From IMG/VR virus record IMGVR_UViG_3300006790_000075, positions 1 through 30,302 of that record: 30,302 bases of DNA, one strand, 5' to 3'. The position numbers were made by a program, and so were the translations under genes. Source of the stretch: a virus. The notes under the pieces were generated by a model, which made no database searches, was not told the origin of the DNA, and worked only from the letters and a program-made list of their open reading frames with translations. Shown here piece after piece: positions 1-30,302 of the stretch. Position 1 is the first letter of the stretch. Every line of letters begins with the position of its first letter.

Positions 1-1
1 C

Positions 2-295
2 AGCCTGAGCATCGGCGCGTCGCAGGGCAGCGCCATCGTCAGCGAAGCCGTGCAGGCCACAGCAAGCGCCGAAGACGGCTACGCGGTCGCCAACCTCGCG
101 GTCGGGGCCGTGTCCGCTACGGCATCCGCAAGCTACGGCTTCCTGCCCGAGTTCGACGAGTTTGTGACCACGGGGACGTGGTCGAGCACCGTTACTTTTG
201 CAGAAGGCGATCAGTTCATCGTAGAACTGTCCGGCGCTAATGCGGCAACCAACCCGCGTTGTCGGGTCAGTGTCAGGATTGAGGAAACATTCTAA
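2..295 (+). CDS. C-terminal end of a beta-rich phage protein (partial)
   Basis: The reading frame is open from the first complete codon at position 2, so this is the end of a larger gene whose start lies to the left. The visible 97 residues are rich in Ala, Ser, Thr, Val and Gly. They look like alternating beta strands, ending in a block with the motif FAEGDQFIVELSGAN and a final RCRVSVRIEE strand, as expected for a tail-fibre tip or other beta-sandwich virion domain. No catalytic motif is visible. A GTG at 50 could in principle be a start, but the frame upstream is also well-formed coding sequence. The stop overlaps the next start in a TAATG. The virion role is inferred from composition and position only. 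Confidence 0.5.
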   Translation, partial: SLSIGASQGSAIVSEAVQATASAEDGYAVANLAVGAVSATASASYGFLPEFDEFVTTGTWSSTVTFAEGDQFIVELSGANAATNPRCRVSVRIEETF

Positions 296-531
296 TGGGC
301 GACGGCGGCAACGGCTGGGACGAGTATCGGAAGCTAGTCATGCGTGAAATTGAACGTCTGACGAGCGAGATCCGTCATTCTCGGAACAACCATGAACAGG
401 GCCTGCAAGGGCTTTACGAACGCCTCATCGAAACAGAAAAACACGTAGCCACGCTTCAGGTGAAGTGCGGCATTTTTGGTCTGCTGGGCGGCCTGATCCC
501 TACCGTGACCGCTTTGATCCTTAAAGCATGA
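295..531 (+). CDS. Small coiled-coil protein with C-terminal membrane segment (holin/XhlA-like candidate)
   Basis: This is a 78-residue protein. Residues 9-53 are charged and helical with a coiled-coil look (EYRKLVMREIERLTSEI, then YERLIETEKHVATLQ). They are followed by one hydrophobic segment at about 58-77 that ends at the C-terminus. A soluble helix plus one terminal membrane segment is the layout of XhlA/haemolysin-type and some holin-associated phage proteins. The next gene encodes a lipoprotein, which would fit a lysis cassette, but no endolysin is present to confirm it. The start overlaps the previous stop (TAATG) and the stop overlaps the next start (ATGA), so translation is probably coupled. 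It could equally be a membrane-anchored protein of unknown role. Confidence 0.55.
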   Translation: MGDGGNGWDEYRKLVMREIERLTSEIRHSRNNHEQGLQGLYERLIETEKHVATLQVKCGIFGLLGGLIPTVTALILKA

Positions 532-833
532 GAACCACCTTCATCATTTTCGTCTGCCTGCTGCTGACTAGCTGCGGCATCTTCACCCCCGAGCAAGTCA
601 ACAGCATCGTCGAGACGATCAACCAGATCGAAGACCAGGGCGGTCTGACCTCGATCCAGGCAGAAGCTCTGCGTAACGCTGTGATGGCGAACACGGGTGA
701 GCCTTGGTATCTCCAGGTCGGTCGCGTGGTGTTGGAGGTTGGTCTTGCTGTTGCTGGTGTTCGCCTGTGGCGTGGCCCGGCTGCCCCGATGGCAGAGCGT
801 GTTGCTCGCATCGCGGCTAAGAAGGCTGAGTAA
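528..833 (+). CDS. Small lipoprotein
   Basis: This 101-residue protein has a lipoprotein signal peptide: a short basic start, a hydrophobic core (FIIFVCLLL), and a lipobox ending LTSC with Cys16 as the predicted lipidated residue. Gly and Ile follow the Cys rather than Asp, so sorting to the outer membrane is expected in Gram-negative bacteria. The middle is a helical stretch. Residues about 65-82 (VGRVVLEVGLAVAGVRLW) form a second hydrophobic helix, followed by a basic tail. It is ATGA-coupled to the membrane protein upstream and TAATG-coupled to the HTH gene downstream. An outer-membrane spanin subunit is possible, but a spanin would not normally carry a second hydrophobic helix. Function is unknown. 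Confidence 0.65.
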   Translation: MRTTFIIFVCLLLTSCGIFTPEQVNSIVETINQIEDQGGLTSIQAEALRNAVMANTGEPWYLQVGRVVLEVGLAVAGVRLWRGPAAPMAERVARIAAKKAE

Positions 834-1405
834 TGGACATGCGGCTCGGCATCGAGCCGCTGCACGTCATCGAGCGGCGGCACATCCTCAAGGCTGTGGA
901 GGCGTGCAACGGCAAGGTCGCCTACGCGGCGGAACTGCTGGAGATCGGTCGCGCCACCATCTACCGCAAGATGGCCGAGTGGACGGACGGCAAGGTTCGC
1001 CATGCGCTCAAAACCATGACGCCTAAGCGTGACTGGGCGAGGCTAGTTGGCAGTGAAGATGGCCCGCTCCTGCGTAGGCGACACTGCGAAGAGCGGATCG
1101 AGCTTCACGGGGGCAACCTGACCGAAGCCGCTGCCTCGATGGGCGTCACCATCGCGCGCCTTCAATACAGCATGGGCGTCTGGCACCGCGACAACGAGGC
1201 CATCATCAACGAGAAGGCGCGCAGCGAAGGTATCAGCGCCGACGAGATCGAGGTCATGCTGCGTCGCCGGTCGATGGAGGAGCACGCCCAGCGTTGCGGG
1301 TTCTCGATCACTACGGGTTACAAGATGATCGACGAGGCGTGCGCCCTGGTGGGCCTGCGCCGTTACCGACACTGGCTGTTTCTATGCAAAGAGCAATCGT
1401 CCTAA
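833..1405 (+). CDS. Fis-like protein with up to three helix-turn-helix segments
   Basis: This is a 190-residue protein. Residues 14-50 (ERRHILKAVEACNGKVAYAA, then ELLEIGRATIYRKMAEW) fit the Fis/NtrC C-terminal HTH pattern (HTH_8), where a helix is followed by AA-xLL-xI-xRxTIYRKM. Two further segments look like related HTH units: about 85-117 (RIELHGGNLTEAAASMGVTI) and about 148-170 (MEEHAQRCGFSITTGYKMID). No AAA+ or receiver domain is present. A DNA-binding or late-gene regulatory role is inferred. It starts in a TAATG overlap, and its last 22 bases overlap the start of the next lipoprotein gene. A DNA-binding protein between two lipoprotein genes is unusual; a small-terminase-like role is an alternative, since those proteins also have N-terminal HTH folds. 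Confidence 0.65.
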   Translation: MDMRLGIEPLHVIERRHILKAVEACNGKVAYAAELLEIGRATIYRKMAEWTDGKVRHALKTMTPKRDWARLVGSEDGPLLRRRHCEERIELHGGNLTEAAASMGVTIARLQYSMGVWHRDNEAIINEKARSEGISADEIEVMLRRRSMEEHAQRCGFSITTGYKMIDEACALVGLRRYRHWLFLCKEQSS

Positions 1406-2121
1406 TCGCCCTGTTTGTAGTGGGTTGCAGGCTTCCTGAGCCCGTTCCGCAGCCTCTGGAGATGATCCAGGCCAAGGCTTTGACCCGCGAGGACTTCAAC
1501 CTGGAGTTGATGGGCAGGGCGAACCGTGAGGCGAGTTACCTGCCGGACCAGTTCGCGACCGTCAACATCCACAACATGCCCGAGTTGGCTGACGTGGACG
1601 GTGGGCTCCCGGTCCTGCTGCCTCCGCAGACCCGTCCCCTGACCGGGCAGGAGTTCATGCTCCGCTGGGTTACGCGAGCCGTTGCACAATACCCCGAGGG
1701 CGTCGAGGACAGCTACGACCCCGCCAAGCGGGTGCCGCCGAACTACTGGACGATTCCGAGCATTGAGACTTACCACCCTGCTCTGCGCCCTGACCTGCCC
1801 TGTGCCCTGATGTTGAGCCTGGAGCGACCGGGGCCGCCGCAGCCGATCCCGAACGCCCTGGGCGCGATGATGCAGGTGCCACCGGATTACGTGCTGGTTC
1901 CCGAGCGGATTCTGGAGCCAAACCGGATTGCGCCGCAAAACCGACCCGGCGTTCCGTTCGAGTTTGTGCAGGACGAATACGGCAAGATCCTGCTGCGCCT
2001 CACTATCCCCAGTAATATCAACGGGTTACAGGTGTGGTGCCAGCTACTCGTTGCGGATTACCGCGTTCCCGCAGGCTGCGTCAGCACCCCGATGGTGGAA
2101 ATCAACATCGGTAGTCGGTAG
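1384..2121 (+). CDS. Predicted lipoprotein of unknown function
   Basis: The ATG at 1384 is chosen because it gives a clean lipoprotein signal: MQR, a hydrophobic core, then VVGC with Cys15 as the lipidation site. The 30 residues a longer upstream start would add are not signal-like. The 245-residue product is proline-rich after the signal. It ends in an IPSNINGLQVWCQLLVAD-like strand pattern resembling C-terminal beta segments of secreted proteins. No enzyme motif is visible. The gene overlaps the Fis-like gene by 22 bases and is the last gene before the hairpin at 2127-2149. It could be a virion-exposed, lysis or host-surface-modifying lipoprotein. Confidence 0.6.
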   Translation: MQRAIVLIALFVVGCRLPEPVPQPLEMIQAKALTREDFNLELMGRANREASYLPDQFATVNIHNMPELADVDGGLPVLLPPQTRPLTGQEFMLRWVTRAVAQYPEGVEDSYDPAKRVPPNYWTIPSIETYHPALRPDLPCALMLSLERPGPPQPIPNALGAMMQVPPDYVLVPERILEPNRIAPQNRPGVPFEFVQDEYGKILLRLTIPSNINGLQVWCQLLVADYRVPAGCVSTPMVEINIGSR

Positions 2122-2126
2122 AGCGT

Positions 2127-2149
2127 AAAAAAGGCGCTTCCGCTGCGCC
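2127..2149 (-). terminator. Intrinsic terminator, best formed on the minus strand
   Basis: Read on the minus strand, a GGCGC stem (2149-2145), a 7-base loop and GCGCC (2137-2133) are followed directly by six T (2132-2127), a textbook intrinsic terminator. On the plus strand the same hairpin follows the lipoprotein stop at 2121 and is followed by GTAATTTGTTAT, a weaker U-rich tail. It may therefore act in both directions, separating the lipoprotein cassette from the capsid genes and stopping antisense transcripts. Confidence 0.5.
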
Positions 2150-2171
2150 GTAATTTGTTATCTTCCCGGGC

Positions 2172-2501
2172 GTGAACCAACACGTTTCGGATGAGTTGAT
2201 CGACCTAGATGCGGCAGAGCGATCTGACCGTATCCAAGGTCGTATTAACGAGCATCGCGAAGACCTGCGTTGGCTCATGGGGACGCAGAGTGGCCGCCGC
2301 ATCGTTTGGCAGTGGCTTCAGGAGATGCGTGTCTTCGCGCCTGTGGTTGACACAAACGGCCTAGCGCAGAGCCACAAGGCTGGCGCTCAGGCTGTGGGCA
2401 TGAAGATCACCGCAGACCTTCTGGATGCGTGCCCCGACCAGTTCACCTTGATGCTCAAGGAATCCCGTGTCAGAGACGCAAACAGAAACTCCCGAAACTA
2501 A
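2172..2501 (+). CDS. Bbp19-like phage protein
   Basis: This 109-residue protein resembles the Bbp19 family of Bordetella phage BPP-1 and relatives. The central block (REDLRWLMGTQSGRRIVWQW, about residues 29-48) and the C-terminal block (LLDACPDQFTLMLKESR) match my memory of that family. Family members sit just before the scaffold and major capsid genes, as here, so a role in capsid assembly or at the portal region is likely. The chosen start is GTG at 2172, with no strong ribosome-binding site. The last 35 bases overlap the scaffold gene in another frame. The portal gene that usually precedes this family is not seen upstream. Confidence 0.7.
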   Translation: MNQHVSDELIDLDAAERSDRIQGRINEHREDLRWLMGTQSGRRIVWQWLQEMRVFAPVVDTNGLAQSHKAGAQAVGMKITADLLDACPDQFTLMLKESRVRDANRNSRN

Positions 2502-3093
2502 TAACGAGGGGCAAGTTGCTGAGTCTTTGCTGACCGGCCAAGAGGTCGATCAGCAACCGCAAGAGCAGCAACCGCAGGAAGCTCCTGTTGAACAGGAACA
2601 ACCGGCGGAAGCCAGCGAACCCGAGGGTGCGCCAGAGTCATACGAGTTCAAAGCCTCAGAAGGCGGCGATCTCGATGTTGACTCGGGTGCGGTGCAAGCA
2701 TTCTCGGAAGCCGCCAAGGAACTCAACCTGACTCAAGATCAGGCCCAATCAGTGCTCGACAAGGTCGCCCCGGCGCTGAAGCAGCAGAACGAGGAATACA
2801 TCAACACTCTTCGTTCCGAGTGGGTTGAGTCCGTCAAAGCCGATCCTGAGATCGGTGGAGATCAACTTCAGGCCAACCTGGGCAAAGCCGTGCGCGTCCT
2901 CGACGCCTTCGGCACGCCCGAACTGAAGTCGCTGCTAGGGGAGACAGGTCTTGGCGATAACCCGGAGATCATCCGGTTCCTCGTCAGGGCGCACCAAGAC
3001 ATCGGTGAGGATCGGTTCCTCACTGGTAGTCAATCGGACAAGGAACAGACGTTCTCTGCCCGAGATTTCTACAACAACTCAAAGATGAACTGA
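2467..3093 (+). CDS. Scaffold protein for capsid assembly
   Basis: This 208-residue protein has a GTG start. Residues 1-60 are very acidic and glutamine-rich (repeated QPQEQ/EQPAEA-like segments), apparently disordered. Residues about 70-155 form charged amphipathic helices (SEAAKELNLTQDQAQSVLDK), a typical Bbp18-type scaffold layout. A C-terminal helix pair (PEIIRFLVRAHQDIGEDRFL) is followed by a short polar tail that probably contacts the coat. Its place between the Bbp19-like gene and the major capsid gene supports the call. It overlaps the Bbp19-like gene by 35 bases, so coupled translation is likely. A spacer with GAGGAG separates it from the capsid gene. Confidence 0.8.
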   Translation: MSETQTETPETNNEGQVAESLLTGQEVDQQPQEQQPQEAPVEQEQPAEASEPEGAPESYEFKASEGGDLDVDSGAVQAFSEAAKELNLTQDQAQSVLDKVAPALKQQNEEYINTLRSEWVESVKADPEIGGDQLQANLGKAVRVLDAFGTPELKSLLGETGLGDNPEIIRFLVRAHQDIGEDRFLTGSQSDKEQTFSARDFYNNSKMN

Positions 3094-3106
3094 GGAGTTC
3101 TAAACC

Positions 3107-4132
3107 ATGGTTGTTAGCGCAACTACCCACCCGACGCTGCTCGACTACACGAAGCGTCAAGACCCTGATAAGAGCATCGCGACCATCGTCGAGACGCTCG
3201 CCCAAACCAACGAAGTCCTTGAGGACATGGTCCACCTTGAGGGCAACCTTGAGACTGGCCACCGCACCACGATCCGCTCGGGCCTTCCGGCTCCGACGTG
3301 GCGCAAGCTCTACGGCGGCGTTCAGCCGACCAAGAGTGAAACGGTCCAGGTAACGGACACCATCGGTATGATGGAAGCCTACGCCGAAGTGGACAAGCAA
3401 CTCGCTGACCTCAACGGCAACACGGCTGCGTTCCGCATGTCGGAAGACATGGCCCACCTTGAGGGCATGAATCAGGAGTTCGCCAGCACGCTGTTCTACG
3501 GCGACGAAACCACGGCGTCCGAGGAGTTCACCGGCTTCCTGCCGCGCTTCAACTCGTCGTCTGCCGAAAGCTACGAGAACGTCCTGTTGGGCACTGCCTA
3601 CGGCGGTGCGACTGCGGCGGACGACAACAACACTAGCATTTGGCTCGTTGTCTGGGGTCCGAACACCTGTCACGGCATCTACTCCAAGGGCAGCCAGATG
3701 GGTCTGTCCAAGGAAGACAAGGGTCAGGTGACCATCGAAGACACCACCGGCAACGGTGGCGGTCGTATGGAAGCCTACCGGACCCACTACAAGTGGTGCA
3801 CGGGCCTGAGCGTTCGCGACTGGCGTTACATCGTGCGTATGCAGATTGACGCTGACAACCTTGGCGCAGAGTCGACCGCCTCGAACGGCATCGCGGACCT
3901 TACCGAGATGATGTCAGACGCTTGCGAACTGATCCCGAGCCTGAGCGCGGGTCGCGCTTCGTTCTACTGCAACCGCAAGGTCAAGCAGACGCTGCGTAAG
4001 CAGTTCGTCAACAAGGTCAAGCAGTCCACGCTTGGCATGGACGAGATCGGCGGGCGTAGCACGCTGACCTTCGACGGCATCCCGATCCGCAAGGTGGATG
4101 CCCTCACCCTCACTGAAACCCGAATCAGCTAA
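3107..4132 (+). CDS. Major capsid protein (Bbp17-like, HK97 fold expected)
   Basis: This 341-residue protein matches the Bbp17-type major capsid family: an N-terminal helical region (LLDYTKRQDPDKSIATIVET), the block PTWRKLYGGVQPTKSETVQV, then AYAEVDKQLADLNG and a domain containing GMNQEFASTLFYGDE. The C-terminal part contains ASFYCNRKVKQTLRKQ and a final GIPIRKVDALTLTE strand, as is usual in this family. About 340 residues is normal. A GAGGAG ribosome-binding site lies shortly upstream of the ATG, as expected for a highly expressed gene. Codon use is strongly biased to C- and G-ending codons compared with several tail-protein insertions. It forms the icosahedral shell on the scaffold encoded immediately upstream. 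Confidence 0.85.
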   Translation: MVVSATTHPTLLDYTKRQDPDKSIATIVETLAQTNEVLEDMVHLEGNLETGHRTTIRSGLPAPTWRKLYGGVQPTKSETVQVTDTIGMMEAYAEVDKQLADLNGNTAAFRMSEDMAHLEGMNQEFASTLFYGDETTASEEFTGFLPRFNSSSAESYENVLLGTAYGGATAADDNNTSIWLVVWGPNTCHGIYSKGSQMGLSKEDKGQVTIEDTTGNGGGRMEAYRTHYKWCTGLSVRDWRYIVRMQIDADNLGAESTASNGIADLTEMMSDACELIPSLSAGRASFYCNRKVKQTLRKQFVNKVKQSTLGMDEIGGRSTLTFDGIPIRKVDALTLTETRIS

Positions 4133-4147
4133 CAGGAGGACACACAC

Positions 4148-4618
4148 ATGTTTATCGACTCAAGCCTTGAGTTTGCGGACAACACCAGCGTGCCCCTGAC
4201 TGGCACTGCGACTGACGACCTGATGATTGGCGAGATTGACCTGCGACCCGTAGGCGTCTCGGACAACACCACTGTAGATTTCTCCGCCGGGGAACCACTC
4301 TACTTGGTCATTGAGGTCAACACGGCCATTAGTGGCGCTGGCTCTTCTTACGCTTTCTCGCTGTATACCGACGACGTTTCGACGACGGCGGGCGCGGAGT
4401 CTGCTGGCCAACAGATTTTTGACACTGGCCTAAAGGGCGTTAACAGAAATGCTGGCAAGCGCCACGTCTTTTCTCTGCCCGAAGCTGACTACCAGCGTTA
4501 CTTGACGCTGCACGGTCGCTCCGACAACGGAACCGCTCCTACTGCTGGCGCGATTACGGCCTTCATCACGAAGGACGTGACCAACTGGACCTCGACCGAC
4601 ACCCGCGTCAACGTCTGA
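4148..4618 (+). CDS. Bbp16-like capsid accessory (cement/decoration) protein
   Basis: This 156-residue, beta-rich protein begins MFIDSSLEFADNTSVPLTGT, a start typical of the Bbp16 family that follows the major capsid gene in BPP-1-like phages. The remainder alternates strands with PLYLVIEVNTAI, a ribosomal-protein-like spacing of small residues and a C-terminal TAFITKDVTNW block. A strong AGGAGG site lies 7-8 bases before the ATG. The stop overlaps the next start in a TGATG. A role stabilising or decorating the shell is known for relatives and inferred here. Confidence 0.7.
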   Translation: MFIDSSLEFADNTSVPLTGTATDDLMIGEIDLRPVGVSDNTTVDFSAGEPLYLVIEVNTAISGAGSSYAFSLYTDDVSTTAGAESAGQQIFDTGLKGVNRNAGKRHVFSLPEADYQRYLTLHGRSDNGTAPTAGAITAFITKDVTNWTSTDTRVNV

Positions 4619-4824
4619 TGAAGGTTCAGGCAACCGCTAAGGGGGTCTACGCTTCTCGTCGCTGGAAGCCCGGCGACGAGTTCGAGGTAGTAGCCCACAA
4701 CTTTAACCCTGCGTGGATGCGTAAGGTTGAAGAAGAGAAGGCTCCCGCCAAGCGAGGACCGGGACGCCCGAAGAAGCAGCCGAAGGAAACCAAGCCTTCG
4801 GTTGAGGATCAGGCGGAAGCCTGA
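4618..4824 (+). CDS. Small protein with AT-hook-like basic tail
   Basis: This is a 68-residue protein. Residues 1-38 look like a small beta-barrel (KVQATAKGVYASRRWKPGDEFEV), a common form for short phage head-tail proteins. Residues about 42-62 are lysine- and proline-rich and include KRGPGRPKKQPK, the GRP core of an AT-hook, which can bind the minor groove of AT-rich DNA. The acidic end is EDQAEA. It is TGATG-coupled to the Bbp16-like gene. The predicted pseudoknot begins five bases after its stop. A role at the capsid-DNA or head-tail interface is inferred. Confidence 0.6.
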   Translation: MKVQATAKGVYASRRWKPGDEFEVVAHNFNPAWMRKVEEEKAPAKRGPGRPKKQPKETKPSVEDQAEA

Positions 4825-4829
4825 GCCAC

Positions 4830-4879
4830 ATAGTGCGGGGGTTGCAGCCGCCGCCCCCGCGCTATACCTGACGGCGGCT
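4830..4879 (+). promoter_or_regulatory. Predicted H-type RNA pseudoknot before the tail genes
   Basis: Stem 1 pairs 4830-4841 with 4854-4865 (12 base pairs, one G-U). Its loop contains AGCCGCCG (4846-4853), which is perfectly complementary to CGGCGGCT (4872-4879), giving an 8-bp stem 2. The connecting loops are 4, 0 and 6 bases. The element fills the gap between the stop at 4824 and the ribosome-binding site GAGG (4884-4887) of the GTG start at 4895. Control of translation, RNA processing or attenuation are all possible. Confidence 0.5.
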
Positions 4880-4894
4880 ACTTGAGGTAAGCCC

Positions 4895-7800
4895 GTGGCC
4901 GTCAGAAAGTTCATCCTCGTTACCGGACAGAGTAACGCGACTGAGGAACCTCCTGCTCAAAGTTGGGAGGACGAGAACCCCTACCTTAGTCTCAGAAGCC
5001 CGCAGCACGTCGCTACTAAGACTCCGCAGTTTGCGAACGGAGCTTACAACGACCTGATTACCCTGCCCTACACGTTCAACGGCGGGCAGCAGACGGGCAT
5101 CTTGGGAGACGGGGCACGCTCGGACAGTTGGCAATACGTCAACGTTTTGGGCACGGCATCGCAGGCCCTGCGTTACCTGACGTTCTACGACCCGAGCGCC
5201 AGTTACTTCAACAGCCTCGCGGTCACGAACACCTACCCCGGCACCGGGCGCATCCTAGAGGGCAGCACGTCGTCGTCGATCAAGACCAGCGTGTCTTGGC
5301 AGGAAGACCCATCCGGCATCAAGATCACGCGACAGCGCACGGGTCAGACCCACACGATTAACAGCACTGACACGGGTGCCACGGTCACGCTGGACACGCC
5401 CATGCTTCCGGCTCCAGAAGTCGGTGAGTTGTTCACCTACGAGGTGGAGACGTGTGTGCCAACGGACGGCCAACACAGCGCGTCGCAACTGGCGTTTAAG
5501 AACACGTTTGGTGGCATCAGCTTCTTCCCTAGCCAGGAAACTAACCTTGGTAAATACACCAGCTACATCTCGGACATCCGTGACTCTAGCGGCAACGCCT
5601 TGCCGATGCGGGTCAACTGTCGTTCGCGGCTGTTCCAGGTTGGTGACGCTGTTACGTTTGAGAATGGCGCAGTCGGCACGGTCACTTACGTCGGCGGTGT
5701 TGTCGCAGGTGCGGCAGGCCAGAAGTATGTCACCCGTGTCGGCACCCCACTGGAAACCCGAGACGTAGCCAACGGCGACTGGGATTACACCAACAACCGC
5801 ATCAATCTCAGCGGGCACCAGTTGGGCGACCGTGAGCCGATCACGTTTACTCCAAAGGCAGACAACACTCTGCCAACTGAGATCGAGCAGGGTCGGACCT
5901 ACTACACGGCGACCTTTGACAGAAACATCGACATCCCCTACACGGCTTGGGGTGCAGGTCTTACGGCTCTTGATCCTAGTGCGCCCAACACTGCTTGGGA
6001 GACATTTGATTTCACTATAACCATTACAGGCCACGGCCTGATTGATGGCGACATCGTTAGGTTTGCCGCTGGCGGCGACTTCCCTACTGACGACGCGCTC
6101 GTCCTGCCTGCTGCTGACCCCGCCCTGACGCCACCTGTTGCTAGCACGCTCTACTACGTCAAGCGGATCGACGACGACACGTTTGAGCTTTACACCGACG
6201 CCAACCTAACAGGTCAAGACAAAACGGTTTCATGGGACACCGTTCCTACTGATGGCTCTGTCACGCTAGAGCGCATAACTGGCAACGTAACGCACAACAG
6301 CTTCCAGATCGTCAAGGACACGCTGACCTGGACGCCAGATAAATACCAAGCCGGAACAGGCGACCCTGTGGTCTACAACATTCAGATCACCAACCACGGG
6401 CTGCAAAACGGAGAGCAAGTCTACTTTGCATCTGGCTCAAACCTGCCTGCGGCAGACACTAGCAACGAAGACGTTGTGGCAGCACAGGTTGACACGACCT
6501 ATTACGTCTTCCGTGTAGATGCCGACAACTTCCGACTTTACACGCAGCCGGATTATGGGCTCGCGACCCTGGGGGGCGTGCAGGTTGGATGGGATCTTAC
6601 AACAACGCCCAGTGGGGGTAGCACCCTTCGACCCCGCACGTTCTTCGCGTGGGATGAGAAACTGGCGATCACTGCCCCTGCCTCTGGCACCACATCCTGC
6701 ACGATCACGCGGCTAGACAGTTACTCTGACTTCTACATCTCAGACACTCTGGGTGGTGAGGAACTCGATTCGGATGGTCAGAGTGGTCGAAGTCCCCTTG
6801 TTAGCCTGGAAGGCCGCCAGTTTGCCAACGAGTTGCTGACGGTTCCGACCGCCATCTTCCGAGGAAGCCTGACAGGTCTGCAAGCCCGCTGCATTAGCGG
6901 CGAGTCTCAGAACGAGGGGGAAGCCCGCGCTCTCAACGACATTGAGTTGGCTGGCACCCCTCCGATCACCTACGTCAACTGTGACGCTTTCCCTGTAACG
7001 CCTGCGGCTGGCGACACGTTCGTCATCGAGCCTCAGAACCAAGTAGCCGAGTTCCACAAGTGGGCGATGTGGCTGCCGTGGTGCCCTTTCGAGGGCAAGG
7101 CTCAGTATGACGGCCCTGGTCTGGTTGCTTGGCTCATCAACTCGGGAGGCAAAAACCTCTTCTTCAGCGTAGCAGGCTTGAAGGCTCCGGTAGAGGTCGG
7201 GATGAAGGTCCGGCTGTATACGGACGGTGCTCTCCCGGCATCTCTGGTGGCGGGCAGGGACTACTTCGTTGCAGAGGTTACGTCGCTGCCAGGGTTGTTC
7301 GGGGTTTACGGAATCGAGCTTAAGGCTAACTACGACGACACGGCGAAGATTGCCTACAGCGAAGACGACTTCATCGACCCCGCTTACTTCGGGGTGACCA
7401 CGATGTTCGTGGTAGACCAAGCGGGTAAGGGCAACCCTTTCCCTCCTGGGTTCAACTACCCGAACCACTACGCGACGCCGCGTCCCTACCAGCCGTTCGA
7501 TGGACCGATGTTCATGGCGAAGCAGCCGAGCGCCGCGTTCCACACCAGCCTGGGCTACAAGTTCTACGAGCACTACGGCGAGGTGTTCAACATCGCGCTG
7601 TCGGCTATCGGTCAGTCGTCCGTAGGCCACAAGGAGGTCCGTGACGTTAGCACGATCCTGACGGGTCACTCCTGGTATGACCGGATGCAGTTCAAGTCCT
7701 GGTCGCCGGGCGAGCCCAACAACTGCTTCTCGCGTGTCCTCGACACGCTGGACGCCGCCAAGACAGCGTTCGAGGCAGAGGGTGACACCGGAGAGTGCGT

Positions 7801-8791
7801 CGGCATCTTCTACGCCCAGGGCGAAACGGACGCCTTCCTGCCCCGCCTCGCGGACAACTACGAGAACGCGATGCGGAAGCTCAAGGCAGCCATGCGTCAA
7901 GCGGTCAAGGAGCGCGGGCTGACCTCGCTAGACGAGGACAAGATTCCGTTCATCCACCCGCAGATCAAGAACTACGACATCTACCCTGGCACCGAGGTCG
8001 TGAACGCTGCGATCACGGCGCTTGCGGACGAAGACCCTTACAGCCGCACGGTCAGCGTGGACGGCGTAGACCTGCTACCTAACGACGTTCACTACACGGG
8101 CAAGGGCATGAGCCTGCTTGGCGACCGTTGCTACGAAGCCTGGAAGGACATCCAGCGTTCGGGCTCGTCGGAGGTAGACATCTGCAACCTCGCCCTCACC
8201 AACATCGGTGACAAGGCCACCGTTACCAGCATCAACCCGAGCGATGGAAGCCACCAAGCAGATCTTTGTGCTCGCTACTATCCCTTGGCCCGAGATCTGC
8301 TTCTGGAGCGCCATCGCTGGGACTTCACCATACGACACGTCAGCCCCGTGGCTCTCACTGCTAGCGGACGCACTGACTGGGCCTACGCCTTCAAGCTCCC
8401 GAGCAACTTTACGGGGGTCATCTCGGTCTTGCCGAAGGACTCGACAGACGACCAGATCACGCAGGGCACCGCGTCTCCGCAGCCCTTCGCGATTGAGTCG
8501 AACGCCAGCCTAGACCGCGTGCTCTACACGAACGAGCCCGAGGTAATCCTGCGTTACCAAGCCAAGGTCACCGACAGCACGAAGTTCAGCCAGATGTTCG
8601 TCCACGCTGTCTCCTGGCAACTGGCAAGCATGTTGGCGGGTGCGCTCATCAAGGGTGACGACGGCGCTGCTGCTGTGCAGAACGCTACGAGGATGGCGGA
8701 GTTCTACACCGAGAAGGCGGCGGCCTACGACAGCCGCAGCACCCGTGAGAAGCCGGTCGTGGACGGCAACATCAACCCCTGGGATCGCTAG
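4895..8791 (+). CDS. SGNH/sialate-esterase-like protein with long fibre insertion, fused to gp11-like head-tail adaptor
   Basis: This 1298-residue protein starts at GTG 4895, with GAGG seven bases upstream and an in-frame stop at 4883. Block I of the SGNH/SASA esterase family is at the very N-terminus (LVTGQSN, Ser13). Blocks II, III and V come about 870 residues later: GYKFYEHYG and AIGQSS (887-909), YAQGETD (973-979), and PNDVHYTGKG (His1066). Between them lie fibre-like beta modules near 307, 379, 500 and 768 (HGL..GD..F, then YYV..., then F.LYT), and a CISGESQNEGEARAL segment of the type seen in phage fibres. Residues 1093-1298 (VDICNLALTNIGDKATV, then LLLERHRWDF) match the gp11/tail-tubular-A adaptor family, which links portal to nozzle. 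Host-polysaccharide deacetylation is inferred. The Asp position of the DxxH motif reads Asn1063, with Asp next to it, so activity is uncertain. Confidence 0.75.
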   Translation: MAVRKFILVTGQSNATEEPPAQSWEDENPYLSLRSPQHVATKTPQFANGAYNDLITLPYTFNGGQQTGILGDGARSDSWQYVNVLGTASQALRYLTFYDPSASYFNSLAVTNTYPGTGRILEGSTSSSIKTSVSWQEDPSGIKITRQRTGQTHTINSTDTGATVTLDTPMLPAPEVGELFTYEVETCVPTDGQHSASQLAFKNTFGGISFFPSQETNLGKYTSYISDIRDSSGNALPMRVNCRSRLFQVGDAVTFENGAVGTVTYVGGVVAGAAGQKYVTRVGTPLETRDVANGDWDYTNNRINLSGHQLGDREPITFTPKADNTLPTEIEQGRTYYTATFDRNIDIPYTAWGAGLTALDPSAPNTAWETFDFTITITGHGLIDGDIVRFAAGGDFPTDDALVLPAADPALTPPVASTLYYVKRIDDDTFELYTDANLTGQDKTVSWDTVPTDGSVTLERITGNVTHNSFQIVKDTLTWTPDKYQAGTGDPVVYNIQITNHGLQNGEQVYFASGSNLPAADTSNEDVVAAQVDTTYYVFRVDADNFRLYTQPDYGLATLGGVQVGWDLTTTPSGGSTLRPRTFFAWDEKLAITAPASGTTSCTITRLDSYSDFYISDTLGGEELDSDGQSGRSPLVSLEGRQFANELLTVPTAIFRGSLTGLQARCISGESQNEGEARALNDIELAGTPPITYVNCDAFPVTPAAGDTFVIEPQNQVAEFHKWAMWLPWCPFEGKAQYDGPGLVAWLINSGGKNLFFSVAGLKAPVEVGMKVRLYTDGALPASLVAGRDYFVAEVTSLPGLFGVYGIELKANYDDTAKIAYSEDDFIDPAYFGVTTMFVVDQAGKGNPFPPGFNYPNHYATPRPYQPFDGPMFMAKQPSAAFHTSLGYKFYEHYGEVFNIALSAIGQSSVGHKEVRDVSTILTGHSWYDRMQFKSWSPGEPNNCFSRVLDTLDAAKTAFEAEGDTGECVGIFYAQGETDAFLPRLADNYENAMRKLKAAMRQAVKERGLTSLDEDKIPFIHPQIKNYDIYPGTEVVNAAITALADEDPYSRTVSVDGVDLLPNDVHYTGKGMSLLGDRCYEAWKDIQRSGSSEVDICNLALTNIGDKATVTSINPSDGSHQADLCARYYPLARDLLLERHRWDFTIRHVSPVALTASGRTDWAYAFKLPSNFTGVISVLPKDSTDDQITQGTASPQPFAIESNASLDRVLYTNEPEVILRYQAKVTDSTKFSQMFVHAVSWQLASMLAGALIKGDDGAAAVQNATRMAEFYTEKAAAYDSRSTREKPVVDGNINPWDR

Positions 8792-8793
8792 AG

Positions 8794-11700
8794 ATGCCGA
8801 AGACGCGCAAGGTTCAGCTTTCGTTCTCGGGTGGTGAGATCGACACCCAGATGTATGGGCGCATCGACGCCCAGCAGTATCAGTCGGGTCTTGCCACCTG
8901 CAAGAACTGGATGGTTGACCCTCGCGGTAGCCTGCGTCGGCGTCCTGGTATGCAGCGTGTAGCGGGCAGCCTGGACAGCACCAAGAAGTCTAGGCTGATC
9001 CCGTTTACCTACTCGGTGGATCAGCAGTTAGCCGTTGAGTTCACGGACCAGAAGGTCCGGCTGCACAGTTACGGCGGGACAATCGTGTGGGCAGACTTCC
9101 GAGAGTTCGACTCGGACGGCATCGACACAACCGAGAACGTCATCACGTTCAAGGATGACCACGGCTTTGAAGACCAGGAGCCCATCGTCTTCTACGCGGA
9201 GGACCACGACTTTGGGGCGCTACCCAACCCGCTGACCGACCCAGACGGCAACTACTTCGTCAGGTCTGTAGACGCCCGGTCTATCAAGATCTTCGACGCC
9301 GCGACTAACGGCAACGTAGTCCCACTGACTAGCACCGGAACCTCCGACAAGAAGTTCTACGCCTTCAAGAAAGGCAGCAGAGAAGGGTATGTTGGCAACG
9401 CTCGGGCCTACAAGCGTTACGACAACAGCACGGGGGCATCTGCAACAGCCCTTCTCCGTCTACCTACGACAGTCAATTCTAATTTCCTCCTCAACTTTAC
9501 GGGAGGCACGCTAGGTCCTGGCTCCACAGGCATCGGCAACGGCGTAGATCACGGCGATCTAAGGTTCTTCCAGGGCGAGGCTGTCGAACTTGTAGACCAA
9601 GTTGGCAACCCTTTGCCCGGCATCCCACGACCGTTGTTCGTGGACTACTTCGCCGCCGCCGTCAACACCAGCTTCAACTTCGGGCTCAGGACTGCGGAAG
9701 AGTATGTGAACACTCAAGCAGGCGGCAGGCCAAACACTTGGATCAACGCGACGACGCTTGAAAGCATCATCAACAACGCTGCTCTCACCGTCTCGCGCAT
9801 TCACATTCGGCAATACTGGCGCAAGGGCGACTACGGATACATCGGCATTCCTGGCGTCAACACAACCCTGCTCCACAAGGTTGTCAGATTCTCTAGCGCA
9901 ACATCTAGCGCCAACGCCAGTGGCTTTGTTGGCCAGATCGAGGACAAGTCTACAGAGGCATCAGACGACGGCGCTGTCGTCATCGCCACCCCGTTTACCG
10001 AGTCGGAACTGTTCGACATCGAATACGACCAGTCCGGTGACGTAGTAACGCTGACGCACCCGAACCACCGGCCCCATGAGTTGCGGCGCTACGGCGTGAT
10101 CGAGTGGGACGTTTCCGAAGTCGATTTCTCACCGCCGCTGCCTGCCCCGACTGGACTGGCAGGCACGCCCCAGCGTGGTCAGGCTTACCAAGTACTTGAT
10201 ACGTCTTCGCCTACGGCTGGCGTTGTCGAGTTTACGTTCAATGACCCCGTCCCGTTTACATATGGAGACACGGTGTATGTTAGGGGCGGCAGCAGCACGG
10301 CTTCAGGGTATGGCTCAGTTGCTGACTTGACCACTAGTGGAACAGCAGTCACTGGCATCCAATTAAGGCTGCCAAACGGCAGCCCGTGGCCCGTTCCCAC
10401 TCCGGTTGGCGCTGTCAGCGACGTATACTTCTACTACAGCGTTTCGACGGCAGATCCCGACGAAACCTACAAGGTTACGGCTGTAGACGAACGCGGCCAG
10501 GAGTCGCTGGGCTCCGATGAGTTCACGGTCCAAGACAACATCTTGGGTTCGCCGGGAGCCAGCAACGGATTGACTTGGAACTCTGTTAACGGGGCTCTGA
10601 GTTACAACGTCTACAAGAAGTTCAACGGCACGTTCGGGCTGATCGGCAGAGTAGACACCGAGCCGGGTGCGACTACTTACTCGTTTGAGGACGACGACAT
10701 CGGAGTCGATCCTTCTCAGTCGCTACTGATCGAAGATCAGCAGGTCGAAGACAGTTTCCAGCCGCGAGCTTCCGCTCGGTTCGAGCAGCGCAGGTGCTTT
10801 GGTGGTTCTCCAGCCCTGCCTCGCACGCTCTTTATGAGCCGCACGGGCACGGAGTCATCGTTCTCCTACCGCTTCCCTGTCCAGCCTGACGACCGCATCG
10901 CGGTGCAGGTAGCCTCGCGTGAAGCCCACGTCATCCGTCACATCGTTCCGGTCCAAGACCTGATCCTGATGACGCAGCAGGGTGAGTTCCGCGTTACAGC
11001 GATCAACAGTGACGCGATTACGCCGAGCACCATCGCGATCCGGCAGCAGTCCTACGTCGGCAGCAACAGCGTTCACCCGCAGATCGTCAACAACTCGATT
11101 GTCTTCTGCTCTGAGCGTGGCGGTCACGCCCGAGAGTTGAACTACAAAGTCGAGAATCAGGGCTACCTGACAGGCGACCTGAGCCTGCGGGCAGCGCACC
11201 TGTTCGACGGCTTCACGCTCAACGACCTCGCCTACTCCAAGGCCCCGATCCCGGTTCTGTGGTTTGTGTCCAGCAGCGGCAAGCTCCTGTGCTTGACCTA
11301 CATCCCCGAGGAGCGAGTGCTTGCGTGGCACCAGCACGAAACAGACGGGGCAATCGAGAGCGTCTGTAGCGTCTCAGAGGGCAACTACGACAACCTCTAC
11401 GTCATCGTCAAGCGCGGCGATGATCGGAGCGTAGAACGCATCGTGCAAGTCCGTGAGGAGACTTTGGACGACGCGATCTACCTGGACTCCAGCGTCTGCA
11501 AGGACAACATCAACACGGGGACTAGCCAAGTGCTAATCACCAGTGATGGCCGGATGGCGAAGGGCGAGACGGTTACGGTCAACGCCGTGGCTGCGGATGG
11601 TCAGACCCCGGTCTTGGACGTGTTCAGCACCAGCGACATCGGGGACGAGGTGGAGGTGACGCATGGGACAGGCCGTTATCGCCTGCGCCTAGACTCGTTC

Positions 11701-13044
11701 ATCCCCACGGTCGAGCGGTCGGGTCGTATTCACTACACGGGTGATTCTCTAGGCGCGACCTCGAACACGCCTCACTGGGATGCCGGGAATGTCGCCACGT
11801 TCTACGACAGTGACGAGCACCCTATCGTCAACGACGAACTGGTCAGGATGTCTTCGACAGGCACTCTGCCTACGGGGCTATCGTCTGCGACCAACTACTA
11901 CGCTTTAGAAGTCACGCAGGACGCCAGCTTTACAATCAACTCTGGATTCCGTGGCATCCTATTGTCTTCGGCATCACACACCTTGAAAGACGGCGAAGGC
12001 GTCAAGATTAGCACGACAGGCACAATGCCTAGCGAGCTTGACCCAGACCAAGAGTATTTTGTCGGAATCTTCGGCAGCGCGGGCTTTTACCGACTGTATC
12101 TCGACCGCATTAATGCTCTGAATGGAAGCAACATCAACGTAGTCCAGTTTACAGGCGGCAGTGGCACGGTCACGGTTCGCAGGACTCGGAGTCTGCGCCT
12201 GCAAACCGTAGCATCTAGCGGGACACCAGTCAGTTGGACTGGCGCGGGCACTGGCGAGCACTCAGTCGTGCGCTCAGTCTACCGCGAAAGCAGCGACCAG
12301 CCTCACGGGTTGGCTACCGGCGACCTTGTCCGCACAGGATCAGATGTCCCTGGAGGCTTAGACGCTAACACGGTCTACTACGTCATCAGGGACTCAGCCG
12401 AAGAGTTCCGGTTTGCTACGTCTGCGTCAAACGCGGAAGCCGGAACGGCTGTGACGCTAACATCTCCGCCGTCTAGTGGGTTGCTGACAGTCACAGTTGG
12501 AGCCGAACTGAGCGAGGCTCAGTGCAAGGGCACGCTGCTTGAAGACTGGCCTCGCACCCTCAAGGGCACGCCGACGCCTAACTGGGCGTTTGCCCGCAAG
12601 GTCTTCTCAGGCTTCATCCACCTTGCAGGTCAGACCATCACGGTCTTGACCCGAGGCGGCAAGACGGAATCTGTAACGGTTGCGGCGGATGGCACCGTGA
12701 CCCTGAGTGACCGGGTCGTCAAGATCTGCGGTGGTCTGCCCTACACGTCACAGGCCAAGACCCTGCCCATGAGCCTGGAGATCGAGGCTGGAGCGCAGGG
12801 CAGGACCAAGAGCGTCAACCAAGTCTTCGTGCGTGTCGAGGACACAGGCGCGTTGCAGGTGGGCATGGACGAGGCGGACCTCAAGTCTGTCACGGAGTTG
12901 AGTAACACGGCGCTGAAGACGGGCGAGTTCCGCACCAGCGTCCCGTCTACCTGGGACGAGGAGGGTCAGATCGTGGTGGAAGCCACGGGTGCTGCGCCTG
13001 CGTCCCTGTTAAACATCACGACCCAGGTGTCGCTCGGAGACTAG
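8794..13044 (+). CDS. Giant tail nozzle protein (tail tubular protein B / gp12-like)
   Basis: This 1416-residue protein begins with the family signature LSFSGGEIDTQMYGRIDAQQ, followed by GLATCKNWMVDPRGSLRRRPG, typical of gp12/P22 gp10-like nozzle proteins. A fibronectin-like unit (YKVTAVDERGQESLGS, then LSYNVYKKFNGTFGLIGRVD) at about 560-630 precedes the conserved propeller region (ASARFEQRRCFGGSPALPRT, QGEFRVTAINSDAITP, NSIVFCSERGGHARELNY). T7 gp12 is about 790 residues. The excess here is insertions of HGL..GD-type modules near residues 122, 1007, 1060 and 1170, resembling those in the upstream adaptor fusion. It starts two bases after the previous stop. It forms the tube through which DNA leaves and likely contacts the adaptor and fibres. 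Confidence 0.8.
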   Translation: MPKTRKVQLSFSGGEIDTQMYGRIDAQQYQSGLATCKNWMVDPRGSLRRRPGMQRVAGSLDSTKKSRLIPFTYSVDQQLAVEFTDQKVRLHSYGGTIVWADFREFDSDGIDTTENVITFKDDHGFEDQEPIVFYAEDHDFGALPNPLTDPDGNYFVRSVDARSIKIFDAATNGNVVPLTSTGTSDKKFYAFKKGSREGYVGNARAYKRYDNSTGASATALLRLPTTVNSNFLLNFTGGTLGPGSTGIGNGVDHGDLRFFQGEAVELVDQVGNPLPGIPRPLFVDYFAAAVNTSFNFGLRTAEEYVNTQAGGRPNTWINATTLESIINNAALTVSRIHIRQYWRKGDYGYIGIPGVNTTLLHKVVRFSSATSSANASGFVGQIEDKSTEASDDGAVVIATPFTESELFDIEYDQSGDVVTLTHPNHRPHELRRYGVIEWDVSEVDFSPPLPAPTGLAGTPQRGQAYQVLDTSSPTAGVVEFTFNDPVPFTYGDTVYVRGGSSTASGYGSVADLTTSGTAVTGIQLRLPNGSPWPVPTPVGAVSDVYFYYSVSTADPDETYKVTAVDERGQESLGSDEFTVQDNILGSPGASNGLTWNSVNGALSYNVYKKFNGTFGLIGRVDTEPGATTYSFEDDDIGVDPSQSLLIEDQQVEDSFQPRASARFEQRRCFGGSPALPRTLFMSRTGTESSFSYRFPVQPDDRIAVQVASREAHVIRHIVPVQDLILMTQQGEFRVTAINSDAITPSTIAIRQQSYVGSNSVHPQIVNNSIVFCSERGGHARELNYKVENQGYLTGDLSLRAAHLFDGFTLNDLAYSKAPIPVLWFVSSSGKLLCLTYIPEERVLAWHQHETDGAIESVCSVSEGNYDNLYVIVKRGDDRSVERIVQVREETLDDAIYLDSSVCKDNINTGTSQVLITSDGRMAKGETVTVNAVAADGQTPVLDVFSTSDIGDEVEVTHGTGRYRLRLDSFIPTVERSGRIHYTGDSLGATSNTPHWDAGNVATFYDSDEHPIVNDELVRMSSTGTLPTGLSSATNYYALEVTQDASFTINSGFRGILLSSASHTLKDGEGVKISTTGTMPSELDPDQEYFVGIFGSAGFYRLYLDRINALNGSNINVVQFTGGSGTVTVRRTRSLRLQTVASSGTPVSWTGAGTGEHSVVRSVYRESSDQPHGLATGDLVRTGSDVPGGLDANTVYYVIRDSAEEFRFATSASNAEAGTAVTLTSPPSSGLLTVTVGAELSEAQCKGTLLEDWPRTLKGTPTPNWAFARKVFSGFIHLAGQTITVLTRGGKTESVTVAADGTVTLSDRVVKICGGLPYTSQAKTLPMSLEIEAGAQGRTKSVNQVFVRVEDTGALQVGMDEADLKSVTELSNTALKTGEFRTSVPSTWDEEGQIVVEATGAAPASLLNITTQVSLGD

Positions 13045-13045
13045 C

Positions 13046-13738
13046 ATGAGCTTTAACCAACCACAGGGTCCGACTTCTCTACGAGGCCGGACTTATGCCC
13101 AAGCCCAGGAGATTGGGGCTGCCGAGTCTGCCGCGAAAGTCCAAGCCCAGTTAGATCAAGCTAAGAGCATCCAAAGTGCTGGCCTGATTTCTCAGATCGG
13201 CGGTGCCATCACGCAGGAGATCGCCAACTACTACTCTGCCAAGCAAGCCCAGTATGAAGCAAAGTCGCGGGCGTCTTCCATGCGGTTCCAGGCCGACATG
13301 GCGAACATCAGCGCGAGCATGGCGCAGGAAGATGCGGCCAGTATTCTGGAGGCGGGGCAGCAGCAGAAGGCGCAGCTAGCCATGCGCGCTGGGCTGGAGA
13401 TGGCACAGGAACTAACTCGTCAGGGTGCTCGCGGCATCCAGATCGGGGTGGGGTCGGCTGCCGAAACGCAGGCTAGCCTGGATCTAGTCAAGGAGATCGA
13501 CCTCTACAACATCGACACTAACGCGCTGCGTCAGGCGCAGGCCAAAAGGACGCAGGCGGTAAACCTCCGTGCTCAGGGGCTTCTGGGTCAGGTGTCCGCC
13601 TCGAACATGGAGCGCATGGCTGACACCGGATCTACAGCAGCCACGTTGCTTAGTGGCGCTGGCCGCATTGGTAGCGAGTTCATGCTTTACCGCGCCACGC
13701 AAGCCAACCGTAACCCGCGACTCAACTACTTCCGCTAA
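13046..13738 (+). CDS. Internal virion protein, T7 gp14-like
   Basis: This 230-residue protein is mostly helical and rich in Ala, Gln, Ser and Met (SAKQAQYEAKSRASSMRFQA, then EAGQQQKAQLAMRAGLEMAQ). A glycine-rich GIQIGVGSAAETQASLDLV block sits in the middle and TLLSGAGRIGSEF near the end. Length, composition and place after the nozzle gene fit gp14-like ejection proteins, which enter the host outer membrane during DNA delivery in T7. Residues 7-21 (QGPTSLRGRTYAQAQ) recur almost unchanged at 244-258 of the next protein. The start is one base after the nozzle stop and the stop overlaps the next start (TAATG). Confidence 0.65.
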   Translation: MSFNQPQGPTSLRGRTYAQAQEIGAAESAAKVQAQLDQAKSIQSAGLISQIGGAITQEIANYYSAKQAQYEAKSRASSMRFQADMANISASMAQEDAASILEAGQQQKAQLAMRAGLEMAQELTRQGARGIQIGVGSAAETQASLDLVKEIDLYNIDTNALRQAQAKRTQAVNLRAQGLLGQVSASNMERMADTGSTAATLLSGAGRIGSEFMLYRATQANRNPRLNYFR

Positions 13739-16230
13739 TGCCTAGAGTTCCCAGTGTCGGGCTGTCGCCCACGTCGCGACCGCAGTTCCAAGCGCCGGGG
13801 GTCGTGGCGTTCCAAGGCGGCCCCGAGTTGCAGCAGATCGCCAGGGGTGGTGCTCGCCTGGAGCGTATCGGTCGGATCGTTGGGCAGATCGGCATTGAGG
13901 TCGAGGACAAGGTCAACGATGCCCGTGCGATGGAAGCGACCAACACCTTTGAGAATGGTGTTGCTCAGGCATTCTTGGAGTATCAGCAACTAAAGGGCAA
14001 GGATGGCGTAGACGGCTACGAGAACTTCCAGAAGCAAGTCGAGGAACTGCAAGACGGCGCGGGTTCTCTGTTGATGAACGACATGCAGCGTGCGTCTGCC
14101 ATGCCGATCTTTGACAAGATCAACAGCCGGTTCAGCCTGCGTGCTCAAGAGCACTACATGGGTGCCGCTGCCGAATACAAGCAGCAGCAAGTCGTAGCCG
14201 AGCGCATCAAACTGGAAGACGCTCTGAGGTCGGAGCCACTGGGAGCCAACTCGGTTGCCCTGTTCATGCGCCTGCGTCAGAACTTGGCGAAGGAAGCCGA
14301 GGGCCTGGGCTACAGCGAAGACCGCCTAGACACTCACGTCCTTGAAGGGACGAGCAAGTTGGTCAACGACTTGTTCAACCACTACGCGGACAGTGATCGT
14401 CCCGAGGATGCCTTGGCATTCCTCAAGGCTGTCGAGGTGTTCGAGCAGTCCCCGATGGCGTCAAAACAGGGGCCGACCTCACTGCGGGGCAAGACCTACG
14501 CGGAAGCTCAGGCTGCGGCTAAGGCAGACCAGACGCCCGTGGGCGCGGTGATGTTCGACAGCACACGCAGCGCGCTCCAGAAGAAGGCGCAAAAGCTGGG
14601 CATGGACACCTGGGCCATGAGAACCGTGGACAGCTACAAGTCCGCGAGCGAAGCATACGAAGATTCCCAGTCTAAGTTCGATTCCGGCGAATGGACGGCG
14701 TCACAGCGTGAGGCTGTTGAAAAGCGCACCGCGTCAGTGTTTGACCGCAAGCAGACCCTTAGCATTCGTAACGCCAACGAAACCGAGGAGAATGCAAAAA
14801 GTGAATACCTGAACAAGGGGGAGATCAGCCAAGACACTAGAGACGCCTTGGACAATGTTCATAAACTCGACGACTTTGTCGGCTGGGCTCGTCAGTTCAA
14901 CCGTGGCCAGACCACTGTCGATGGGGATCCAGATAAGTGGGCTGCCTTCCAGGTCCACTGGGACAACGACTCTGGAGTTAAAAAGAAGGCTGCCGGAATA
15001 CGCACCCGAAAAGACCTGGGTGCTGTTTTCTTCGAGGCCAAGGGTAACGGTGCCTCCCGTGACGAAGCCCTAGCTTGGACGAAGAGGGTTGCCAACGCCT
15101 CCAACTTGGGGGTCACCGTAGACGTAAACGAAGAGTTGCGCGACCAAGGCATCGGCACCGTCGAAGATCGTCAGCAATACGCAACCCGGTGGTTTAGCGG
15201 TCAGTGGGATCCGCTTATCGAAAAGGCCAAAGAGGAGGGGGACTCTAAGGGTAGTAAGGCCGTCTTGGCGTTGAAGTCTAGTAGACAGAGTCAGTTTGCA
15301 GAGGCGTATAACAAGAAGGTTCGGGAACTGGCTGCCCTAGATACTGGTCTTCAGGGAGAGAAGTTGCTGGAGCGTGCTCGCAGAGAAGCCTGGGAAGACG
15401 GCATCCGAACCTACGAGGTCGGCGGGGAGACTCGAAAGATCAACACTTGGACGGCGCTGCCTTCCGAGATCGAAGCCGCCACCATTGCAGCATCTCCTGT
15501 TGGCACACTTAGCACCCTAGAGGGTTATGCAACTACGAAACGTATCGTGGGGGAGCCAGAAGATGAGCGTCGCCAGCAGACGATTCTGGAAGCTGCGGAG
15601 CAAAGGTTCGTAAGCGAAAACATGCCAGCGGCGATGCTAGCGGAGTATGCACAAGGCCGGGCAGATCTAGCACGCAACACGTATGCGGCTCTTCGCATGA
15701 TGGGGGTGCAGCAGATGTTCTCGGGAGCCATGGCTACAGCGGCATCTGCCCAGGCTTTCCCGCCCATGCCGCAACGTGCGGCGCTGGACATTGACTCTCC
15801 AGCCGGTCAGTTCCGACTCTTGCAAATTGCTCAACAGATACAGTTAGAGGACACCGATTCTTTTACGGATGGGGAACGGCAACAGCAACTCAAGCGCGAG
15901 CTTTGGTCCGCCATCAATCAAGACATTGAGATCGACAACTGGTTGACCGAAGCCAGAGACAATTACTTTAAGGGCAGGGCGTTCCTGTCAGACCCAGGTG
16001 CAGTTAGCTTCTTAGAAGACCGATACAGGAATGAGGGTGGCCGTCCCCGAAACTATTGGAGGACTAGAGGCTTGACGGACGAGTCTTTCGAGGAAGTGCT
16101 AAGGCTGCACCCCACGTTCGCGACGGCTCGCTCAGGCAGCCCAACATTCACGTTGAATCGGAAGCAGTATTGGACGGCCCAACCCTTCCCTGAAGAAATG
16201 CAGCCGGAATCGTCGGAGGTCGGACGATGA
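13738..16230 (+). CDS. Internal virion protein, T7 gp15-like
   Basis: This 830-residue, largely helical, charged protein starts in a TAATG overlap. Its N-terminus (VGLSPTSRPQFQAPGVVAFQ, then QQIARGGARLERIGRIVGQI) fits the beginning of phage inner-core proteins. It sits between the gp14-like and gp16-like genes, and its length is near T7 gp15 (747 residues). At residues 240-258, MASKQGPTSLRGKTYAEAQ repeats the start of the preceding protein and begins with a methionine, as if a second reading unit had been joined here. No enzyme motif is visible. From about 14,740 to 16,200 the codon use looks less biased, with AGG and AGA appearing. The role in DNA ejection is inferred from order and family. 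Confidence 0.6.
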   Translation: MPRVPSVGLSPTSRPQFQAPGVVAFQGGPELQQIARGGARLERIGRIVGQIGIEVEDKVNDARAMEATNTFENGVAQAFLEYQQLKGKDGVDGYENFQKQVEELQDGAGSLLMNDMQRASAMPIFDKINSRFSLRAQEHYMGAAAEYKQQQVVAERIKLEDALRSEPLGANSVALFMRLRQNLAKEAEGLGYSEDRLDTHVLEGTSKLVNDLFNHYADSDRPEDALAFLKAVEVFEQSPMASKQGPTSLRGKTYAEAQAAAKADQTPVGAVMFDSTRSALQKKAQKLGMDTWAMRTVDSYKSASEAYEDSQSKFDSGEWTASQREAVEKRTASVFDRKQTLSIRNANETEENAKSEYLNKGEISQDTRDALDNVHKLDDFVGWARQFNRGQTTVDGDPDKWAAFQVHWDNDSGVKKKAAGIRTRKDLGAVFFEAKGNGASRDEALAWTKRVANASNLGVTVDVNEELRDQGIGTVEDRQQYATRWFSGQWDPLIEKAKEEGDSKGSKAVLALKSSRQSQFAEAYNKKVRELAALDTGLQGEKLLERARREAWEDGIRTYEVGGETRKINTWTALPSEIEAATIAASPVGTLSTLEGYATTKRIVGEPEDERRQQTILEAAEQRFVSENMPAAMLAEYAQGRADLARNTYAALRMMGVQQMFSGAMATAASAQAFPPMPQRAALDIDSPAGQFRLLQIAQQIQLEDTDSFTDGERQQQLKRELWSAINQDIEIDNWLTEARDNYFKGRAFLSDPGAVSFLEDRYRNEGGRPRNYWRTRGLTDESFEEVLRLHPTFATARSGSPTFTLNRKQYWTAQPFPEEMQPESSEVGR

Positions 16231-19200
16231 ACGACTTTGTTGGAACGCCGCCGCTGTTCGGTGAAGCGCCGAGCCTGCCGCAACAGATCCGCTTCAACCT
16301 GATGGAGCCGCCCGAGCAGGATCCCAAGAAGGCCAGGGAGAAGAAGGTTCTTGAGAAGGCTGGGGTAGACCCTGCTCTCGAACTGGAAAAAGCCAAGGCT
16401 CGGTTCCTGGCTGAGAAGTTCAGTGAAACTAACTGGGTGCAGCGTCACCCCACCTTGGCAGCCAAGCTGGCTGACCGTGACTTTGTGCAGGTAGCCCGAG
16501 ATGATCTGGGCAACCTGATCGAGACGGAGGGCTTCGTCAACGAGGTTGCTAACGCATGGCGTGTGTCTCGCGACACAGTGTTTGCGGGCAAGATCGGAAC
16601 CCGAGCCATGCTGGAGGGGCGCGACCTGTATCCCTACGAAAGGGAGAGGCTGAAGCGTGCCCAAGAGCTTGCCAGTGCCCACATGGCTAGCGACCCCGGC
16701 TTCTTTGCGGCATCAACCGAACTAGCGGGAACCTTGGTAGAGACAGCAGGCGTTTCGGCGGTTGCTGGCGCAGTAACCGGAGCAGTCTTCCCGCCTGCTG
16801 CGCCTTACGTAGCGGGCGCGGCTGCCTACGCGGCGAGCTTTCAGCTAGAAGGCGGCAACCTCTACGCTGAACTCTTGCGCGAGTTTCAGGGCTCTATCAC
16901 CCCGGCTGAAGCCAAAGACATCGCGATTGGCTACGGCTCCGTCATTGCCGGTGCAGACTTGATCGGCCTCAAGGTAGCGACGGCTCCGATCAAGGGACTG
17001 ATTAAGGAGATCGCCAAGAAGCGATCCAAGGGCCTGCTGACCCGAGAGGCTGCGTCTCGCATGACGCTGAAGATCGTGGGCCAAGGCTTAGGCGGAGCCT
17101 TGGGTGAGGCCACGACGGAGGGTGTCCAAGACGTTCTGCAAGAACGCGCCAAGCGCGTCGCCTCTGAGATCTACCGACCGGATAACCTCTACGAGCCGGA
17201 ATACGAAGAGGCTTTCTGGCGGGCTTTTAGCCACACCTTTAAGGGCATGGTTCTGATGGCGGGCGTTCCAACAGGAGCCCGAGTCATCAACAGAAACATC
17301 CAGGTGGCCAACGCCAACTACGACTACGAGAAGGCCAAGCAGGCTGCTGAGATTCGTGGGCGTAGCAAGTCTCCTGATGCACAGCGCGAAGTAGAGGCTG
17401 CTGCTGATGAGACGGACACGCTCAACTCCACCTACTACGTCCGAGCCCAAGACTTTAACAAGGCAGTCTCCGAGCTAGCGGAGAAGACGGACGTGACGGA
17501 GCAGCAGGTTCGCGACACGGTAGAGGCCAACAGCCCTGGCCTGATGGCGAAGATCGACGCGGCTGCGGAGCACGATGGCGAAGTCGCGCTGACCAAGTCT
17601 GAGTGGGGCGCTGCGTTCGACAACACCCAGTTCCGAGAGACTGCCCTGTTAAACACCGCGTTCGAGGAAGACGGTCTGACTCAGCGTGAAGCCAAGGAGG
17701 TAGATCTCATTCGCGACAAGATCGTGAAGGAGGACAGCGACGCCGCTACCAAGAAACTTCAAGACCTGGAACAGTTCGAGCGCGAACTCCGTGAGGTCCG
17801 CAAAGACATCAACAGTCAACTGCGCGAGGCCCTGAAGGGCACGGACGCCGAACTAACTCTGAACGCAGCAGCGAACACCTCGATGCTGCTCGGCTTCATC
17901 CGTCGCGCTGCGCTTCAGATGAACATCTCGCCCAAGGAGTTCGTAGAGAAGCACCTGCCGCAGATCGTGCAGAAGCGTCTGGATGCCAAGCAGGCCCAGC
18001 AGCAAGATCGACCCACAACCCTTCATGCTTTGGGTGGCATTACTGCTCAACCCGATCTTGCCCAAGCCTCTGCAAACGCTACCCCAGCACAAGTCGCTGT
18101 ATTTGAGTCGTTCTTGCCTGCCAAAAACGAGCAGGGGTTGTTCACTGTTGCGGGTGAAAGTGTTGACCCTAACAACGGTCGCTTCGTCAAGATGACGGAG
18201 GCTTCCCAGGCTTTTGCAGATGGACGGATTACTCGGGAGCAAAGGGATGCTCTTGTTGAGATATACATGCCTGTGGCGCTAGACGATCAAGTCTATTCTC
18301 CAGCCACTCCTGAGAAGATGTCTCAGGCCCTTAACAAGAAGCAGGCTCCTTTGGTTAACGCTCCTGTTCAGGAAGGCCAAAGAGTTGGGTTGAGACTAGA
18401 TATTCCAGCCGTCAAGAAGGGCGCTCGCGTGGTTGCTATCCACGAAAGCGGGGGTGCCGGTGGAGGAACTCACATCCGGTATGCTAGCGCGGCCCGTGTG
18501 ACTAACGCGGAAATGTCTTCCAAGGAGAAGCGAGCGCAGCAGACAGCGGCAGGTAAGAAGAAGGATAAGTTAGCCGTCATTTACGGCGACTACACCTCGA
18601 TAAGCCCAGAGGAAGCCGTCCGTATTGCGACGCAGGCTCTAACAGATCCTGCGTGGCGTCAGGTCGGATTCGATCCCGTCCGACACTCCTACTACTACGA
18701 CCGCAAGACGGGTGAGCCGCTAGTCAGCGCCGACGAGGTGGTGCAGGTCGGCAGTCAGGTGTTCGCGAAGAACGCCAAGGTCGGCAAGCGGACTGACTTT
18801 TTGTATAGCACGGACGTTGTTCCAAACGGCGCGTCCGACTGGAGCGCAATTGGTGGAGCAGCCGATGCCGCCGCAGGATCTCGCAAAGACAAACTGTCTT
18901 TTGCTAAAGACAACGGCATACGGGTGTTGGAAGACGTTGATGGCAACGTCTACTTCGAGATGCCTAACGGCACAGTAGCCGACAATCTAGTAGATGATCG
19001 AACAGACTTGTCATGGCCTGACTCCACGTTGCTGGAGTTCATGCAGGAAACCAAGTCTACGTTTGTAGACACGCCTGCACACCAATTGACTGAGGACGAG
19101 TATGTCCAGCACCTTGTCAACTTGGTGGATAACGGCATGTATGTCAGGGAGTTCTTCGAGAGCAACCCTGACTTTGTTGGTCCAAGTGGTGTCCCCTCAG

Positions 19201-22200
19201 ACAAGCTGATTGACGAGAGAATCGCTCAATACGAGTCTGACCCAAACGCCTTTAAAGAGCAGGCGAGGGCAGAGCACGCCGAGGCTGTTCAGTTTGCGGC
19301 TTCTCTAGGGGACACCCTCTACAGCAAGGAAGGCGAGCAGCGCCGCAAACTCGGCGCAGCCGAAGTCGAAGGCGGGAAGGCCATCACGAAGATCCTGCTC
19401 GACCCCGACGCCAAGCCCACAACTCTGATGCATGAGTTGACGCACTGGAACTTAGAGTTGATGGCGGACATCGGCCTGGACATCGAAGCCAAGATGGCGC
19501 AGGAGGGCTACGAGGCGACGGCTTTGGAGAAGCAAATGCTGGACGACATCCAGCGCCTCCTCAAGTGGTCAGGATTCGAGGGCACACTGACTGAGTGGCG
19601 TGGTATGACCATCGACCAGCGCCGTGAGTATCACGAAGTAGTCGCGATGAGCTTCGAGCGATACCTCTACGAAGGCGTTGCTCCTAGCCGAGAACTACGA
19701 GGTGTCTTCAGTCGCCTGCTTGCCTACATCTCGGGCAGGTTCAAGGCGATGGTCGAGGACTTCCAAGTTACCTACAACGAGATCAGGAAGCAGCAGGGCA
19801 AGCCCGAGCAGCCCTTGCCTGGACTCAACGACGAGGTCCGCGCCATCTTTGGTCGCATGATGTCCGCCGAGCGGGACGTGCAGGCGTTCTTCGAGGAGGG
19901 CGAACTGGACGCGATGATGATGACCAAGAAGGAGTGGACTGACTCCGGTCGAGACGCGGACGAATACGACGAATACGAACGAGAGTTCAAGGATGCACTC
20001 AGCGAGGCCACGTCCGAACTCACGATGCAGCGCATGAAGGAGGTCAAGACCTTCGCCAATGCCTACGCGCTGGTGGCTCAGAAGCAGCGTGGTGAACTAC
20101 AGCGAATTACCAAGGAGATCCGTCAAGAGGTTCAAGCCCAGGTCGAGGTGGAGTCGGTCTACCAGTTCGTGTCTTGGATGCGGAAGGGCACCTACAAGAT
20201 CGAGAGCGGAACGGTTGAGCCCCTGCAACAGCCCTCTTCCGAGGAGTCTAAGACCTCAAGGAAGTTGAACGCTGCCATCGTCAAGGCAGTAGCCCCTGAC
20301 CTTTACAGCCAACTGGCGCGCAGGGGCCTGACCTCTAAGAACGGTGTGACGCTAGAGAAGGTGCGTAACATGTTCGGGTTCGAGAGCAACCGAGCCATGC
20401 TCGAAGCTCTGGCCAACCACAGGAACATGAAGGAGGAGGTGCTGCACCGTACAAACCAGCGCCTGCTGAACGAGCACACGGACCTGATGGATCCGATTGT
20501 GCAGCAGGAGAACATCCACCGTGCGGTCCACAACAAGATTCGGCAGAAGGTCGTGGCTCGCGAACTGAAGTTCCTGCTGCAAAACGGTCGTCGCAGCAAG
20601 CAAGAGGTGGAGCTTGCCAAGAGGATTGCCGAGGCGATGATCGAGAAGACGCCCATCGGCAACATCGACATCGTGGCCTACAAGCGTGCCGCCGCCCGCG
20701 CTCGCAAGAAGGCGCTGAAGGCGCTGAAGGATGGCGACATGGAAGCTGCCGCCTTTGCCAAGCGGCAAGAGTTGGTCAACGAGCAGATGATCGCGGAGGG
20801 TCTGAAGGCTCGCAAGGAAGTTCGCAGTCTGATCGAGTCGAACAAGCGTGCTTTCAAGCACCGGACTGACAAGACCCTGGCTAAGGCGGGCTACGACGTA
20901 ACGGTGATGAAAGCCTTGCGTGCTGTGCTGTCCCGCCTGGGTATCGGCAAGGTGGACTACGATGCCAACGAGGCACTGGCTCGGTTCGTCAAGGAAGACC
21001 CCGAGTTTGCAGCAGAGGTGGGCGGCAACATCGCTTCCTTGTTGAGCAAGGACATCGCGCAACCCCGCGTTGGTGACCGTCGCAAGCCGATGGAGCACCT
21101 GACTCTCGCGGACATCCGTGTCCTCCGCCTGCTATCCGCTCGCATGATGCTTCGAGCGAAGAACAAGCTGACGGCCAAGATCGGTGAGAAGCGCCAGCGT
21201 GTTGAGGCTGCTCAGAGCGAGGCCGTCAACACCCTGGAGAGCAACGTCAAGGACGGCTCGAAGGATCTCGACGGGAAGAAGAGCATCTTCGGCAAGATCC
21301 GAAACTACTTCTCAGACCTCATCCGGTTCGAGCACCTGTTCCGCCGTGCAGATGGAGGCAAGGTAGGCATCTGGACCCAGATGTTCCGCATGGTCAAGGA
21401 TGCGGGAAACCGCTACCGCCAGGAGTTCAAGGAGTTCGCGGAAGACTTTGGCAATCGTCTCCGCGCCTTGGATCTGGAAATCCCTGGTGGCGCTCGCGAA
21501 CTGGAGTTGACCGTCTACGGGAACAGGGTCGTCATCGGGGAGAACGGTCGCAACGTCAAGTCTCAGTTGATCCACTTGGCGATGCACTACTACGGCAACG
21601 CCAGCAACCGCCAGCGCCTGCTTCGAGGATACATCGGGGAGGAGATCGATCCCGAGTTACTTGAGGATGCGATGGAGCAGGCGGACCTGGAGGTCAAGAC
21701 ATTCCTGCAAGAGCAGATCCGTCAGGGGCTGCTGACCCTCAAGGACTTCGAGTTCATGCAGGAGACGTTCGATCAGTTGAGCGGGGCCGACATGCTGGGT
21801 CGGGCGCAGCAAGTGATGATGCGTCTTCGCCACTACGAGATGGACACGATTGAGGGCCAAGAGTTCTCGGTCGAGTTCCCTGACGGCACGACTCAGAAGT
21901 TCAAGGGCGGTTACATCCCTGTCCGTTACGACACGTCTACGGCTTCTGTTCGCGAGGGTGACGCCCAGGGCCTGCAAGACGAAGACATGAGCATCGACCA
22001 GCAGGCCAAGAGAATGCTGGGGATCCTGCCTAGCTTCGCCAAGGACCGGACTGGACCGGCGGCTCTACCCTTGGAGCTAAACCTTGCGAACATTCAGCAT
22101 CACGCTGCCGAGGTCTACAAGTTCATCCACATGGCTGAACCTGTTACTGAGGTTTACAAGGTGGTGAGTGGCAGGAAGGTGCGTCAGGCTTTCATCCGCA

Positions 22201-23420
22201 AGTTCGGCACCAAGGCATACCGGAACATGGAAGGCTGGCTTAGGCGCAGCGCCTACCAGAAGTTCGACAATAACGAGGACACTGAGGTTGGCGACATGAT
22301 GTTGACGTTGGCGAGGAACGCCAACATGGGCATCATGTTCGTGAACATCGGCAACGCTTTGCAGAACTACGCTGGCCTGATCATCCCGATGCGTAGGGTC
22401 GGCGCTCGCCGGATCATCTCTGCCTTGATCAGCAACATGTTCACCAAGGGCGCTCGCGCCGAGGTGGTCGAGAAGTCTATCGAGATGAAGATCCGCCTGG
22501 AGCGTCAGATCTTCGACATCTACAACCAGCAGCAGAAGTTGCTGACGCAGGAGAGTGGCGTCTGGGATCGCATCCAAGACTGGTCAAACCGGCACGCTTA
22601 CTTCCTACAGCAGTGGACCCAGAACCACGTAGACGTAGCCGTGTGGCAGGCAGCCTACAACCAAGAGACGGAGGTCGCGCTGCGTGAAATGATCGGGCAG
22701 CCGGATGCTGAAGCTAAGGCCGAGGCGAGGGCTGTTGCTTACGCCGACAGTATCGTGCGTCAGACGCAGATGGCTGGCGAGAAAGAGGACTTGAGCAACT
22801 TCGAGTCGCAGGGCTCGATCTACCGTGCGATGTTCCCGTTCAAGTCTTGGTTCATCAACTGGATGAACAACGCTTCTAACCAGCGGCGGCTGGACATGGA
22901 CAAGCAGGGTCAGGCCAAGGCTGCTGCGCTGGCCTCATCCTACATGTATCTGCTGATGTTGCCCGCCATGATGGCAACGGCTGCGGTGGAGATTGCTCGG
23001 GGTGAAGACTTCGACGACGACGACGACGGCTACGGCGACGACATGTGGGAGCTTTGGTGGCGCTCGCAGGCCGAGCAGATCACGGGTGGTCTGCCTGTCA
23101 TCCAAGAAGCCACCCGTGTCATGGACACGTTCTGGTTCGACGACGAATACTGGAACAACCGTTACCCGGCGACGCCGTGGCAGAGAGTCATCGAGAACAT
23201 CGCCAAGGCTCCGCTCAAGGATGACGCCGTAGATGCGACGGGATCCCTAGTGTCTCAGTTGGCTGACCTGATGGGCATCCCGGCCACCCGAGTCTGGAAG
23301 TCGGTCAACCTGCTGGGTGACGAGTTCATCAGGGATGAGCTTGAGAGCGAGAGCACCTACGACTTCCTGAGAGGAGCCGTCACTGGTCAGCGGAGCGACC
23401 TGCAACGTCTGAGTCAGTAG
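16227..23420 (+). CDS. Giant internal/ejection protein (gp16-like, large polyvalent type) with metallopeptidase motif
   Basis: This 2397-residue protein is ATGA-coupled to the gp15-like gene. A glycine/alanine hydrophobic stretch (about 167-209) is followed by coiled segments. Residues about 810-850 (VRHSYYYDRKTGEPLVSADE, then VVQVGSQVFAKNAKV) match a block I know from large polyvalent phage proteins. A zinc peptidase signature, MHELTHW, gives His1069, Glu1070 and His1073. A likely third ligand lies in YHEVVAMSFERYLYEG (Glu1137), giving a gluzincin-like pattern. Long charged helices follow. Near the C-terminus there is a membrane-like helix (about 2231-2258), then an acidic FDDDDDGYGDD patch encoded by repeated GAC. 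T7 gp16 is 1318 residues. No transglycosylase domain is evident. Processing of virion or host proteins during ejection is inferred. Confidence 0.7.
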   Translation: MNDFVGTPPLFGEAPSLPQQIRFNLMEPPEQDPKKAREKKVLEKAGVDPALELEKAKARFLAEKFSETNWVQRHPTLAAKLADRDFVQVARDDLGNLIETEGFVNEVANAWRVSRDTVFAGKIGTRAMLEGRDLYPYERERLKRAQELASAHMASDPGFFAASTELAGTLVETAGVSAVAGAVTGAVFPPAAPYVAGAAAYAASFQLEGGNLYAELLREFQGSITPAEAKDIAIGYGSVIAGADLIGLKVATAPIKGLIKEIAKKRSKGLLTREAASRMTLKIVGQGLGGALGEATTEGVQDVLQERAKRVASEIYRPDNLYEPEYEEAFWRAFSHTFKGMVLMAGVPTGARVINRNIQVANANYDYEKAKQAAEIRGRSKSPDAQREVEAAADETDTLNSTYYVRAQDFNKAVSELAEKTDVTEQQVRDTVEANSPGLMAKIDAAAEHDGEVALTKSEWGAAFDNTQFRETALLNTAFEEDGLTQREAKEVDLIRDKIVKEDSDAATKKLQDLEQFERELREVRKDINSQLREALKGTDAELTLNAAANTSMLLGFIRRAALQMNISPKEFVEKHLPQIVQKRLDAKQAQQQDRPTTLHALGGITAQPDLAQASANATPAQVAVFESFLPAKNEQGLFTVAGESVDPNNGRFVKMTEASQAFADGRITREQRDALVEIYMPVALDDQVYSPATPEKMSQALNKKQAPLVNAPVQEGQRVGLRLDIPAVKKGARVVAIHESGGAGGGTHIRYASAARVTNAEMSSKEKRAQQTAAGKKKDKLAVIYGDYTSISPEEAVRIATQALTDPAWRQVGFDPVRHSYYYDRKTGEPLVSADEVVQVGSQVFAKNAKVGKRTDFLYSTDVVPNGASDWSAIGGAADAAAGSRKDKLSFAKDNGIRVLEDVDGNVYFEMPNGTVADNLVDDRTDLSWPDSTLLEFMQETKSTFVDTPAHQLTEDEYVQHLVNLVDNGMYVREFFESNPDFVGPSGVPSDKLIDERIAQYESDPNAFKEQARAEHAEAVQFAASLGDTLYSKEGEQRRKLGAAEVEGGKAITKILLDPDAKPTTLMHELTHWNLELMADIGLDIEAKMAQEGYEATALEKQMLDDIQRLLKWSGFEGTLTEWRGMTIDQRREYHEVVAMSFERYLYEGVAPSRELRGVFSRLLAYISGRFKAMVEDFQVTYNEIRKQQGKPEQPLPGLNDEVRAIFGRMMSAERDVQAFFEEGELDAMMMTKKEWTDSGRDADEYDEYEREFKDALSEATSELTMQRMKEVKTFANAYALVAQKQRGELQRITKEIRQEVQAQVEVESVYQFVSWMRKGTYKIESGTVEPLQQPSSEESKTSRKLNAAIVKAVAPDLYSQLARRGLTSKNGVTLEKVRNMFGFESNRAMLEALANHRNMKEEVLHRTNQRLLNEHTDLMDPIVQQENIHRAVHNKIRQKVVARELKFLLQNGRRSKQEVELAKRIAEAMIEKTPIGNIDIVAYKRAAARARKKALKALKDGDMEAAAFAKRQELVNEQMIAEGLKARKEVRSLIESNKRAFKHRTDKTLAKAGYDVTVMKALRAVLSRLGIGKVDYDANEALARFVKEDPEFAAEVGGNIASLLSKDIAQPRVGDRRKPMEHLTLADIRVLRLLSARMMLRAKNKLTAKIGEKRQRVEAAQSEAVNTLESNVKDGSKDLDGKKSIFGKIRNYFSDLIRFEHLFRRADGGKVGIWTQMFRMVKDAGNRYRQEFKEFAEDFGNRLRALDLEIPGGARELELTVYGNRVVIGENGRNVKSQLIHLAMHYYGNASNRQRLLRGYIGEEIDPELLEDAMEQADLEVKTFLQEQIRQGLLTLKDFEFMQETFDQLSGADMLGRAQQVMMRLRHYEMDTIEGQEFSVEFPDGTTQKFKGGYIPVRYDTSTASVREGDAQGLQDEDMSIDQQAKRMLGILPSFAKDRTGPAALPLELNLANIQHHAAEVYKFIHMAEPVTEVYKVVSGRKVRQAFIRKFGTKAYRNMEGWLRRSAYQKFDNNEDTEVGDMMLTLARNANMGIMFVNIGNALQNYAGLIIPMRRVGARRIISALISNMFTKGARAEVVEKSIEMKIRLERQIFDIYNQQQKLLTQESGVWDRIQDWSNRHAYFLQQWTQNHVDVAVWQAAYNQETEVALREMIGQPDAEAKAEARAVAYADSIVRQTQMAGEKEDLSNFESQGSIYRAMFPFKSWFINWMNNASNQRRLDMDKQGQAKAAALASSYMYLLMLPAMMATAAVEIARGEDFDDDDDGYGDDMWELWWRSQAEQITGGLPVIQEATRVMDTFWFDDEYWNNRYPATPWQRVIENIAKAPLKDDAVDATGSLVSQLADLMGIPATRVWKSVNLLGDEFIRDELESESTYDFLRGAVTGQRSDLQRLSQ

Positions 23421-23640
23421 GCTCGGGCAGCAGGTCGCGTATCAGGGCAGACTGGTAGGTGTCGAGCAGCATCTGGATTGCGGCTTGTGCCTCTGACGCT
23501 TTCTCAGCGGCCTTGCCCCACATGCAGGCGAAGTGAAACTCCCTCTTGCCGCAGTGCAGTTTGCCCGCGACAGCCTCCACCTTAATGAGCATCCGGTTGA
23601 TGTCTTCGATGAGATATGACTCGTAACGTGAGTTTTCCAT
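23380..23640 (-). CDS. Small hypothetical protein in the inverted cassette
   Basis: This 86-residue, mainly helical protein has two cysteines (Cys30 and Cys39) in LHCGKREFHFACMWGKAAEK and a helical C-terminal half. No family is recognised. It is transcribed opposite to the virion genes and its last 41 bases overlap the end of the giant ejection gene, tail to tail. A hairpin (23648-23666) sits seven bases before the ATG and no Shine-Dalgarno sequence is clear, so expression may depend on transcript structure. A start at Met17 (23592) is a weaker alternative. It is probably co-transcribed with the 104-residue gene upstream. Confidence 0.5.
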   Translation of the reverse strand: MENSRYESYLIEDINRMLIKVEAVAGKLHCGKREFHFACMWGKAAEKASEAQAAIQMLLDTYQSALIRDLLPEPTDSDVAGRSADQ

Positions 23641-23647
23641 TTGAGTG

Positions 23648-23666
23648 GCCCGGACTAGGTCCGGGC
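23648..23666 (-). promoter_or_regulatory. Perfect hairpin before the 86-residue gene
   Basis: GCCCGGAC (23648-23655) and GTCCGGGC (23659-23666) form an 8-bp perfect stem with a 3-base loop. On the minus strand it lies between the stop of the 104-residue gene (23675) and the ATG at 23640. There is no T tract on either strand, so it is not a standard terminator. It could hide the ribosome-binding region or stabilise the transcript. Confidence 0.45.
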
Positions 23667-23674
23667 AGGTTGTG

Positions 23675-23989
23675 CTACCGTGTCGTGACTGCGAAGGCTA
23701 CCACTTCACCCGTTTCCGGGTGCTTGCGATCAAACGAAGAGTCGCGACCGCACGGCATTCCGTGGAACCATCCGCCGTTGTATGTATCGCCACGCTCAGT
23801 GACGACTTCGTGCGCTGCTTCCGCGTCGGCCAACGTAGGGTAGTAGTTGATACCGAAGCAAATGCGGCTGTCGTGGCCGACACAGTTCTCGGTGCCAAAC
23901 CACGCCTTCGCCCCTCCTTCCCAGAAGACCGTGTAAGCCGGACCTTCCTTGGTCTGGGGGCGATTGAACAGTGCTACATAATCGAGCAT
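23675..23989 (-). CDS. Small hypothetical protein, first gene of the inverted cassette
   Basis: This is a 104-residue protein. Features are the segments AYTVFWEGGAKAWFGTENCV and ICFGINYYPTLADAEAAHEV, aromatic clusters, and three cysteines (Cys36, Cys44, Cys80). It looks like a compact alpha/beta fold. I do not recognise the family. Good evidence for translation is the AAGGAAAG site six to eight bases before the ATG. An extended -10 promoter lies about 55 bases upstream of the start. Its isolated position on the minus strand inside a plus-strand virion block suggests a moron-type accessory gene, for example host interference or exclusion. That function is inference only. Confidence 0.6.
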   Translation of the reverse strand: MLDYVALFNRPQTKEGPAYTVFWEGGAKAWFGTENCVGHDSRICFGINYYPTLADAEAAHEVVTERGDTYNGGWFHGMPCGRDSSFDRKHPETGEVVAFAVTTR

Positions 23990-24051
23990 GTTGCTTTCCT
24001 TGTTGTGAGAGAACAGTCACCAGGAGCACCATGCCCCTGCGCGACCCCTTC

Positions 24052-24060
24052 ATTATACCA
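24052..24060 (-). promoter_or_regulatory. Extended -10 promoter for the inverted cassette
   Basis: On the minus strand, TGGTATAAT (24060-24052) is a perfect extended -10 element (TGn plus TATAAT). No TTGACA-like -35 is found at 15-19 bases upstream, which is acceptable for this promoter class. Transcription would start near 24045, giving a leader of about 55 bases before the ATG at 23989. A 10-bp palindrome lies just upstream. Confidence 0.6.
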
Positions 24061-24066
24061 CACTCT

Positions 24067-24076
24067 GCAACGTTGC
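24067..24076. promoter_or_regulatory. Palindromic operator candidate
   Basis: GCAACGTTGC is a perfect 10-bp palindrome. It covers roughly -22 to -31 relative to the predicted start of the minus-strand promoter, a typical repressor position. The half-site GTTGC recurs at 24120-24124 and 24125-24129. The binding protein is not known; the XRE-type protein encoded at 28560-28802 is one candidate. Confidence 0.4.
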
Positions 24077-24098
24077 CGAGTGTAACCTTGCACCAAGC

Positions 24099-24160
24099 AT
24101 GTAACATGTAACGGTGTCCGTTGCGTTGCACCGTAAGATGTCGGCTTGCGTTCCACCGTA
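24099..24160. repeat. Tandem 7-mer and 15-mer direct repeats in regulatory region
   Basis: ATGTAAC occurs twice in tandem at 24099-24112. TTGCGTTGCACCGTA (24121-24135) is repeated with one change at 24146-24160 (TTGCGTTCCACCGTA), a 25-base period. A further GTAAC lies at 24082-24086. The array occupies the intergenic space upstream of the plus-strand gene at 24180, so it is probably a set of protein-binding sites. No good sigma-70 promoter was found for the plus strand here. Confidence 0.55.
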
Positions 24161-24179
24161 TTTCTGAGACACTACCGAC

Positions 24180-24671
24180 ATGGCCTCGACCATCACTGCT
24201 TCGACCCTAACCATCACGATCACGGAGGCGATCACGCTTAACGGGTCTGCTCAGGGTGCGACCAACTCGATCACGGTGGACGACGTGAACGAGATCGTGA
24301 AGCGCATCGTCACGGTGCCGACCACGGAGTCTGGCCTGCTCGGATTCTCCACCACGCTGGAGACGGACCTCGCGAAGAGCTACCTCGCCGGTCAGCTTGA
24401 CGAGGACGATGTCCGTTACATCCGCATCACCAACAAGGACGACACGAACCACGTCACGCTGACGTTCCGCAGCGAGGGCAGCGCCGAGTTCGCGCTGCTG
24501 CTGGACGCTGGTCACTCGTTCCTCTACCCGTGCGACATGTCGGGTGGCTGCAAGGATACGATGGATGCCGACTCTTCTGCGCTGACGGTGGTGCTGGAGG
24601 ACTTGGTGGACATCACGGCCACGGCGGACACGGCTGCCGTGGATGTCGAAGTGTTTGTCGCGAGTGTCTAA
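24180..24671 (+). CDS. Beta-rich virion-type protein
   Basis: This 163-residue protein starts MASTITASTLTITITEAITL, followed by NGSAQGATNSITVDDVNEIV, KRIVTVPTTE and later YIRITNKDDTNHVTLTF. This strand pattern resembles small structural proteins seen in marine and environmental phages, which I recall only by appearance. It has no signal peptide or enzyme motif. The codons are strongly C- and G-ending, like the capsid gene. It opens the second plus-strand block right after the repeat-rich intergenic region, with no strong Shine-Dalgarno sequence. A decoration or tail-associated role is likely but unproven. Confidence 0.55.
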   Translation: MASTITASTLTITITEAITLNGSAQGATNSITVDDVNEIVKRIVTVPTTESGLLGFSTTLETDLAKSYLAGQLDEDDVRYIRITNKDDTNHVTLTFRSEGSAEFALLLDAGHSFLYPCDMSGGCKDTMDADSSALTVVLEDLVDITATADTAAVDVEVFVASV

Positions 24672-24672
24672 C

Positions 24673-24783
24673 ATGCCTAAGCACGCAAAGAAGTCTGGTT
24701 CCAAGAAGCCCATGCCCGCCAAGGTTGCCAAGAAGGCTGGCAAGAAGCCCATGCCGGGCAAGAAGAGGGGCTATGGCCGCTAA
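24673..24783 (+). CDS. Tiny lysine-rich protein with KKPMP repeats
   Basis: A 36-residue open frame starts one base after the previous stop. The product is almost entirely Lys, Ala, Gly and Pro, with KKPMP twice (residues 11-15 and 24-28) and a C-terminal GKKRGYGR. It carries about 14 basic residues and no acidic ones. Its stop at 24781-24783 overlaps the next gene by 11 bases. Small peptides of this type are common in phage virion operons and could bind DNA or RNA. Function is unknown. Confidence 0.5.
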   Translation: MPKHAKKSGSKKPMPAKVAKKAGKKPMPGKKRGYGR

Positions 24784-24928
24784 GAAGAAGGGGCTCTACG
24801 CCAACATCAACGCGAAGCGTAAGCGCATCGCGGCGGGCTCGGGTGAGAAGATGCGGAAGCCGGGGACGAAGGGTGCCCCGACCGCCAAGGCATTTAAGCG
24901 CAGCGCCAAGACTGCGAAGAAGAGGTAG
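24773..24928 (+). CDS. Small basic protein of the KMRKPGxKGAPT type
   Basis: This 51-residue protein (KKKGLYANINAKRKRIAAGS, then GEKMRKPGTKGAPTAKAFKR) matches a short conserved phage protein I recall, usually annotated as hypothetical. It is very basic with no acidic residue beyond Glu24. A site AAGAGGGG lies just before the ATG. The gene overlaps the previous frame by 11 bases. A plus-strand frame that begins at 24530 ends at the same stop, but its upstream part is out-of-frame sequence of the neighbour. Nucleic-acid binding is a reasonable inference. Confidence 0.65.
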   Translation: MAAKKKGLYANINAKRKRIAAGSGEKMRKPGTKGAPTAKAFKRSAKTAKKR

Positions 24929-24930
24929 AC

Positions 24931-25227
24931 ATGGCTGGTCCTTACAGGAACAACGTGGTCGTTGCGGCTGGCTACACGGACACGACGTTCAGCCCTCCGC
25001 TGGATGCTCTCTACGTGACGGCTGCGCCCGCCGGAAACATCACCATCACGGTCGGCAGCGACGACGTGGTTATAGCTTCAGCCCGCTTTGGGGCGGGCAC
25101 GCTGCTGGAGGTGGGTGACATCACTGCTGTCAGTGGGGGCGACGAGAGCTTTGCCTTCATCGGCTTGCGCGTTACGAACAAGTCGGGCAGCAGCAACACC
25201 AAGGCCGACGTAATTACGACGGGCTAA
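24931..25227 (+). CDS. Small beta-rich hypothetical protein
   Basis: This 98-residue protein has alternating strands and turns: GPYRNNVVVAAGYTDTTFSP, ALYVTAAPAGNITITVGSDD and FAFIGLRVTNKSGSSN. It looks like a small beta-sandwich, similar in style to the 24180 protein, and could be a spike-base, decoration or tail component. It starts two bases after the previous stop, with AAGAGG upstream, and its stop overlaps the next start (TAATG). No specific family is recognised. Confidence 0.55.
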   Translation: MAGPYRNNVVVAAGYTDTTFSPPLDALYVTAAPAGNITITVGSDDVVIASARFGAGTLLEVGDITAVSGGDESFAFIGLRVTNKSGSSNTKADVITTG

Positions 25228-25478
25228 TGGTTGAGCGCGGCGGCGAGAAGTTCTCGGGCTACAACAAGCCCAAGCGCACCCCGGGCCACGGCTCGAAGTC
25301 TCACGCCGTGCTCGCGAAAGTGGGCAGCAAGGTCAAGCTGATCCGCTTCGGTCAGAAGGGCGTCAGCGGATCGCCTGACGGCACCAAGCGCAACAAGGCG
25401 TTCAAGGCGAGGCACGCCAAGAACATCGCCAAGGGCAAGATGTCGGCTGCTTACTGGGCCAACAAGGTGAAGTGGTAA
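25227..25478 (+). CDS. DUF6321-like basic phage protein
   Basis: This 83-residue protein closely resembles a widespread phage family I recall as DUF6321. The diagnostic blocks are KFSGYNKPKRTPGHGSKSHA, VKLIRFGQKGVSGSPDGTKR and a C-terminal FKARHAKNIAKGKMSAAYWA, ending NKVKW. It is highly basic, with no known enzymatic role; virion or DNA association is suspected. TAATG overlap couples it to the previous gene. It is the last plus-strand gene before the structured element at 25483. Confidence 0.75.
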   Translation: MVERGGEKFSGYNKPKRTPGHGSKSHAVLAKVGSKVKLIRFGQKGVSGSPDGTKRNKAFKARHAKNIAKGKMSAAYWANKVKW

Positions 25479-25482
25479 AGAT

Positions 25483-25560
25483 CCACCCCGCGACGGGCTG
25501 CACCCGAATCCCCGGTGCTGTCCCTGCCTTCGGGGAATAAACGGTCCCGCCGCGAGGTGG
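25483..25560. terminator. Highly structured convergent region, terminator or RNA candidate
   Basis: The arms 25483-25497 and 25546-25560 pair with 13 of 15 matches. Inside, TCCCCG (25510-25515) can pair with CGGGGA (25531-25536), or GCACC (25500-25504) with GGTGC (25514-25518). A smaller GCCGG/CCGGC hairpin follows at about 25562-25577. The element fills the gap between the last plus-strand gene and the last minus-strand gene, so a two-way terminator is likely. A T tract is missing, so a processed RNA remains possible. Confidence 0.45.
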
Positions 25561-25581
25561 TGCCGGAACACCCGGCGAATG

Positions 25582-26346
25582 CTAGTCGTCTTGGTCCCCG
25601 TCCCAGCAGAGGCAGGACGTTTCGATGACCTCGGGGAACAGCTTACCCTGGGCTTCGTCAGCCTTGAGGAACGCTTCCCAACTGAACGAGCGGCCTAGCC
25701 CGGCGACAGTGTCGAGTTCGGCGTTGCGCTCCATGTCGATGGCGCGCTGTGCAAGCTCGGGGTAGCGTCGCTTCAGGTCGAGGATCTCGTTCTTCTTCGA
25801 GCCGGGGCAGAAGAAGCAGGCGGACTTGCCAGGGTTAGGCAGCCCGGCGCGTTCGAGCGCGAGCAGGCACTCCTCCCGTTCCCACATCCAGTCGATGAGT
25901 GGGTATTCGTAGCGATACTTCTCGTCTTCGGGGATCTGTGCTCGCCGTCGTTCTCCGATGTCGATGCCCAGATACTTCGTGACCTTCTCGCCTGCTGCCC
26001 AGACATCCTTGGCAGGCTGGTAGTTGTTGGCCCAGACCTCTTGCGGCTGCTTCTTATACTTGTGGCTGCACGACTTGAAGCCGTAGGCCAGGGACGGGAG
26101 CATCTTCTTGTAGAGGCAGTTGTGCTCCAGGTTCCGGTAGGTCTTCTGAGACGCACGGACTCGGGTGATCTCGGGGAAGCCATGCTTCTTGAGCCACCTG
26201 TCCATGATGTCCACGAACTGGTAGGTGTGCGGCTTCTCGCCGCCCGTGTCTGCGAACAGGATGGCGTCGCACTTCATGCCACGCTCCTGCATCCCGACGA
26301 GGAGGGCCGCGCTGTTCACGCCGCCGCCGAAGGAGACGATGATCAT
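25582..26346 (-). CDS. PAPS reductase-like PP-loop enzyme
   Basis: This 254-residue protein of the phosphoadenosine-phosphosulfate reductase / adenine nucleotide alpha-hydrolase family has an N-terminal PP-loop (MIIVSFGGGVNSAALL, about 3-16) and the FADTGGEKPHTY block. YGFKSCSHKYK follows, with a C-terminal cysteine set (CFFCPG at 177-181 and CLCW at 245-248, plus Cys77 and Cys93) that may bind metal or an iron-sulfur cluster. Phage members probably act on nucleotides or nucleic acid rather than in sulfur assimilation. It overlaps the helicase-loader stop in an ATGA, so it belongs to the replication operon. No DndA/B/D/E partners are visible, and its substrate is unknown. Confidence 0.75.
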   Translation of the reverse strand: MIIVSFGGGVNSAALLVGMQERGMKCDAILFADTGGEKPHTYQFVDIMDRWLKKHGFPEITRVRASQKTYRNLEHNCLYKKMLPSLAYGFKSCSHKYKKQPQEVWANNYQPAKDVWAAGEKVTKYLGIDIGERRRAQIPEDEKYRYEYPLIDWMWEREECLLALERAGLPNPGKSACFFCPGSKKNEILDLKRRYPELAQRAIDMERNAELDTVAGLGRSFSWEAFLKADEAQGKLFPEVIETSCLCWDGDQDD

Positions 26347-27155
26347 TTCCGCTGGTCCTCCCAGTAGAAACCCAGCATCTGCCCGCCCTCTCTCAATCGT
26401 GAGACGAGCGCGTCTCCCAAGTATGAGACGATGTCGTCCTTGCTCATGTTCGAGATCAGGATGGTCGGTCGCACCTCGCGGTAGCGCCGGTCGAGCAGGG
26501 CGAACAGGCTGTCGGTAGCGTGCTGGCTGTCCTTGTGCCTACCCACCTCGTCGATCACCAGCAGGCTGGGGCCGATGTAATCTGCGAGCACGTCGATCTC
26601 CCGCTCTTCAGCGTCGGCGTTGTAGGTGTTGCGTAGCCGTGCCAGGAAATCGTTAGCCGTTACGTAGCGTGCGGTGTGGTCACGCTTGAGGATGATCTCG
26701 TTGACGATGGCGCAGGCGGCGTAGGTCTTGCCGGTGCCGGGGTTGCCGACGAAGATCATGTTCTTGCCACGTTCGAGCGCGATGTCGAACCCTTCGACGT
26801 AGGCTTTGAGCTTCTGGCCTACGCCCTCCATGCCTTCGTGGTCGTCGCGCCACTCTTGCAGATGGGCAGATCGGTAACGGGGAGGCACGCCAGCAGCCGC
26901 CAGCATCAGGTCGTGTAGCCGGTGCTCGACGTGCGGATCATCGACAGAGCAGGTGTCGTAACGCTCCCGAAGTTGCGCCTCCTCCTCCTCGATCTCGGTG
27001 TTGCACTCCGGGCACTTCGTCCAGAACGCCTGGATGCGGGGATGCCGGTGAGCCATGAGCGAGGACTCATAGGTTCCGTGCTTCTCGCACTCCTTGGTAG
27101 CGTCCTCGACCTCGCGCCATGCTTCGAGGTAGTGCGCGTTGTCACTCTCTTCCAT
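26343..27155 (-). CDS. DnaC-like replicative helicase loader
   Basis: This 270-residue AAA+ protein shows Walker A GNPGTGKT (137-144), Walker B LLVIDE (198-203), a sensor-1-like ISN (234-236) and SRLREGG (252-258) with likely arginine finger or sensor 2. The N-terminal region has a possible zinc ribbon (CEKHG near 23 and CPEC at 48-51). This domain order is that of DnaC/IstB-type loaders used by phages to place the replicative helicase. A strong AAGGAGGG site precedes the ATG. It is encoded downstream of the initiator and ATGA-coupled to the PP-loop enzyme. No phage helicase is seen in this window. Confidence 0.85.
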   Translation of the reverse strand: MEESDNAHYLEAWREVEDATKECEKHGTYESSLMAHRHPRIQAFWTKCPECNTEIEEEEAQLRERYDTCSVDDPHVEHRLHDLMLAAAGVPPRYRSAHLQEWRDDHEGMEGVGQKLKAYVEGFDIALERGKNMIFVGNPGTGKTYAACAIVNEIILKRDHTARYVTANDFLARLRNTYNADAEEREIDVLADYIGPSLLVIDEVGRHKDSQHATDSLFALLDRRYREVRPTILISNMSKDDIVSYLGDALVSRLREGGQMLGFYWEDQRK

Positions 27156-27180
27156 TCTAACAGCCCTCCTTTTGCCTGTG

Positions 27181-27221
27181 CTGGACGATTCCTGGCTCCG
27201 CCTGTCCAGACAGCCTGGACA
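27181..27221 (-). promoter_or_regulatory. Competing hairpins between initiator and helicase-loader genes
   Basis: TGTCCAG (27203-27209) pairs perfectly with CTGGACA (27215-27221) in a 7-bp hairpin. GTCCAG (27204-27209) can instead pair with CTGGAC (27181-27186). Two mutually exclusive hairpins in the 77-base leader before the helicase-loader ribosome-binding site look like a simple switch or processing site. Confidence 0.35.
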
Positions 27222-27232
27222 CGTTGCGTCGC

Positions 27233-27964
27233 TTAGAAGTCAATCTCGCCCGCCTCAGAGATGTCACCCTTGTAGACCTTGCGGTTGTCCTTGTTCAGCC
27301 ACTCGGCCTTGACGCTCGCCCACCCCCGGTCGAGGCACGTCTCAAGGGCTTCTTGCAGCGTGATGCCCGCGAGCTTGGCCTGCTTGCGAAGCCCGTTCAA
27401 GACTCGGGTTGTGACGGTCGCCTTCTTCTTGCGGCGCATCGTCGTGAACTCCAGCCACACGTCGTCGGTCACGTCGTCCGGCTTCTCCGCCCACTTGGCA
27501 CTAGCTTTGCTCTTAGTACTACTAGTACTACTAGTACTATCCTGTACTGTACTAGAGGGGGGTGTGGGGGGGGTGGTTTCGGGTGTGACGTTACGGATAC
27601 CCTGGGTAGCGTTAGCCGTGGCGTTACGGTGACGCCATCTGCGGACACGTTCCGCAGCCTTGGCTTGGCTCTCGGTCTGCCGCTGCCGGTAGTCACCGAC
27701 ACGGTGGACGACCACGGTGTCGTCGTCGTAGGCCGTCACCATCTTCGCCTTCTCAAGCTCGACCAGAGCCTTCTGAGAAGACTGGATTCCCAGCCCTGAG
27801 ATCTCAGCGCAGACCCGGAAGTCTTCGTCCACCACGATCTCACCCTTGTCGTCCGTCTTCAGCAGCAGGCAGATGAACAGCCAGCGGGCCGGGATCGAGA
27901 TGTTGTCACCCCACAGGGGCGACGCAAGAAGCTCGTTGCCGAGCAACCTCGTTTGTCCTTTCAT
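27233..27964 (-). CDS. Replication initiator / replisome organiser
   Basis: The product is 243 residues from the ATG at 27964. A TTG at 28000 would add 12 residues but has no ribosome-binding site; the ATG has GGAAGG directly next to it. The N-terminal half reads as a winged-helix domain (PARWLFICLLLKTDDKGEIV, then GIQSSQKALVELEKAKMVTA). A Ser/Thr/Pro-rich linker follows (TTPPTPPSST, STSSTSST), then a C-terminal helical domain (VWLEFTTMRRKKKATVTTRV, then GWASVKAEWL) of the type found next to phage helicase loaders. The gene lies directly upstream of DnaC, as in lambda O-P-like modules. The linker is encoded by repeats that may be the origin. Confidence 0.7.
   Translation of the reverse strand: MKGQTRLLGNELLASPLWGDNISIPARWLFICLLLKTDDKGEIVVDEDFRVCAEISGLGIQSSQKALVELEKAKMVTAYDDDTVVVHRVGDYRQRQTESQAKAAERVRRWRHRNATANATQGIRNVTPETTPPTPPSSTVQDSTSSTSSTKSKASAKWAEKPDDVTDDVWLEFTTMRRKKKATVTTRVLNGLRKQAKLAGITLQEALETCLDRGWASVKAEWLNKDNRKVYKGDISEAGEIDF
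27515..27539. repeat. Iteron-like tandem repeat inside the initiator gene
   Basis: AGTACTACT is repeated nearly three times (27515-27523, 27524-27532, 27533-27539), followed by a similar GTACTGTACTA. It encodes the Ser/Thr linker on the minus strand. Together with G runs at 27557-27562 and 27566-27573, it forms a candidate origin of the lambda-ori type within the initiator gene. Confidence 0.5.
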
Positions 27965-28012
27965 CCTTCCACACGTAACGCGAACGGTTACCCGTGTCAA
28001 AGGAAAAGGGAA

Positions 28013-28154
28013 GCCGGAACCCCCGGGTCAAGGGGAAGGGAGGGCAGCGGCGCGTCTCGTCAGCGCGCCACGGTCAGGTAGGGGTTCCGGCCCCAAGTGT
28101 GCTATGTAAAAGGCAGCAGCGACTGGCAGGGAAAGGAAAGCGAAAGCCTGCCAG
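28013..28154. other. Purine-rich, hairpin-rich region upstream of the initiator (origin or regulatory candidate)
   Basis: The 234 bases between the initiator and the nuclease-like gene hold no convincing gene. GCCGGAACCCC (28013-28023) pairs with GGGGTTCCGGC (28081-28091), enclosing GGCGCG/CGCGCC (28049-28054 with 28064-28069). A second hairpin, CTGGCAGG/CCTGCCAG (28123-28130 with 28147-28154), has a 16-base loop that is almost all purine. Plus-strand purine tracts run from 27999 to 28146. No clear sigma-70 promoter was found. Confidence 0.4.
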
Positions 28155-28234
28155 CCGCCACCACACACGTCCGAAACGCTTACCCCTCTCAACTGGCTCG
28201 CGTCGGTGTTCTTGTCTACCATCACGTTCACGCC

Positions 28235-28630
28235 ATGTCCAGCCCGACCCAGAGATCACTGCAACACTGCCGAAAGCAGGGCTGGACCGCTGGTGTTGTC
28301 GAGAAGTGGAACCAGTTTGCGAACGTCCGGCAGGACTTGTTCGGCTGCATCGACATCATCGTGATCGACGATCTCGAACAGGGTCCGCTCGCCGTGCAGG
28401 CCACGTCGGGCACCGGGCACGCTGCGAGACGGAAGAAGTCTATCGCGGAGCCACGACTCAAGCTGTGGCTCGAAAGCCCAGCACGCTTCGAGGTGTGGTC
28501 GTGGTCGCAAAGAGGGCCGAAGGGCAAGCGTAAGCTATGGACCCTTCGGCGTGAGCCAATCACCCTCGCTCACCTAGAACAGCACGAAGACGATCCGTCT
28601 TCACCTTCAGAGCGTGAGCCAGAAGGGTGA
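28235..28630 (+). CDS. Putative PD-(D/E)xK-type nuclease (Holliday-resolvase-like)
   Basis: This 131-residue protein starts at ATG 28235, where similarity to a phage/bacterial family I recall begins. A start at 28097 would only add hairpin-encoded residues. Key blocks are PTQRSLQHCRKQGWTAGVVE, VRQDLFGCIDIIVID and LAVQAT, with Glu23, Asp34 and Asp40 and a Q-x-T in place of the usual ExK. This fits a degenerate resolvase-like nuclease fold. It is the only plus-strand gene among the replication genes, and its last 71 bases overlap the XRE gene tail to tail. No Shine-Dalgarno sequence is obvious. Confidence 0.55.
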   Translation: MSSPTQRSLQHCRKQGWTAGVVEKWNQFANVRQDLFGCIDIIVIDDLEQGPLAVQATSGTGHAARRKKSIAEPRLKLWLESPARFEVWSWSQRGPKGKRKLWTLRREPITLAHLEQHEDDPSSPSEREPEG

Positions 28631-28802
28631 TCGTGCCGTTGGTTGGTTCGCATAGGCCGTAGTGGCAGTTGAAGATAGTCCTCGCGCTGACGCCCGAAGA
28701 CTCTGACAGTGCATCGACGGATGTAAAACCCGCCGCGTGCATCAGTCCGTAGAGCCCCGCTTCAAGGCTCTGATCTGCATGAGGATGTCTCGTCTTTCCC
28801 AT
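28560..28802 (-). CDS. XRE/Cro-type helix-turn-helix protein
   Basis: This is an 80-residue protein. Residues 14-75 read as a Cro/CI-like domain: LYGLMHAAGFTSVDALSESS, GVSARTIFNCHYG, and TITLLAHALKVKTDRLRAVL. It could be a phage regulator and might bind the palindrome at 24067. The start at 28802 keeps helix 1 complete. An internal ATG at 28742 makes a TGATG with the zinc-ribbon gene and is the alternative. Neither has a clear ribosome-binding site. It overlaps the nuclease-like gene on the other strand by 71 bases. Confidence 0.65.
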   Translation of the reverse strand: MGKTRHPHADQSLEAGLYGLMHAAGFTSVDALSESSGVSARTIFNCHYGLCEPTNGTITLLAHALKVKTDRLRAVLGERG

Positions 28803-29005
28803 GGCATACAGTGCTCAAGTTTGTTGGTTAGTTTGAGTAGGGCTTCCGCTCTCTCCCTGTCCCTCACATCCTTCGACGACGTTCGGTTCCGGCATAAGTT
28901 GCAGAATCCATTGTAGTCGATGCCAGTGACGTGTGTGTCGTGCCCCTGCTCGCAGAACTGGGTGACGACTCGATAGAGTCTTGGCTTCGGCTGGCTCGAT
29001 CCCAT
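28742..29005 (-). CDS. Small zinc-ribbon protein
   Basis: This is an 87-residue protein. Cys18-x-x-x-His22 and Cys35-x-x-Cys38 in FCEQGHDTHVTGIDYNGFCN form a plausible zinc site of a kind common in small phage proteins, followed by a charged helical tail. It lies between the DnaA-like gene and the XRE gene. It overlaps the DnaA-like frame by 191 bases in a different frame, so one reading may be run-on. This reading has the better defined domain over the shared part. Confidence 0.55.
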   Translation of the reverse strand: MGSSQPKPRLYRVVTQFCEQGHDTHVTGIDYNGFCNLCRNRTSSKDVRDRERAEALLKLTNKLEHCMPWERRDILMQIRALKRGSTD

Positions 29006-29285
29006 TCGCTAGATCCTCCTCGATCTTGTCTATGGCAGAACGGTAGACCGGGTTGTCCCGCATCTCCTTGGCCCGCTTGAGCCAGTAGATGCAGGTCGTG
29101 TGGTCTTCCCTGTTCAAGTAGCAGGTAATGTCCTCCAAGCACATGGTCGTGTGCTTGCGGATCAGGAACGCCGCGAACATCCTCGGCACGCTGACTGCGC
29201 GGACTCGACTGAGTCCCCAGATAGCCTCGGGCGTGACGGAGAACGCATCAGCGACAGCAAGCAAGATGTGGGCAGCTTTATGCAT
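28815..29285 (-). CDS. Stand-alone DnaA domain IV-like protein
   Basis: This is a 156-residue protein. Residues 4-90 match the DnaA C-terminal DNA-binding domain: AHILLAVADAFSVTPEAIWG, a basic loop with RVRAVSVPRMFAAFLIRKHT, and the signature REDHTTCIYWLKRA (59-72), equivalent to GRDHTTV in DnaA. No AAA+ domain is present. It may bind DnaA boxes to recruit or block host DnaA, or act as a regulator. The region after about residue 95 overlaps the zinc-ribbon gene in another frame and may be non-conserved. The start overlaps the previous gene by eight bases. Confidence 0.75.
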   Translation of the reverse strand: MHKAAHILLAVADAFSVTPEAIWGLSRVRAVSVPRMFAAFLIRKHTTMCLEDITCYLNREDHTTCIYWLKRAKEMRDNPVYRSAIDKIEEDLANGIEPAEAKTLSSRHPVLRAGARHTRHWHRLQWILQLMPEPNVVEGCEGQGESGSPTQTNQQT

Positions 29286-29688
29286 TCACTGCCCATACCA
29301 CATTCATCCTTCCACTGGGAGAACGAAGACGACGACCGCTGTCCCTGACCTTGCCCATGCGGACAAGCTCGGCACGTCGCGTCCTCGCCCCGCTGTCAGA
29401 CATGCGGCCACGAAGAGCCGCTACCAACTCGGTGTCGGTCAGCGGCCTGACACGCAGCACATCGAGCACGACCTGCCGGGTCTTGTTCATGGTCAGAGGA
29501 GTCGGACCCTGACGGCTAGTCTCAGGGTCAAGCACCCTGCTCCTAGCCTCGGCATTCATGTCTTCGATGGCGCACTTCAGCGCCTGGATCGCATCGTCTA
29601 GCTGCGGAGGCAGGGGCGTGGACATCGAAAGACGCCACGCCTGCACCACCTGACCAGCTTGAGCGAGCACCTTGCTACGGGGACTCAC
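29278..29688 (-). CDS. Winged-helix DNA-binding protein
   Basis: This 136-residue protein starts at GTG 29688 in a GTGA overlap with the annealing-protein stop. Residues about 66-135 form a winged-helix-like segment: TMNKTRQVVLDVLRVRPLTD, TELVAALRGRM, ARTRRAELVRMGKVRDSGRR and a final VVWAV strand, as in many phage replication-module proteins. The N-terminal part is a helix-rich, probably flexible region. A regulatory or replication-accessory role is likely. It overlaps the DnaA-like gene by eight bases. Confidence 0.6.
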   Translation of the reverse strand: MSPRSKVLAQAGQVVQAWRLSMSTPLPPQLDDAIQALKCAIEDMNAEARSRVLDPETSRQGPTPLTMNKTRQVVLDVLRVRPLTDTELVAALRGRMSDSGARTRRAELVRMGKVRDSGRRLRSPSGRMNVVWAVNA

Positions 29689-30302
29689 GAACGATCCTTC
29701 TGTTCAACACCAAGGGCTTCCTTGAGGATCGCCATGTGCTCCTGACCTGCGTCGCGTAGCTCCGCGAGGTCGTCGCCCACGATCTTGCTCGCCTTCACGC
29801 GAGCACCCCACGCCTTGAAGGACGGCATGTCCTTGACGTTCTCCAGCGCAGCGAGCGCGTGCTCCTTCAAGGGGAACGGCTCAAGCACAGGCTTCTTCGG
29901 CTTCGGCTTAGGCGCAGGCTCGTCCCGTTCCAGCGGGTCGTCCTTGCTCCAGAGCTTCCAGCCCAGCCCGAACAGCAACGCCGCTGCCTTGCACATGCCA
30001 CGCACGAAGGCGTCGCTGATGTCACGGGCGTCCGGCTGCTGCTTGGCTTGCATCCGGTGATCCATGACAGCGTGCGGGATCAGTTGCGTGGCCTGACCCT
30101 CGGGTCCGATGAACCCGAGCATCAAGTAACACGAACCGTCCGGCGCACGGTGTGCGATGCTGCCGTCTTCGAGCGACGGCTTGGCGTAGGGCTGCCACCC
30201 CGGCGCGTGCTCGCGCAGGTAGTAGGCGATCTTCGCCCAGTTCACGTAGTCGGCAGCGAAGTTGCCGCCGCCCTTCTTGCTTACGTCGTCAGCCTTGACG
30301 AC
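29685..30302 (-). CDS. DUF1071-type single-strand annealing protein (5' end outside window)
   Basis: The frame is open to the right edge, so the N-terminus is cut; the GTG at 30245 is internal. The visible 205 residues include SKKGGGNFAADYVNWAKIAY, then a GSCYLMLGFIGPEG-like strand pair, and IPHAVMDHRMQAKQQPDARD with DAFVRGMCKAAALLFGLGWK. This layout resembles the DUF1071 Sak/RecT-like annealing family, ending in the GLGxxLW motif. A Lys/Pro linker (PAPKPKPKKP) leads to a helical C-terminus. The protein would pair complementary single strands in phage recombination. The call rests on motif order, not a search. Confidence 0.55.
   Translation of the reverse strand, partial: VVKADDVSKKGGGNFAADYVNWAKIAYYLREHAPGWQPYAKPSLEDGSIAHRAPDGSCYLMLGFIGPEGQATQLIPHAVMDHRMQAKQQPDARDISDAFVRGMCKAAALLFGLGWKLWSKDDPLERDEPAPKPKPKKPVLEPFPLKEHALAALENVKDMPSFKAWGARVKASKIVGDDLAELRDAGQEHMAILKEALGVEQKDRS

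Follow-up and report, generated by a model that had tools for sequence, protein, structure and literature searches.

The fused gene and its neighbourhood

The window, by which we mean the whole stretch of DNA analysed, is a 30.3 kb fragment of a record from an uncultured virus. A morphogenesis module of BPP-1/epsilon15-like type occupies the left half, in the order protease, GP7-type capsid, cement-position protein, 68-aa open-reading frame, fused gene, nozzle, internal virion protein and two large proteins, the upstream protease (phrog_458) belonging to the capsid module. The GP7-family major capsid protein lies at 3107..4132 (+ strand; PF20911, 3e-121) and is followed at 4148..4618 (+) by a gene in the cement/decoration-protein position (phrog_427, 2e-17; BPP-1-like order) and at 4618-4824 by the 68-aa open-reading frame, which occupies the place of bbp15 with the order as in BPP-1. 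The tail nozzle protein at 8794..13044 (+; 1416 aa) was identified by phrog_376 (4e-155) and by BLASTP against BPP-1 bbp13, it is about twice the size of bbp13 and the BLASTP alignment shows two large insertions. Between these genes, a GTG-initiated open-reading frame at 4895..8791 (+) encodes 1298 aa combining a split SGNH/SASA module with a gp11-type portal adaptor, as judged from its translation, its PF03629 and phrog_394 matches and relatives of the same build. This gene fills the adaptor slot of a BPP-1-like podovirus contig, a slot which in BPP-1 itself holds the 223-aa stand-alone adaptor bbp14, and both the sole adaptor and the sole SASA domain of the record lie within it.

The first SGNH part (residues 1-30; 4895..4984, +), which ends just before position 4985, is invariant in the alignment and contains block I, with GQSN at residues 11-14 (nt 4925-4936) and the nucleophile Ser13 at the very start of the protein, where the original prediction had located it. 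The second SGNH part (residues 846-1088; 7430..8158, +), delimited by conservation and the PF03629 match, contains the block II region (nt 7604-7621), block III (QGETD, nt 7817-7831) and block V (NDVH, nt 8081-8092). The PF03629 (SASA) match is to this second part only (residues 934-1082, 1.5e-10, 41.5 bits against a cut-off of 24.8) and spans just profile positions 96-223 of 226; the block I part is therefore absent there and sits at the N-terminus, which agrees with the predicted displacement of the rest of the SGNH domain behind a long insertion. A phrog_4201 ‘tail fiber’ match is confined to the block II-III region. Identity as a tailspike or tail fibre was rejected, as this would need an N-terminal tail-binding and a C-terminal receptor or enzyme domain, whereas here the domains run in the opposite order and the adaptor domain serves as the anchor.

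The intervening insert is modular, beta-rich and strongly variable in length. It comprises a conserved N-terminal part (residues 31-190; 4985..5464, +; conserved in two alignments), a length-variable, beta-rich part with small barrel-like repeats in a gappy alignment region (residues 191-654; 5465..6856, +) and a second conserved beta domain running from RGSLTGL to PFEGKA (residues 655-735; 6857..7099, +), which is conserved across all module types. A regular expression found two of the barrel repeats in the window protein and one in the nozzle protein, and with so few counted the claim of repeats is kept weak; PF12195 matched residues 494-533 weakly (E = 0.0043), below the cut-off. The insertion had been described as beta-rich and fibre-like: its beta-rich, modular character stands, yet the word fibre is inexact, as nothing shows a fibre.

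The C-terminal adaptor domain (residues 1091-1298; 8165..8788, +) is of the T7-gp11/epsilon15-gp11 type, again as predicted. It matches phrog_394 over residues 1092-1288 (8.8e-37, profile positions 3-179 of 190), stand-alone adaptors of BPP-1 and its relatives align to residues 1089-1293 at ~40% identity (44% for bbp14 against the adaptor domain), and the PDB connector 8ck1_E matches the window protein at 1.7e-13.

The same architecture was present on about 34 further IMG/VR contigs. The first sets of relatives shared 38-61% identity with the window protein over its full length, whilst more distant, compact homologues measured 742-788 aa. Between GQSN and QGE (block III) the distance was 814-1097 residues in long forms and about 385-510 in compact homologues, whereas from QGE to the adaptor it was near-constant in the long forms (120-122 residues), from which it follows that the insert is the variable part and the joint between SGNH domain and adaptor is fixed. 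In IMG/VR, close adaptors that stand alone measure 219-248 aa. A single phrog_394 gene per record was found in 10/10 records (one of these genes, in L021, is split in two by a frame break), and all eight fused records scored for SASA domains had one, always inside the phrog_394 gene. In 15/15 gp11-type loci examined, the next gene downstream was the nozzle gene, and the GP7 capsid gene lay upstream. Two scans of bacterial genomes found no relative of the fused protein.

Structure model of a compact homologue

We modelled a compact homologue, L140 (771 aa, 54-row alignment; pLDDT 77.9, pTM 0.74), to which the window protein is homologous in both the SGNH and the adaptor part. Residues 3-539 of the model superposed on complete SGNH esterases (VIA-align; Foldseek was also run), best on 1zmb_A (Z 22.5, rmsd 2.2 Å, 221 residues), then on 2apj_B (Z 22.0) and on NanS and CE20 enzymes (Z 17-20), whilst residues 547-768 superposed on phage connectors: 8ck1_E (Z 20.1), LME-1 (Z 14.5) and T7 gp11 (Z about 12-13). 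One uninterrupted helix, residues 521-559, leads from the SGNH domain into adaptor helix 1. The original prediction had proposed that both SGNH parts should come together in one closed fold and that the C-terminus should resemble an adaptor; in the homologue the first is what the esterase superposition of residues 3-539 gives, and the second appears both in the connector superposition of the model and in the phrog_394 match of the window protein. The model thus supports reading the window protein as a split SGNH domain predicted to close into one fold, joined to a gp11-type adaptor. A search of BFVD with the L140 model returned two unnamed viral proteins aligning over the length of the model (TM-score 0.71 for the first), showing that uncharacterised relatives are present in public databases. 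A model of L018, the closest relative of the window protein (1149 aa, 8 rows), reached a pLDDT of only 40 and was discarded.

The module on three adaptor families

The original prediction covered the gp11-type fusion only; the module also occurs on two other adaptor families, whose fusions were recovered by scans with SGNH-module alignments alone. On eight contigs (L067, L071, L073, L141, L142, L143, L145 and L146) it is N-terminal to a lambda-gpW-type adaptor, the C-terminal 60 residues being gpW-like (NF047331 ‘phage head-tail joining protein’ at 2e-9, over the cut-off; phrog_2545/118), with L067, L143 and L145 assigned through near-identical sequence. These genes lie downstream of a gpA-type terminase (TerL) and, where the portal was resolved, directly before a lambda-type portal, the same position as lambda W. 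On a further 14 contigs (L099, L118, L122, L128, L130, L134-L138, L144, L154, L155 and L157) the module precedes an Ad1 adaptor, with matches to PF20557 down to 2e-28 and to phrog_477 ‘head-tail adaptor Ad1’ down to 8e-36, and in the cases examined the gene is flanked by the capsid gene on one side and the head-closure/Neck1 genes on the other. All recovered split-module genes with a readable C-terminus end in a head-tail adaptor except L139, which has an unrecognised 155-residue C-terminus and lies directly before a Neck1 gene. The C-terminus was not judgeable in L124, L127, L133 and L147, where the contig ends within the gene, nor in the broken L161; L162 and L163 were left out, as the SASA domain in these two is unsplit and belongs to another large protein.

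In a maximum-likelihood tree the module has to change partner six times, the minimum being three, and the starred branches alone force at least four changes for Ad1 and at least three for gpW, with the Ad1-type L099 nested within a gpW-type clade at a support of 99/98; the long branches of L125, L129 and L140 make some positions in this tree unsure. The six changes mark the portal-adaptor ring as the module's recurrent anchor, and its presence on three adaptor families suggests that the location itself is selected. In a tree of the gp11-type adaptor domain the fused adaptors grouped together with one long-branch exception, and a single origin of the fusion within this type is not rejected by the data (p-AU 0.4). 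Read most simply, these sequences point to an exchange of modules among phages whose adaptors differ. Values of dN/dS reached 0.35 over domains and pairs and were mostly <0.2, indicating purifying selection.

A putative esterase collar at the phage neck

We infer from the adaptor domain, the gene slot and the presence of no other adaptor in the records that the module is placed at the portal-nozzle ring; a 12-fold assembly, its outward placement, glycan binding, esterase activity and the substrate are presumptive. Below the portal, lambda gpW and T7 gp11 each assemble into a 12-fold adaptor ring (PMC10721106, PMC6702177), and if the fused protein assembled as a 12-mer like the T7 and lambda adaptors, about 12 SGNH modules with their inserts would stand round the neck. 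The inserts may bind surface or extracellular glycans whilst ester groups, probably O-acetyl, would be cleaved off at the SGNH site, such that the neck collar could serve adsorption or receptor clearing. On a short-tailed virion the ring of modules would lie close to the cell surface and the nozzle. In gpW and Ad1 phages it would sit where the tail meets the head, a place better suited to a first, reversible encounter with capsular or extracellular glycans than to final receptor binding; the possible distance between neck and tail tip in these phages, a poor fit to primary receptor contact, counts against the collar reading. We favour, at a probability of roughly 60%, an adaptor-ring collar whose split SGNH module binds and de-esterifies surface glycans in a BPP-1-like short-tailed phage. 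For the broader proposal we see about even odds: that enzymatic or adhesive arms can be swapped on an adaptor ring which serves as a general docking site, with one split-SGNH module having moved among at least three adaptor families (gp11, gpW and Ad1) in unrelated phages, and that these are previously unrecognised, neck-borne, 12-fold glycan-esterase collars.

The state of the active site bears directly on whether such a collar would be enzymatic. The window protein retains Ser13 in block I and His1066 in block V, and among 31 representative proteins of the three adaptor types the serine is present in 27 and the histidine in 30, with QGExD near-invariant across the module proteins. The block V Asp is variable: many members read DxxH, it is absent at -3 in the gpW-type members, and the window's NDVH has an Asp at -2, the spacing of the CE20 DxH motif, where relatives read DGVH or DGIH (L018 DGVH). 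CE20 enzymes, with a DxH motif, vary at this residue and can work without the classical Asp (PMC12313940). The possibility that block V of the window is broken was dropped on account of this tolerance in the CE20 DxH motif (PMC12313940). One protein, L125, reads GQSI at block I, and a marine clade (L027-L034) reads GQNQ or GQNN, the nucleophile Ser having become Asn, the only clade with such a change; L031 in this clade also has a Tyr in place of the block V His. Catalysis is thus not essential to the design, and it is plausible, going by these residues, that it operates in most lineages, the window's included, without being required in all; in lineages lacking the nucleophile the module would be a binding or structural part only.

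A module that is structural or adhesive throughout, decorating a neck or collar without catalysis and using the SGNH fold as a scaffold or lectin, is unlikely but a serious contender. The marine clade fits it well, its SGNH part remaining under purifying selection despite the loss of Ser (dN/dS 0.04-0.22 in the more diverged pairs), and lactococcal neck passage structures bear carbohydrate-binding modules (PMC6669499), yet the retention of Ser and His across three adaptor types and the near-invariance of QGExD argue against it. An active enzyme need not aid attachment, however, and could instead be receptor-destroying, stripping esters so that progeny avoid sticking to debris or used glycans. 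Such a role, which would suit an esterase-like active site beside presumed binding inserts and has a possible analogue in hemagglutinin-esterases, sits poorly with the loss of Ser in one clade and we think it quite improbable. We doubt still more strongly that the fusion is one of convenience, made as one chain and then cut by proteolysis into an ordinary adaptor and a separate esterase: a protease gene does lie upstream, though it is that of the capsid module, whereas the model predicts an unbroken helix joining the SGNH and adaptor parts, the QGE-adaptor distance is near-constant in the long forms, no open linker is visible, and the fusion recurs with three adaptor families. An assembly artefact or a mis-joined reading frame, suggested by the metagenomic origin of the contig and the broken frame in L021, has next to no chance of being correct, as the intact architecture recurs on dozens of contigs at 38-61% identity with the same gene order, and neither assembly error nor chance would produce this.

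Under the favoured reading of a glycan-processing collar, adaptor rings, usually treated as conserved structural joints, would here carry a carbohydrate-esterase-like module. It suggests that virions may process host glycans elsewhere than at the tail tip, and it gives the uncharacterised fused proteins a testable role. Searches for adhesion proteins or depolymerases which are limited to tail-fibre genes will miss neck-fused proteins.

Among the matches listed in a whole-protein search of annotated phage records, coverage was at most 16% of the query and fell in the adaptor part. TBLASTN gave nothing significant for module parts against 50,697 phage records, or for one module against 72,556 plasmid records, and a fusion of SGNH to a portal adaptor was not found in the open-licence literature. 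The nearest known systems each share a part of the design. T7 gp11, epsilon15 gp11 and BPP-1 bbp14 (phrog_394; KP32 TTPA) resemble the window protein in the C-terminal domain, the slot between capsid/cement and nozzle genes, the single copy and the fold match; known gp11-type adaptors are, however, ~190-230 aa long without a catalytic domain, whereas the window protein is extended by ~1090 residues at its N-terminus. KP32 TTPA, with 192 residues and no SGNH domain, is reported to be hydrolytically active (PMC5440376). The gpW (68 residues) and PF20557/Ad1 adaptors, the same families as the module's other C-terminal partners, are likewise normally small and stand-alone. SASA/CE20 esterases (PF03629; NanS, SIAE, XacXaeA) have in common the GQSN block I, QGExD, the block V His and, by the homologue model, the closed SGNH fold, and in some CE20 enzymes, too, an ancillary domain is inserted into the SGNH domain and makes it discontinuous (PMC12313940), but the window insert is much longer, variable and placed right after block I, in a phage virion gene with a C-terminal adaptor anchor. 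SGNH tailspikes and fibres (the cyanopodophage Pan3 tailspike, 9vyh; Klebsiella prophage SGNH fibres, PMC13123978) also place SGNH on a virion protein with a probable glycan target, whereas the window SGNH is inside an adaptor ring protein and anchored C-terminally. Neck passage structures, collars and neck fibres (lactococcal 936/P335, A-1(L), T4 fibritin) are similarly glycan-related or fibrous neck appendages, the distal module of the A-1(L) neck fibres having shown no host binding (PMC10966104), but they are separate proteins, unfused to the portal adaptor and non-SGNH in the lactococcal and A-1(L) cases (PMC6669499, PMC10966104). Taken singly, SGNH enzymes on the fibres of phages, SGNH domains that are discontinuous and appendages at the neck are all known, and it is their combination in the adaptor ring, on three adaptor families, that appears new in the records and literature covered.

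Active-site substitutions and an interrupted gene

Across the whole clade of fused proteins from the marine contigs L027-L034, the N-terminal motif reads GQNQ or GQNN instead of GQSN, with Asn in the position of the catalytic Ser, and in the L031 protein the block V His has also given way to Tyr. Purifying selection on the module persists in this clade despite the loss of the Ser. On contig L021 the fused gene (8980-12780) is broken, its reading frame stopping after ~165 aa and its adaptor match falling into two pieces, the result of either a natural break or a sequencing error.

Other settings of the esterase-like domain

The split SGNH module of contig L139 (5001-7391) is followed by an unrecognised C-terminal domain of 155 aa, which may be the fourth kind of adaptor fused to the module, and a Neck1 gene lies directly downstream. 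Contig L162 (2085-5720) encodes a phage protein of a different kind from the fused adaptors, 1212 aa long with an unsplit, C-terminal SASA-like domain, and L163 likewise has an unsplit domain of this type.

Nozzle and remaining window genes

A 2397-aa ORF (16227-23420) matches phrog_9880 (5e-181), and DnaC-like and O-like replication genes adjoin a phosphoadenosine phosphosulfate reductase-like gene (25582-26346, minus strand). The nozzle protein (8794-13044) is twice the length of its BPP-1 counterpart bbp13 (1416 vs. 681 aa) and carries two large insertions (residues ~98-392 and ~901-1271), thus the enlargement affects both adaptor and nozzle.

Follow-up and report, generated by a model that had tools for sequence, protein, structure and literature searches.

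The replication origin of lambda and the Stx phages lies in the middle of gene O, inside the initiator gene itself. There, an AT-rich segment of low stability lies between the initiator repeats, 18-bp iterons in lambda, and the helicase-loader gene, which comes next. Iteron plasmids have an autoregulated Rep protein, direct repeats in the origin, and an inverted similar site at the promoter of its own gene. In the Stx phages, the number of origin repeats varies between relatives, which alters the length of the protein linker (PMC7466680). The published DnaA-trios pattern is three or more trinucleotides with a central A, a DnaA box, and a spacer of 0-16 bp (PMC8287927).

The DNA studied here is a virus record from IMG/VR with a length of 30,302 bases; this whole stretch is called the window. 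The locus has the same features as the lambda and Stx origins: a candidate origin inside the initiator gene, putative initiator repeats with a weak AT-rich stretch between them and the adjoining helicase-loader gene, and a unit number that varies between relatives and changes the linker length. An O-like initiator with separate DNA-binding and C-terminal domains is also present (PHROG 678; two-domain model). However, the proposed unwinding element differs from that of lambda, being an array with TA at every third base that follows a paired C-tract in a gene rich in GC; the repeats are short and of the GTAACG type, whereas lambda has its long iterons, and the loader is DnaC-like and not lambda P-like. 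As in iteron plasmids, direct repeats in the candidate origin are accompanied by an inverted pair of a similar site upstream of the gene. In contrast to those plasmids, the repeats are inside coding sequence, the gene is a phage gene with an adjoining loader, and autoregulation is only proposed.

The segment is probably a replication origin inside the linker-coding part of the O-like initiator gene, in the style of lambda O. We consider it very likely that replication in this phage group originates here, from an origin whose kind is known and whose proposed trinucleotide unwinding element is unusual. A sequence-only reading had already suggested a lambda-like origin inside this gene. That idea of a candidate origin is strongly supported by comparative and physical evidence because of the O-like match, the adjoining loader, the stability minimum, the DNA-level constraint, and the conservation. 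Three details need correction: AGTACTACT is most likely part of an unwinding element and not a binding iteron, the quadruplex reading is weak, and the CGTTA repeats are specific to this phage.

Organization of the replication module

Three genes of the module are referred to throughout:

27233-27964, minus strand: O-like replication initiator, with a conserved ATG start and a TTG at 28000 as a possible alternative
26343-27155, minus strand: DnaC-like (AAA+) helicase loader (PHROG 50, E 3.7e-61; Pfam IstB_IS21, E 9e-20)
28815-29285, minus strand: DnaA domain IV protein (DnaA-box-binding helix-turn-helix) without the AAA+ part (Pfam Bac_DnaA_C, E 2.1e-13)

The initiator product matched PHROG 678, 'replication initiation O-like', with an E of 2.3e-18 over residues 137-241, which covers the C-terminal half only. 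An AlphaFold2 model from nine aligned sequences predicted a winged-helix-like N-terminal domain, a disordered linker, and a helical C-terminal domain. The N-terminal domain was well predicted, with strands and helices in winged-helix order, and the C-terminal domain had a mean pLDDT of 69. Linker residues 122-155 were predicted to be disordered (pLDDT < 50), in agreement with the earlier placement of all the elements in a low-complexity linker of the initiator.

The N-terminal domain was submitted to structural and sequence searches. Foldseek gave nothing at an E of 0.001 or below, and VIA-align gave Z < 8 with many unrelated winged helices tied and no distinct relative; the tied rows include entries titled initiator or Rep (4pt7, 4pql, and 5kbj). 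No relationship to lambda O was detectable in the searches made. A tblastn search of 50,697 phage records gave no match except one at E 0.9, which was discounted. Against genome_contigs, only a 14-residue match was obtained and discounted, and none was found against plasmids.

The DnaC-like loader gene lies directly downstream of the initiator gene, and this order was kept in the 10 loci examined. The stand-alone DnaA domain IV protein is encoded upstream in the replication module and has homologues in most of the relatives' loci. The cumulative GC skew reached its maximum near 26-27 kb, the same place as the coding-strand change. Rfam gave no match between 26300 and 28700. A phosphoadenosine phosphosulfate reductase-like gene (25582-26346, minus strand; PHROG 424, E 4.4e-36) adjoins the module.

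Collection of relatives

The relatives came from a loader search, which resulted in 12 loci, and from an initiator alignment search, which resulted in 15 contigs. The initiator gene was examined in ten of the 12 loader loci; the other two are L006, where 99 bases are available upstream, and L014, which begins within the loader. Grouped by inspection, the 15 contigs and the window make up six sequence groups plus the window. The initiator genes of thirteen contigs were measured, whereas L021 and L025 were read by eye and have the same C-tract and array. No relative was confirmed when the full initiator was used as a query against viral_contigs. Additionally, BLAST with a linker-like sequence gave no match, for which the low-complexity filter was possibly responsible.

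The trinucleotide array and duplex stability

27514-27540, unstranded: NTA trinucleotide array of nine units, proposed DNA unwinding element on the grounds of run uniqueness, stability, codon bias, and conservation

The nearly three copies of AGTACTACT noted in the sequence-only reading are real: TAGTACTAC is repeated 2.9 times with a period of 9 and a 100% match at 27514-27539, and the three occurrences of TAGTACTA in the window, against 0.08 expected, all fall in the array. However, the repeat is better described as nine consecutive NTA trinucleotides. No other NTA run of four or more units was found in the window, and the longest run across 200 dinucleotide shuffles of the window had five. 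The array was present in all thirteen relatives measured, with the longest run ranging from 6 to 11 units, whereas none of 17 initiators of named phage records checked had an NTA run of four or more. Our searches of open-access literature did not bring up a phage origin with this type of array.

Duplex stability was estimated from nearest-neighbour energies (unified set). The stability minimum of the whole 30.3 kb fell on the array at segment lengths of 24, 30, and 50 bases; at a length of 100 bases, 8 of 30,203 segments were weaker. In each of the 13 O-like relatives measured, the array also marked the minimum over the fetched locus (5-12 kb) at lengths of 30 and 50 bases. When the gene and 400 bp upstream were considered, the least stable 27-mer fell in the array region in all 14 genes. 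This minimum is the best single argument for the array as an unwinding element, and the array is most likely that and not a binding iteron.

The structured leader upstream of the gene

The strongest competing reading keeps an origin in the module and places the main melting or assembly site elsewhere, for example in a folded leader, with the array as an auxiliary element; we consider it unlikely. It draws on a leader (28008-28165, minus strand) with two tandem and very stable stem-loops, each followed by a T-run, at about -79 kcal/mol for 165 nt. Stem-loop leaders were found in L003, L083, L011, L012, L019, and L070, although the first stem was less clear in L011 and L012, and the arms of the second stem are different yet complementary in the relatives. 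Since strong stem-loops persist with different sequences, some function of this conserved leader is likely. However, the leader is GC-rich and very stable, which is the opposite of an unwinding element, and it is missing before the gene of L008, where the array is present.

Codon usage and constraint on the array

The array as an unwinding element must also be weighed against the protein that the same bases encode. On a purely protein-level account, the linker is a flexible tether rich in Pro/Thr and Ser/Thr, and its DNA repeats come from replication slippage and have no role in the DNA. The predicted disorder of the linker, the unit number that differs among relatives, and the common occurrence of Ser/Thr repeats with the same DNA words in other phage proteins all fit this account. 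However, the codon choice in the linker departs strongly from that in the rest of the gene. AGT makes up seven of the nine Ser codons in the linker of the window and none of the eight in the rest of the initiator gene, and its share was 10.7% of 568 Ser codons in 21 other ORFs of the window. In the linkers of 11 relatives, AGT ranged from four of eight to seven of seven Ser codons.

The pattern of variation points in the same direction. In the N-terminal domain, third-position identity at unchanged residues was only 0.40-0.71 between groups, so codons outside the array have drifted. The array keeps ANT codons, in which position 2 varies and changes the amino acid, whereas the A of position 1 and the wobble T are fixed; in L008, Ile replaces the Ser or Thr of the other genes, yet eleven NTA units are retained. 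Such variation is the opposite of protein-level selection. Moreover, duplex stability reaches its minimum at the array in every O-like locus measured, and other O-like phages have unrelated linkers, which makes a linker with no DNA role quite improbable. The evidence for a DNA-level constraint is strong but not conclusive because slippage could contribute to the homogeneity of the array.

The paired C-tract

27557-27573, unstranded: paired C-tract, read as C8 and C6 on the coding strand and as G6 and G8 on the plus strand; proposed GC-rich boundary between the repeats and the array

The G6 run occupies 27557-27562 and the G8 run 27566-27573, so the runs described in the sequence-only reading are real. 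The window avoids G/C runs of six or more: it has 3, where shuffles predict 11.6, and two of these make up the C-tract. Paired C-tracts lie upstream of the array in all 13 relatives measured, and a GC-rich boundary is favoured over a quadruplex. A quadruplex as the functional core, serving as a replication pause or initiation signal, is very improbable. A G3+N1-7 motif was detected in the window as well as in 11 of the 13 relatives, but in the window it fits 27557-27583 only if G8 is split. As many motifs as in the window occurred in 37 of 200 shuffles, so chance can account for the quadruplex as such. The three-tetrad motif is absent in L008 and L070, which represent two of seven groups and have G5 runs only.

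Repeats, proposed operator, and putative specificity cassette

27589-27628, minus strand: three direct GTAACG-type repeats, proposed initiator-binding iterons
27971-27997, unstranded: palindrome ACACGTAAC..GTTAC..GTGT immediately before the start codon, putative operator for autoregulation

The three CGTTA-type repeats of the sequence-only reading were confirmed as CGTTACG at 27589-27595, CGTTAGC at 27610-27616, and CGTTACG at 27622-27628, and none of 200 shuffles gave three SSTAACG on one strand within 45 nt. However, SSTAACG was found 29 times window-wide against 10.5 expected on both strands, and this general enrichment of the GTAACG word makes the repeats less remarkable than they seem. 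The longer word CGTAACG occurred 13 times in the window against 2.7 expected, also on both strands.

These repeats are specific to this phage, since its relatives have other repeats at that place or none visible. L003 carries a 12-base AACGCTACCGAA unit at the repeat position, and in the examined stretches of L008, neither repeats nor an operator were evident by eye. The sequence-only reading had regarded relatives that keep the linker and lose the repeats as evidence against an origin; the relatives keep the array and the C-tract, whereas the CGTTA repeats themselves are not kept, so that the objection holds in part for these repeats. The operator palindrome carries GTAAC half-sites that resemble the linker repeats, and by inspection, related palindromes lie at the same place in most relative groups, most clearly in L070 and L019.

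Pairwise identities were compared segment by segment. Between L011 and L012, identity was 0.99 in the leader, fell to 0.68 in the operator, 0.75 in the N-terminal domain, and 0.35 in the repeats, and was 0.90 in the C-tract with the array and 0.98 in both the C-terminal domain and the loader. The control pair, L012 and L013, had 0.99-1.00 throughout. L003 and L083 were alike in the operator, N-terminal domain, and C-terminal domain (0.88-0.94), whereas their leader had 0.55 and their loader 0.72. For L019 and L070, the leader (1.00) and loader (0.92) agreed, and the operator, N-terminal domain, repeats, and C-terminal domain were all different. The C-terminal domain of the initiator is of two types, joined at the linker. 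In these comparisons, the operator, N-terminal domain, and repeats change together or stay alike together, as would follow from a single domain that recognizes both sites; this cassette argument rests on few pairs, and L019/L070 and L003/L083 have other boundaries.

Operator and repeats also shared more k-mers within than between phages, with p of 0.002 for 5-mers, 0.019 for 6-mers, and 0.056 for 7-mers. The test used seven groups and all permutations, and it is the version to trust over an earlier run on nine phages, three of which came from one group. Without L070, the result was weaker, with p of 0.017, 0.14, and 0.37, respectively.

Proposed mechanism of initiation

Computation established the sequence elements and how they are conserved, the DNA-level constraint acting on the array, its unique duplex instability, the order of the genes, and the joint difference of operator, N-terminal domain, and repeats in one close pair; from these results we infer a possible order of events. 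The winged-helix domain of the initiator would recognize the GTAACG-type repeats and also the operator in front of the initiator gene, where a similar site forms an inverted pair. The initiator-repeat complex would melt the adjoining NTA array, with the C-tract acting as a putative GC-rich boundary between the binding sites and the melting site. The C-terminal domain may then pass the opened strands to the DnaC-like loader, which would place the host replicative helicase, and replication would start at the linker segment. The locus offers a precise candidate origin for an uncultured phage group, in which a variable specificity part (operator, N-terminal domain, and repeats) is separate from a constant melting part.

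Comparison with DnaA-trios

As in the DnaA-trio system, one strand of the array is a run of central-A trinucleotides, and a GC-rich spacer and proposed binding sites adjoin it. Its nine NTA units (complement NAT), and the 6-11 units of the 13 relatives, compare with the three or more trinucleotides of that system. However, the trios of the array are a mixture of 3'-CAT-5' and 3'-GAT-5' and not mostly GAT, and the initiator is winged-helix-like, not DnaA. The DnaA box (TTATCCACA/TTGTCCACA, up to 2 mismatches) had three matches in 27400-28100, none adjoining the array, and so the array is not a member of the DnaA-trio system.

By analogy, the array could work like DnaA-trios. If it were read in this way, it would link phage and chromosomal origin opening, and one DNA stretch would be selected as origin and protein linker at once. 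A wider proposal is that the NTA array is a sequence-specific single-strand element, read in threes by an AAA+ protein, which recurs in the unrelated phage initiators of L046, L047/L059, and L131; the cassette would confer specificity, and the array would be the constant, exchangeable part. We regard this proposal as tentative and rather doubtful. The phage DnaC-like loader or the host DnaA would be candidates for the AAA+ protein.

Arrays in other phage initiators

Two word scans detected initiators or initiator-like genes in 15 of 47 and 17 of 50 stretches. The families were that of the window (12 and 6 stretches), L046, L047/L059, L131, and a helix-turn-helix group of ten loci (L091, L092, L095, L098, L102, L106, L109, L110, L112, and L130). 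PHROG supported L046 (E 1.8e-41), L047 (E 6.5e-6), and L131 (E 2.2e-21) as replication proteins, whereas the helix-turn-helix group was called initiator from layout only, and three of its members, when scanned, gave one single weak PHROG match, to a DNA-binding protein. The remaining 30-odd stretches of each scan were mostly Ser/Thr-rich proteins or intergenic DNA, as judged without a tool. L018, L022, L024, and L026 were set aside by eye as chance or unrelated.

A control word (Ser-Thr without TpA) gave at least 120 stretches, with three initiator-like by eye among the matches listed; it is an imperfect control, as its complement encodes Val-Glu repeats. Counted by family, the array scans gave five and the control matches listed gave three, so recurrence of the array across families is suggestive only.

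The arrays of L047 and L131 adjoin repeats within 1-2 mismatches of DnaA boxes, and the array region is the weakest duplex of the locus in L131 and L046. L131 encodes a DnaD-like initiator and has, at 1900-2400, eight 12-base repeats resembling TTGTCCAC with a 12-base spacing, followed by repeated TTTAAGTACTAGTACT units. From its sequence, this region is a clear candidate origin in another phage.

Two further arrangements were observed outside the O-like loci. In L092, L091, L098, L109, and L130, and with another sequence in L095 and L102, a palindrome follows the NTA array in an unrelated helix-turn-helix gene; its sequence varies between the subgroups, whereas its position is alike. In L017, C-tracts and a TAGTACTAG array lie with palindromes in noncoding DNA (1940-2060), close to genes of a phage that encodes an RNA polymerase, a primase/helicase, and a DNA polymerase of its own.
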